Positions 1 to 64,000 of a stretch of 64,000 bases of DNA are shown piece by piece (positions within the stretch are counted from its first letter, which is position 1; each line of letters opens with the position of its first letter). The stretch comes from Thunnus maccoyii. Lineage: Eukaryota > Chordata > Actinopteri > Scombriformes > Scombridae. The position numbers were made by a program, and so were the translations under genes. The notes under the pieces were generated by a model, which was not told the DNA's origin, made no database searches, and saw only the letters and a program-made list of their open reading frames with translations. Where the stretch lies: NCBI RefSeq assembly GCF_910596095.1, contig NC_056537.1:2828574-2892573 (forward strand), read 5' to 3'.

Positions 1-216
1 CATGAGAGAACTCACAACAGTGATGTTGAAAGATATCGACTTGATTTGACTCATTTGGACGCTGAAGCTTCACATTAGCTTCAGATAAACTTTTAAATAC
101 ATTTTCACACAGAAAGAGGACTGTGGATTTTGTCTCCCATCACTTCCATTGTAAGTGCATTATGAAGGGATCTTCTAATGGTCAGTATGAACAGGAGGAA
201 TGATTATGGCAAGAAA
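1..216 (-). repeat. Dispersed repeat R1, reverse orientation, cut by window edge
   Basis: This segment is the reverse complement of part of the repeat at 19463-19745 (shared blocks around the 'cacttccattgtaagtgc' and 'gaagcttcacattagcttca' motifs). Other copies lie at 8226-8575, 19463-19845 and 31280-31400, with a small piece at 6090-6160. No coding potential is visible. I cannot assign the family by name; it behaves as an interspersed non-coding element. Confidence 0.7.
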
Positions 217-357
217 AACCAATGTCAACTGAAGTTAGTGGTGAGTTCTGAAGCCAAGTTTGTAGGCTGGATTAAAAAGGCCATTAAAATTGAAATTCCC
301 ACCAAAATGGGAACAAGCGTCGATGACCTGGCTCAGCATTTTTGGGCTCTCTGGTGA
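187..357 (+). other. Small 56-codon open frame upstream of the solo 4HB gene
   Basis: An ATG-initiated frame of 56 codons ends in TGA. Its first ten codons lie in repeat R1. The remainder reads as a plausible peptide (GWIKKAIKIEI and SVDDLAQHFWALW are visible) and has a possible splice donor, CTG|GTGAGA, near its end. The frame is kept in unit B (32820-32990), but five substitutions fall within about 16 bp around KMGTSVDD/KMARSVDD. It could be a decayed exon or chance. No family recognised. Confidence 0.15.
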
Positions 358-516
358 GATTTGAAAAGATGTTTTAATGGGAAATATCCTCCTGAGATCA
401 AATGCACCTCTTCAGTTTCAGTTCACAAGATTTTGTTCATTCTGAATTCACTTGGTTTCTGATAAATTCACTTCAGCACAATTCAGTTAGATATGTGTAG
501 GTCAAGGTTTTCTTCA

Positions 517-526
517 TTTCAGTTTC
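517..526 (-). promoter_or_regulatory. IRF-type GAAACTGAAA motif upstream of the solo 4HB coding exon
   Basis: TTTCAGTTTC, whose reverse complement is GAAACTGAAA, fits the IRF consensus GAAANNGAAA. It lies about 80 bp before the splice acceptor of the coding exon, so it is probably intronic. A similar CAGTTTCAGTT block occurs near 412-423. The region is rich in 'cagttt' words, so chance is possible. The motif is conserved in unit B. Confidence 0.25.
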
Positions 527-610
527 AGTTTAACTCAATCTGGTTCACTTGACTGTGACTCCATTTGATTTCATTTCAAGCTAACTATCTGTCTGTCTCT
601 ACAGCTAATC

Positions 611-1456
611 ATGGATACAATAGAACCGATATTGGGCCTTTGTAAAACTATCCTCGACTTGGTTGAGAAGACGAAGACCAATAAGGAGCGCTGCCAACGA
701 CTTGCGCAGAGAGTCAAAGACCTGGAGGAACTGGTTCTGACCATCAAACAAAGGCGGCCGGGTCAAATGTCTGACACTGTAACCAACGCTCTGAAGCAAC
801 TCTGCATCACTCTGGAATCAGCCAGGGAACTGATGAGGAAATATTCCCAAACTACTCGTTTTAAGAGTTTCCTGAAGTCCATGTCTCATGAAGACAAATT
901 CTGCAAGGTGAATGAAAGACTGACTGATACCTTCCAGCTCCTGTCTGGCGCTCTGCAGATCGAGCACGGGAACATTTTGTACGAATTGTATGACAATGTT
1001 TCAGGGAGGAGACGGGGTGAAGAGTACTGCAGTGGCCCCACAGACCCTGTGCCTGCCCCCTGCATGTTGCCCTCTGCACCTCCCTGTAGCCCTATACCTT
1101 CCACACCTGTCACCTGCATGACACCCTCTGCATCTGTCTGTAGCCCCGTAACTCCCACACCTGTCACCTGCATGATACCCTCTGCATCTGTCTGTAGCCC
1201 CGTAAGTCCCATGCCTGTCACCTGCATGATACCCTCTGCATCTGTCTGTAGCCCCGTAACTCCCATGCCTGTCTGCTGCTTCATGACCTCCAGGCCTCTC
1301 TGTAGCCCCGTCACTCCCATGCCTGTCCTTCGCATCATTTCTCCAGTCCGTGTCGGCGCTGTGGCTCCCATATGTCTGCCTGTCAATGTGGCCACCATGT
1401 CTGTCACCAGGTCTATCACCTCCATGCCTTTTTCACTACAAAATAATCCACGGTAA
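611..1456 (+). CDS. Solo MLKL-type 4HB (HeLo-like) domain protein with repeat tail, unit A
   Basis: The 281-aa protein starts at an ATG just after a splice acceptor (ctctacag|CTAATCATGG), the same arrangement as MLKL exon 2, so a non-coding first exon probably lies upstream. Residues 1 to about 130 align along their length with the 4HB domain of the neighbouring MLKL (shared MDTI start, NK.RC.R.AQRVK, ITLESA.EL, VNERL.D.FQ.LS.AL). In MLKL this bundle inserts into membranes and permeabilises them during necroptosis. From about residue 140 the protein becomes a Pro/Ser/Thr/Cys/Met-rich tail built of 18-residue repeats, each full unit with two cysteines. No pseudokinase motifs follow before MLKL starts. 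A possible donor at 1016|1017 (GGG|GTGAAG) sits at the homologous position and in the same phase as the MLKL exon 2 donor, so splicing to other exons cannot be excluded. Membrane killing, regulation of MLKL, or dominant interference are all possible; function is inferred. Confidence 0.8.
   Translation: MDTIEPILGLCKTILDLVEKTKTNKERCQRLAQRVKDLEELVLTIKQRRPGQMSDTVTNALKQLCITLESARELMRKYSQTTRFKSFLKSMSHEDKFCKVNERLTDTFQLLSGALQIEHGNILYELYDNVSGRRRGEEYCSGPTDPVPAPCMLPSAPPCSPIPSTPVTCMTPSASVCSPVTPTPVTCMIPSASVCSPVSPMPVTCMIPSASVCSPVTPMPVCCFMTSRPLCSPVTPMPVLRIISPVRVGAVAPICLPVNVATMSVTRSITSMPFSLQNNPR
1052..1321 (+). repeat. In-frame 54-bp coding minisatellite, five units
   Basis: Five consecutive units of exactly 54 bp start at 1052, 1106, 1160, 1214 and 1268. 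The middle three are nearly identical (PVTCMIPSASVCSPVTPM type), and the outer two are degenerate. Each adds 18 residues, so unit number changes protein length without breaking the frame. Unit B has six units. Confidence 0.92.
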
Positions 1457-1674
1457 CAAGTTATGTGGTCAGTGATTCTTTTATTCCTTAAAACAAGACA
1501 AACATGCTGTAAAAACTTCCACTATTTTGCCTGCTGCTGGGGCTGCTTTGCTGAAATTTCGTAGGGGGCGCTATTCAGCCAGTTTGCATCACTGATGGAA
1601 TATTGTCATGTAGACGTGTTCAGGCCGGGACTCTTATCAAACATATAAAGTTTGGTGCAGGCTGGAGCATTTAC

Positions 1675-1680
1675 AATAAA
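1675..1680 (+). terminator. Polyadenylation signal AATAAA for the solo 4HB gene
   Basis: A canonical AATAAA lies 219 bp after the stop codon, well placed to end a short 3' UTR. It supports the solo gene as a separate transcription unit rather than only an alternative exon of MLKL. It is conserved in unit B. Confidence 0.5.
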
Positions 1681-4600
1681 GTTATAGCAACTTCCTCTGT
1701 CATGGTGAAACATCAAATCTCAACGGTGTGAGGATGAGAATTTTCTGCAGGGTGAGACATGTCTGTCTCGCTCACACCTGTGTCATCAAAATCATGCAAG
1801 TTTTGGGTCCATTCACTTGAATTTCAATTAGTAAATTGAAAACCCTTGATGAGTTTGTGTGTAAAACAAATTAATTTCCTAATTTTCATCAAGTCTATTT
1901 TTAGAAAAGTAAAGACTTTTGACCCACATGACCTGGTCAAAGTTTGATTGACATGTGTACTGTCAGGTGTGTAGAGACAATAAGTAACTGCAGCTGGACA
2001 CAGAAAAATACTCATCTATTCGAATGGAGAGTGTGAGTGAACCGCTAGTTGCTCAGGTCCTAATAAAGGAAAAACTGCAGCACAGAGCTACAAATTTTAG
2101 TTTTGATGGTATTTTTCTACAGCAATTTATCACTAAACTGTCACCCTCACTCCATTTTTTCCCTTCCCCTCATAGGTCATCCCCACTACTTAGTTATAAA
2201 TATCAAACCTATAATTATTGTAAAATAAATGATAATAACACCAAACTTCATACAAAGTTTGTATATAATGTACTGTATGTATATGGGCCTTTCTGCTGTA
2301 TCCTACAAAAATGAGCTGCATTAAACCCCCACACCAGTGGCGGCAAGTGACTCAAAAAATTGGGGAGGACAGGAGGAAAACCAACATGGAATCTTACAAC
2401 AAACCGCATCAAACTATATCATTGTCCCCCACCTGATGAAGTCGGAGGGGTGGGGGGCAATTTTATATGCCAATAAAACAATTTGCTTTTAAAAACAAAA
2501 CGCTGCTTCTTTAAAGACATTTAGCATATACATATTGTTTCTAAACAAAGAAGAGCTCATTGTTTGTTTGCTGTCTCTCTTCCTCTGTGTGTCTGTGTCC
2601 TCTTCCCAGGTATCCATGGTGATGGAGGTCACCTGGCTCAGGTCCTATCTGTTCAAGTTCTCCTGATCAGATTTTTCATACACTACATGTTATCAGTCTA
2701 TGTATAATTTTGCCATCCTGTTTGTCTTTAAAGTGAGATATTATTGAATTTATATAGTGACTTTGCTGATGGAAACATCGCTGTTGCTGCTGTAAGAAAC
2801 AATGTTCTCAATTAATTCCTTTTAAAATAGTAATTAAAAACTGAGTTCTTTAGTAATGAAAAAGAACTGATAAGAGTATTGATAAATACTCTTATTTCTT
2901 TCTTCTGGAGTTTCGTTGATTCCACCATTGCAGTCAACATCGCAACATAAAACATCTCTACTGTTATCAGATCATTTTAACACCTGCAGACACAAACGTG
3001 ATGAAAACTGTTGGTTACGTTCCCTTAAGGTGCTGAAAATAATCTGAATCAAGTTGATGAGTGACGGTGAAATTAATCAGCAGCTTCAACCAGGAAACCA
3101 ACCAGAAGAAGAATAAACATGTAACTAACGGCAGGAGATTTTTAACATCTGTTGATTCACAAACAGTCTCAACTCTGTGTATTCATCTTTAACCTGAAGT
3201 GTTCTTTAAGGAAATCTGATCACAGAACAGCAACTCTGAACTCTGGAATAAAAAACCTGGAACAAAAGTCAAATATTAACAGACAGCATGAATCTTTATC
3301 AGCTGGATCATAAAGTCTGATGTGTGTCTTTTATTCCAACAAGGAAATAAAAAGTGCTGAGATGGCATTACTGCAGTCTGTTGTATCTCTGTGATATGTG
3401 CAAAATGGGACAAATAAGTTGTTTGTGGATGAGATAAAGATAAAATTCTAACCATAGCGTCCCTGCAGCTGGCTGGTGGCTACAGCCTGACTATGGGAGG
3501 ATGAGAAAATCAGTTTAAATCCATTCACTATACGCCTGTTTTACCAATGTTTTGTGATTATTATTTTTAATGGCACACGGTGTGTGTGTTTTTTTAAACA
3601 TATTGTAATGATAATAGTCCAGCATTGTGTGAACTAACATCAAATTTTCTTGGGGGAGGAACCCCCCAAATTCTCCCAACCAAAACCCCTGTGGGCCTTT
3701 GAGCATTGCTTTGAACTCTCTGCCAGACAGTTGCAGGTCCAGTTATTCAATCAACTGGATACCATCATAAATCAACAACAATCATATCATATAAGCAAAA
3801 TGGTGCAGAACAAGAAAAAATGCTGCCACTATTGTATTGAATATATCCTTCTTCTTTTCCCAGCAGCCTCAGACTTTTTCCTCGGTAGGCTGCTCTTGTT
3901 TCCTGTTGGAACAATTAATAAGAATGCTTCTTGTTTGCCACCAAATTACTGCTTACTGATTGGCTGCTGTTTGTGATCAATAACAAGACCTAATTAAAGT
4001 TTGAATGCCAAATTTCTAATCGTCAAATTTGTTTAAAACTAAATATAATTTAATTTAAATTCATATAAGCTTTGAGGCACTGTGCTTTTTAAATATTAGC
4101 AGCCAATCACTGAAAAGGTCTTTGAATTGTTGCCTCAATACTACTTAACATAAAACAATCATTTTGATTGGTCTGTGGTACCCAGGAAGTGTGTAGCAAA
4201 ACCTTCAAGTTCATCAGGTCAGGCAAATCGCTTGGTATGCGCTGTGACATATCGAATTTTACTTTTGCATAATAAGGGTGCTAAACCAAAAACAGACTAT
4301 TTAACAATTTGCAGAACTGTATTATGATGAAGTGTTTTAGGAAATCTTTTAATTATAGTAGACATATTTGCCAAATACATATTGTTTTTTTGTGAATAAG
4401 TGTTTGAAGCAAACCATTTTGTCAAACGGTGTTTAGCGAAATGGGACAAGAATGTCAGCTAAACTGGGACAGTTGTTTAAGTGTTAATATTTGCAATAAG
4501 ACTGTGACGCTGGGCTAAAGTACATTAGCCTAGCCATAATGTACTAGGCTAAAGTACATTAGCCTAGCCATACTGTACATTAGCCTAGGCTAATGTAGTA

Positions 4601-5271
4601 ATAACAGCTGATCAGAGTTTATTCATTCACGCTAGCTCTGTTCACTTGCTAGCTCGGAACAGTTTAGTAGCCTAAAACTAACATTTTGTAAAACTATTTA
4701 TTACAGACATGGCACCAAGGAGACAGACGGGAAAGAAAAGACAGGGAGAGAATGTCGAGGTAAAATAAAATCAGCAGAGAGAGGACATGATGGAGGGTGC
4801 CTTTAAAGAATATAGGGAGGCATCATTTGTTAATTATTTTTGTATTCATACAACACCTGATTCCCTATTTTACTCTGTATTCTCTGTATTACTATGTTCA
4901 ATTGTACTATATGATATATGTTCAAATAAAAAAATATTTGAAGTGAAAATGAATGTCTCAATTTACCTCACCAGTTGTCCCATTTTACCTGAACATGCCA
5001 ACAACGTGAGAGAAGGGGTCTTGGTGTGTTTGAAGGTCTGTAAAAACAAGTGTTCTTCTAAACAAGTATACTTTACTACATCATTTCAAAACAGAAATAC
5101 TGCAGAGATCCGTGATAACTTATGAAAACATCAGTGGAGTGAGGAACCAGCTATTCGCATGGTCTCCTGGTAATTCTACCAAAAAATGTCCTAAATGACC
5201 TGATTCCACTTAACTCCCGGAGATAAACAGGAAATTATGAGCTAAGGGAGGAGCTGAAAGCAAAAGAAGTC
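1681..5271. other. Intergenic region between solo 4HB gene and MLKL
   Basis: No convincing gene is seen in 3.6 kb. Open frames at 2024-2314, 3650-3976 and 4787-5125 have low-complexity composition and no recognisable domains. A short MAPRRQTGKKRQGENVE frame (4709-4759) lies between an acceptor (ttattacag) and a donor (gag|gtaaaa) and may be a relic transposon exon. No residual pseudokinase exons are recognisable. Confidence 0.5.
4576..4597. repeat. 22-bp perfect palindrome within short direct repeats
   Basis: A perfect palindrome centred on CCTAGG, TACATTAGCCTAGGCTAATGTA with arms read from 4576 to 4597, lies at the end of several imperfect copies of 'aaagtacattagcctagcca' between about 4517 and 4585. 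It is kept in unit B at 37241-37262. It may be the core of a small inverted-repeat element. Confidence 0.7.
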
Positions 5272-5285
5272 AGTTTCACTTTGTC
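5272..5285 (+). promoter_or_regulatory. ISRE-like element upstream of MLKL, unit A
   Basis: AGTTTCACTTTGTC matches the interferon-stimulated response element (AGTTTCNNTTTCNC) except at one or two core positions. It lies about 65 bp before a splice donor that probably ends the non-coding first exon, so it would be promoter-proximal. Mammalian MLKL is interferon-inducible, so a functional site is plausible, but the motif is imperfect. It is identical in unit B. Confidence 0.4.
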
Positions 5286-5289
5286 CTAG

Positions 5290-5350
5290 CGCGCTCAAAA
5301 CCTGCATACCTGGTTCGAGACGGACAGCTCTCACTGACTTCAACTTTCAG
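5290..5350 (+). other. mlkl: Probable non-coding exon 1 of MLKL (5' end uncertain)
   Basis: The coding exon of MLKL begins seven bases after an acceptor, so an upstream non-coding exon is needed. The best candidate ends at the strong donor TTTCAG|GTAAATAA (5350|5351), just after the ISRE-like motif. The transcription start is guessed. Confidence 0.4.
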
Positions 5351-5400
5351 GTAAATAATCTTTGTTTTTCCATCATAGCTAAACTAAACTCACAGCCTGG

Positions 5401-5853
5401 TCGCCAGAGTAAAACGTTGGCAGTTTACGTTTCTGCAAACCACAGAAACGTTGAATATCTACGTTTCAATACATGTAATACATAGGATATTAACATTTCA
5501 ACAATACGTATCATATCAAAATGTCAACAATACGTATTATCTCAGCATTTCTACAAAACGTATCATCTCAACATTTCTAAAGTGGCGTACGTAGCTCACA
5601 TGCGGTATATGAGCTGACATTCCTGTTAGGAGGAGGAGGGGTTGGTGGATGATTAGTAAGTTTGTCAGGAAGAAAGTTGGAATCACCAAGTGGTCTTTGT
5701 GCTTAAACCTAAACAGAACTTAACCACAGCGCTGTCACGCCATATAACATCATTATTCAACGGGTAGAAATGTTACTATGCTACGTATGTAGAAATGCTG
5801 ATAAGATACTGTGGTTTGCAGAAACGTTCAATGCCAACGTTTTCCTCTGGCGA
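5401..5853. mobile_element. 453-bp MITE with 45-bp terminal inverted repeats in MLKL intron 1
   Basis: The left end (5401-5445, TCGCCAGAG..AAAACGTTGGCA..TTTCTGCAAACCACAG) is an imperfect inverted copy of the right end (5809-5853). The interior is non-coding and rich in ACGTAT words. Exact ends and target duplication are unclear, so the superfamily is not assigned. It sits 50 bp after the probable exon 1 donor. Confidence 0.75.
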
Positions 5854-6089
5854 TAAGGTCGCAACTCCGCAGCTTACGGCTCTTCTTGAGTCCTCTTGTT
5901 GATTCTGTGAGCAGGTTAGTGTGCTGCAGAGTCAGCATGTAGATCAGTAGCGCAGGAAGTCATTTCTCTACATGTTACAACAAGTTTCGCTTTCGCTCTA
6001 TAAATAAATCTGAAGACAAATAAGAAAAATGCTGAAAATTTTATTTATTTTATTTTATTTTATTTTAGATTTGAGTTTTGTAGAATATT

Positions 6090-6160
6090 TACAGTCTTTT
6101 TAGCATCAAATTCCCTCTTTGTGTTTCCTCGGACAGTGTTTCCCAGTTGAGCTGCAGTGA
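6090..6160 (+). repeat. Fragment of dispersed repeat R1
   Basis: The block 'acagtctttttagcatcaaattccctctttgtgtttcctcgg' matches the 3' part of the R1 copy at 8226-8575. It follows an (ATTTT)n microsatellite at about 6037-6066. The rest of MLKL intron 1 (5854-7696) shows nothing coding. Confidence 0.6.
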
Positions 6161-7702
6161 AAAACCACTAGCCTCCTTTTTTGCGTGAAATAAGGAGACC
6201 ATCAGCCATTCAAGGATCTAAAAATATATCAGCCACTTCCTGTGGAAAACAAAAGAACATCAAAAAAAATGAAAGTAAAAATAATGGACAAATACAGCCC
6301 TTTTTTCCAGTATATACTTCACTCATAAAATAATGCAAAGGGTTTTCTAATTCTTCAAATACAGAGAGTGTGTTTTTAAAGCATTTTAATATCAGCTTTA
6401 CTATCCAAGTATGTTTATTTCAATTTCTTGGTAGTAACAAATTTGCAAAACTTTTCATATACAACATATTAAAAAGAAACTCCTGAGAACTCCTGAAATT
6501 TTACTCCACTTGATGTTTCACTTCATTTTTTATCAGCTCAGTTCATCTGAGTGCCCTTAAAGTCACTATGATTAAATTCATGTCAGCCCGGTTCAATACA
6601 GAGCCAGCTGCTGGTAATTACAGTGAGCCTGTTATGTTGTTTAAAACAGCTGTTATACAACTTTCTGTTGAACAGGTTTGTGGACAATCCAGCGTAACTG
6701 GGACTGTGTGAGAGAAAGTCTCAGGAAATGAGTCTCTATAGCCTTTAAACTATCTGGTTCAATATGTTGAACAGCCACAGGTGTCAGAGATGAGACATTA
6801 ACTGTTTTCCAGTCTATTTATTAAATGTTGTCATCACCATTCAGAATCATTGATGGCATAATACCACAAAGGTTAAGTTACATTGTGTGTTTCGATGAAG
6901 TTCCTGACCATGTCCCAGTGGTTGCCCAGGTCTTTATTAAAGTCTTTGCATTGACTTATTGTGCAGCAGGATGGTTTGTGCTCTTTCCAGTTAATCAAAC
7001 CTATGCTTGTGGCTGAGATGATTATTAAGAATGACATTTTCTGGCCCAGCAGACATATGACAGGACAAACCGGATAATTGATAAAGATTTGATTCATAAA
7101 TGAAACTAACTTGAAGCAGCAAGTTTTCACTTGTGGACATTTCTACAAAAGTTGTAATAAAGAACCTCTGATCCCACAACCATGCCGACATTGGGACATC
7201 AGGCATAATCTGGATAATTGTCCTTGATTTGAAAGTATAATGGAAGTTACATAAGCTCTGCACAGAGTTTTATTCTGAATTATCTTATATCTTACACATT
7301 TAGAGGATTTGAATGCTGATTTACATATATTTTCCTACTCTGTGCTTGTTAACGATACATTCAAATCCTGCTCTCATGCAACTAGATGAAAGCAAATAAA
7401 ATGAAAACAATCTTCATGATTTGATTGCGCAAACCAACAAAATACACCTGCAGGTACCAACACTTTTAGAGGCATATTTTTTCACTTGGGACAGAGCCAG
7501 GCAGCTGTTTCCTCCTGCTGTCAGTCTTAATATTAAACTTGAACACTTTCTCAGACAAAAAAATGTCAATTTAACTTAGTTCAATTTAATTCAGTTTGGT
7601 TCAGATTATTTGAGTTGACTGGGACTCGTTTAAACTGGAATTATTTTGCATTCAGCTTTGTTTTATAATTTCTTTGTGTCTTCTCTGTCGCTCCAGCTGG
7701 TC

Positions 7703-10700
7703 ATGGACACCATAAAAAACATCCTGTCCATTGCATCAAAGATCTACACCCTGGTTGAAAATGTTAAGGCCAATAAGAAGCGCTGCCACCGTGTCGCCCA
7801 GCGAGTCAAAGCCCTGGGCGAGCTGGTGGGGTCCATCAAAGAGGGGAAGGAGATGGTTTTAGAAAAGGCTCTAAAGGAACTCGCCATCACTCTGGAATCA
7901 GCACAGGAGCTCATCGAGAAATACACCTTGGCCAACTGGATGGAGTGCATCCTAAAATATCGGAGCCATGGAGACGAGTTCAACAGTGTGAACGAACGCC
8001 TTGACGACGCCTTCCAGGTTCTGTCTGTAGCTCTGAAGGTTGAGCAGGGGAACATGGTTTGCCAGATTTTTGATATGGCACAGGACAAGGTGGACGGGTG
8101 GACGGATGATGCAGAGCTGAAGAAATGTGAGGGAAACTGGTTTTGGCTTTGCCTTTGTAGAGTAGATTAAGCAAAAGTCAGATGGTCCATATGAGCCTAA
8201 ATTTGATTTTTTAGTTTTAATCTTAAAGGACAGGTTCACCGTTTTTTCAAGTGTGTCTTAAAACAACAGTCAGTTGTCCACATGAACAGTGAAAGAGGTT
8301 TTCCTCGCTGTAATCACTCCTCCTGTTCATACTGGATATTAAAAGATCCTTCAAATGTGCTTTCAGTGTAAGTGATGGAGGCCAAAATCCACAGTGTGTC
8401 CACACAGTCATTTAAAAGTTGATGTGAAGCTTATATTCAGCTTCAGCAGTCTGAGTTAGTCATATCAAGTGGACATCTGACACATTTACAGTCTTTTTAG
8501 CATCAAATTCCCTCTTTGTGTTTCCTCGGACAGTGTTTCCCTGTTGAGTTGCAGGTGGAAGTATAGTAACAAAAACCCAAAGATATTCAGTTTACTCTCT
8601 GAGAGGACTAAAGGAACCAAAAAATATTCATATGTAAGAAGCTGGAACAAGAGAAATTTAGCATTTTTTTTTCATAAAAAATGACTCCGAGCCATAAATC
8701 GATTATACAAACAGTTGGCGATTAATTTTCTGTCAATCTACTAATCGATTAATCGATCATTGCAGCTCTAAAAAGCCTAATTGAAGTCTGTTTCTTACTG
8801 TAACCAGACCTGACTAACATAAAGATATGAGTTCAGTGTTTTCTAAATTGATGTTATTTCATAAGATCGAAGAGTAGAAGAGTAGAGAGGTTGGATTGGA
8901 TTCAGAGTCTGGTTGTCTTTGTATAATCAGTGTTTGTGTGTTCCTCAGTGATCCTGGACCACATGAAGGAGCAGAAGGAGAAAACGGACGCCATGCTGAT
9001 CAACGTGATAAAATTCATGGAGATGTGTGAGTACACTAAATCTCTTAAAGGGGTCATATTCTGCACATTTCTAGGTCTGTATTTATATTCTGGGGCTCAG
9101 TTAAAAACTCCTTATTTATCTTATTCTTTTTTCTTTTTTTTTTTCTTTTTTTTTTTAAAAAAAGGTATTATTTTTAAACACAAGCCAATTTTTTCAATAA
9201 AAAATAAATAAACAAATGTTTTTAAAATTATTAGAATTTTTATTATATGTGTGCACATGTGTATGTGAGTTACTGCCGAACACAAATATTATGAATGAAT
9301 AATAGGAATTGAACCAATACATTAACACTTTTTTAAGAAATAAGGAAACATCAAACAATTTTATTTAAATTAGTAATAAAAATATATAAATTCTTAAATT
9401 GATTTTTTCTCATGTTAGAGATAATAGAAGCCATGAAAATAGTTGTAGGGGCAGCAAAAGTGGAATAGAAGCTGAAGCATTAATCAGAGTAGTATTAGTA
9501 TTTCTAATTATTATTATTTATCTGTAAATAAATGTTGAATTATGTTCCATTCATTTCTTTCCCTCCTCGAGCTTCAGTTGCTGATTGTAGACGCAGTGAG
9601 TCAGTTTGCTTTGCTTCGATTCGCAATATAAAAAAAAACTATTAAAGTCTTAAAACTAGGCTTTGAGACAGAATCCATCTTCCAGACCATAAGATGGAGG
9701 ATGGACCTGTAATAGCTGATGTTGCAGCTATCCAGTGGTGCAAATTTCTAACAAATTTGCATTTTCTCAGATTATCCAAATGATACGGAGACAACGTGGG
9801 TGTTTTGGGTCAGTTGCCCACTTTGCCTGCTTGATAATCCAGCCTTGCTTGTAACTTTGTTTTTTACAGTGAACAAGCCCAGCCCCAGTGATGAGGATAT
9901 CCGTCTGATCAAACCAGAGGAGCTGGAGTACCCCAAAGAGAAAATCGCGAAAACATCAAACTCAGAGATTTACAAAGGACAGTACCGCGGATTCACAGTG
10001 GCCATCAAGCGATACAGCAACCCTGTGAACACCTCCCCAAGGTAGAGAATAATACCAGTGTGGCTTTATTTTTAATTCTATTTAATTTACACCAGTATTT
10101 CAATTGACAACTCTGCCTCCTTTAGAGCCGAAAGCTCTATCACTAGCACTATCTCTTCTTCTGCAATGTGTCAGTGGTGGAATGTAACCAAGTACATTTA
10201 CTCAAATACTGTACAGTTTTGAGAGACTTGTACTTTATTTGGGCGTTTCTTTCTTTCTATTTACTCCACTACATTTATCTCACAGTTGAAGTTGCTTTCC
10301 AGATCAATATTTTATAAGTAAATTACATGATGTGTTGTTATAGAGGCAATAACAGTAGCTGCATTAAAATGCAATTAACATGTATACGTCAGTGAATATT
10401 AATATTCCAATGATGTATACCATTATATATGATAAATATAACACTCTAAATGTGGTTGAAAAATTTTACTTTTAATACTTCAAGTACATTTTGCTGCCAA
10501 TACTTTGTAACTGTACTTTTACTTCATTTTAAATGCAGGACTTTTACTTGTAATGGAGTATTTTTTCATTGTGGTATTGCTAACTAAAAGATCTCAGCAC
10601 TTCTTTAACCACTGGCAGGATTGTACCTATCGGTGTTCCAAAAATCCATTAAAAGACAAACTTCTGCACTGAATAACACAGTCAAATGCAGATTAATTGC

Positions 10701-13700
10701 TGGACTACTTACCCTCTTTACACATAGACTGCGTCTACAGTAAGCCACTAAATTCTAAAACGCTGTTTTTGAGCATGAATGACCTGCGTCCACAGCAGGA
10801 GTTCAGCTTGTTTCTGCAAATACCTCCGTCTACATTGAAACGCCAAAACTGGTAGTTCTCCTCCTACTGAGCATCTGCAGAGGACAGACAAGGCAGTCAG
10901 CCACAGAAAACCAGCAAAGAAGAAACTGTACACCATTTACGTTTCTGCGGCGGCTTTCTGACATTTAGTTTATTGCAGCAGATTACAACAGTTTGAGTAG
11001 AGAAAGGTGGTAGATAGCTATGTTTAACTCTAAACAAGCTGTCAAAGCAGACCATAAAGATAACAACACTCGCATGAAGCCGTCCACCATTGTTGTTATT
11101 GTTTACTCAAATACTGCACAATTTTTCCTGTGAACACTACAACACCAAGCCGGCGTTTTCAAATTTGCACACTCTGGAAGCCATTTTGGAAATAGACATG
11201 TCCACACTAAGCCAGCTAAATTCGTAAATGTATCGACTTCTCTCTGTTTTGGCCCTCCATCCACAGTTTTTCTTCTCTGAAAACGGAGCTTTTCCAAAAT
11301 GGCCTCCGGAGTGTGTAAATGTGAAATCGCCGGCCTGGCATTGCAGTGTGTACGGGAAAAATGGAGCTTCGCGAAAACGCTGTCATACAAAAAAATGGTG
11401 GCAATGGTGCGGAGTTTCATTGGAAGAGGAAGAAGAAACACGGCAATAACTAACACAGTAGGAGCAGAACGAGTTGAAACTCTTGAATTTATTTGGCTTA
11501 ATGTAGATGTGGCCACTCATGTGTCCCAGATACTGTAACTCAAAAAACTTACTCCATCTAAGATGCAGCTCTGATTTTGAGATACATTGTGACCCTAATT
11601 TGCTTAAATCTATAATCTATAGCATTTGACCATGAGGAAATTAAAAGTGTATGAATGTGGTATTTGAATATTAGCTGAGTAAGAGACGTAAAATGACAAC
11701 AAGTCAAATAGACATTGATTCCTTCCAGCCAGTCGTACTGATATTAACACACCGACATCACTTTGAGCTCAGAGTTTTTTTACTCAAGGATGTGACTCAC
11801 TGTATTTGCCACATATCAACAAAAACATTTTCTCTATATTTAGTGTGGTGGAGGATGTTTTCAAGAAGGAAGTTGAAACCATGAAGCGCTTTGAGTCACC
11901 CAACATCCTGCGAATGTTTGGTATCTGCAAGCAGGCTGAAGATGGTGAGTAGACCACAGCATCACAGAATATCAGACGCATCACAAGCTGGCTGTGATGT
12001 TATTCAACCTGTTGTTTCTTTGTCACTGTCACATTACTGGACATAAATGATCTGGGAGTCAATTTTTAAAAAATTAGACTTTGACTATAGCTTGGATCTA
12101 ACTTATAGTCAGTCTTCAGATAGACGTCTAGATTCATCCGTTGCATAAAGGTGTCTAGTCTTTGACTCTCTTAACCCTTAAATACTGTTCATATTCTAAC
12201 AGTGTCCCCTCATAATTAGTTTCTACACCCATTTTCTGAAGAACAAAGCTACTTTTCATTCATAAATACATCATCAGTCATTAATAAATGGATGATTAAT
12301 CCTAAATTAAGCTTTCAGGGAGCAGAAAGTGTATTTCATCATGAAGAAAAAACATTCACAATCACACTATATTATGGTCCTATGTTATATTAAAACAGGA
12401 GAACATAACAGCCATGATGATTTCAATAAATGTTATATGATGTGAAGAATGTTTTTGATTTTTTTTAACAAATAATAACATAAGATATAAGATATAAGAC
12501 ATTTTTGTATATTCTGGGAAATATTCTGGGAAATATATATTAGGAAAGGTTATAGAATGTAATGCTAAAAGAAAGGTGTTTGGGATGTTTTTAAAGTTAA
12601 ATTTAAAAAGTTTATTTATTTAAAGTGCAAAATCACACCAGGGTGTCTCAATACACTTTACAGCAGTAAAACAACAATATTTTACTGCTCTCAAATGTAA
12701 AAATTGGTCAAATCTGACCTGAACAGTTAAGTTAACTTGAAAGTGAGTGTAAATTAAGCCTTGTTTTAAACTAAACACCATGGCTGACTGAGTAACTGAC
12801 TGCGTCAACCTGCTCAGCTACCTTCACCCCAGCAGAAAACTTCTGCCTTCTGTCCAAACACTACAGAACCGGCCTCTGATAACACTCTCCAACCTGGTGG
12901 TCCTAATTAATGTTGTACAATAAAAGCAGTAATGTATTATTGTGTTAAAATGATTCACATAGCATCTTTAAATTATAATAATATGACTTGTATTTGTGGC
13001 TGCCTGAAGGATCCAACCCTCAGTACCTCATCATCACCGAGTACTGTGAGAAGGGAAGTCTGCGACAGGTTCTGGACTCGAAATGCGAACTGTCCTGGAC
13101 CAGGAAAGCTCGAATGTGTCTGGACGCAGCACAAGGACTCTACCGGTCAGACTACAACTAATAATTCTTTGTCTAATTTACTGGCAAATTTCAATTATGT
13201 GCCAGAAATGATAAAACACAAAGAAGGAGATAGGAGGAGATACACACAGTCAGTACAGGCAAGACAGGAGTTTTATGTTTTCAGAAAATCCAGTGAATTA
13301 GACAAATCAACCTCATGGTTCAGGAGTTTTTTTTTTGTTTGTTTTTTTTGTTGAGTTAATTAGGCATCAACATAAATACACACATAACATGAACTACAAC
13401 ATAGAGAGTAACAAAGAGAATCCTTACATGGCTGAGACAAAACTAAACTCTATACAGATAAACAGTGACATACAAATATGCAAATGCATACACAAATAAT
13501 AATACATATTGCTATAAAGGTCTATATATCAAGGTTCAAATAATTTCATCTGGTTTTGTTTTGCTTTTTAAATTTGAATAGTTTCTAAATTTGTCCAAAA
13601 GTCACAATTCATATCAAAATGCCAAATTCTGTGAAATTCCTGGGTTTCCCTTGAATGCTAAATAAGCTTTACAAAGCATCAAATAATTTGAAAGATCAAT

Positions 13701-16700
13701 CTTCATCTGCTCTGAATGAGTTGGCAATAGCAATGCATTTCCGAACTTCCAATAGTGCAAGATCAATATATATTTTGTTATGTGAACTCCACCTGTCATG
13801 TCTACTAGTACCTAATTGAACAAAGTCTAGGATGTAGCGATATATATTATAGTTCATGCACAGAAGAGATTTCCAAAATGCGGTAAAAAGATCACATGAC
13901 CACAACATAAAACCACCTATGACTCAGGAGTTATGAGCCAATGTGTGTGTCCTGTCGACTAGTACCTAATTAAACAAAGTAAGTAAGTAAGTAAGTAAGT
14001 AAGCTTTTATTTATATAGCACTTTTTAAAACACACAGTTACAAAGCGCTTCACAGACACATACACATGCAAAATTGAAACAGATAGATTAATAAAGAAGA
14101 CAAACATGTAGACAAAGTAGCAAACATGACACAGAGAGAAATCAACCAGCATGAAATAAAACAGGACATGGGAACAAGAAGGGAGGTCTATAGAAAGGCT
14201 TGACGATATAAATGAGTTTTGAGGCGTGGTTTAAAACAGTCCAAGGATTCAGCAGGTCTAACAGATAGTGGAAGATGGTTCCACAGAGTTGGGGCTAAGA
14301 ATGCTAATGTGCAGTCACCTTTTGATCTGTGGTTTGTGCAGGGGATAGATAGAGGGCTGAGATTTGAGGATCAAAGAGGTCATGTAGTGGAATGAGGAAC
14401 AAGAAGCTCAGAAATGTAGCTAGGGGCGAGGTCATGGAGTGCTTTATAAGTAATCAACAGGATCTTGTAGTTTATTCTGAATTTTACCGGAAGCCAAAGG
14501 AAAGAGGCATGAACAGGGGTAATGTGGGACCTAGGGCTAGTTCTGGTAAGAAGTCTAGCTGCTGTATTTTGGATTAACTGTAAGCGTTTTAGAGAAGACT
14601 GACTGAGGCAAGTGTAAAGGGAGTTACAGTAGTTAAACTGGGAGAAAATGAATGTGTGGATTAATTGTTCAAGAACTGTAGGGGGCAATATAGGTCTTAT
14701 TTTAGCAATATTTCTTAACTGAAGAAAACAGGACTGGACAAGCTTATTAACATGATGGTCAAATATCATATACTGGTTGAAGATGATAATGAGATTCTTA
14801 GCAGTGGATTTAATGTTCAGGTGAAGTGGGCCGATAAACTGAGGAGCAGCAGTGACAAAGATTTCAGGACCAATTAAAAGAACTTCAGTTTTGTCAGGGT
14901 TAAGATGGAGAAAATTTGGGGTCACTTTGGTAGCAGCTAAACACTCATGGAGGGAGGACAGTTGATTCAAGTTATTGGGTTTGGCAGAGAAATAGATCTG
15001 AGTATCATCGGCATAACATCAGCATAGGATGTAGCGATATATATTATAGTTCATGCACAGAAGAGATTTCTAAAATGCGGTAAAAGGATCACATGACCAA
15101 AACATAAAACCACCTGTGACTCAGGAGTTATGAGCTAAAACATTTATGATTGATTGATTTACAAATGGCCACATAGTGGTGCTATCCAAAAACATATAGT
15201 TTGTTTCTATATTTCTACCAAATATCACTGAGATCTGTTTACAAGTTTTTGAGATATTACACTAACTAACAAGACAAGTAGACAAATGGCACCGAAAACA
15301 TGATCTTCATATTAAAATAAATGATTAAAAATGAATACATTTGGACACTAGGGGGCAGAATGACTATCATATGATTGCCTTATAAATTTTGCGGCTTGCA
15401 AGATCAGACAACAACATGATCATCCCAATGAACTTTTATTTGTATCCATGTGATGAACGTAACAAGACTTTCACACTGTATGACCGTATAAAAAGACATA
15501 GCTGTCAGTCAATGCCCACACGGAAGACATCAAAGCTACTATAAGTCTTCAAATCTTATTAACGGAGCAATGATTTCCAAAATGACCACCAGCACACTTA
15601 TTAGACGGCCTTCATTTAGAGACTGAGACCAGAATGACTCATTGAAAACAATGATTGAGAGAGGTTGAGGCTTTTTGAATGGGAGTCAGTTGGAGCAGCT
15701 AGCAGCCATCGGTAGTACTTTAAGGTACTTCAGCCTCAAGACATGGTAGCTGCCACTTTTTGACATCACACAGAGAAAGGACATTATTTCTAATAAAGAC
15801 AGAGGCTGCTCTCTCTCAGGCAGCGCCATGTTGATTTTCCTCCAGGTTTTGTGGCCAAAGTTCTACTGAATCAAACTATGACCCCAAATACCCTGACATC
15901 CATAATGTACAGCCAATGGGACTCGGCATCGACAGGAAACTGAAGTTATGACAGTGACGATTTTACTGCAGAGATAAATGGAGGACAAGTTATCTTTGTC
16001 CAGTCCCACCAGGAACTGCATAAAAACATGGCAGATAATATCAGAGGATGGTGAAATGAATATTGTGATTGTCCGCAGTTTCCCCGTTCGCTGCCTTTGT
16101 ACATTTATGTGCTGCTCTTCATTCTCCACACTACCTCCTGCAAACTATCAGCTCCTGAAGCCACCATAAGTCCAATATTCACTCTCCTTTTAGCTCTGGT
16201 TTGATCTCCACCAGCTCCTGATAGTGAAAAATATCTGGCTCTTTAGCCTCTAGATGTTCCACTTTATTCACCAGTTAGTGTCTAATGTTGTCTGTCTGCA
16301 GTTTGGTCAGGTGGGCAGGTGGGGCTTTTTTAACAGAAAACAGCTGCTGTTGCTGGAACCATACAGTAAAAGTGCTGTAAAAACAAAACTAGTAGTTGAA
16401 AGATGCTCTGTGGTTCAGACAAGCAGTCGTTTCTGTTCCAGTGTTAGTAAAAGAAATATTGATTACTCCAGCTTCAAATTAAATTCAATGTTCATGAATT
16501 CTTGTTTATAATATAAAGTTCTAATGATTATCACTGTTGTGTCTTAGACTGCACCAGACAGAAGAGAAAAGTAAGGTACATGGATGCATCAAGAGCAGCA
16601 GGTTCCTGGTGGATGAAAGCTACAGAGTCAAGGTAATTAGTAACCAGTGCATGCTGGGATTGCTTCTGGCCCATTGGATAGTGAAAACAAATAAAGTCTT

Positions 16701-19700
16701 GACATTGTTGTTTGTGGTTTTTGGTACAGTTGGCAGGTTTTGAGCTGGCGAAAACTGAGTCGTCGCTGAGAAAGATGACGAAGGGTAGAGACAAAAGGTC
16801 GCTGTGCTACTCCTCTCCTCAGATGCTCAGCAACCTCAACCACACCTACAGCAAGGAGTGTGAGATTTACAGGTCAGACACCAACCAGGAATTACACCAG
16901 ACAGCTGCTCAACACCCGCAGAGATATTAAATTATGTTAAGTTGTTACTGACAGCTTTATGAATACTTTACTAATGCTTTATGGATCAGATATAAGCCGT
17001 TAATAAGTGTAAATTTAGGTTAGCCAGGATGTGAAGAATCCTTTTATCATTTCCATGTGGTCAGAATTCATCATCAATGTTGGTAATTCATTCATAAATG
17101 TTGAAATAAGCCGGGAAGTCTCTAATACATAGAAAAATTAATACAGTCGATGTGAGGTGTGGATGAGTATATACACCAATAACATGAAATAAACTAACAG
17201 TACATTATACACAGATGATATGAAATGGTTTCTTCCTACAGACAACTGATACCCCCTGCCGGTGTGGATAAGGCACCGACAGACGGCTGTCCTCTACCTC
17301 TGACCTAGATATCGAACGTAGTACCCAAAATCTACACACAAGACGATCCAAGCCTTGCTTAGGAAACCAAATTCAGCCTGGCTTCTATAATCACCAGCTG
17401 TCGTTGAACCACTATTAACGGGCCTATTTACTCAGGAATTCCTAACAGCCATGAGTGACAACGAAGTGTATTGGTGCAAATAGGTGTTGGAGGTCAGGTA
17501 ACGGGTAAAAGGGCATCTCTGGAGGAGGCCCACTCTGACGGCCAATTAAACCCCTAATAATAAATTTCTCAACCTAATTCTATTCTGACATCATACATCT
17601 ATCACATGTACAGCAACATGTTGACCTCAGTCACTAAACCTGAACCATTGCCCTCCTGTTATTCAATAAACACTGCAAATGTATCTTTAACAAATTTCAA
17701 CATAATTTTTAATCAAAATAAATTTAAATCTAATGTCAGTCTATCCCAAAGGAGGTGTCTTTGCTTACCTGGGAGAAACCACAAGACCTCAGAGATGAGC
17801 ACAAGTCTTTGGAGTGTGTAAAAACACAAACCAGTTTTATTTGGTTTTACAAAATAAGTAATCTAAGAATGCAAATTGTAAAATACAAAAACTTGAGCAA
17901 AAAATTAAAAAGCATAAAGCTAAAATCTAAAGAGAGTCTCAAAGAGATCTCTCTTGAGAGGTTCCACAAAAAGAAAAGGGAACCTCGATGCTCTCTTGGC
18001 TTTTCTTTTTATAACTCTACAACGCCCTCTTATTTGTATTACCGCATATCGTCTTTCTCCAGGACATATATCAGTTACATGCTGATGTTACATGACTTTA
18101 TACAAAATAATGACCTTTTCTTTATCTGTCACTTACATCAGATTACATGGATTTTTTGAACTTCTTCTTTTTTACATTTGAGATTAAAATCAGGGATATC
18201 TGCTAGGTGCAGAAGACCGCTTCTCCTTTGCCTCAGGTTATCTGACGGTTGTCTATGTTTTTGATGTTTGTTTGTGTTTAAGTCATTCTTGACAGTTCAG
18301 ATCTACTTCAGTACAAATTACACAAATTGTGTAAATTTCCCACAAATGGTGCAAGACACTAAACTATGTTTAATTTGTCACCAATTAAAATTGAATAAAA
18401 TAGTCAGAAGTAGGCTTAAGTAGAGTTTGAGACAAACTGGTTTTAAACTGACCGCAAAAATTGTTTGCACTACTTTACACACATAACAACCACAGTCGTT
18501 GTGTATCGGGCTCTGAGCACTTTGCGGGTGACCTACGCTCAACAATGTACCTGAACGCCTCCTTAAAAGCTTTGTTTTCACTGTCTACTTTTCTCTTTTT
18601 AGAGCACTTTGCTCTGAGCACTTTTCTCTGCCTTATGTCACACCTCGTGTCTGATCACTCGCTGACTCCCTGACTATCGCATATCAAAATTGAACCAAAT
18701 TCAACACAGCACTTCCTTTTGTCGGTCTAGAGTTGATCAGATGAACAGTTCAAGAGATACGCGAAGGACATACAGACATACAGACAGAGATTCCTTCCTT
18801 TAGTAGAGATTAATAAAGGCTTGTGACTTTCTCATTTTCTAATGAGCAGATATTCATGGTTCCCAGAGGATGAATCCTGCTGACTTTTGTGATCTCTTGA
18901 CTTTCCACTAGCGCCACCAGGAGGTTGACATTTGTAGTTCAAAGTGAAATATCTTGACAACTATTGCAGATATTCATGGTGCCTGAAGGATTAATTCTAA
19001 TGACTTCGGTGATCCTCTGATTTTTCATTTAGCGCCATCATCTGGTCAGAATTTAATTTTCTGCAATACTTACATAATACCTGCAAAAGTAATGACATTC
19101 CTATCAGGTTCAGATGTACTTTGTGTTTAGCTCATGTCATAGAAATGATTAAAAACAACAACAAAAAAACTCTCTACTTCAAGATGCAAAATTTCTTTTG
19201 AAGAACAAGAAAAAGTTTGTACAAAAGATTGCTCCAGACGTTGCTGATTTTATCAGGACATGTGCTCATGGAGAGAGCAGAAAGGATCTTTCTCTGGCAT
19301 TTTCCCTACAACACTTCATACTGTATTACAAACAAGTCATCCCATTGGGCCGCTCCAGAGACACCGAGGCTAAACAAAAGGTAGCAGCACAAACACTACA
19401 GAGTACAAAAAATCTAGTGACAAAGTTAAAAGAAAAAGAAAAAGTTTAAAAGTCAAAACACTTAAAGGGCAGGTTCACAATTTTTCCAAGTCTGTCTTAA
19501 AACAACAGTCAGGAGCCCAAATGAACATTGAAACATGTTTTTCTTGCTGTAATCATTCCTCCTGTTCATACTGACCATTAGAAGATCCCTTCATAATGCA
19601 CTTACAATGGAAGTGATGGGCGACAAAATCCACAGTCCTCCTTCTGTGCAAAAATGTATTTAAAAGTTTATCTGAAGCTAATATGAAGCTTCAGACGTCC

Positions 19701-21930
19701 AAATGAGTCAAATCAAGTAGATATCTTTCAATGTTACAGTCTTTTTAGTGTCAAAGTTCCTCTTTTTGTTACTATACTTCCACCTGCAGCTCAACAGGGA
19801 AACACTGACTGAGGAAACACAAAGAGGGAATTTGATTTGATCTGATAATGTTAAAGCCATAAAACACTGAAAAAGGCCACTGCTTTGCTCAATCTGCAGA
19901 TATCAGCTGATGACTTCCCACTGCTCTCTGGTTCTCTGTCTATAGATGAGATGGACCAATGATTGAGTGAAGATTCTCAAATCAAGCCATAAATCATTTC
20001 TCACTATCTTGTAAATGTTGTCTTTCAGCTTTGGGATCGTCCTGTGGGAAGTTGTGACCCGTCAGAGACCTTTTGAAGGTGTGTATGTGCAGAGCGGACA
20101 ACAGCATCCAACCATAAAGCAACACAGCTTCATGCTGACCACAGCCACTGCTCTCTGTGAAAAGAGGAAACTTTTATCTTTTAACAGCTGCATGTCAAGC
20201 CTGCAGTAGTTAATCTTCCATCCACCAGTTCCCTGTTAAAACCTCTTTGCAAGATATCTTGATGTCCTGTTTGACAGCGATTTATAGTTATTAATAGGTC
20301 ATTAATGAATGTAGAAACAAACAATTTTAGGCATGAAATTTGTTATAATCCCTCCTAGAGCTGCAACAATGAGCTATTTTAATAATCGAATCATTGTTAT
20401 TCTACAAAACAAAAATGAAAAATATTTGCTTGTTCCAGCTTCTCAGATGTGAGGATTTGATGGTTTTCTTTGTCTTTGTCTTTCTTTGTCAATTTGGGCT
20501 GTGGGAATTTATAAAGAGCATTTTTTTCACTACTGTCTGACATTTTATAGACAAAACTATAAATGGATTAGATAAATAATCGTTAGTTGCAGCCCTAATC
20601 CCTCCTGCACCGCTGCTACACTTTTACACACACATAACTCAAATCACAGATTGTGGCTTTAAAGTAAAGTTAAGCTTTTTAAAGAATTTAAATATTACAC
20701 ACAATCAGATCCTCAGATATGTGCATTTCTAATCACTTTAAATTTACTGCTCCTGAATAAACTGCTTTATGCTGCAGTGCGTTGTATGTTACTGTTGTGT
20801 TATACTGTATTTCTTCCAGGTTGTTCAAATGAGGAAATCAGTCAGAAAGTATGCAATGAGAAATATCAAGAGCCGCTCCCTGACGACTGTCCTGAACCAC
20901 TGAGATGTCTGATCAACGCCTGTCGGACCTATGATAGCTTCCAGAGGCCATCTGCTGGAGGTAAATTACAATCACTGTCATCACCATACACAGGGTCACA
21001 TTAAAGGTGCTGTAGCTGCTAGAATGACTTACAATGAGTGGACAGGTTTCAGTGCATGATTTGATACTGTATATAGAGACATTATTTTATTGGATTATAA
21101 TCAGTGATGGAAGAAGTATTCAGATCCTTTATTTAAGAAAAAGTACCGAAACAGCAATGTACAAATACTCCATTACAAGCAAGATGTAGTCAAAGTATTG
21201 CAGTAAAAGTAGTGGTTTGGTCCCTCTGACTGATATATTATTATATATGACATCATTAGATTATTAATAGTGAAGCATCAGTGTTAGAGCAGCATGTTAC
21301 TGTTGTAGCTGCTGGAGGTGGAGCTAGTTTACACTACTTTATATACAGTTAGCTAGTTTAGTCCAGTGGTTCCCAACCTAGGGGTCGGGCCCCTCCAAAG
21401 GGTCAGCAGATAAATCTGAGGGGTCGTGAGATGATTAATGGGAGAGGAAAGAAGAAAAAAACAAAGTTCTGATACACAAATCTGTTTTCAGTTTTTGGAC
21501 ATTTTCTCTAACCTTTGATTTGACCTTTAACAATGTAGTGTAATTTATGAGCTCATAATATGTTATTTATGTAAAATTTTAATCTGAAAACTAACTAAAG
21601 CTGTCAAATAAATGTAGTGGAGTATAAAATACAATATTTCCCTCTGAAATGTAGTGGAGTGGAAGTATAAAGTAGCATCACATGGACATACGCAGAGTAC
21701 GCATAGTACAAGTAAAGTACAAGTACCTCAAAATTGTACTTAAATACAATACTTAAGTAAATGTATGTAGTTACTCTCCACCACTGTAAAACCTCATTCT
21801 AAAAGGTTGTTTACACTGTTAGCAAGCATCTCTAATAATAATAATAATACTAATACTGGGTCTATTTTTCTCTTCTACAGTGCTGGTGGATAAACTGCGC
21901 AGCGTGGTGGCACAGATGGAGGAGGAATGA
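7703..21930 (+). CDS. mlkl: MLKL, mixed lineage kinase domain-like pseudokinase, unit A
   Basis: Ten coding exons with GT/AG boundaries and consistent phases: 7703-8126, 8949-9026, 9870-10041, 11844-11944, 13010-13145, 16548-16632, 16730-16872, 20029-20078, 20820-20960 and 21881-21930. Joined they give 1380 nt, 459 aa, close to the usual MLKL length of about 470. The 4HB executioner domain is residues 1 to about 135, the brace about 140-185, and the pseudokinase about 190-455. Visible motifs: a glycine-poor nucleotide loop ([10 protein letters not shown]), VAIK with K214, alpha-C E234, HG at 315-316 with K319 in place of HRD, and GFE 335-337 in place of DFG, the diagnostic MLKL combination. 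Possible RIPK3-type phosphosites are S343/S344 after [16 protein letters not shown] follows from residue 380. Known role: after RIPK3 phosphorylation MLKL oligomerises and permeabilises the plasma membrane. Reading through the exon 2 donor would give a 155-aa 4HB-only product. Versus unit B it lacks two residues before the pseudokinase. Confidence 0.93.
8226..8575 (+). repeat. Dispersed repeat R1 in MLKL intron 2
   Basis: This region is homologous to 19463-19845: it begins with 'aaaggacaggttcac', passes through 'ttcatactg' and 'cttcagcagtctgagt', and ends near 'gcaggtggaagtatagtaac'. Non-coding. The unit B equivalent is at 40899-41248. Confidence 0.75.
8693..8772 (-). mobile_element. Fragment of hAT-like MITE (GCAGCTCTA end)
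   Basis: The tail 'ctaatcgattaatcgatcattgcagctcta' is the reverse complement of the terminal sequence of the MITEs at 20356-20597 and 22051-22400. Only one end is visible. Confidence 0.55.
9033..9180. other. Truncated repeat and poly-T tract, deletion relative to unit B
   Basis: After the exon 3 donor comes 'aaaggggtcatattctgcaca', the start of an interspersed repeat. In unit A it stops after 'atcttat' and runs straight into a C-interrupted poly-T tract, while unit B holds 331 further bases (41798-42128) at this point. The simplest reading is a deletion in unit A ending in the tract. The rest of intron 3 to 9869 is AT-rich and featureless. Confidence 0.6.
10172..10575 (+). mobile_element. 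CAGTGGTGGAA-type MITE, partial, MLKL intron 4
   Basis: It begins CAGTGGTGGAATGTAACCAA and contains 'gtacatttactcaaatactgtac' and 'tactttta' words, as in the element at 21102-21786. The opposite terminus is not clear, so this is probably a truncated copy. The TIR resembles hAT-derived MITEs of fish; assignment is tentative. Confidence 0.6.
10722..11530. mobile_element. Probable MITE or non-coding repeat, MLKL intron 4
   Basis: The stretch has internal inverted and repeated words around 'ttcgcgaaaacgctgtcata', 'aaaacgctgtttttgag', 'tttgcacactctggaagccattttgg' and 'ccaaaatggcctccggagtgtgtaaa'. The last two are clear inverted copies (about 11166-11192 against 11296-11320). Overlapping open frames on both strands are a by-product of this symmetry. 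Confidence 0.5.
13804..15136. repeat. 154-bp tandem repeat split by a LINE insertion, MLKL intron 6
   Basis: 'actagtacctaatt(g/a)aacaaagt' occurs at 13804 and again at 13958, giving a 154-bp period. The rest of the second copy ('aggatgtagcgatatatatt' to 'caggagttatgagc') resumes at about 15025-15136. The LINE at 13980-15023 therefore inserted into the second copy. The flanking repeats are a pre-existing duplication rather than a target-site duplication. Confidence 0.7.
13980..15023 (-). mobile_element. L2/CR1-like LINE 3' fragment, minus strand
   Basis: A minus-strand frame of 196 codons (14380-14970) encodes the C-terminal end of a non-LTR reverse transcriptase. [47 protein letters not shown] and [16 protein letters not shown] are motifs typical of fish L2/Rex/CR1-type elements. 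A 3' UTR with 'tttatttatatagcactttttaaaa' and a terminal (TAAG)n tract at about 13980-14002 follows. It lacks the 5' two thirds, including the catalytic core, and so is dead. It sits antisense in MLKL intron 6. Confidence 0.85.
15137..16547. other. mlkl: Remainder of MLKL intron 6
   Basis: No exon or gene is recognised. The stretch includes repeat-like text around 15175-15310 and short unrelated open frames at 15863-16511 without domains. Confidence 0.4.
16873..19462. other. mlkl: MLKL intron 8, 5' part with unclassified repeats
   Basis: Intron sequence between the GFE exon and the SFGIVLWE exon. From 17220 to 18150 there is moderately GC-rich unclassified sequence that may be an old transposon. 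From 18720 to 19075 there are two diverged copies of a repeat carrying 'cagatattcatggt', 'tagcgccaccaggaggttgac' and 'tagcgccatcatctggtcag', common in fish genomes. The 83-codon frame at 19198-19449 is Lys-rich, lacks an ATG at its start, and is unrecognised. Confidence 0.45.
19463..19845 (+). repeat. Dispersed repeat R1 in MLKL intron 8
   Basis: This is a well preserved copy of R1, from 'aaagggcaggttcacaattt' to 'ctcaacagggaaacactg', and the reference against which the other copies in the window were matched. Confidence 0.75.
20348..20605. mobile_element. hAT-type MITE with 8-bp target-site duplication
   Basis: The element spans 20356-20597 (242 bp). It starts TAGAGCTGCAAC and ends GTTGCAGCCCTA, near-perfect terminal inverted repeats. 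It is flanked by the exact direct repeat ATCCCTCC at 20348-20355 and 20598-20605. An 8-bp duplication is the hallmark of hAT transposases. It lies in MLKL intron 9, and the same insertion is in unit B (53252-53509). Confidence 0.88.
21102..21786 (+). mobile_element. 685-bp CAGTGATGGAA/CCACCACTG MITE in MLKL intron 10
   Basis: The 5' end is CAGTGATGGAAGAAGTATTC and the 3' end is GTTACTCTCCACCACTG, giving an inverted pair. The interior includes 'ggttcccaacctaggggtcgg'. Related or inverted pieces occur at 22776-22950 and 27218-28029. No clear target duplication was found. Confidence 0.7.
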
Positions 21931-22050
21931 AACGTTTCATCCCTCTGCCTCCTCGTCAGCTGTCCTCAGGGATTCTGCTTGTGATCGTGCTCAGGAGAAT
22001 GTTGTCAAGTCTGAAAACTGGCCTGTAACTAAGAAAATTATGATATAATA

Positions 22051-22400
22051 TAGAGCTGCAATGATTAGTTGATTTATCGACTAGTCACCAGCAATATTTT
22101 ATAATCAATTAATAGTTTTGAGTAATAAAAAAATATCCAAATTCTCTGATTCCAGCTTCTCATGTGAATATTTTCTGGTTTCTTTAGTCCTCTATGACAG
22201 TAACTGAATATCTTTGGGTTGTGGACTGTTGGTCAGTACAAAACAAGACATTTGAAGACATCATCTTGAGCTTTGAGAAACAGTGATCGCCATTTTTCAC
22301 CATTTTCTGACATTTTATAAACCAAACAACTAACTGATTAAATGAGAAAATTATTAGCAGATTAATCAATAATGAAAATGATCATTAGTTGCAACCCTTA
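22051..22400. mobile_element. hAT-like MITE (TAGAGCTGCAA termini) just after MLKL
   Basis: It runs from TAGAGCTGCAATGATTAG to TTAGTTGCAACCCTTA, the same family as the 20356-20597 element but longer. The insertion lies 120 bp after the MLKL stop codon, so it is probably part of the MLKL 3' UTR. It supplies an AATAAA at 22124-22129 that could be used for polyadenylation. Confidence 0.65.
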
Positions 22401-24363
22401 TATACAGTAAATCACAACAAGGCACTAAAGGCCATAAGTTGTTATCTCAGTTTATGAGTTGACTCTTGGATAAGCATGTCTTCAATCTAAAAATCAACCT
22501 TCTTATGGATTTTCTTACAATTATAGTGTGTTGTTTGAACAGCATCATAACTTAAAATGTCTTTTTAATGATTGTATATTAAGGACTCCAAACACCTGCA
22601 GGATGAACTGGTATTGTGTTGTCATTTTGCAGCTGGTAGTACTACAGTATTTTAGTGTACTTTCCAGAATAACTAGGTAAGTTGTATTCTATAGCGCAAC
22701 AAGTCTTCACTACCTTGTATATCTTCATGTCATACAAGAGCAGTATGTGGCTGTCATGTACAAACTTGTTACCAGAGGTGGAAGAAGTTCTCAGATCCTT
22801 TACTTCAGTAAAAGTACCAATTCAGCAATGTAAAAATACACCATTACAAATAAAAGTCCTGCATGAAAAATCTCACTTAAGTAAAAATACATAAGCACTA
22901 GCAGCAAAGTGTACTTAAAGTATTAAAGTAAAAGTACTGTGAGAACTTTGAGTGTTTTATTAATTTTTCCAGACATGAAAACTGAACACATTCAGGAGTT
23001 TGGAGTCATATTGACTTTAATTTTAGCAGTCAAACTCTCCCTGCTGTCCATAAGAAGTGATGCAACAAGAATCCTGATCCTTCAATACAAGTAGAAATAT
23101 TTCTGTCAGTAAAACAATCTTCATGAATCAGACCGTTATGGCTGAGTAAAATCTAAAATCTGATTTGATCTATATGTCATATATCGCTCCAACAAAATCA
23201 TACTGTATAAAATAAATTGTGGATATTTATAAAGACATGAGCAGGGAAAGGAGTGTGTGTGCTAATTACTCTACAACCTATCCTATAAAGATGTTAATGA
23301 GATGGCTTCAGCACCTCTGGTGAGTAATAGCTGGTTGCAGTGTTGGGGGCTAAACAACTAGCATGCAAAATGCTAACAACTCTCTGCTAACACAACCACC
23401 AGTGCACACTGTATACGATACACAACCACACTGTATATGCTTGGCAGAGCACTAAAGAAGTCAAAATTTCAAAAATTGGAATCTTCAGAAAAATTATTGA
23501 TAATTCAAAAATTATAAATTATTGATTATTGCAGATAACTATTGCAAAAAAAAGGCTGATATCAGGGAAGCCTCACACGGGGCACCAATCTGCTGGGACT
23601 GGTAGGAGCGGTATGACTGTGAACAACAAAACCAAATAATCTGATGCATTCATGTTCTCTGAGAGCTGCAGATTCAGAGCTGCAACAAATAACTATTGAT
23701 TTGTTTAAATTCATCTAATATTAAAAATGAACCTTTTACTCGATTTTACATTCTTAATTTAACCTGGTTTTTCACAAATACTTAAAGAATGTTATCAAAT
23801 AAAATGATTTAATTATCTTTTTTATCACATTACTGGAATTTTATCATTTCTACAACAGTGATTCATTTCTCTGTTGTTCATCTAGAGTATTTCTGTAATC
23901 AATAGAAAGTTTGATTAAACTGAATATCAGGAGAACTCAGTAATTTTAAAACCTGGGGAGTCATTTCAGTTTCTGAGAAGACCTCGGTAATTACAGTAAC
24001 TAACAGGTTTACATTGTCCATTCGACAGCCAGACGATGCTGTAGATCTATAATCAAATGATAAAACATTGGAGCAGTGATCAGGTGTTTTCCTTCCAACT
24101 ATCAATATGTAGAAATTACTAAGTAACACTTGAAACTGTTAATTAATTGTACATGAATTTTAAGTTTAAACTTTAGAGTTTAAACTGTTACTTAATCATG
24201 TCTACATATTGATAGCTGACTTCTACATATTTGACAGTGGAGATGCTGTGCGTCATTGTCCTCTCCTCAAAATAAGGCTGTAGTGAGTGAGGACGTCCCT
24301 TTAGGTTAATTAAATTCCTCCATCCTCGCTGGGAGGAGGTGAGACATGAGTGAAGGAAGCAAG
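22401..24363. other. Intergenic region MLKL to TRIM, unit A
   Basis: AT-rich sequence without a recognisable gene. It contains a fragment of the CAGTGGTGGAA-type element at about 22776-22950 and an AATAAA at 23211-23216 that could end a long MLKL 3' UTR. Confidence 0.45.
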
Positions 24364-24592
24364 GAGCCACATCAGCCAAATGAAAAGCAGCCAGTATCCT
24401 TTTAAAACTGCTCCTCTACTTTGAATGAATCAGCGCTTGATAAGCCCTCCCTCTTCTTCCTGCTTTCAAACACAAAAAGCTCTACTCTGTGCTCATATTT
24501 ACTTGTTCCCTCCCCTTCAGATCTACAGTTTGAAGATGGGCGTAACCAACATGTAATGTAGCACAAGAGGTGTCAAACATGTTTCACTTCTC

Positions 24593-24606
24593 AGGAAGTG
24601 AAACTC
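24593..24606 (+). promoter_or_regulatory. IRF-like AGGAAGTGAAACTC upstream of TRIM, unit A
   Basis: AAGTGAAAC contains the IRF core AANNGAAA and lies 28 bp before the ATG. It is present once here and in TRIM B1, and twice in tandem in TRIM B2. Its position suits a 5' UTR or proximal promoter. Confidence 0.3.
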
Positions 24607-24633
24607 AGACAGTCGTTGACACTGAGAGCTGAA

Positions 24634-26298
24634 ATGGCACAGAAAGGAGATCAGCTCGACCGAGAAACCTTCTCTTGTTCCATCTGTCTGGATCTACTGA
24701 AGGATCCAGTGGCTATTCCCTGTGGACACAGCTACTGCATGAGCTGTATTAAAAAACACTGGAATGAAGAGAATCAGAGGAAGATCTACAGCTGCCCTCA
24801 GTGCAGACAGACCTTCGCACCGAGGCCTGTCCTGGTGAAAAACACCATGTTAGTAGCTTTAGTGGAGCAGCTGAAGAAGACTGGACTCCAAGCTGCTCCT
24901 GCTGATCACTGCTATGCTGGACCTGAAGATGTGGCCTGTGATGTCTGCACTGGGAGGAAGCTGAAAGCCCTCACGTCCTGTCTGGTGTGTCTGGCCTCTT
25001 ACTGTGAGAAACATCTGCAGCCTCACTTTGAATCAGCTACATTTAAAAAACACAAGCTGGTCAACCCCTTGGAGAAGCTCCAGGAGAACATCTGCTCTCG
25101 TCATGATGAGGTGATGAAGATGTTCTGCCGTACTGATCAGCAGAGTATCTGTTATCTCTGCTCTGTGGATGAACATAAAAGCCACGACACAGTCTCAGCT
25201 GCAGCAGAAAGGACTGAGAGGCAGAGAGAGCTCAAGGTGAGTCGACAAAACATCCAGCAGAGAATCCAGGACAGAGAGAAAGATGTGAAGATGCTTCAAC
25301 AGGAGGTGGAGGCCGTCAATCGCTCTGCTAATAAAGCAGTGAAGGACAGTGAGAAGATCTTTTCTGACCTGATCTGTCTCATCCGGAAAAGAAGTTCTGA
25401 TGTGAAGCAGCAGATCAGATCCCAGCAGGAAACTGAAGTGAGACGAGTCAAAGAGCTTCAGGAGAAGCTGGAGCAGGAGATCACTGAGCTGAAGAGGAAA
25501 GACATAAAACTGAAGCAGCTCTCACACACAGAGGATCACAAAGAGTTTCTACACAACTACCCCTCACTGTCACAACTCAGTGCATCTACAGACTCATCCA
25601 GCATCAATATCCGTCCTCTAAGATACTTTGAGGATGTGACAGCAGCTGTGTCAGAGCTCAGAGTTAAACTACAGGACGTCCTGAGGGAGAAAAGGACAAC
25701 CATCTCACGGGCAGTGACTGAAGCTTTACTGTCAGAAGCAGAGCCCAAGACCAGAGCTGGATTCTTAAAATATTCATGTGAAATCACACTGGATCCAAAC
25801 ACAGCATACACATATTTGTTATTATCTGAGGGGAACAGAAAAGCAACATACATGAGTCAACCACAGTCTTCTCGTCACCCAGACAGATTCACTAATTGGA
25901 GTCAGGTCCTGAGTAGAGAGAGTCTGACTGGACGTTGTTACTGGGAGGTGGAGTGGAGAGGGAGAGGAGTTCGTGTAGCAGTTGCATACAAGAATATCAG
26001 CAGAGCAAGAAACTCAAATGAATGTGGATTTGGATTTAATGATAAATCTTGGATGTTAGATTGTAACACTAACAGTTATACATTTTGGTTCAACAACATC
26101 AGAACTCCCGTCTCAGGTCCTGGTTCCTCCAGAGTAGGAGTGTACCTGGATCACAGAGCAGGTATTCTGTCCTTCTACAGTGTCTCTGAAACCATGACTC
26201 TCCTCCACAGAGTCCAGACCACATTCACTCAGCCTCTCTATGCTGGACTTCGTCCTTATTATTATGGAGTCACAGCTGAGTTGTGTAAACTCAAATAG
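24634..26298 (+). CDS. TRIM16/TRIM25-like RING-type E3 ubiquitin ligase, unit A
   Basis: Single-exon CDS of 554 aa. The start is the ATG of MAQKGDQ (GCTGAAATGG, good Kozak); the frame stays open 12 codons upstream but only to a GTG. RING finger: C15, C18, C30, H32, C35, C38, C54 and C57 are all present, so ligase activity is expected. B-box 1 is about 102-140 and B-box 2 about 154-184 (C154, H157, C165, D168, C173, C176, H181, H184). A coiled coil spans about 190-320, and a PRY/SPRY (B30.2) domain runs from about 365 to the end (LDPNTA, GRCYWEVEW, GVYLDHRAGILSFY). This architecture is typical of the large fish TRIM expansions, whose B30.2 domains bind varied targets and which are often interferon-induced. 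It has ALLSEAE where the other two have VDVLLSEAE. The exact subfamily (TRIM16-like, TRIM25-like or finTRIM) cannot be fixed here. Confidence 0.92.
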   Translation: MAQKGDQLDRETFSCSICLDLLKDPVAIPCGHSYCMSCIKKHWNEENQRKIYSCPQCRQTFAPRPVLVKNTMLVALVEQLKKTGLQAAPADHCYAGPEDVACDVCTGRKLKALTSCLVCLASYCEKHLQPHFESATFKKHKLVNPLEKLQENICSRHDEVMKMFCRTDQQSICYLCSVDEHKSHDTVSAAAERTERQRELKVSRQNIQQRIQDREKDVKMLQQEVEAVNRSANKAVKDSEKIFSDLICLIRKRSSDVKQQIRSQQETEVRRVKELQEKLEQEITELKRKDIKLKQLSHTEDHKEFLHNYPSLSQLSASTDSSSINIRPLRYFEDVTAAVSELRVKLQDVLREKRTTISRAVTEALLSEAEPKTRAGFLKYSCEITLDPNTAYTYLLLSEGNRKATYMSQPQSSRHPDRFTNWSQVLSRESLTGRCYWEVEWRGRGVRVAVAYKNISRARNSNECGFGFNDKSWMLDCNTNSYTFWFNNIRTPVSGPGSSRVGVYLDHRAGILSFYSVSETMTLLHRVQTTFTQPLYAGLRPYYYGVTAELCKLK

Positions 26299-26916
26299 AC
26301 AGAAGTCATTTCAGACTTCATGTGTCAGATTCTGTTGTAATTCTTCATGTTTTTGTCTCCATTGTTTCTGAGAGCTCGTTGCTGTGGTGTTTCTGAACTG
26401 CACAGAGATCAACTGTCAATCAAACTGGGATTGTCAACACTTATTTTCTTTTCATTTGTTGTTCTTTTAATGTTTTGAGTTTCTTTAAATGTCACTTTTT
26501 GCTGTGTGTTTTTATCCATGGAGGCTATCACTGCTCATGATGATGTTTTTAACCTTCACTGATGTTTCTTCAGATGAAAATGTGAACTTCTCTTTGTTCT
26601 AAATGTTAGTTTCATGTTTGTATTGATGTATTTGTGTGCTGTTGTTTCTCTTCCACCTCAGTGTCTTAAACAGAGAAAACAGCAGAACTTCCTTCATCAT
26701 AGATATTTTGTTCTCATCACTTTGTAGATTCATAAAGAAATGTACAATCAAACTGTAATTATCATGATAATAATCATTTATTATGTTCTTGTACATTGTG
26801 GGTTAAACTAACTGATTGTGTGGATGAAGTGAATCCGTACATGAAATCATTGAACAAGAGTCATTTAACAGACTTTACTGATCGGATGTGTGAACAATCT
26901 GAAGCTTTACATAATC

Positions 26917-26922
26917 AATAAA
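26917..26922 (+). terminator. Polyadenylation signal of TRIM, unit A
   Basis: AATAAA in 'cataatcaataaagttatt', about 620 bp after the stop codon and conserved in all three TRIM modules. Confidence 0.55.
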
Positions 26923-27217
26923 GTTATTATTTCAACATTGAACAAAGTGTTTTCTTCTGTCTTCATCTCAGGGTCTCATTCAAAGCTTCTGGAGAAAATA
27001 TTGAAACTAAAATGAGAGTTTATTTGAGGCAGTTTTCCTCCTGAAACACCACAAAGTACAGAGTTCATGTTCAGAGCAGACGAACGTTTGTCAGTCAGTC
27101 TCTGTACTTTCAGCTTTCTTCACTAAAACATTTTAATGCTTTCAACACATTATACTGTTGAATAGTCTAATCAATAGCAATATATATATAACAAACTGAT
27201 CAAATGTTTTATATGTA

Positions 27218-28029
27218 AAATATTGATCTGAAAAGTAATTAAAGTTGTCAAATAAATGTAGTTGAGTAGAAAGTACAATATTTCCCTCTGAGATGTAGTG
27301 GAGTGGAAGTATAAAGTAGCATCACATGGAAATACTCAAGTAAGGTATAAGTACCTCAAAATTGTACTTAAGTACAGTACTTCAGTAAATGTACTTAGTT
27401 ACTTTCCATCACTGCTTGTTACTCAGGAGATTTAACACTGGCTGTTGTAACTCCATCTCAAACTGAAATGTGCTCCATCTAGTGGTTACTGGTTATAACA
27501 ACAAGCAAACTGAAACAAGTCTGTATTTTTGTTGTTGTTGTTGTTACTTTCTTTTAATCTTTTAGCCTTTATGTTTATTTTGATTACTGATTCTCTCTGT
27601 GATTAAAAGAGGTGACTGATACAACATGAGTGGTGATGTTTAAATGCTAAAATATGTAAAGACACAAATATAATTCTTGGAAAGTAACTAAATACATTTA
27701 GTCAAATGCTATACTTATGTACAATTTTAAAGTTCTTGTATTTTACTTGAGTATTTCCATTTGATGCTACTTAAGATTTCATAATTGTGTATCAGAACTT
27801 TGTTTTTTCTTCTTTCCTCTCCCATTAATCATCTCATGACCCCTCAGATTTATCTGCTGACCCTTTGGAGGGGCCCCACCCCTAGGTTGGGAACCACTGG
27901 ACTAAACTAGCTAACTGTATATAAAGTAGTGTAAACTAGCTCCACCTCCAGCAGCTACAACAGTAACATGCTGCTCTAACACTGATGCTTCACTATTAAT
28001 AATCAAATGATGTACTTCTTCCACCACTG
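27218..28029 (-). mobile_element. Rearranged copies of the CAGTGGTGGAA-type MITE
   Basis: 27218-27413 matches the 3' half of the 21102-21786 element and ends 'ttactttccatcactg'. 27676-28029 is a reverse-orientation copy that contains 'cccctaggttgggaaccactgg' and ends 'cttcttccaccactg'. Between them is unit-specific sequence with a (TTG)n run at 27531-27545. Confidence 0.65.
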
Positions 28030-28164
28030 ACAAATATACACAAATAATAAACACACCAATACAGTAGTCAGTCTCAGTTAGTCTTTCTCACTTAGACAAA
28101 ATGTAACAGGGAAAATAACTTTCTTCTTTTCAACAAAATCTTTATAAAATGTTTGATTTAGGGC

Positions 28165-28240
28165 GACATGGTGGCTCAGTGGCTAGCACAGTTGCCTCAC
28201 AGCGAGAAGGTTCTGGATTCAAGCCCTGGCCGTCTGAGAT
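28165..28240 (+). repeat. tRNA-like SINE head
   Basis: 'gtggctcagtggctagcaca' resembles an RNA polymerase III A box and 'ggttctggattcaag' a B box, the arrangement of tRNA-derived SINEs. It is not a functional tRNA: no cloverleaf can be completed. Confidence 0.45.
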
Positions 28241-31200
28241 CAGCTACATAGAATACGGCTGGAGATTGTCGATGTTTTTCTTATTGTCATCAAATCTCAT
28301 GTTTCGAGTCAAAACAACAATGAACTGATCTACTAACAAGTATTGTGTGTGTATGATTAATGGGAGAGGAAAGAGGAAAAAACAAAGTTGTGATACACAA
28401 ATCTGTTTTTATTTTTTGGACTTTTTCTCTAATCTTTGATTTTTGGTGAAATATTGGATTTTTTGAACATTTATTGAAATGAAAGCATGTGAGAAGTTTA
28501 GAGGGAAAAATCACTATTTGGTGGAGCTGTTAACAACTCATAGACATGTGAAATGTGACAAGGAGCCACAACTACACACTGATTTTATACAAGAGCTCAC
28601 AAGACTAAAAGGTTGGAAACAACTGATTTAATATTTAATAATGTGTTGTATCTTATAATCTGATCAAATGTGTTTTATGTAAAACTGTAATCTGAAAAGT
28701 AACTAAAGCAGTCAAACAAATATTTGTATTGTCTGAACCCCCTGAACAGGGTGAGCAGGTTGAACAAATGGATGATTATTGTTATTGTTCTGTCTATCGC
28801 AATGCATTGGCATGACGTCAGATGCTTCAGATGTCTCAGATAAACACCTGAGAAGAATAAGAAAGGTGCATAAGAGTGTGATGGCACAAATTTACTTTCA
28901 TTTCTTCAGGTGGCAGACTCGGATCCAGAAAGGCTGCTTCCAGTCAACATCCAGTCACAGGTGAATAATCTTTTAAGGTTTTTGATTGTTTCTAACTAAC
29001 TGAACTCATTTCAAAACTTTGCTTCTTTATGAGATCTTACATGTTTCATCACAGTTCTGTGAAAATGATGCATCTCCAAAATGTTCACTATTTATGGGCT
29101 GAGAAAAGGCTGCTTTCAGCTTTGTGACAGTGGATTTTTCAGATAAACCAATGCATTTTTAAATGGCTTGTTTTGCTTAGAAGGAGGACAGTTTTCTCAA
29201 CACATAAAGGAACATGTAAAACATTGATAAACAGTAAATAAACAATCAATATAAATGGTTTTTAACACACTATTATAATGTAGTTGTAAACAGATATAAT
29301 AGTTAATAAATGTATTTGTGTGGTCACCCATAACTGGATTCTGGTGTATAAACAGATAATAAATGACAATATGGTAAAACACAGTTATGATAATATTTAA
29401 AAAATGTTTTCATGAGAGAAGTTATAAAGGTCGACAAATACTGCACATTAATAAACACTTAAAAAGGTTCTTATATCTACGTACAACTGCATTATGGTGT
29501 GTTATAACCCATTTATTAAATGTTTATATACTGTTTATAATTGCTAAAAAAAAGGGGACTTACAGTAAAGTGTTACCAAACATTTAATCACAAAATTTTA
29601 AAATGTCCATCTTTGGAGATACATGGTTTTCACTGGATAGTGAAAATATATGTAAAAGACTCTTTTACAGACACCTTTACACATTTTATAAGCAGGTAGA
29701 CTGATATTATACATATGTACAAGTAATGTGTACATGATGTTACAGGCAGATGATGGTGGCAAGTGTTTGTTGTGCACAAAAGTGTATTTATCTGTCAACA
29801 CAGCTTCACACAACAGTGTAGGAAGACTGTGTCGGCTTTAACTAAAATAACTCTACGTGGGATAAAACATGGTGGTAAGAAAAGAGTTTCCTTTACTAAG
29901 CTTTGAATGTAAAGTTTGTAAGCACTGAATAAAATTACAGTGGCAGTAATTTATGCCCTGGAGCATTTCAAACTCCACTTTCATGAACCTAAGCATGCGG
30001 AAAGTGTTCATGACTATGAGACTTCTGGGAATTCATGCAGATAACATTCTAACCTCACACACCCTCACGAAGGTGGTTGTCTCTGTGACACTCAGCATTC
30101 TTTCACTGTAAAGGCGGCGACGGACTTCACACACACACACTGATATCAGATTCAGATAAATCCTGTAGTCAAAGAATCTCAGCTGTGAAGAAAGTGCAGT
30201 GAGCATGTCCAGTTGGCTGACTTACTAATACTGCAGTGCCCGTTCAAAATGTGCCTGTTTGGAACAGGCCGACATCTTATTATTTCTCAAGAACCGCATA
30301 TATATGTATAAATTGACAAACGTATCAATTAAAACAATAGAGATTTACTAAATTAAATGGTTTTAATCCAGGAAGATAATTCAGCAGAGACTAAACTGAG
30401 GATGAACCGTGGAAGCAACTGCATATATATATGCATTAACTGACAATCACATCAATTAAAATGACATGGACTTAATAAATTAAAGAGGTACTGCACACTA
30501 AAACATGTTTTTTGAGCTGTAAACTAAGTTATATGACTGTACTATGATGAATCACATCAACGCTGGTGTTAATAATATTAACATTGAAACCAAATTTATA
30601 AAAATTGGTATTTCATGGGTTGAAAATGGTTCGACCTGTTATCGGCTGTTTAAAATCAGCCCAGAAAAGGTGGTGCCAATGCTGATGTCGACAGTTTGGG
30701 AGTTCTCTACGCATGAAATTTACAGAAATGGTAGAATGATAACGGCCACCTCCCACCAGGACCTGCACTCATAAATCCTCCTCGCTTCTCACCATGCAGC
30801 TCTTCAACTCTCTGGCTGTCTGTTCCTGCAGCTATCAGCTGGTAAAATCTTGCAGAGCTGCAAAGCTGCAGAGCTGCGGTTTGACAGGTTTAGTAAGGTC
30901 TGAGGTTACACCATGATTTAACATTTAAAAAAAATTATACCAGCAGATAACTGCAGGAACAGACAGCTGAATAGTTAAAGAGCTACAGGACAAAATCCTA
31001 AATGAATCGTTTAAATGTCATTGCACCAAAAAATTTTTAGGGGGAAGGTATCTGTTCCTTTACTATTCATGTGTAGCAACTACATTACGGTTAAGTTACA
31101 TTGGCAAATTACATGATGTTCTTTACCATAAAAATGTAACCTTGCTGCCTTAAAGTTGTGAGGTAACTAAACTTGTACTGAATAGCTGGTTTAATTTTAT

Positions 31201-31789
31201 TCTTATTCGCTGCAATGAATACAAGTCAACATAAAACTGCATTCATTTTTTTGGCCCTTAGGGGACAGCAGAACAAATTGTCTCAACTTTCATGGTAAGT
31301 CCACACAGTCATTTTGTGTGAAAATGCATTTAAAAGTTTATCTTAAGCTTATGTGAGGCTTCAGCAGTCTGAGTTAATCATATCAAGTGGATTTCTGACA
31401 CAACCTGCTGTATTCAACCTTTATTGGAAGTGTGTTTAACTCGCTGCAGAGCTGTACACCTACACACATAGTGAGGGCAGAAGTTAGTCACACTGAATGA
31501 TATCAATACACGTTTATGTCTGAAACATTACTGAAACATTACTGAAACATTACTGAAACAGTCATTTCTCCACAGGTAAAATGCCGTCAGGAACCATTAG
31601 CTCGATTAAAGAGAAGCACAGAAAATATTTAATTCTTTAAATCATTACTTAGAAACATTTGATAAGACACCTTCTACTTTCTAACATTCACAGTATTAAG
31701 TCATACAGTTGTACTGATATGTCTTTACTCAGAGAGACACTTTTTAATTTTTTTATTTGAATTTTTTTATTTGACTTTTAATGAGGTAT
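28241..31789. other. Inter-unit spacer without recognisable genes
   Basis: AT-rich sequence specific to the space between unit A and unit B. It has short open frames without domains, two similar stretches with 'gcatatatatatgcattaactgacaatc' and 'gcatatatatgtataaattgaca' around 30290-30490, and an R1 fragment at about 31280-31400. Confidence 0.45.
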
Positions 31790-31997
31790 ATTTATGTACA
31801 ATTCAGGGGTAATTTAGAGTTTCCAATCAGTCTAACCTGCATGTATTTGTGTTGTGAGAGGAAACCAGAGTGCCGGGAGAAAACCCACGCAGACACGAGG
31901 AGAAAATGCAAACTCCACACAGAAACAAGCAGCCGGGCAGGTGAAGGTGTTTCTGTGATGCTGCAGTGCTGATCACTGAGCCAGTGTGCCGCCCTGA
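31790..31997 (-). repeat. SINE-like repeat, reverse orientation
   Basis: 'gccgggagaaaacccacgcagacacg' and 'gatcactgagccagtgtgccgccct' are the reverse complement of the SINE-like family whose head is seen at 28165. It ends at the purine tract. Confidence 0.5.
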
Positions 31998-32165
31998 AGA
32001 GGGGAGGAAGGAGGTGAGGAAAGATAGAGGGGGGCAGGAGAGAGGGTGGGGGTGGAGGAGGAGACAGGAGGAAGGAGGGAGGGTGGGGGTAAGAGAGTTG
32101 GAGGAAAGGAGGGGAGGGTAGAGAAGGGGAGATGGAGGGAAGGTGGGGAGGTGAAGGGGGAGGAA
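31996..32165. repeat. Long G/A-rich (polypurine) tract
   Basis: About 170 bases are almost entirely A and G on the + strand, made of irregular 'ggaggaagg', 'gggtgggggt' and 'gagaaggggag' words. It lies between the SINE-like repeat and the coiled-coil remnant, some 470 bp before unit B. Confidence 0.8.
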
Positions 32166-32172
32166 GAGGTTG

Positions 32173-32560
32173 CTACTGTGCTGAACAGCCAGCAGCTTCC
32201 TCCACCTCGCTGTCGCTGTCACACTTCCTCTTTTGTATCCAAATCCAAAAACCTTTTTTCTTCTCGGCCTTCTCCTCCTTTTCCATCTGTTTATTCTCCG
32301 TCTTCTTTTCTTTCTTTTCCCTCTTTGCTTTTTCCTCCTCTGTCTGTTCAGCTATCCAGACCTGTTTCGGTGTTTGCCCTCCTCCTGCGCAACCAGCAAC
32401 ATCTGAATATCTTCTTCTTCTTCTTTTTCAAAGATAGTTCCTGGAGTTTCTTGTTCTCGTCCTCCAACTGTTTATTCTTGGCCTCCCAGGTCTGTTCTGT
32501 CTCAGCCAGGTCCTTTTTTAGTGTCACACTAAAACTTGGCAGAGCAAGTGTGACGCTCTG
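32173..32560 (-). pseudogene. Decayed coding remnant of a Lys/Glu-rich coiled-coil protein
   Basis: On the minus strand a frame starts after an acceptor-like cctccag near 32557 and reads TLKKDLAETEQTWEAKNKQ then LEDENKKLQELSLKKKKKK before drifting into stops. A second frame, ending with TAG at 32173-32175, contains AEQTEEEKAKREKKEKK, TENKQMEKEEKAEKKK and DSDSEVEEAAG. The two look like related heptad-type repeats now out of frame. The parent gene is not recognised. It may belong to a neighbouring gene family cut off by the duplication. Confidence 0.35.
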
Positions 32561-32633
32561 GAGGAGGAGCAGGGGAATGATTGGGGTCTAATGTAGTGAA
32601 TATTCTGTCCACCAGAGTCCGCCATTTAGACGG

Positions 32634-32849
32634 CATGAGAGAACTCACAACAGTGATGTTGAAAGATATCTACTTGATTTGACTCATTTGGACGCTGAAG
32701 CTTCATATTAGCTTCAGATAAACTTTTAAATACATTTTCACACAGAAAGAGGACTGTGGATTTTGTCTCCCATCACTTCCATTGTAAGTGCATTATGAAG
32801 GGATCTTCTAATGGTCAGTATGAACAGGAGGAATGATTATGGCAAGAAA
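32634..32849 (-). repeat. Dispersed repeat R1, start of detectable unit B homology
   Basis: 'catgagagaactcacaacag' at 32634 matches base 1 of the window, the first place where unit B can be compared with unit A. The true left breakpoint may be further left, because unit A is cut by the window edge. Confidence 0.75.
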
Positions 32850-32990
32850 AACCAATGTCAACTGAAGTTAGTGGTGAGTTCTGAAGCCAAATTTGTAGGC
32901 TGGATTAAAAAGGCCATTAAAATTGAAATTCCCACCAAAATGGCGAGGAGCGTGGATGACCTGGCTCAGCATTTTTGGGCTCTCTGGTGA
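32820..32990 (+). other. Small 56-codon open frame, unit B copy
   Basis: Same length and frame as 187-357. The clustered changes give KMARSVDD in place of KMGTSVDD. Status unknown. Confidence 0.15.
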
Positions 32991-33149
32991 GATTTGAAAA
33001 GATGTTTTCATGGGAAATATCCTCCAGAGATCAAATGCACCTCTTCAGTTTCAGTTCACAAGATTTTGTTCATTCTGAATTCACTTGGTTTCTGATAAAT
33101 TCACTTCAGCACAATTCAGTTAGATATGTGTAGGTCAAGGTTTTCTTCA

Positions 33150-33159
33150 TTTCAGTTTC
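33150..33159 (-). promoter_or_regulatory. IRF-type motif before solo 4HB exon, unit B
   Basis: TTTCAGTTTC, identical to the unit A copy and in the same position relative to the splice acceptor. Confidence 0.25.
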
Positions 33160-33243
33160 AGTTTAACTCAATCTGGTTCACTTGACTGTGACTCCATTTG
33201 ATTCCATTTCAAGCTAACTATCTGTCTGTCTCTACAGCTAATC

Positions 33244-34143
33244 ATGGATACAATAGAACCGATATTGGGCCTTTGTAAAACTATCCTCGACTTGGTTGAG
33301 AAGACGAAGACCAATAAGGAGCGCTGCCAACGACTTGCGCAGAGAGTCAAAGACCTGGAGGAACTGGTTCTGACCATCAAACAAAGGCGGCCGGGTCAAA
33401 TGTCTGACACTGTGACCAATGCTCTGAAGCAACTCTGCATCACTCTGGAATCAGCCAGGGAACTGATGAGGAAATATTCCCAAACTACTCGTTTTAAGAG
33501 TTTCCTGAAATCCATGTCTCATGAAGACAAATTCTGCAAGGTGAATGAAAGACTGACTGATACCTTCCAGCTCCTGTCTGGCGCTCTGCAGATCGAGCAC
33601 GGGAACATTTTGTACGAATTGTATGACAATGTTTCAGGGAGGAGACGGGGTGAAGAGTACTGCAGTGGCCCCACAGACCCTGTGCCTGCCCCCTGCATGT
33701 TGCCCTCTGCACCTCCCTGTAGCCCTATACCTTCCACACCTGTCACCTGCATGACACCCTCTGCATCTGTCTGTAGCCCCGTAACTCCCACACCTGTCAC
33801 CTGCATGATACCCTCTGCATCTGTCTGTAGCCCCGTAAGTCCCATGCCTGTCACCTGCATGATACCCTCTGCATCTGTCTGTAGCCCCGTAAGTCCCATG
33901 CCTGTCACCTGCATGATACCCTCTGCATCTGTCTGTAGCCCCGTAACTCCCATGCCTGTCTGCTGCTTCATGACCTCCAGGCCTCTCTGTAGCCCCGTCA
34001 CTCCCATGCCTGTCCTTCGCATCATTTCTCCAGTCCGTGTCGGCGCTGTGGCTCCCATATGTCTGCCTGTCAATGTGGCCACCATGTCTGTCACCAGGTC
34101 TATCACCTCCATGCCTTTTTCACTACAAAATAATCCACGGTAA
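33244..34143 (+). CDS. Solo MLKL-type 4HB domain protein with repeat tail, unit B
   Basis: 299 aa. It is identical to the unit A protein except for one additional 18-residue repeat in the tail. In the 4HB part I see three nucleotide differences from unit A (GTA/GTG, AAC/AAT, AAG/AAA), all silent. The splice acceptor before the ATG (ctctacag|CTAATCATGG), the in-phase cryptic donor GGG|GTGAAG and the downstream AATAAA are all kept. Two intact copies that differ only at silent sites and by a whole repeat unit argue that the frame is maintained as protein, though very recent duplication alone could also explain it. Confidence 0.8.
   Translation: MDTIEPILGLCKTILDLVEKTKTNKERCQRLAQRVKDLEELVLTIKQRRPGQMSDTVTNALKQLCITLESARELMRKYSQTTRFKSFLKSMSHEDKFCKVNERLTDTFQLLSGALQIEHGNILYELYDNVSGRRRGEEYCSGPTDPVPAPCMLPSAPPCSPIPSTPVTCMTPSASVCSPVTPTPVTCMIPSASVCSPVSPMPVTCMIPSASVCSPVSPMPVTCMIPSASVCSPVTPMPVCCFMTSRPLCSPVTPMPVLRIISPVRVGAVAPICLPVNVATMSVTRSITSMPFSLQNNPR
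33685..34008 (+). repeat. In-frame 54-bp coding minisatellite, six units
   Basis: Six units of 54 bp, one more than unit A. The extra unit is a copy of the PVTCMIPSASVCSPVSPM type, so it arose by unequal exchange or slippage within the array. Confidence 0.92.
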
Positions 34144-34361
34144 CAAGTTATGTGGTCAGTGATTCTTTTATTCCTTAAAACAAGACAAACATGCTGTAAA
34201 AACTTCCACTATTTTGCCTGCTGCTGGGGCTGCTTTGCTGAAATTTCGTAGGGGGCGCTATTCAGCCAGTTTGCATCACTGATGGAATATTGTCATGTAG
34301 ACGTGTTCAGGCCGGGACTCTTATCAAACATATAAAGTTTGGTGCAGGCTGGAGCATTTAC

Positions 34362-34367
34362 AATAAA
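34362..34367 (+). terminator. Polyadenylation signal of solo 4HB gene, unit B
   Basis: AATAAA 218 bp after the stop codon, as in unit A. Confidence 0.5.
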
Positions 34368-37300
34368 GTTATAGCAACTTCCTCTGTCATGGTGAAACAT
34401 CAAATCTCAACGGTGTGAGGATGAGAATTTTCTGCAGGGTGAGACATGTCTGTCTCGCTCACACCTGTGTCATCAAAATCATGCAAGTTTTGGGTCCATT
34501 CACTTGAATTTCAATTAGTAAATTGAAAACCCTTGATGAGTTTGTGTGTAAAACAAATTAATTTCCTAATTTTCATCAAGTCTATTTTTAGAAAAGTAAA
34601 GACTTTTGACCCACATGACCTGGTCAAAGGTTGATTGACATGTGTACTGTCAGGTGTGTAGAGACAATAAGTAACTGCAGCTGGACACAGAAAAATACTC
34701 ATATATTCGAATGGAGAGTGTGAGTGAACCGCTAGTTGCTCAGGTCCTAATAAAGGAAAAACTGCAGTACAGAGCTACAAATTTTAGTTTTGATGGTATT
34801 TTTCTACAGCAATTTATCACTAAACTGTCACCCTCACTCCATTTTTTCCCTTCCCCTCATAGGTCATCCCCACTACTTAGTTATAAATATCAGACCTATA
34901 ATTATTGTAAAATAAATGATAATAACACCAAACTTCATACAAAGTTTGTATATAATGTACTGTATGTATATGGGCCTTTCTGCTGTATCCTACAAAAATG
35001 AGCTGCATTCAACCCCCACACCAGTGGCGGCAAGTGACTCAAAAAATTGGGGAGGATAGGAGGAAAACCAACATACCGCATCAAACTATATCATTGTCCC
35101 CCACCTGATGAAGTCGGAGGGGTGGGGGGCAATTTTATATGCCAATAAAACAATTTGCTTTTAAAAACAAAACGCTGCTTCTTTAAAGACATTTAGCATA
35201 TACATATTGTTTCTAAACAAAGAAGAGCTCATTGTTTGTTTGCTGTCTCTCTTCCTCTGTGTGTCTGTGTCCTCTTCCCAGGTATCCATGGTGATTGAGG
35301 TCACCTGGCTCAGGTCCTATCTGTTCAAGTTCTCCTGATCAGATTTTTCATACACTACATGTTATCAGTCTATGTATAATTTTGCCATCCTGTTTGTCTT
35401 TAAAGTGAGATATTATTGAATTTATATAGTGACTTTGCTGATGGAAACATCGCTGTTGCTGCTGTAAGAAACAATGTTCTCAATTTATTCTTTTTAAAAT
35501 AGTAATTAAAAATTCAGTTCTTTAGTAATGAAAAAGAACTGACAAGAGTATTGATAAATACTCTTATTTCTTTCTTCTGGAGTTTCGTTGATTCCACCAT
35601 TGCAGTCAACATCGCAACATAAAACATCTCTACTCTTATCAGATCATTTTAACACCTGCAGACACAAACGTGATGAAAACTGTTGGTTACGTTCCCTTAA
35701 GGTGCTGAAAATAATCTGAATCAAGTTGATGAGTGACGGTGAAATTAATCAGCAGCTTCAACCAGGAAACCAACCAGAAGAAGAATAAACATGTAACTAA
35801 CGGCAGGAGATTTTTAACATCTGTTGATTCACAAACAGTCTCAACTCTCTGTATTCATCTTTAACCTGAAGTGTTCTTTAAGGAAATCTGATCACAGAAC
35901 AGCAGCTCTGAACTCTGGAATAAAAAACCTGGAACAAAAGTCAAATATTAACAGACAGTATGAATCTTTATCAGCTGGATCATAAAGTCTGATGTGTGTC
36001 TTTTATTCCAACAAGGAAATAAAAAGTGCTGAGATGGCATTACTGCAGTCTGTTGTATCTCTGTGATATGTGCAAAATGGGACAAATAAGTTGTTTGTGG
36101 ATGAGATAAAGATAAAATTCTAACCATAGCGTCCCTGCAGCTGGCTGGTGGCTACAGCCTGACTATGGGAGGATGAGAAAATCAGTTAAAATCCATTCAC
36201 TATACGCCTGTTTTTCCAATGTTTTGTGATTATTATTTTTAATGGCACACGGTGTGTGTTTTTTTAAACATATTGTAATGATAATAGTCCAGCATTGTGT
36301 GAACTAACATCAAATTTTCTTGGGGGAGGAACCCCCCAAATTCTCCCAACCAAAACCCCTGTGGGCCTTTGAGCATTGCTTTGAACTCTCTGCCAGACAG
36401 TTGTAGGTCCAGTTATTCAGTCAACTGGATACCATCATAAATCAACAACAATCATATCATATAAGCAAAATGGTGCAGAACAAGAAAAAATGCTGCCACT
36501 ATTGTATTGAATACATCCTTCTGCTTTTTCCCAGCAGCCTCAGACTTTTTCCTCGGTACGCTGCTCTTGTTTCCTGTTGGAACAATTAATAAGAATGCTT
36601 CTTGTTTGCCACCAAATTACTGCTTACTGATTGGCTGCTGTTTGTGATCAATAACAAGACCTAATTAAAGTTTGAATGCCAAATTTCTAACCGTCAAATT
36701 TGTTTAAAACTAAATATAATTTAATTTAAATTCATATAAGCTTTGAGGCACTGTGCTTTTTAAATATTAGCAGCCAATCACTGAAAAGGTCTTTGAATTG
36801 TTGCCTCAATACTACTTAACATAAAACAATCATTTTGATTGGTCTGTGGTACCCAGGAAGTGTGTGGCAAAAAGTTAATCAGGTCAGGCAAATCGCTTGG
36901 TATGCGCTGTGACATATCGAATTTTACTTTTGCATAATAAGGCTGCTAAACCAAAAACAGACTATTTAACAATTTGCAGAACTGTATTATGATGAAGTGT
37001 TTTAGGAAATCTTTTAATTATAGTAGACATATTTGCCAAATACATATTGTTTTTTTGTGAATAAGTGTTTGAAGCAAACCATTTTGTCAAACGGTGTTTA
37101 GCGAAATGGGACAAGAATGTCAGCTAAACTGGGACAGTTGTTTAAGTGTTAATATTTGCAATAAGACTGTGACGCTGGGCTAAAGTACATTAGCCTAGCC
37201 ATAATGTACTAGGCTAAAGTACATTAGACTAGCCATAATGTACATTAGCCTAGGCTAATGTAGTAATAACAGCTGATCAGAGTTTATTCATTCACGCTAG

Positions 37301-37936
37301 CTCTGTTCACTTGCTAGCTCGGAACAGTTTAGTAGCCTAAAACTAACATTTTGTAAAACTATTTATTACAGACATGGCACCAAGGAGACAGACGGGGAAG
37401 AAAAGACAGGGAGAGAATGTTGAGGTAAAATAAAATCAGCAGAGAGAGGACATGATGGAGGGTGCCTTTAAAGAATATAGGAAGGCATCATTTGTTAATT
37501 ATTTTAGTATTCATACAACACCTGATTCCCTATTTTACTCTGTATTCTCTGTATTACTATGTTCAATTGTACTATATGATATATGTTCAAATAAAAAAAT
37601 ATTTGAAGTGAAAATGAATGTCTCAATTTACCTCACCAGTTGTCCCATTTTATCTGAACATGCCAACAACGTGAGAGAAGGGGTCTTGGTGTGTTTGAAG
37701 GTCTGTAAAAACAAGTGTTCTTCTAAACAAGTATACTTTACTACATCATTTCAAAACAGAAATACTGCAGAGATCCGTGATAACTTATGAAAACATCAGT
37801 GGAGTGAGGAACCAGCTATTTGCATGGTCTCCTGGTAATTCTACCAAAAAATGTCCTAAATGACCTGATTCCACTTAACTCCCGGAGATAAACAGGAAAT
37901 TATGAGCTAAGGGAGGAGCTGAAAGCAAAAGAAGTC
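34368..37936. other. Intergenic region solo 4HB to MLKL, unit B
   Basis: Near-identical to 1681-5271 with small indels, including loss of about 15 bp near 35072. The 22-bp palindrome is at 37241-37262. No gene recognised. Confidence 0.5.
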
Positions 37937-37950
37937 AGTTTCACTTTGTC
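37937..37950 (+). promoter_or_regulatory. ISRE-like element upstream of MLKL, unit B
   Basis: AGTTTCACTTTGTC, identical to unit A, 65 bp before the probable exon 1 donor at 38015|38016. Confidence 0.4.
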
Positions 37951-37954
37951 CTAG

Positions 37955-38015
37955 CGCGCTCAAAACCTGCATACCTGGTTCGAGACGGACAGCTCTCACT
38001 GACTTCAACTTTCAG
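37955..38015 (+). other. mlkl: Probable non-coding exon 1 of MLKL, unit B
   Basis: Ends at TTTCAG|GTAAATAA as in unit A. The 5' end is a guess. Confidence 0.4.
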
Positions 38016-38065
38016 GTAAATAATCTTTGTTTTTCCATCATAGCTAAACTAAACTCACAGCCTGG

Positions 38066-38518
38066 TCGCCAGAGTAAAACGTTGGCAGTTTACGTTTCTG
38101 CAAACCACAGAAACGTTGAATATCTACGTTTCAATACATGTAATACATAGGATATTAACATTTCAACAATACGTATCATATCAAAATGTCAACAATACGT
38201 ATTATCTCAGCATTTCTACAAAACGTATCATCTCAACATTTCTAAAGTGGCGTACGTAGCTCACATGCGGTATATGAGCTGACATTCCTGTTAGGAGGAG
38301 GAGGGGTTGGTGGATGATTAGTAAGTTTGTCAGGAAGAAAGTTGGAATCACCAAGTGGTCTTTGTGCTTAAACCTAAACAGAACTTAACCACAGCGCTGT
38401 CACGCCATATAACATCATTATTCAACGGGTAGAAATGTTACTATGCTACGTATGTAGAAATGCTGATAAGATACTGTGGTTTGCAGAAACGTTCAATGCC
38501 AATGTTTTCCTCTGGCGA
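38066..38518. mobile_element. 453-bp MITE with 45-bp TIRs, unit B copy
   Basis: Same element and insertion site as 5401-5853, hence inserted before the duplication. Confidence 0.75.
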
Positions 38519-40375
38519 TAAGGTCGCAACTCCGCAGCTTACGGCTCTTCTTGAGTCCTCTTGTTGATTCTGTGAGCAGGTTAGTGTGCTGCAGAGTCAG
38601 CATGTAGATCAGTAGCGCAGGAAGTCATTTCTCTACATGTTACAACAAGTTTCGCTTTCGCTCTATAAATAAATCTGAAGACAAATAAGAAAAATGCTGA
38701 AAATTTCATTTATTTTATTTTATTTTATTTTAGATTTGAGTTTTGTAGAATATTTACAGTCTTTTTAGCATCAAATTCCCTCTTTGTGTTTCCTCGGACA
38801 GTGTTTCCCAGTTGAGCTGCAGTGGAAAACCACTAGCCTCCTTTTTTGCGTGAAATAAGGAGACCATCAGCCATTCAAGGATCTAAAAATATATCAGCCA
38901 CTTCCTGTGGAAAACAAAAGAACAATAACATAAAAAAAAATGAAAGTAAAAATAATGGACAAATACAGCCCTTTTTTCCAGTATATACTTCACTCATAAA
39001 ATAATGCAAAGGGTTTTCTAATTCTTCAAAATACAGAGAGTGTGTTTTTAAAGCATTTTAATATCAGCTTTACTATCCAAGTATGTTTATTTCAATTTCT
39101 TGGTAGTAACAAATTTGCAAAACTTTTCATATTCAACATATTTAAAAGAAACTCCTGAGAACTCCTGAAATTTTACCCCCCTCGATGTTTCACTTCATTT
39201 TTTATCAGCTCAGTTCATCTGAGTGCCCTTAAAGTCACTTTGATTAAATTCATGTCAGCCAGGGTTCAATACAGAGCCAGCTGCTGATAATTATAGTGAG
39301 CCTGTTATGTTGTTTAAAAGGGTTGTTATACAACTTTCTGTTGAACAGGTTTGTGGACAATCCAGAGTAACTGGGACTGTGTGAGAGAAAGTCTCAGGAA
39401 ATGAGTCTCTATAGCCTTTAAACTATCTGGTTCAATATGTTGAACAGCCACAGGTGTCAGAGATGAGACATTAACTGTTTTCCAGTCTATTTATTAAATG
39501 TTGTCATCACCATTCAGAATCATTGATGGCATAATACCAAAAAGGTTAAGTTACATTGTGTGTTTCGATGAAGTTCCTGACCATGTCCCAGTGGTTGCCC
39601 AGGTCTTTATTAAAGTCTTTGCATTGACTTGTTGTGCAGCAGGATGGTTTGTGCTCTTTCCAGTTAATCAAACCTATGCTTGTGGCTGAGATGATTATTA
39701 AGAATGACATTTTCTGGCCCAGCAGACATATGACAGGACAAACCGGATAATTGATAAAGATTTGATTCATAAATGAAACTAACTTGAAGCAGCAAGTTTT
39801 CACTTCTGGACATTTCTACAAAAGTTGTAATAAAGAACCTCTGATCCCACAACCGTGCCGACATTGGGACATCAGGCATAATTTGGATAATTGTCCTTGA
39901 TTTGAAAGTATAATGGAAGTTACATAAGCTCTGCACAGAGTTTTATTCTGAATTATCTTATGTCTTACACATTTAGAGAATTTGAATGCTGATTTACATA
40001 TATTTTCCTACTCTGTGCTTGTTAACAATACATTCAAATCCTGCTCTCATGCAACTAGATGAAAGCAAATAAAATGAAAACAATCTTCATGATTTGATTG
40101 CGCAAACCAACAAAATACACCTGCAGGTACCAACACTTTTAGAGGCATATTTTTTCACTTGGGACAGAGCCAGGCAGCTGTTTCCTCCTGCTGTCAGTCT
40201 TAATATTAAACTTGAACACTTTCTCAGACAAAAAAATGTCAATTTAACTTAGTTCAATTTAATTCAGTTTGGTTCAGATTATTTGAGTTGACTGGGACTC
40301 GTTTAAACTGGAATTATTTTGCATTCAGCTTTGTTTTATAATTTCTTTGTGTCTTCTCTGTCGCTCCAGCTGGTC

Positions 40376-43300
40376 ATGGACACCATAAAAAACATCCTGT
40401 CCATTGCATCAAAGATCTACACCCTGGTTGAAAATGTTAAGGCCAATAAGAAGCGCTGCCACCGTGTCGCCCAGCGAGTCAAAGCCCTGGGCGAGCTGGT
40501 GAGGTCCATCAAAGAGGGGAAGGAGATGGTTTTAGAAAAGGCTCTAAAGGAACTCGCCATCACTCTGGAATCAGCACAGGAGCTCATCGAGAAATACACC
40601 TTGGCCAACTGGATGGAGTGCATCCTAAAATATCGGAGCCATGGAGACGAGTTCAACAGTGTGAACGAACGCCTTGACGACGCCTTCCAGGTTCTGTCTG
40701 TAGCTCTGAAGGTTGAGCAGGGGAACATGGTTTGCCAGATTTTTGATATGGCACAGGACAAGGTGGACGGGTGGACGGATGATGCAGAGCTGAAGAAATG
40801 TGAGGGAAACTGGTTTTGGCTTTGCCTTTGTAGAGTAGATTAAGCAAAAGTCAGATGGTCCATATGAGCCTAAATTTGATTTTTTAGTTTTAATCTTAAA
40901 GGACAGGTTCACCGTTTTTTCAAGTGTGTCTTAAAACAACAGTCAGTTGTCCACATGAACAGTGAAAGAGGTTTTCCTCGCTGTAATCACTCCTCCTGTT
41001 CATACTGGATATTAAAAGATCCTTCAAATGTGCTTTCAGTGTAAGTGATGGAGGCCAAAATCCACAGTGTGTCCACACAGTCATTTAAAAGTTGATGTGA
41101 AGCTTATATTCAGCTTCAGCAGTCTGAGTTAGTCATATAAGGTGGACATCTGACACATTTACAGTCTTTTTAGCATCAAATTCCCTCATTGTGTTTCCTC
41201 GGACAGTGTTTCCCTGTTGAGTTGCAGGTGGAAGTATAGTAACAAAAACCCAAAGATATTCAGTTTACTCTCTGAGAGGACTAAAGGAACCAAAAAATAT
41301 TCATATGTAAGAAGCTGGAACAAGAGAAATTTAGCATTTTTTTTTCATAAAAAATGACTCCGAGCCATAAATCGATTATACAAACAGTTGGCGATTAATT
41401 TTCTGTCAATCTACTAATCGATTAATCGATCATTGCAGCTCTAAAAAGCCTAATTGAAGTCTGTTTCTTACTGTAACCAGACCTGACTAACATAAAGATA
41501 TGAGTTCAGTGTTTTCTAAATTGATGTTATTTCATAAGATCGAAGAGTAGAAGAGTAGAGAGGTTGGATTGGATTCAGAGTCTGGTTGTCTTTGTATAAT
41601 CAGTGTTTGTGTGTTCCTCAGTGATCCTGGACCACATGAAGGAGCAGAAGGAGAAAACGGACGCCATGCTGATCAACGTGATAAAATTCATGGAGATGTG
41701 TGAGTACACTAAATCTCTTAAAGGGGTCATATTCTGCACATTTCTAGGTCTGTATTTATATTCTGGGGCTCAGTTAAAAACTCCTTATTTATCTTATACC
41801 GGCTCTTAAGGCAGCCCCTCAGTTCAGCCTCTGTCTGAAAAAGGCAGTTTTGGAGGCTACATCAACAAATCATGAAACAAACTATAGTAGCAGGATTTCA
41901 CTACTTTTTCTCATTCTTTACTAGAAAGGTCAACTTCTTAAATACATATCTCTGGTTCCTCATTTGACGCTCCAAAATCGAAACAAGGTCACAGCAAGGG
42001 CGTCAAAGCACCTCATAATGCTTTTGGTGCATGTTCACCCATTTTAAACAACAGATTTACTTCAAAACATGCGTCAGACACTTTCAGAGCGTTTTGGCCT
42101 TTAACTGCAACAGCAGATTTAACATCTTTCTTTTTTCTTTTTTTTTTTCTTTTTTTTTTTAAAAAAAGGTATTATTTTTAAACACAAGCCAATTTTTTCA
42201 ATAAAAAATAAATAAACAAATGTTTTTAAAATTATTAGAATTTTTATTATATGTGTGCACATGTGTATGTGAGTTACTGCCGAACACAAATATTATGAAT
42301 GAATAATAGGAATTGAACCAATACATTAACACTTTTTTAAGAAATAAGGAAACATCAAACAATTTTATTGAAATTAGTAATAAAAATATATAAATTCTTA
42401 AATTGATTTTTTCTCATGTTAGAGATAATAGAAGCCATGAAAATAGTTGTAGAAGCAGCAAAAGTGGAATAGAAGCTGAAGCATTAATCAGAGTAGTATT
42501 AGTATTTCTAATTATTATTATTTATCTGTAAATAAATGTTGAATTATGTTCCATTCATTTCTTTCCCTCCTCGAGCTTCAGTTGCTGATTGTAGACGCAG
42601 TGAGTCAGTTTGCTTTGCTTCGATTCGCAATATAAAATAAAACTATTAAAGTCTTAAAACTAGGCTTTGAGACAGAATCCATCTTCCAGACCATAAGATG
42701 GAGGATGGACCTGTAATAGCTGATGTTGCAGCTATCCAGTGGTGCAAATTTCTAACAAATTTGCATTTTCTCAGATTATCCAAATGATACGGAGACAACG
42801 TGGGTGTTTTGGGTCAGTTGCCCACTTTGCCTGCTTGATAATCCAGCCTTGCTTGTAACTTTGTTTTTTACAGTGAACAAGCCCAGCCCCAGTGATGAGG
42901 ATATCCGTCTGATCAAACCAGAGGAGCTGGAGTACGGACACCCCAAAGAGAAAATCGCGAAAACATCAAACTCAGAGATTTACAAAGGACAGTACCGCGG
43001 ATTCACAGTGGCCATCAAGCGATACAGCAACCCTGTGAACACCTCCCCAAGGTAGAGAATAATACCAGTGTGGCTTTATTTTTAATTCTATTTAATTTAC
43101 ACCAGTATTTCAATTGACAACTCTGCCTCCTTTAGAGCCGAAAGCTCTATCACTAGCACTATCTCTTCTTCTGCAATGTGTCAGTGGTGGAATGTAACCA
43201 AGTACATTTACTCAAATACTGTACAGTTTTGAGAGACTTGTACTTTATTTGGGCGTTTCTTTCTTTCTATTTACTCCACTACATTTATCTCACAGCTGAA

Positions 43301-46300
43301 GTTGCTTTCCAGATCAATATTTTATAAGTAAATTACATGATGTGTTGTTATAGAGGCAATAACAGTAGCTGCATTAAAATGCAATTAACATGTATACGTC
43401 AGTGAATATTAATATTCCAATGATGTATACCATTATATATGATAAATATAACACTCTAAATGTGGTTGAAAAATTTTACTTTTAATACTTCAAGTACATT
43501 TTGCTGCCAATACTTCTGTACTTTTACTTCATTTTAAATGCAGGACTTTTACTTGTAATGGAGTATTTTTTCATCGTGGTATTGCTAACTAAAAGATCTC
43601 AGCACTTCTTTAACCACTGGCAGGATTGTACCTATCGGTGTTCCAAAAATCCATTAAAAGACAAACTTCTGCACTGAATAACACAGTCAAATGCAGATTA
43701 ATTGCTGGACTACTTACCCTCTTTACACATAGACTGCGTCTACAGTAAGCCACTAAATTCTAAAACGCTGTTTTTGAGCATGAATGACCTGCGTCCACAG
43801 CAGGAGTTCAGCTTGTTTCTGCAAATACCTCCGTCTACATTGAAACGCCAAAACTGGTAGTTCTCCTCCTACTGAGCATCTGCAGAGGACAGACAAGGCA
43901 GTCAGCCACAGAAAACCAGCAAAGAAGAAACTGTACACCATTTACGTTTCTGCGGCGGCTTTCTGACATTTAGTTTATTGCAGCAGATTACAACAGTTTG
44001 AGTAGAGAAAGGTGGTAGATAGCTATGTTTAACTCTAAACAAGCTGTCAAAGCAGACCATAAAGATAACAACACTCGCATGAAGCCGTCCACCATTGTTG
44101 TTATTGTTTACTCAAATACTGCACAATTTTTCCTGTGAACACTACAACGTCAAGCCGGCGTTTTCAAATTTGCACACTCTGGAAGCCATTTTGGAAATAG
44201 ACATGTCCACACTAAGCCAGCTAAATTCGTAAATGTATCGACTTCTCTCTGTTTTGGCCCTCCATCCACAGTTTTTCTTCTCTGAAAACGGAGCTTTTCC
44301 AAAATGGCCTCCGGAGTGTGTAAATGTGAAATCGCCGGCCTGGCATTGCAGTGTGTACGGGAAAAATGGAGCTTCGCGAAAACGCTGTCATACAAAAAAA
44401 TGGTGGCAATGGTGCGGAGTTTCATTGGAAGAGGAAGAAGAAACACGGCAATAACTAACACAGTAGGAGCAGAACGAGTTGAAACTCTTGAATTTATTTG
44501 GCTTAATGTAGATGTGGCCACTCATGTGTCCCAGATACTGTAACTCAAAAAACTTACTCCATCTAAGATGCAGCTCTGATTTTGAGATACATTGTGACCC
44601 TAATTTGCTTAAATCTATAATCTATAGCATTTGATCATGAGGAAATTAAAAGTGTATGAATGTGGTATTTGAATATTAGCTGAGTAAGAGACGTAAAATG
44701 ACAACAAGTCAAATAGACATTGATTCCTTCCAGCCAGTCGTACTGATATTAACACACCGACATCACTTTGAGCTCAGACTTTTTTTACTCAAGGATGTGA
44801 CTCACTGTATTTGCCACATATCAACAAAAACATTTTCTCTATATTTAGTGTGGTGGAGGATGTTTTCAAGAAGGAAGTTGAAACCATGAAGCGCTTTGAG
44901 TCACCCAACATCCTGCGAATGTTTGGTATCTGCAAGCAGGCTGAAGATGGTGAGTAGACCACAGCATCACAGAATATCAGACGCATCACAAGCTGGCTGT
45001 GATGTTATTCAACCTGTTGTTTCTTTGTCACTGTCACATTACTGGACATAAATGATCTGGGAGTCAATTTTTAAAAAATTAGACTTTGACTATAGCTTGG
45101 ATCTAACTTATAGTCAGTCTTCAGATAGACGTCTAGATTCATCCGTTGCATAAAGGTGTCTAGTCTTTGACTCTCTTAACCCTTAAATACTGTTCATATT
45201 CTAACAGTGTCCCCTCATAATTAGTTTCTACACCCATTTTCTGAAGAACAAAGCTACTTTTCATTCATAAATACATCATCAGTCATTAATAAATGGATGA
45301 TTAATCCTAAATTAAGCTTTCAGGGAGCAGAAAGTGTATTTCATCACGAAGAAACATTCACAATCACACTATATTATGGTCCTATGTTATATTAAAACAG
45401 GAGAACATAACAGCCGTGATGATTTCAATAAATGTTATATGATGTGAAGAATGTTTTTGATTTTTTTTAACAAATAATAACATAAGATATAAGATATAAT
45501 AAGACATTTTTGTATATTCTGGGAAATATTCTGGGAAATATATATTAGGAAAGGTTATAGAATGTAATGCTAAAAGAAAGGTGTTTGGGATGTTTTTAAA
45601 GTTAAATTTAAAAAGTTTATTTATTTAAAGTGCAAAATCACACCAGGGTGTCTCAATACACTTTACAGCAGTAAAACAACAATATTTTACTGCTCTCAAA
45701 TGTAAAAATTGGTCAAATCTGACCTGAACAGTTAAGTTAACTTGAAAGTGAGTGTAAATTAAGCCTTGTTTTAAACTAAACACCATGGCTGACTGAGTAA
45801 CTGACTGCGTCAACCTGCTCAGCTACCTTCACCCCAGCAGAAAACTTCTGCCTTCTGCCCAAACACTACAGAACCGGCCTCTGATAACACTCTCCAACCT
45901 GGTGGTCCTAATTAATGTTGTACAATAAAAGCAGTAATGTATTATTGTGTTAAAATGATTCACATAGCATCTTTAAATTATAATAATATGACTTGTATTT
46001 GTGGCTGCCTGAAGGATCCAACCCTCAGTACCTCATCATCACCGAGTACTGTGAGAAGGGAAGTCTGCGACAGGTTCTGGACTCGAAATACGAACTGTCC
46101 TGGACCAGGAAAGCTCGAATGTGTCTGGACGCAGCACAAGGACTCTACCGGTCAGATTACAACTAATAATTCTTTGTCTAATTTACTGGCAAATTTCAAT
46201 TATGTGCCAGAAATGATAAAACACAAAGAAGGAGATAGGAGGAGATAAACACAGTCAGTGCAGGCAAGACAGGAGTTTTATGTTTTCAGAAAATCCAGTG

Positions 46301-49300
46301 AATTAGACAAATCAACCTCATGGTTCAGGAGTTTTTTTTTTGTTTGTTTTTTTTGTTGAGTTAATTAGGCATCAACATAAATACACACATAACATGAACT
46401 ACAACATAGAGAGTAACAAAGAGAATCCTTACATGGCTGAGACAAAACTAAACTCTATACAGATAAACAGTGACATACAAATATGCAAATGCATACACAA
46501 ATAATAATACATATTGCTATAAAGGTCTATATATCAAGGTTCAAATAATTTCATCTGGTTTTGTTTTGCTTTTTAAATTTGAATAGTTTCTAAATTTGTC
46601 CAAAAGTCACAATTCATATCAAAATGCCAAATTCTGTGAAATTCCTGGGTTTCCCTTGAATGCTAAATAAGCTTTACAAAGCATCAAATAATTTGAAAGA
46701 TCAATCTTCATCTGCTCTGAATGAGTTGGCAATAGCAATGCATTTCCGAACTTCCAATAGTGCAAGATCAATATATATTTTGTTATGTGAACTCCACCTG
46801 TCATGTCTACTAGTACCTAATTGAACAAAGTCTAGGATGTAGCGATATATATTATAGTTCATGCACAGAAGAGATTTCCAAAATGCGGTAAAAAGATCAC
46901 ATGACCACAACATAAAACCACCTATGACTCAGGAGTTATGAGCCAATGTGTGTGTCCTGTCGACTAGTACCTAATTAAACAAAGTAAGTAAGTAAGTAAG
47001 TAAGTAAGCTTTTATTTATATAGCACTTTTTAAAACACACAGTTACAAAGCGCTTCACAGACACATACACATGCAAAATTGAAACAGATAGATTAATAAA
47101 GAAGACAAACATGTAGACAAAGTAGCAAACATGACACAGAGAGAAATCAACCAGCATGAAATAAAACAGGGAACAAGAAGGGAGGTCTATAGAAAGGCTT
47201 GACGATATAAATGAGTTTTGAGGCGTGGTTTAAAACAGTCCAAGGATTCAGCAGGTCTAACAGATAGTGGAAGATGGTTCCACAGAGTTGGGGCTAAGAA
47301 TGCTAATGTGCAGTCACCTTTTGATCTGTGGTTTGTGCAGGGGATAGATAGAGGGCTGAGATTTGAGGATCAAAGAGGTCATGTAGTGGAATGAGGAACA
47401 AGAAGCTCAGAAATGTAGCTAGGGGCGAGGTCATGGAGTGCTTTATAAGTAATCAACAGGATCTTGTAGTTTATTCTGAAACTGTAAGCGTTTTAGAGAA
47501 GACTGACTGAGGCAAGTGTAAAGGGAGTTACAGTAGTTAAACTGGGAGAAAATGAATGTGTGGATTAATTGTTCAAGAACTGTAGGGGGCAATATAGGTC
47601 TTATTTTAGCAATATTTCTTAACTGAAGAAAACAGGACTGGACAAGCTTATTAACATGATGGTCAAATATCATATACTGGTTGAAGATGATACTGAGATT
47701 CTTAGCAGTGGATTTAATGTTCAGGTGAAGTGGGCCGATAAACTGAGGAGCAGCAGTGACAAAGATTTCAGGACCAATTAAAAGAACTTCAGTTTTGTCA
47801 GGGTTAAGATAGAGAAAATTTGGGGTCACTTTGGTAGCAGCTAAACACTCATGGAGGGAGGACAGTTGATTCAAGTTATTGGGTTTGGCAGAGAAATAGA
47901 TCTGAGTATCATCGGCATAACATCAGCATAGGATGTAGCGATATATATTATAGTTCATGCACAGAAGAGATTTCTAAAATGCGGTAAAAGGGTCACATGA
48001 CCAAAACATAAAACCACCTGTGACTCAGGAGTTATGAGCTAAATCATTTATGATTGATTGATTTACAAATGGCCACATAGTGGTGCTATCCAAAAACATA
48101 TAGTTTGTTTCTATATTTCTACCAAATATCACTGAGATCTGTTTACAAGTTTTTGAGATATTACACTAACTAACAAGACAAGTAGACAAATGGCACCGAA
48201 AACATGATCTTCATATTAAAATAAATGATTAAAAATGAATACATTTGGACACTAGGGGGCAGAATGACTATCATATGATTGCCTTATAAATTTTGCGGCT
48301 TGCAAGATCAGACAACAACATGATCATCCCAATGAACTTTTATTTGTATCCATGTGATGAACGTAACAAGACTTTCACACTGTATGACCGTATAAAAAGA
48401 CATAGCTGTCAGTCAATGCCCACACGGAAGAAATCAAAGCTACTATAAGTCTTCAAATCTTATTAACGGAGCAATGATTTCCAAAATGACCACCAGCACA
48501 CTTATTAGACGGCCTTCATTTAGAGACTGAGACCAGAATGACTCATTGAAAACAATGATTGAGAGAGGTTGAGGCTTTTTGAATGGGAGTCAGTTGGAGC
48601 AGCTAGCAGCCGTCTGTAGTACTTTAAGGTACTTCAGCCTCAAGACATGGTAGCTGCCACTTTTTGACATCACACAGAGAAAGGACATTATTTCTAATAA
48701 AGACAGAGGCTGCTCTCTCTCAGGCAGCGCCATGTTGATTTTCCTCCAGGTTTTGTGGCCAAAGTTCTACTGAATCAAACTATGACCCCAAATACCCTGA
48801 CATCCATAATGTACAGCCAATGGGACTCGGCATCGACAGGAAACTGAAGTTATGACAGTGACGATTTTACTGCAGAGATAAATGGAGGACAAGTTATCTT
48901 TGTCCAGTCCCACCAGGAACTGCATAAAAACATGGCAGATAATATCAGAGGATGGTGAAATGAATATTGTGATTGTCCGCAGTTTCCCCGTTCGCTGCCT
49001 TTGTACATTTATGTGCTGCTCTTCATTCTCCACACTACCTCCTGCAAACTATCAGCTCCTGAAGCCACCATAAGTCCAATATTCACTCTCCTTTTAGCTT
49101 TGGTTTGATCTCCACCAGCTCCTGATAGTGAAAAATATCTGGCTCTTTAGCCTCTAGATGTTCCACTTTATTCACCAGTTAGTGTCTAATGTTGTCTGTC
49201 TGCAGTTTGGTCAGGTGGGCAGGTGGGGCTTTTTTAACAGAAAACAGCTGCTGTTGCTGGAACCATACAGTAAAAGTGCTGTAAAAACAAAACTAGTAGT

Positions 49301-52300
49301 TGAAAGATGCTCTGTGGTTCAGACAAGCAGTCGTTTCTGTTCCAGTGTTAGTAAAAGAAATATTGATTACTCCAGCTTCAAATTAAATTCAATGTTCATG
49401 ATTTCTTGTTTATAATATAAAGTTCTAATGATTATCACTGTTGTGTCTTAGACTGCACCAGACAGAAGAGAAAAGTAAGGTACATGGATGCATCAAGAGC
49501 AGCAGGTTCCTGGTGGATGAAAGCTACAGAGTCAAGGTAATTAGTAACCAGTGCATGCTGGGATTGCTTCTGGCCCATTGGATAGTGAAAACAAATAAAG
49601 TCTTGACATTGTTGTTTGTGGTTTTTGGTACAGTTGGCAGGTTTTGAGCTGGCGAAAACTGAGTCGTCGCTGAGAAAGATGACGAAGGGTAGAGACAAAA
49701 GGTCGCTGTGCTACTCCTCTCCTCAGATGCTCAGCAACCTCAACCACACCTACAGCAAGGAGTGTGAGATTTACAGGTCAGACACCAACCAGGAATTACA
49801 CCAGACAGCTGCTCAACACCCGCAGAGATGTTAAATTATGTTAAGTTGTTACTGACAGCTTTATGAATACTTTACTAATGCTTTATGGATCAGATATAAG
49901 CCGTTAATAAGTGTAAATTTAGGTTAGCCAGGATGTGAAGAATCCTTTTATCATTTCCATCTGGTCAGAATTCATCATCAATGTTGGTAATTCATTCATA
50001 AATGTTGAAATAAGCCAGCAAGTCTCCAATACATAGAAAAATTAATACAGTCGATGTGAGGTGTGGATGAGTATATACACCAATAACATGAAATAAACTA
50101 ACAGTACATTATACACAGATGATATGAAATGGTTTCTTCCTACAGACAACTGATACCCCCTGCCGGTGTGGATAAGGCACCGACAGACGGCTGTCCTCTA
50201 CCTCTGACCTAGATATCGAACGTAGTACCCAAAATCTACACACAAGACGATCCAAGCCTTGCTTAGGAAACCAAATTCAGCCTGGCTTCTATAATCACCA
50301 GCTGTCGTTGAACCACTATTAACGGGCCTATTTACTCAGGAATTCCTAACAGCCATGAGTGACAACGAAGTGTATTGGTGCAAATAGGTGTTGGAGGTCA
50401 GGTAACGGGTAAAAGGGCATCTCTGGAGGAGGCCCACTCTGACGGCCAATTAAACCCCTAATAATAAATTTCTCAACCTAATTCTATTCTGACATCATAC
50501 ATCTATCACATGTACAGCAACATGTTGACCTCAGTCACTAAACCTGAACCATTGCCCTCCTGTTATTCAATAAACACTGCAAATGTATCTTTAACAAATT
50601 TCAACATAATTTTTAATCAAAATAAATTTAAATCTAATGTCAGTCTATCCCAAAGGAGGTGTCTTTGCTTACCTGGGAGAAACCACAAGACCTCAGAGAT
50701 GAGCACAAGTCTTTGGAGTGTGTAAAAACACAAACCAGTTTTATTTGGTTTTACAAAATAAGTAATCTAAGAATGCAAATTGTAAAATACAAAAACTTGA
50801 GCAAAAAATTAAAAAGCATAAAGCTAAAATCTAAAGAGAGTCTCAAAGAGATCTCTCTTGAGAGGTTCCACAAAAAGAAAAGGGAACCTCGATGCTCTCT
50901 TGGCTTTTCTTTTTATAACTCTACAACGCCCTCTTATTTGTATTACCGCATATCGTCTTTCTCCAGGACATATATCAGTTACATGCTGATGTTACATGAC
51001 TTTATACAAAATAATGTCCTTTTCTTTATCTGTCACTTACATCAGATTACATGGATTTTTTGAACTTCTTCTTTTTTACATTTGAGATTAAAATCAGGGA
51101 TATCTGCTAGGTGCAGAAGACCGCTTCTCCTTTGCCTCAGCTTATCTGACGGTTGTCTATGTTTTTGATGTTTGTTTGTGTTTAAGTCATTCTTGACAGT
51201 TCAGATCTACTTCAGTACAAATTACACAAATTGTGTAAATTTCCCACAAATGGTGCAAGACACTAAACTATGTTTAATTTGTCACCAATTAAAATTGAAT
51301 AAAATAGTCAGAAGTAGGCTTAAGTAGAGTTTGAGACAAACTGGTTTTAAACTGACCGCAAAAATTGTTTGCACTACTTTACACACATAACAACCACAGT
51401 CGTTGTGTATCGGGCTCTGAGCACTTTGCGGGTGACCTACGCTCAACAATGTACCTGAACGCCTCCTTAAAAGCTTTGTTTTCACTGTCTACTTTTCTCT
51501 TTTTAGAGCACTTTGCTCTGAGCACTTTTCTCTGCCTTATGTCACACCTCGTGTCTGATCACTCGCTGACTCCCTGACTATCGCATATCAAAATTGAACC
51601 AAATTCAACACAGCACTTCCTTTTGTCGGTCTAGAGTTGATCAGATGAACAGTTCAAGAGATACGCGAAGGACATACAGACATACAGACAGAGATTCCTT
51701 CCTTTAGTAGAGATTAATAAAGGCTTGTGACTTTCTCATTTTCTAATGAGCAGATATTCATGGTTCCCAGAGGATGAATCCTGCTGACTTTTGTGATCTC
51801 TTGACTTTCCACTAGCGCCACCAGGAGGTTGACATTTGTAGTTCAAAGTGAAATATCTTGACAACTATTGCAGATATTCATGGTGCCTGAAGGATTAATT
51901 CTAATGACTTCGGTGATCCTCTGATTTTTCATTTAGCGCCATCATCTGGTCAGAATTTAATTTTCTCCAATACTTACATAATACCTGCAAAAGTAATGAC
52001 ATTCCTATCAGGTTCAGATGTACTTTGTGTTTAGCTCATGTCATAGAAATGATTAAAAACAACAACAAAAAAACTCTCTACTTCAAGATGCAAAATTTCT
52101 TTTGAAGAACAAGAAAAAGTTTGTACAAAAGATTGCTCCAGACGTTGCTGATTTTATCAGGACATGTGCTCATGGAGAGAGCAGAAAGGATCTTTCTCTG
52201 GCATTTTCCCTACAACACTTCATACTGTATTACAAACAAGTCATCCCATTGGGCCGCTCCAGAGACACCGAGGCTAAACAAAAGGTAGCAGCACAAACAC

Positions 52301-54834
52301 TACAGAGTACAAAAAATCTAGTGACAAAGTTAAAAGAAAAAGAAAAAGTTTAAAAGTCAAAACACTTAAAGGGCAGGTTCACAATTTTTCCAAGTCTGTC
52401 TTAAAACAACAGTCAGGAGCCCAAATGAACATTGAAACATGTTTTTCTTGCTGTAATCATTCCTCCTGTTCATACTGACCATTAGAAGATCCCTTCATAA
52501 TGCACTTACAATGGAAGTGATGGGCGACAAAATCCACAGTCCTCCTTCTGTGCAAAAATGTATTTAAAAGTTTATCTGAAGCTAATATGAAGCTTCAGAC
52601 GTCCAAATGAGTCAAATCAAGTAGATATCTTTCAATGTTACAGTCTTTTTAGTGTCAAAGTTCCTCTTTTTGTTACTATACTTCCACCTGCAGCTCAACA
52701 GGGAAACACTGACTGAGGAAACACAAAGAGGGAATTTGATTTGATCTGATAATGTTAAAGCCATAAAACACTGAAAAAGGCCACTGCTTTGCTCAATCTG
52801 CAGATATCAGCTGATGACTTCCCACTGCTCTCTGGTTCTCTGTCTATAGATGAGATGGACCAATGATTGAGTGAAGATTCTCAAATCAAGCCATAAATCA
52901 TTTCTCACTATCTTGTAAATGTTGTCTTTCAGCTTTGGGATCGTCCTGTGGGAAGTTGTGACCCGTCAGAGACCTTTTGAAGGTGTGTATGTGCAGAGCG
53001 GACAACAGCATCCAACCATAAAGCAACACAGCTTCATGCTGACCACAGCCACTGCTCTCTGTGAAAAGAGGAAACTTTTATCTTTTAACAGCTGCATGTC
53101 AAGCCTGCAGTAGTTAATCTTCCATCCACCAGTTCCCTGTTAAAACCTCTTTGCAAGATATCTTGATGTCCTGTTTGACAGCGATTTATAGTTATTAATA
53201 GGTCATTAATGAATGTAGAAACAAACAATTTTAGGCATGAAATTTGTTATAATCCCTCCTAGAGCTGCAACAATGAGCTATTTTAATAATCGAATCATTG
53301 TTATTTTACAAAACAAAAATGAAAAATATTTGCTTGTTCCAGCTTCTCAGATGTGAGGATTTGATGGTTTTCTTTGTCTTTGTCTTTCTTTGTCAATTTG
53401 GGCTGTGGGAATTTATAAAGAGCATTTTTTTCACTACTGTCTGACATTTTATAGACAAAACTATAAATGGATTAGATAAATAATCGTTAGTTGCAGCCCT
53501 AATCCCTCCTGCACCGCTGCTACACTTTTACACACACATAACTCAAATCACAGATTGTGGCTTTAAAGTAAAGTTAAGCTTTTTAAAGAATTTAAATATT
53601 ACACACAATCAGATCCTCAGATATGTGCATTTCTAATCACTTTAAATTTACTGCTCCTGAATAAACTGCTTTATGCTGCAGTGCGTTGTATGTTACTGTT
53701 GTGTTATACTGTATTTCTTCCAGGTTGTTCAAATGAGGAAATCAGTCAGAAAGTATGCAATGAGAAATATCAAGAGCCGCTCCCTGACGACTGTCCTGAA
53801 CCACTGAGATGTCTGATCAACGCCTGTCGGACCTATGATAGCTTCCAGAGGCCATCTGCTGGAGGTAAATTACAATCACTGTCATCACCATACACAGGGT
53901 CACATTAAAGGTGCTGTAGCTGCTAGAATGACTTACAATGAGTGGACAGGTTTCAGTGCATGATTTGATACTGTATATAGAGACATTATTTTATTGGATT
54001 ATAATCAGTGATGGAAGAAGTATTCAGATCCTTTATTTAAGAAAAAGTACCGAAACAGCAATGTACAAATACTCCATTACAAGCAAGATGTAGTCAAAGT
54101 ATTGCAGTAAAAGTAGTGGTTTGGTCCCTCTGACTGATATATTATTATATATGACATCATTAGATTATTAATAGTGAAGCATCAGTGTTAGAGCAGCATG
54201 TTACTGTTGTAGCTGCTGGAGGTGGAGCTAGTTTACACTACTTTATATACAGTTAGCTAGTTTAGTCCAGTGGTTCCCAACCTAGGGGTCGGGCCCCTCC
54301 AAAGGGTCAGCAGATAAATCTGAGGGGTCGTGAGATGATTAATGGGAGAGGAAAGAAGAAAAAAACAAAGTTCTGATACACAAATCTGTTTTCAGTTTTT
54401 GGACATTTTCTCTAACCTTTGATTTGACCTTTAACAATGTAGTGTAATTTATGAGCTCATAATATGTTATTTATGTAAAATTTTAATCTGAAAACTAACT
54501 AAAGCTGTCAAATAAATGTAGTGGAGTATAAAATACAATATTTCCCTCTGAAATGTAGTGGAGTGGAAGTATAAAGTAGCATCACATGGACATACGCAGA
54601 GTACGCATAGTACAAGTAAAGTACAAGTACCTCAAAATTGTACTTAAATACAATACTTAAGTAAATGTATGTAGTTACTCTCCACCACTGTAAAACCTCA
54701 TTCTAAAAGGTTGTTTACACTGTTAGCAAGCATCTCTAATAATAATAATAATACTAATACTGGGTCTATTTTTCTCTTCTACAGTGCTGGTGGATAAACT
54801 GCGCAGCGTGGTGGCACAGATGGAGGAGGAATGA
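40376..54834 (+). CDS. mlkl: MLKL, mixed lineage kinase domain-like pseudokinase, unit B
   Basis: Ten coding exons: 40376-40799, 41622-41699, 42874-43051, 44849-44949, 46015-46150, 49452-49536, 49634-49776, 52933-52982, 53724-53864 and 54785-54834. Total 1386 nt, 461 aa. All splice sites and phases equal those of unit A. Coding differences seen: R43 in place of G43 in the 4HB domain; two extra residues (GH after ELEY, residues 189-190) at the brace/pseudokinase boundary; and Y286 where unit A has C284 in the pseudokinase N-lobe region. The diagnostic motifs (VAIK with K216, alpha-C E236, HG at 317-318, GFE 337-339) are intact. Both genes therefore appear functional. Which copy is ancestral for the 6-bp indel cannot be told without an outgroup. 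Confidence 0.93.
40899..41248 (+). repeat. Dispersed repeat R1 in MLKL intron 2, unit B
   Basis: Near-identical to 8226-8575. Confidence 0.75.
41366..41445 (-). mobile_element. Fragment of hAT-like MITE, unit B copy
   Basis: Equivalent of 8693-8772, ending 'cattgcagctcta'. Confidence 0.55.
41798..42128. other. 331-bp segment in MLKL intron 3 absent from unit A
   Basis: Begins 'accggctcttaaggcagccc' directly after the shared 'atttatcttat' and ends at the shared poly-T tract. It appears to continue the repeat that starts 'aaaggggtcatattctg' at about 41719, so deletion in unit A is more likely than insertion here. No coding potential. Confidence 0.7.
43182..43580 (+). mobile_element. CAGTGGTGGAA-type MITE, partial, unit B
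   Basis: Equivalent of 10172-10575, five bases shorter. Confidence 0.6.
43727..44535. mobile_element. Probable MITE in MLKL intron 4, unit B
   Basis: Equivalent of 10722-11530, with the same internal inverted words. Confidence 0.5.
46985..47927 (-). mobile_element. L2/CR1-like LINE fragment, further truncated, unit B
   Basis: Same insertion as 13980-15023, but about 100 bp of the reverse transcriptase C-terminal region is deleted near 47481 ('ttattctgaa' joined to 'actgtaagcg'), which shortens the minus-strand frame to 143 codons. The flanking 154-bp repeat copies run from 46809 and end at about 48040. Confidence 0.85.
49777..52366. other. mlkl: MLKL intron 8, 5' part, unit B
   Basis: Colinear with 16873-19462, with only scattered substitutions. 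The same unclassified repeat text is at 50124-51054 and 51624-51979. Confidence 0.45.
52367..52749 (+). repeat. Dispersed repeat R1 in MLKL intron 8, unit B
   Basis: Equivalent of 19463-19845. Confidence 0.75.
53252..53509. mobile_element. hAT-type MITE with 8-bp target-site duplication, unit B
   Basis: Same TAGAGCTGCAAC/GTTGCAGCCCTA ends and ATCCCTCC target duplication as unit A. Confidence 0.88.
54006..54690 (+). mobile_element. 685-bp CAGTGATGGAA/CCACCACTG MITE, unit B
   Basis: Equivalent of 21102-21786, effectively identical. Confidence 0.7.
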
Positions 54835-54954
54835 AACGTTTCATCCCTCTGCCTCCTCGTCAGCTGTCCTCAGGGATTCTGCTTGTGATCGTGCTCAGGA
54901 GAATGTTGTCAAGTCTGAAAACTGGCCTGTAACTAAGAAAATTATGATATAATA

Positions 54955-55304
54955 TAGAGCTGCAATGATTAGTTGATTTATCGACTAGTCACCAGCAATA
55001 TTTTATAATCAATTAATAGTTTTGAGTAATAAAAAAATATCCAAATTCTCTGATTCCAGCTTCTCATGTGAATATTTTCTGGTTTCTTTAGTCCTCTATG
55101 ACAGTAACTGAATATCTTTGGGTTGTGGACTGTTGGTCAGTACAAAACAAGACATTTGAAGACATCATCTTGAGCTTTGAGAAACAGTGATCGCCATTTT
55201 TCACCATTTTCTGACATTTTATAAACCAAACAACTAACTGATTAAATGAGAAAATTATTAGCAGATTAATCAATAATGAAAATGATCATTAGTTGCAACC
55301 CTTA
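54955..55304. mobile_element. hAT-like MITE after MLKL, unit B
   Basis: Equivalent of 22051-22400. Confidence 0.65.
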
Positions 55305-57267
55305 TATACAGTAAATCACAACAAGGCACTAAAGGCCATAAGTTGTTATCTCAGTTTATGAGTTGACTCTTGGATAAGCATGTCTTCAATCTAAAAATCA
55401 ACCTTCTTATGGATTTTCTTACAATTATAGTGTGTTGTTTGAACAGCATCATAACTTAAAATGTCTTTTTAATGATTGTATATTAAGGACTCCAAACACC
55501 TGCAGGATGAACTGGTATTGTGTTGTCATTTTGCAGCTGGTAGTACTACAGTATTTTAGTGTACTTTCCAGAATAACTAGGTAAGTTGTATTCTATAGCG
55601 CAACAAGTCTTCACTACCTTGTATATCTTCATGTCATACAAGAGCAGTATGTGGCTGTCATGTACAAACTTGTTACCAGAGGTGGAAGAAGTTCTCAGAT
55701 CCTTTACTTCAGTAAAAGTACCAATTCAGCAATGTAAAAATACACCATTACAAATAAAAGTCCTGCATGAAAAATCTCACTTAAGTAAAAATACATAAGC
55801 ACTAGCAGCAAAGTGTACTTAAAGTATTAAAGTAAAAGTACTGTGAGAACTTTGAGTGTTTTATTAATTTTTCCAGACATGAAAACTGAACACATTCAGG
55901 AGTTTGGAGTCATATTGACTTTAATTTTAGCAGTCAAACTCTCCCTGCTGTCCATAAGAAGTGATGCAACAAGAATCCTGATCCTTCAATACAAGTAGAA
56001 ATATTTCTGTCAGTAAAACAATCTTCATGAATCAGACCGTTATGGCTGAGTAAAATCTAAAATCTGATTTGATCTATATGTCATATATCGCTCCAACAAA
56101 ATCATACTGTATAAAATAAATTGTGGATATTTATAAAGACATGAGCAGGGAAAGGAGTGTGTGTGCTAATTACTCTACAACCTATCCTATAAAGATGTTA
56201 ATGAGATGGCTTCAGCACCTCTGGTGAGTAATAGCTGGTTGCAGTGTTGGGGGCTAAACAACTAGCATGCAAAATGCTAACAACTCTCTGCTAACACAAC
56301 CACCAGTGCACACTGTATACGATACACAACCACACTGTATATGCTTGGCAGAGCACTAAAGAAGTCAAAATTTCAAAAATTGGAATCTTCAGAAAAATTA
56401 TTGATAATTCAAAAATTATAAATTATTGATTATTGCAGATAACTATTGCAAAAAAAAGGCTGATATCAGGGAAGCCTCACACGGGGCACCAATCTGCTGG
56501 GACTGGTAGGAGCGGTATGACTGTGAACAACAAAACCAAATAATCTGATGCATTCATGTTCTCTGAGAGCTGCAGATTCAGAGCTGCAACAAATAACTAT
56601 TGATTTGTTTAAATTCATCTAATATTAAAAATGAACCTTTTACTCGATTTTACATTCTTAATTTAACCTGGTTTTTCACAAATACTTAAAGAATGTTATC
56701 AAATAAAATGATTTAATTATCTTTTTTATCACATTACTGGAATTTTATCATTTCTACAACAGTGATTCATTTCTCTGTTGTTCATCTAGAGTATTTCTGT
56801 AATCAATAGAAAGTTTGATTAAACTGAATATCAGGAGAACTCAGTAATTTTAAAACCTGGGGAGTCATTTCAGTTTCTGAGAAGACCTCGGTAATTACAG
56901 TAACTAACAGGTTTACATTGTCCATTCGACAGCCAGACGATGCTGTAGATCTATAATCAAATGATAAAACATTGGAGCAGTGATCAGGTGTTTTCCTTCC
57001 AACTATCAATATGTAGAAATTACTAAGTAACACTTGAAACTGTTAATTAATTGTACATGAATTTTAAGTTTAAACTTTAGAGTTTAAACTGTTACTTAAT
57101 CATGTCTACATATTGATAGCTGACTTCTACATATTTGACAGTGGAGATGCTGTGCGTCATTGTCCTCTCCTCAAAATAAGGCTGTAGTGAGTGAGGACGT
57201 CCCTTTAGGTTAATTAAATTCCTCCATCCTCGCTGGGAGGAGGTGAGACATGAGTGAAGGAAGCAAG
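55305..57267. other. Intergenic region MLKL to TRIM, unit B
   Basis: Almost base-for-base the same as 22401-24363. No gene recognised; CAGTGGTGGAA-type fragment at 55680-55854. Confidence 0.45.
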
Positions 57268-57496
57268 GAGCCACATCAGCCAAATGAAAAGCAGCCAGTA
57301 TCCTTTTAAAACTGCTCCTCTACTTTGAATGAATCAGCGCTTGATAAGCCCTCCCTCTTCTTCTTGCTCTCAAACACAAAAAGCTCTACTCTGTGCTCTT
57401 ATTTCCTTGTTCCCTCCCCTTCAGATCTACAGTTTGAAGATGGGCGTAACCAACATGTAATGTAGCACAAGAGGTGTCAAACATGTTTTACTTCTC

Positions 57497-57510
57497 AGGA
57501 AGTGAAACTC
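57497..57510 (+). promoter_or_regulatory. IRF-like AGGAAGTGAAACTC upstream of TRIM B1
   Basis: Single copy, 27 bp before the ATG, as in unit A. Confidence 0.3.
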
Positions 57511-57537
57511 AGACAGTCGTTGACACTGAGAGCTGAA

Positions 57538-59208
57538 ATGGCGCAGAAAGGAGATCAGCTCGACCAAGAAACCTTCTCTTGTTCCATCTGTCTGGATCTA
57601 CTGAAGGATCCAGTGGCTATTCCCTGTGGACACAGCTACTGCATGAGCTGTATTAAAAAACACTGGAATGAAGAGGATAAGAGGAAGATCTACAGCTGCC
57701 CTCAGTGCAGACAGACCTTTGCACCGAGGCCTGTCCTGGTGAAAAACACCATGTTAGCAGCTTTAGTGGAGCAGCTGAAGAAGACTGGACTCCAAGCTGC
57801 TCCTGCTGATCACTGCTATGCTGGACCTGAAGATGTGGCCTGTGATGTGTGCACTGGGAGGAAGCTGAAAGCCCTCAAGTCCTGTCTGGTGTGTCTGGCC
57901 TCTTACTGTGAGGAACACCTGCAGCCTCACTTTGAATCAGCTGCATTTAAAAAACATAAGCTGGTCAACCCCTCAGAGAAGCTCCAGGAGAACATCTGCT
58001 CTCGTCATAATGAGGTGATGAAGATGTTCTGCCGTACTGATCAGCAGAGTATCTGTTATCTCTGCTCTGTGGATGAACATAAAGGCCACGACACAGTCTC
58101 AGCTGCAGCAGAAAGGACTGAGAGGCAGAGAGAGCTCGAGGTGAGTCGACAAAACATCCAGCAGAGAATCCAGGACAGAGAGAAAGATGTGAAGCTGCTT
58201 CAACAGAAGATGAAGGCCGTCAATCGCTCTACTGATAAAGCAGTGAAGGACAGTGAGAAGATCTTCACTGAGCTGATCTGTCTCATCCGGAAAAGAAGCT
58301 CTGATGTGAAGCAGCAGATCAGATCCCAGCAGGAAACTGAAGTGAGTCGAGTCAAAGAGCTTCAGGAGAAGCTGGAGCAGGAGATCACTGAGCTGAAGAG
58401 GAAAGACGCTGAACTGAAGCAGCTCTCACACACAGAGGATCACAACCAGTTTCTACACAACTACCCCTCACTGTCACAACTCAGTGAACCTACAGACTCA
58501 TCCAGCATCAATATCCATCCTCTGAGATACTTTGAGGATGTGACAGCAGCTGTGTCAGCGTTCAGAGTTAAACTACAGGACATCCTGAGGGAGAAAAGGA
58601 CAACCATCTCACGGGCAGTGACTGAAGTGGACGTTTTACTGTCAGAAGCAGAACCCAAGACCAGAGCTGAGTTCTTAAAATATTCATGTGAAATCACACT
58701 GGATCCAAACACAGCATACACATATTTGTTATTATCTGAGGGGAACAGAAAAGCAACATACATGAGTCAACCACAGTCTTCTCGTCACCCAGACAGATTC
58801 ACTAATTGGAGTCAGGTCCTGAGTAGAGAGAGTCTGACTGGACGTTGTTACTGGGAGGTGGAGTGGAGAGGGGGAGGAGTTCGTGTAGCAGTCGCATACA
58901 AGAATATCAGCAGAGCAGGAAACTCGAATGAATGTGGATTTGGATTTAATGACAAATCTTGGATGTTAGATTGTAACACTAACAGTTATAAATTTTGGTT
59001 CAACAACATCAGAACTCCCGTCTCAGGTCCTGGTTCCTCCAGAGTAGGAGTGTACCTGGATCACAGAGCAGGTATTCTGTCCTTCTACAGCATCTCTGAA
59101 ACCATGACTCTCCTCCACAGAGTCCAGACCACATTCACTCAGCCTCTCTATGCTGGACTTCGTCCTTATTATTATGGAGTCACAGCTGAGTTGCGTAAAC
59201 TCAAATAG
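57538..59208 (+). CDS. TRIM16/TRIM25-like RING-type E3 ubiquitin ligase, TRIM B1
   Basis: Single-exon CDS of 556 aa from MAQKGDQ. The eight RING ligands, both B-boxes, coiled coil and PRY/SPRY are intact. It differs from TRIM A at roughly 40 residues, unevenly: most lie in the RING to coiled-coil part, where many states match TRIM B2 instead (DQETF, KIFTEL, KDAELKQ, HNQF, EVDVLL). The last 170 residues are nearly those of TRIM A (for example AYTYLLLSEG, YYYGVTAEL). This mosaic pattern fits gene conversion or unequal crossing-over between array members. Target and substrate are unknown. Confidence 0.92.
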   Translation: MAQKGDQLDQETFSCSICLDLLKDPVAIPCGHSYCMSCIKKHWNEEDKRKIYSCPQCRQTFAPRPVLVKNTMLAALVEQLKKTGLQAAPADHCYAGPEDVACDVCTGRKLKALKSCLVCLASYCEEHLQPHFESAAFKKHKLVNPSEKLQENICSRHNEVMKMFCRTDQQSICYLCSVDEHKGHDTVSAAAERTERQRELEVSRQNIQQRIQDREKDVKLLQQKMKAVNRSTDKAVKDSEKIFTELICLIRKRSSDVKQQIRSQQETEVSRVKELQEKLEQEITELKRKDAELKQLSHTEDHNQFLHNYPSLSQLSEPTDSSSINIHPLRYFEDVTAAVSAFRVKLQDILREKRTTISRAVTEVDVLLSEAEPKTRAEFLKYSCEITLDPNTAYTYLLLSEGNRKATYMSQPQSSRHPDRFTNWSQVLSRESLTGRCYWEVEWRGGGVRVAVAYKNISRAGNSNECGFGFNDKSWMLDCNTNSYKFWFNNIRTPVSGPGSSRVGVYLDHRAGILSFYSISETMTLLHRVQTTFTQPLYAGLRPYYYGVTAELRKLK

Positions 59209-59822
59209 ACAGAAGTCATTTCAGACTTCATGTGTCAGATTCTGTTGTAATTCTTCATGTTTTTGTCTCCATTGTTTCTGAGAGCTCGTTGCTGTGGTGT
59301 TTCTGAACTGCACAGAGATCAGCTGTCAATCAAACTGGGATTGTCAACACTTATTTTCTTTTCATTTGTTGTTCTTTTAATGTTTTGAGTTTCTTTAAAT
59401 GTCACTTTTTCCTGTGTGTTTTTATCCATGGAGGCTATCACTGCTCATGATGATGTTTTTAACCTTAACTGACGTTTCTTCAGATGAAAATGTGAACTTC
59501 TCTTTGTTCTAAATGTTAGTTTCATGTTTGTATTGATGTATTTGTGTGCTGTTGTTTCTCTTCCACCTCAGCGTCTTAAACAGAGAAAACAGCAGAACTT
59601 CCTTCATCATAGATATTTTGTTCTCATCACTTTGTAGATTCATAAACTGTAATTATCATGATAATAATCAACAAGCAGATCATTTATTATGTTCTTGTAC
59701 ATTGTGGGTTAAACTAACTGATTGTGTGGATGAAGTGAATCCGTACATGAAATCATTGAACAAGAGTCATTTAACAGACTTTACTGATCGGATGTGTGAA
59801 CAATCTGAAGCTTTACATAATC

Positions 59823-59828
59823 AATAAA
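59823..59828 (+). terminator. Polyadenylation signal of TRIM B1
   Basis: AATAAA in 'cataatcaataaagttatt', as in the other modules. Confidence 0.55.
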
Positions 59829-60701
59829 GTTATTATTTCAACAGTGAGCAAAGTGTTTTCTTCTGTCTTCATCTCAGGGTCTCATTCAAAGCTTCTGGAG
59901 AAAATGTGAAACTAAAATGAGAGTTTATTTGAGGCAATTTTCCTCCTGAAACACCACAAAGTACAGAGTTCATGTTCAGAGCAGACAAACGTTTGTCAGT
60001 CAGTCTCTGTACTTTCAGCTTTCTTCACTAAAACATTTTAATGCTTTCAACACATTATACTGTTGAATAGTCTAATCAATAACAATATATATATAACAAA
60101 CTGATCAAATGTGTTATGTGTAAGATATTGATCTGAAAAGTAACTAAAGCTGTCAAATAAATGTAGTGGAGTAGAAAGTGCAATATTTCCCTCAGAAATA
60201 TAGTGGAGTGGAAGTATAAAGTAGCATCACATGGATATACTCAAGTAAAGTACAAGTACCTCAAAATTGTACTTAAGTACAGTACTTGTGTAAATGTACT
60301 TAGTTACTTTCCATCACTGCTTGTTAGTCAGGAGATTTAACACCGACTCTGCAGACTGTTGTAACTCCATCTCAAACTGAAAAGTGCTCCGTCTAGTGGT
60401 TACTAGTTGTAGCAACAAGCAAACTGAAACAAGTCTGTATTTTGTTGTTGTTACTTTCTTTTAGTCTTTTAGCCTTTATGTTTATTATGATTAACTGATT
60501 TTTTCTGTGATTAAAAGAGGTGACTGATGCAACATAAGTGGTGATGTTTTAATGCTAAAATATGTAAACACACAAATATCAGTCTTGGAAAGTAACTAAG
60601 TACATTTACGCAAGCACTGTGCTTAAGTATAATTTTGAAGTTCTTGTTATTTACTTGAGTATTTCCATTTAAGTTACTTTAGATTTCAGATTTGTGGCGA
60701 G
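59829..60701. other. TRIM B1 to B2 intergenic segment with MITE remnants
   Basis: Holds the same MITE-derived pieces as 27218-27770 ('gtacttaagtacagtactt' and 'tttacttgagtatttccattt'). At about 60,695 it stops matching unit A and passes into the next TRIM module, marking the module junction. Confidence 0.6.
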
Positions 60702-60930
60702 GAGCCACATTAGCCAGATGAAAAGCAGCCAGTATCCCTTTAAAACTGCTCCTCTACCCGAAATGAATCAGCGCTTGATAAGCCCTCCCTCCTCTTCTTG
60801 CTCTCAAACACAAAAAGCTCTACTCTGTACTCATATTTCCTTGTTCCCTCCCCTTCAGATCTACAGTTTGCAGATGGGTGTAACCAACATGTAATGTAGC
60901 ACAAGAGCTGTCAAACTTGAAGTGGAAGTG

Positions 60931-60958
60931 AGGAAGTGAAACTCAGGAAGTGAAACTC
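60931..60958 (+). promoter_or_regulatory. Tandemly doubled IRF-like motif upstream of TRIM B2
   Basis: AGGAAGTGAAACTC occurs twice head to tail (60931-60944 and 60945-60958), while TRIM A and TRIM B1 have one copy. This 14-bp duplication accounts for the difference between the module period (3434 bp) and the ATG-to-ATG distance (3448 bp). Confidence 0.4.
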
Positions 60959-60985
60959 AGACAGTCGTTGCCACTGAGAGCTGAA

Positions 60986-62656
60986 ATGGCGCAGAAAGGA
61001 GATCAGCTCGACCAAGAAACCTTCTCTTGTTCCATCTGTGTGGATCTACTGAAGGATCCGGTGGCTATTCCTTGTGGACACAGCTACTGCATGAGCTGTA
61101 TTAAAGGCTTCTGGGATGAAGAGGATCAGAGGAAGATCTACAGCTGCCCTCAGTGCAGACAAACCTTCACACAGAGGCCTGTCCTGGTGAAAAACACCAT
61201 GTTAGCAGCTTTAGTGGAGCAGCTTAAGAAGACTGGACTGCAAGCTGCTCCTGCTGATCACTGCTATGCTGGACCTGAAGATGTGGCCTGTGATGTCTGC
61301 ACTGGGAGGAAGCTGAAAGCCCTCACGTCCTGTCTGGTGTGTCTGGCCTCTTACTGTGAGGAACACCTGCAGCCTCACTTTGAATCAGCTACATTTAAAA
61401 AACACAAGCTGGTCAACCCCTCAGAGAAGCTCCAGGAGAACATCTGCTCTCGTCATAATGAGGTGATGAAGATGTTCTGCCGTACTGATCAGCAGAGTAT
61501 TTGTTATCTCTGCTCTGTGGATGAACATAAAGGCCACGACACAGTCTCAGCTGCAGCAGAAAGGACTGAGAGGCAGAGAGAGCTCGAGGTGAGTCGACAA
61601 AACATCCAGCAGAGAATCCAGGACAGAGAGAAAGATGTGAAGCTGCTTCAACAGGAGATGGAGGCCGTCAATCACTCTGCTAATAAAGCAGTGAAGGACA
61701 GTGAGAAGATCTTCACTGAGCTGATCTGTCTCATCCAGAAAAGAAGTTCTGATGTGAAGCAGCAGATCAGATCCCAGCAGGAAACTGAAGTGAGTCGAGT
61801 CAAAGAGCTTCAGGAGAAGCTGGAGCAGGAGATCACTGAGCTGAAGAGGAAAGATGCTGAACTGAAGCAGCTCTCACACACAGAGGATCACAACCAGTTT
61901 CTACACAACTACCCCTCACTGTCACAACTCAGTGCATCTACAGACTCATCCAGCATCAATATCCGTCCTCTGAGATACTTTGAGGATGTGACAGCAGCTG
62001 TGTCAGAGCTCAGAGTTAAACTACAGGACATCCTGAGGGAGAAAAGGACAACCATCTCACAGGCAGTGACTGAAGTGGACGTTTTACTGTCAGAAGCAGA
62101 ACCCAAGACCAGAGCTGAGTTCTTAAAATATTCATGTGAAATCACACTGGATCCAAACACAGTCAACACACGTCTGTTATTATCTGAGGGGAACAAAAAA
62201 GCAACATTCATGAGTCGACCACAGTCTTATTCTCGTCACCCAGACAGATTCACTAATTGGACTCAGGTCCTAAGTAGAGAGAGTCTGACTGGACGTTGTT
62301 ACTGGGAGGTGGAGTGGAGAGGGGGAGGAGTTCGTGTAGCAGTCGCATACAAGAATATCAGCAGAGCAGGACACTCTCATGAATGTCGATTTGGATTTAA
62401 TGACAAATCTTGGTCTTTAGATTGTAACACTAACAGTTATACATTGTGGTTCAACAGTATCTCAACTCCCGTCTCAGGTCCTGGTTCCTCCAGAGTAGGA
62501 GTGTACCTGGATCACAGAGCAGGTATTCTGTCCTTCTACAGCGTCTCTGAAACCATGACTCTCCTCCACAGAGTCCAGACCACATTCACTCAGCCTCTCT
62601 ATGCTGGACTTTATCTGAATTATGGAAACACAGCTGAGTTGTGTAAAGTCAAATAG
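60986..62656 (+). CDS. TRIM16/TRIM25-like RING-type E3 ubiquitin ligase, TRIM B2
   Basis: Single-exon CDS of 556 aa from MAQKGDQ, with complete RING (CSIC..CGHSYC..C..CPQC), two B-boxes, coiled coil and PRY/SPRY. In the RING region it has GFWDEED where the others have KHWNEE. The B30.2 domain is the most distinct of the three: VNTRLLLSEGNKKATF, SRPQSYSRHP, HSHECRFGF, WSLDC, LWFNSIST and a changed C-terminus (AGLYLNYGNTAEL). Changes concentrated in variable loops of the ligand-binding domain are what known TRIM families show under diversifying selection; here that is an inference from three sequences. Confidence 0.92.
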   Translation: MAQKGDQLDQETFSCSICVDLLKDPVAIPCGHSYCMSCIKGFWDEEDQRKIYSCPQCRQTFTQRPVLVKNTMLAALVEQLKKTGLQAAPADHCYAGPEDVACDVCTGRKLKALTSCLVCLASYCEEHLQPHFESATFKKHKLVNPSEKLQENICSRHNEVMKMFCRTDQQSICYLCSVDEHKGHDTVSAAAERTERQRELEVSRQNIQQRIQDREKDVKLLQQEMEAVNHSANKAVKDSEKIFTELICLIQKRSSDVKQQIRSQQETEVSRVKELQEKLEQEITELKRKDAELKQLSHTEDHNQFLHNYPSLSQLSASTDSSSINIRPLRYFEDVTAAVSELRVKLQDILREKRTTISQAVTEVDVLLSEAEPKTRAEFLKYSCEITLDPNTVNTRLLLSEGNKKATFMSRPQSYSRHPDRFTNWTQVLSRESLTGRCYWEVEWRGGGVRVAVAYKNISRAGHSHECRFGFNDKSWSLDCNTNSYTLWFNSISTPVSGPGSSRVGVYLDHRAGILSFYSVSETMTLLHRVQTTFTQPLYAGLYLNYGNTAELCKVK

Positions 62657-63270
62657 ACAGAAGTCATTTCAGACTTCATGTGTCAGATTCTGTTGTAATT
62701 CTTCATGTTTTTGTCTCCATTGTTTCTGAGAGCTCGTTGCTGTGGTGTTTCTGAGCTGCACAGAGATCAGCTGTCAATCAAACTGGGATTGTCAACACTT
62801 ATTTTCTTTTCATTTGTTGTTCTTTTAATGTTTTGAGTTTCTTTAAATGTCACTTTTTGCTGTGTGTTTTTATCCATGGAGGCTATCACTGCTCATGATG
62901 ATGTTTTTAACCTTCACTGACGTTTCTTCAGATGAAAATGTGAACTTCTCTTTGTTCTAAATGTTAGTTTCATGTTTGTATTGATGTATTTGTGTGCTGT
63001 TGTTTCTCTTCCACCTCAGTGTCTTAAACAGAGAAAACAGCAGAACTTCCTTCATCATAGATATTTTGTTCTCATCACTTTGTAGATTCATAAACTGTAA
63101 TTATCATGATAATAATCAACGAGCAGATCATTTATTATGTTCTTGTACATTCTGGGTTAAACTAACTGATTGTGTGGTTGAAGTGAATCCGTACATGAAA
63201 TCATTGAACAAGAGTCATTTAACAGACTTTACTGATCGGATGTGTGAACAATCTGAAGCTTTACATAATC

Positions 63271-63276
63271 AATAAA
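63271..63276 (+). terminator. Polyadenylation signal of TRIM B2
   Basis: AATAAA at the same position as in the other two modules. The remaining sequence to 64000 continues the module 3' region with MITE remnants, so another module may follow. Confidence 0.55.
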
Positions 63277-64000
63277 GTTATTATTTCAACAGTGAGCAAA
63301 GTGTTTTCTTCTGTCTTCATCTCAGGGTCTCATTCAAAGCTTCTGGAGAAAATGTGAAACTAAAATGAGAGTTTATTTGAGGCAGTTTTCCTCCTGAAAC
63401 ACCACAAAGTACAGAGTTCATGTTCAGAGCAGACAAACGTTTGTCAGTCAGTCTCTGTACTTTCAGCTTTCTTCACTAAAACATTTTAATGCTTTCCAGG
63501 TGGAGCTAATTTTAACACCTTATACTACTGAATAGTCTAATCTATAACAATACATATATAAGAAACTGATCAAATGTTTTATGTGTAAGATATTGATCTG
63601 AAAAGTAACTAAAGCTGTCAAATAAATGTAGTGGAGTAGAAAGTGCAATATTTCCCTCAGAAATATAGTGGAGTGGAAGTACAAAGTAGCATCACATGGA
63701 TATACTCAAGTAAAGTACAAGTACCTCAAAATTGTACTTAAGTACAGTACTTGTGTAAATGTACTTAGTTACTTTCCATCACTGCTTGTTAGTCAGGAGA
63801 TTTAACACCGACTCTGCAGACTGTTGTAACTCCATCTCAAACTGAAAAGTGCTCCATCTAGTGGTTACTAGTTGTAGCAACAAGCAAACTGAAACAAGTC
63901 TGTATTTTGTTGTTGTTGTTACTTTCCTTTAGTCTTTATGTTTATTATGATTAACTGATTCTTTCTGTGATTAAAAGAGATGACTGATGCAACATTAATG

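Follow-up and report, generated by a model that had tools for sequence, protein, structure and literature searches.

A four-helix-bundle-only relative of mlkl and its doubled locus

The window analysed here, a stretch of 64,000 nucleotides, carries on its plus strand an open frame of 281 codons (611..1456, with ATG at 611 and the stop ending at 1456), whose predicted product of 281 amino acids contains the N-terminal four-helix bundle (4HB) of MLKL. From its sequence, this frame is best read as a partial mlkl duplicate, a second and diverged copy lying beside a complete mlkl. The fuller reading that we tentatively adopt, with somewhat less than even confidence, is that such a duplicate forms a single coding, terminal exon and places an MLKL killer domain under the control of transcription; the product would probably act as a killer or a modulator.

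The MLKL_N four-helix-bundle domain covers residues ~1-131 (611..1003, plus strand) according to Pfam PF22215 and to the alignment with mouse MLKL 4btf. The Pfam model matches residues 4-131 with 121.1 bits against a cut-off of 27, phmmer aligns 4btf without gaps over residues 1-131 (E 2e-08), and the seven distinct PDB sequences matching the frame up to E 1 are all MLKL, 4btf being the best. The likeness stops after about residue 131, where a short linker leads into an array of 54-bp repeats. No kinase Pfam match was found in the frame and the two-helix brace is absent from it, the mouse alignment ending at residue 131. When the brace-plus-kinase protein of the neighbouring gene was used in tblastn, the best matches had E 0.96 in 1-7690 and E 1.8 in 27800-40370, so that no kinase or brace relic beside the gene was better than E about 1. 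The first-pass annotation had described an MLKL 4HB with MDTI, ITLESA and VNERL motifs, the lack of a brace and pseudokinase, and a Cys/Pro/Ser repeat tail at the C-terminus, and all three are borne out, the tail being an in-frame 54-bp tandem array. Its idea of a 4HB-only gene gains partial support from a 4HB apparently kept by selection and from the finding of no kinase exons of its own.

The neighbouring mlkl (7703..21930, plus strand) is complete, with 10 coding exons, GT-AG borders and an open frame of 459 aa. Its protein contains MLKL_N (127.2 bits) together with kinase domains in Pfam, and its best PDB match is again mouse MLKL 4btf (E 2.3e-79, residues 1-453). The completeness of this gene, with a putative upstream exon of its own, had escaped the first-pass annotation.

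Self-comparison revealed that a large unit occurs twice in the window, 1-27789 corresponding to 32634-60696, and this doubled unit of ~32.6 kb comprises the 4HB-only gene, the full mlkl and a TRIM gene. A second 4HB-only frame, which the first-pass annotation did not contain, is present as copy B (33244..34143, plus strand, 299 aa); it has one extra 54-bp unit, and its protein carries one additional 18-aa unit relative to copy A with every other residue identical. The 4HB exon of copy-B mlkl has its ATG at 40376. The two units differ by 235 substitutions in 27633 aligned bases (0.85%), a count taken over three aligned blocks and excluding 14482-14575, and the divergence is uneven, with zero substitutions between 20402 and 24460. 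The doubled unit could represent either a recent tandem duplication or two haplotypes set in tandem by the assembly. Compared with copy A, one kinase exon of the copy-B mlkl also has a 6-base in-frame insertion (9929 / 42934).

Selection on the four-helix bundle

The 4HB of the 4HB-only gene and that of mlkl are identical at 63 and different at 61 of 124 aligned residues, and the Nei-Gojobori estimates are dN 0.40 and dS 0.91, with a ratio of 0.44. Despite this distance, the MLKL_N score of the 4HB-only gene (121.1 bits) stays near that of the mlkl 4HB exon (127.6 bits). As a neutral control, the mlkl 4HB was drifted in ten runs by half of dS 0.91 with stops forbidden, mlkl substituting for the true ancestor as an approximation; the resulting MLKL_N scores were 12.5, 37.8, 18.6, none listed, 22.0, 16.5, 14.0, 23.1, 53.4 and 41.3 bits, and thus all ten neutral descendants lay at 53.4 bits or less. 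Under one neutral model, 4.2 nonsense hits would be expected in the first 150 codons and 0 were observed; under another, 0.1% of 2000 runs remained free of nonsense over 372 bases, as the 4HB-only frame does. The codon score of the 4HB is 0.15 in the 4HB-only gene versus 0.49 in mlkl, a comparison that favours mlkl since it belonged to the training set.

Between copies A and B, the 4HB-only frame has substitutions at 781, 787 and 877 (3 of 846 aligned bases), and all three are synonymous third-position changes, an outcome with a chance of 0.024; the computed synonymous share of random changes in this gene is about 0.29, close to the 16 synonymous versus 38 nonsynonymous differences of the TRIM copies. 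The density is also lower in the frame than in the rest of 1-5000 (3/846 versus 46/4131, one-sided P 0.023). With so small a number of events, and with mlkl itself differing by 0 synonymous and 2 nonsynonymous changes, the comparison of the copies is only suggestive. Taken from the sequence, the 4HB part of the gene looks to have been under selection through a long divergence. This constraint could stem from an era in which a kinase was still attached, or from continued use of the neighbour's kinase.

The repeat tail

Following the linker, about five units of a 54-bp tandem repeat run in the reading frame and encode a Cys/Pro/Ser/Thr tail (1052..1327, plus strand); TRF reports 5.1 copies with 86% matches in copy A, and the unit translates to 18 aa. 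Neither codon score nor synonymous excess gave a coding signal in the tail. The repeat units differ by 26 synonymous and 83 nonsynonymous changes in the reading frame, no improvement on the other frames, which give 35 and 51 (plus 11 stops) and 20 and 83, and the codon score in the reading frame (0.10) is the fifth among six frames. Random sequences matched in dinucleotide make-up stayed open in 18% of trials when a unit was repeated five times and in 4% when the repeat was absent. Copies A and B have zero substitutions across 878-1942, the longest such run in the first 9 kb, which says little because three longer substitution-free runs lie further along the window in largely noncoding DNA. 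A Pfam match to PKAT_KLD in the tail (18.8 bits, cut-off 27.7) was dismissed as chance on a low-complexity repeat.

The simplest origin of the tail is that it may be a former intron, read through after the loss of a splice donor, and the lack of coding constraint means that it may be a by-product of that loss rather than a functional part. Otherwise, the Cys-rich VNTR tail, which is longer in one copy than in the other, might help the protein to oligomerise or anchor it to lipids.

The unconstrained tail, and the ease with which a repeated tail stays open by chance, would also suit a once-functional mlkl copy whose kinase was lost not long ago and which is decaying without (useful) expression, and the codon score of its 4HB, positive but below that of mlkl even if mlkl was in the training set, points the same way. 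Against such decay, the frame is intact in both copies, the three changes between them are all synonymous and are fewer than in the surrounding 5 kb, and no kinase relics were detected in the 3.7 kb downstream, where a recent loss should have left some unless the deletion was clean. We regard decay as improbable, the least likely of the explanations considered.

Transcript structure and splicing

The 4HB-only gene and mlkl share a 5′ layout in which a putative noncoding exon is followed by an ATG six bases past an acceptor. The acceptor-like CTCTACAG lies at 597..604 (plus strand), six bases 5′ of the ATG, and its mlkl equivalent is at 7689-7696. A putative promoter-proximal or noncoding first exon was placed at 5217..5350 (plus strand) for mlkl, with donor CAG/GTAAAT at 5351, and at 28847..28960 (plus strand) for the 4HB-only copy B, with donor CAG/GTGAAT at 28961 (score 4.66); the copy A counterpart would fall outside the window. 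The homology of these exons rests on local alignment of stretches picked by eye, in which 28847-29008 and the mlkl segment score 54, a value reached by 0 of 300 shuffles (maximum 40), and blastn of the wider upstream regions printed no match at E 1. Homology of the introns just upstream of the coding exons was considered and set aside as weak, since 6 of 300 shuffles attained its score. At the 3′ side, an AATAAA polyadenylation-signal-like hexamer occurs at 1675..1680 in copy A and at 34362-34367 in copy B (plus strand). The first-pass idea of a free-standing gene is supported further by the upstream exon-like segment at copy B, and by an mlkl 4HB-to-brace donor that has no usable counterpart at the matching place in the 4HB-only gene.

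Donors were compared by a simple position-weight score. The mlkl 4HB-to-brace donor at 8127 (3.61) has its equivalent at 1047, where the nearest GT (1049) has the wrong phase and a score of -4.68. Among the phase-1 GTs of 980-1456, the highest score belongs to a weak donor-like GGG/GTGAAG (1017..1022, plus strand; score 0.14), and 8.8% of 308 background GTs reach its score. Since this weak donor has the phase that the brace exon at 8949 calls for, a transcript might be spliced from it into the brace and kinase exons of the neighbour, and the 611 exon could then be an alternative first coding exon that gives mlkl another killer domain, with the tail as an intron. The failure to find kinase exons belonging to the 4HB-only gene would fit, as would a tail whose unit differences and codon score give no sign of coding constraint, and in-frame fusions in phase 0 from 908 (4.53) or 1202 (2.04) to the mlkl exon from 7697 are conceivable. 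However, the score of donor 1017 is under those of all 10 mlkl donors (0.74-6.34), and the splice would bypass both the putative upstream exon of mlkl and its 4HB exon and would cross three AATAAA hexamers from 1675 to 2229. Weakened in this way, the alternative exon is unlikely, though we rate it above decay.

For the terminal coding exon that we tentatively prefer, the duplicate would have brought along the 4HB exon of mlkl and, as observed at copy B, its putative upstream exon, would have had no kinase exons of its own, and would have lost a usable 4HB-to-brace donor. With no usable donor and no kinase exons, the transcript probably continues through the repeats, past the stop at 1456, as far as the AATAAA at 1675. 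We infer that the gene is transcribed and translated, and the predicted protein would consist of an MLKL killer domain and a probably unstructured tail, without the restraining pseudokinase or the RIPK3 phosphorylation sites. Once expressed, the 4HB might oligomerise and permeabilise membranes, alone or with full MLKL; if it is active as soon as it is expressed, the control point would be transcription rather than RIPK3.

Killing capacity and the alternative of a decoy

Isolated N-terminal domains of other MLKLs have been shown to kill. The 4HB of flounder MLKL alone kills HEK293T cells and slows the growth of E. coli, whereas the full-length protein does not (PMC10825024), and among 22 invertebrate MLKLs tested, the N-terminal domains of several kill human cells (PMC11476962). 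Human MLKL 1-125 and 1-201 kill, 1-154 is inactive in HEK293T cells, and human isoform 2, in which much of the pseudokinase is missing, kills more strongly than isoform 1 does (PMC4725247). The inactivity of 1-154 makes the effect of length unpredictable and counts against our preferred explanation; an always-active killer would also be costly to carry twice, and the tail gives no sign of coding constraint, both of which count against it as well.

Residues required for killing elsewhere were mapped onto the 4HB-only gene by hand, with nine single rotifer mutants covered and a tenth, double mutant left out. Eight of the nine rotifer killing positions are kept (Ile7, Ile14, Cys28, Arg34, Phe97, Asn101, Leu104 and Leu111). 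The exception, placed by motif spacing, is Gly113 at the equivalent of rotifer L115, whose mutation impaired killing (PMC11476962), and this too speaks against the preferred explanation. At flounder Asn105/Asp106, which were mutated together, the gene keeps Asp106 and has Thr105.

These two exceptions, at positions mapped to residues that other MLKLs need for killing, could instead suggest a decoy or dominant-negative protein, in which the 4HB plus tail would co-assemble with full MLKL, or occupy the chaperones or membrane lipids that it uses, and restrain necroptosis. Such a role would agree with the position beside a full mlkl and the homologous upstream segment, and a bulky tail could block assembly. 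The eight kept rotifer positions and the kept Asp106 argue against it, as does the frequent killing by isolated 4HBs in the cited papers, and we consider a decoy less likely than the alternative exon, if slightly more so than decay. Because published isolated 4HBs kill and the mapped positions are mostly kept, our inference favours a killing-competent domain controlled by expression, with the decoy role second.

The strongest form of the favoured explanation would be a brake-less executioner gene, born by partial duplication and 4HB-only since birth, selected through a dS of about 0.9, amplified along with mlkl, and governed by transcription in place of RIPK3 phosphorylation. Taken as a whole this is doubtful, albeit less so than splicing to the neighbour's exons. 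In the current view, the MLKL pseudokinase restrains necroptosis. If expressed as its own protein, the 4HB-only gene would represent the killer part without the usual safety switch, and if this holds true, animals would be able to separate execution from the RIPK3 switch, the gene would offer a natural test of the contributions of the pseudokinase and the brace, and MLKL genes would be undercounted by surveys requiring both domains.

Relation to known systems

Like full-length MLKL, the 4HB-only gene has an N-terminal 4HB with conservation at the family level; it differs in lacking the brace, pseudokinase and RIPK3 phospho-sites, in carrying a 54-bp repeat tail, and in occupying a separate locus. 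Its likeness to the RPW8/HeLo-type four-helix killer domains stays below threshold (RPW8 in Pfam, 25.2 bits against a cut-off of 30.4), the MLKL_N match being far stronger. Poxvirus MLKL homologues keep a pseudokinase-like part and are not known to have a 4HB. They are truncated MLKL relatives too, of which the 4HB-only gene, as a host gene, would be the mirror image; such homologues are mentioned in PMC12119088.

Human MLKL isoform 2 (MLKL2) likewise lacks the activation-loop sites and the larger part of the pseudokinase, but it is an alternative splice product of a single gene and, as far as described, keeps the brace region, whereas the present gene is an apparent diverged duplicate from which the brace is absent (PMC4725247). 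Duplication of mlkl itself is shared with other fish, as 31.1% of 174 species of Actinopterygii have 2-4 MLKL copies (PMC11476962). That survey of 868 MLKLs excluded sequences in which the N- or the C-terminal domain was not intact (section 4.1), so that 4HB-only genes would have been discarded by its filter. A sea-cucumber MLKL is activated by cleavage (PMC11932488), and full-length stickleback MLKL was among nine orthologues tested (PMC7305131). In the available parts of PMC11932488, PMC12119088 and PMC7305131, no information on a 4HB-only gene was found. Literature searches, whose coverage left out most subscription journals, listed no title or abstract opening that describes a vertebrate MLKL gene encoding the 4HB alone. 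A kinase-less MLKL is thus already known as a human splice isoform, and within the literature covered none turned up as a gene of its own.

Other features of the window

Searches of the whole window for structured RNA or tRNA gave none at the thresholds used, and a search for relatives in viral contigs gave 3 pattern matches, none of them confirmed. The interferon-type element GAAANNGAAA at 517 was rejected as a candidate, since 10 occurrences on both strands in 64 kb mean that the match at 517 is not evidence.

The TRIM gene of the doubled unit is one open frame with RING, B-box, coiled-coil and PRY-SPRY (24634-26298 and 57538-59205), and the synonymous to nonsynonymous ratio between its copies is near neutral. 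A partial third TRIM copy is suggested at ~61000-62800 by short weak matches. Within the mlkl intron region, a reverse-transcriptase-like ORF lies on the minus strand (14380-15018) and contains a YADD motif. An interspersed repeat in both orientations occurs around the mlkl genes, at 26-219, 8297-8478, 19537-19731 and 31309-31396.
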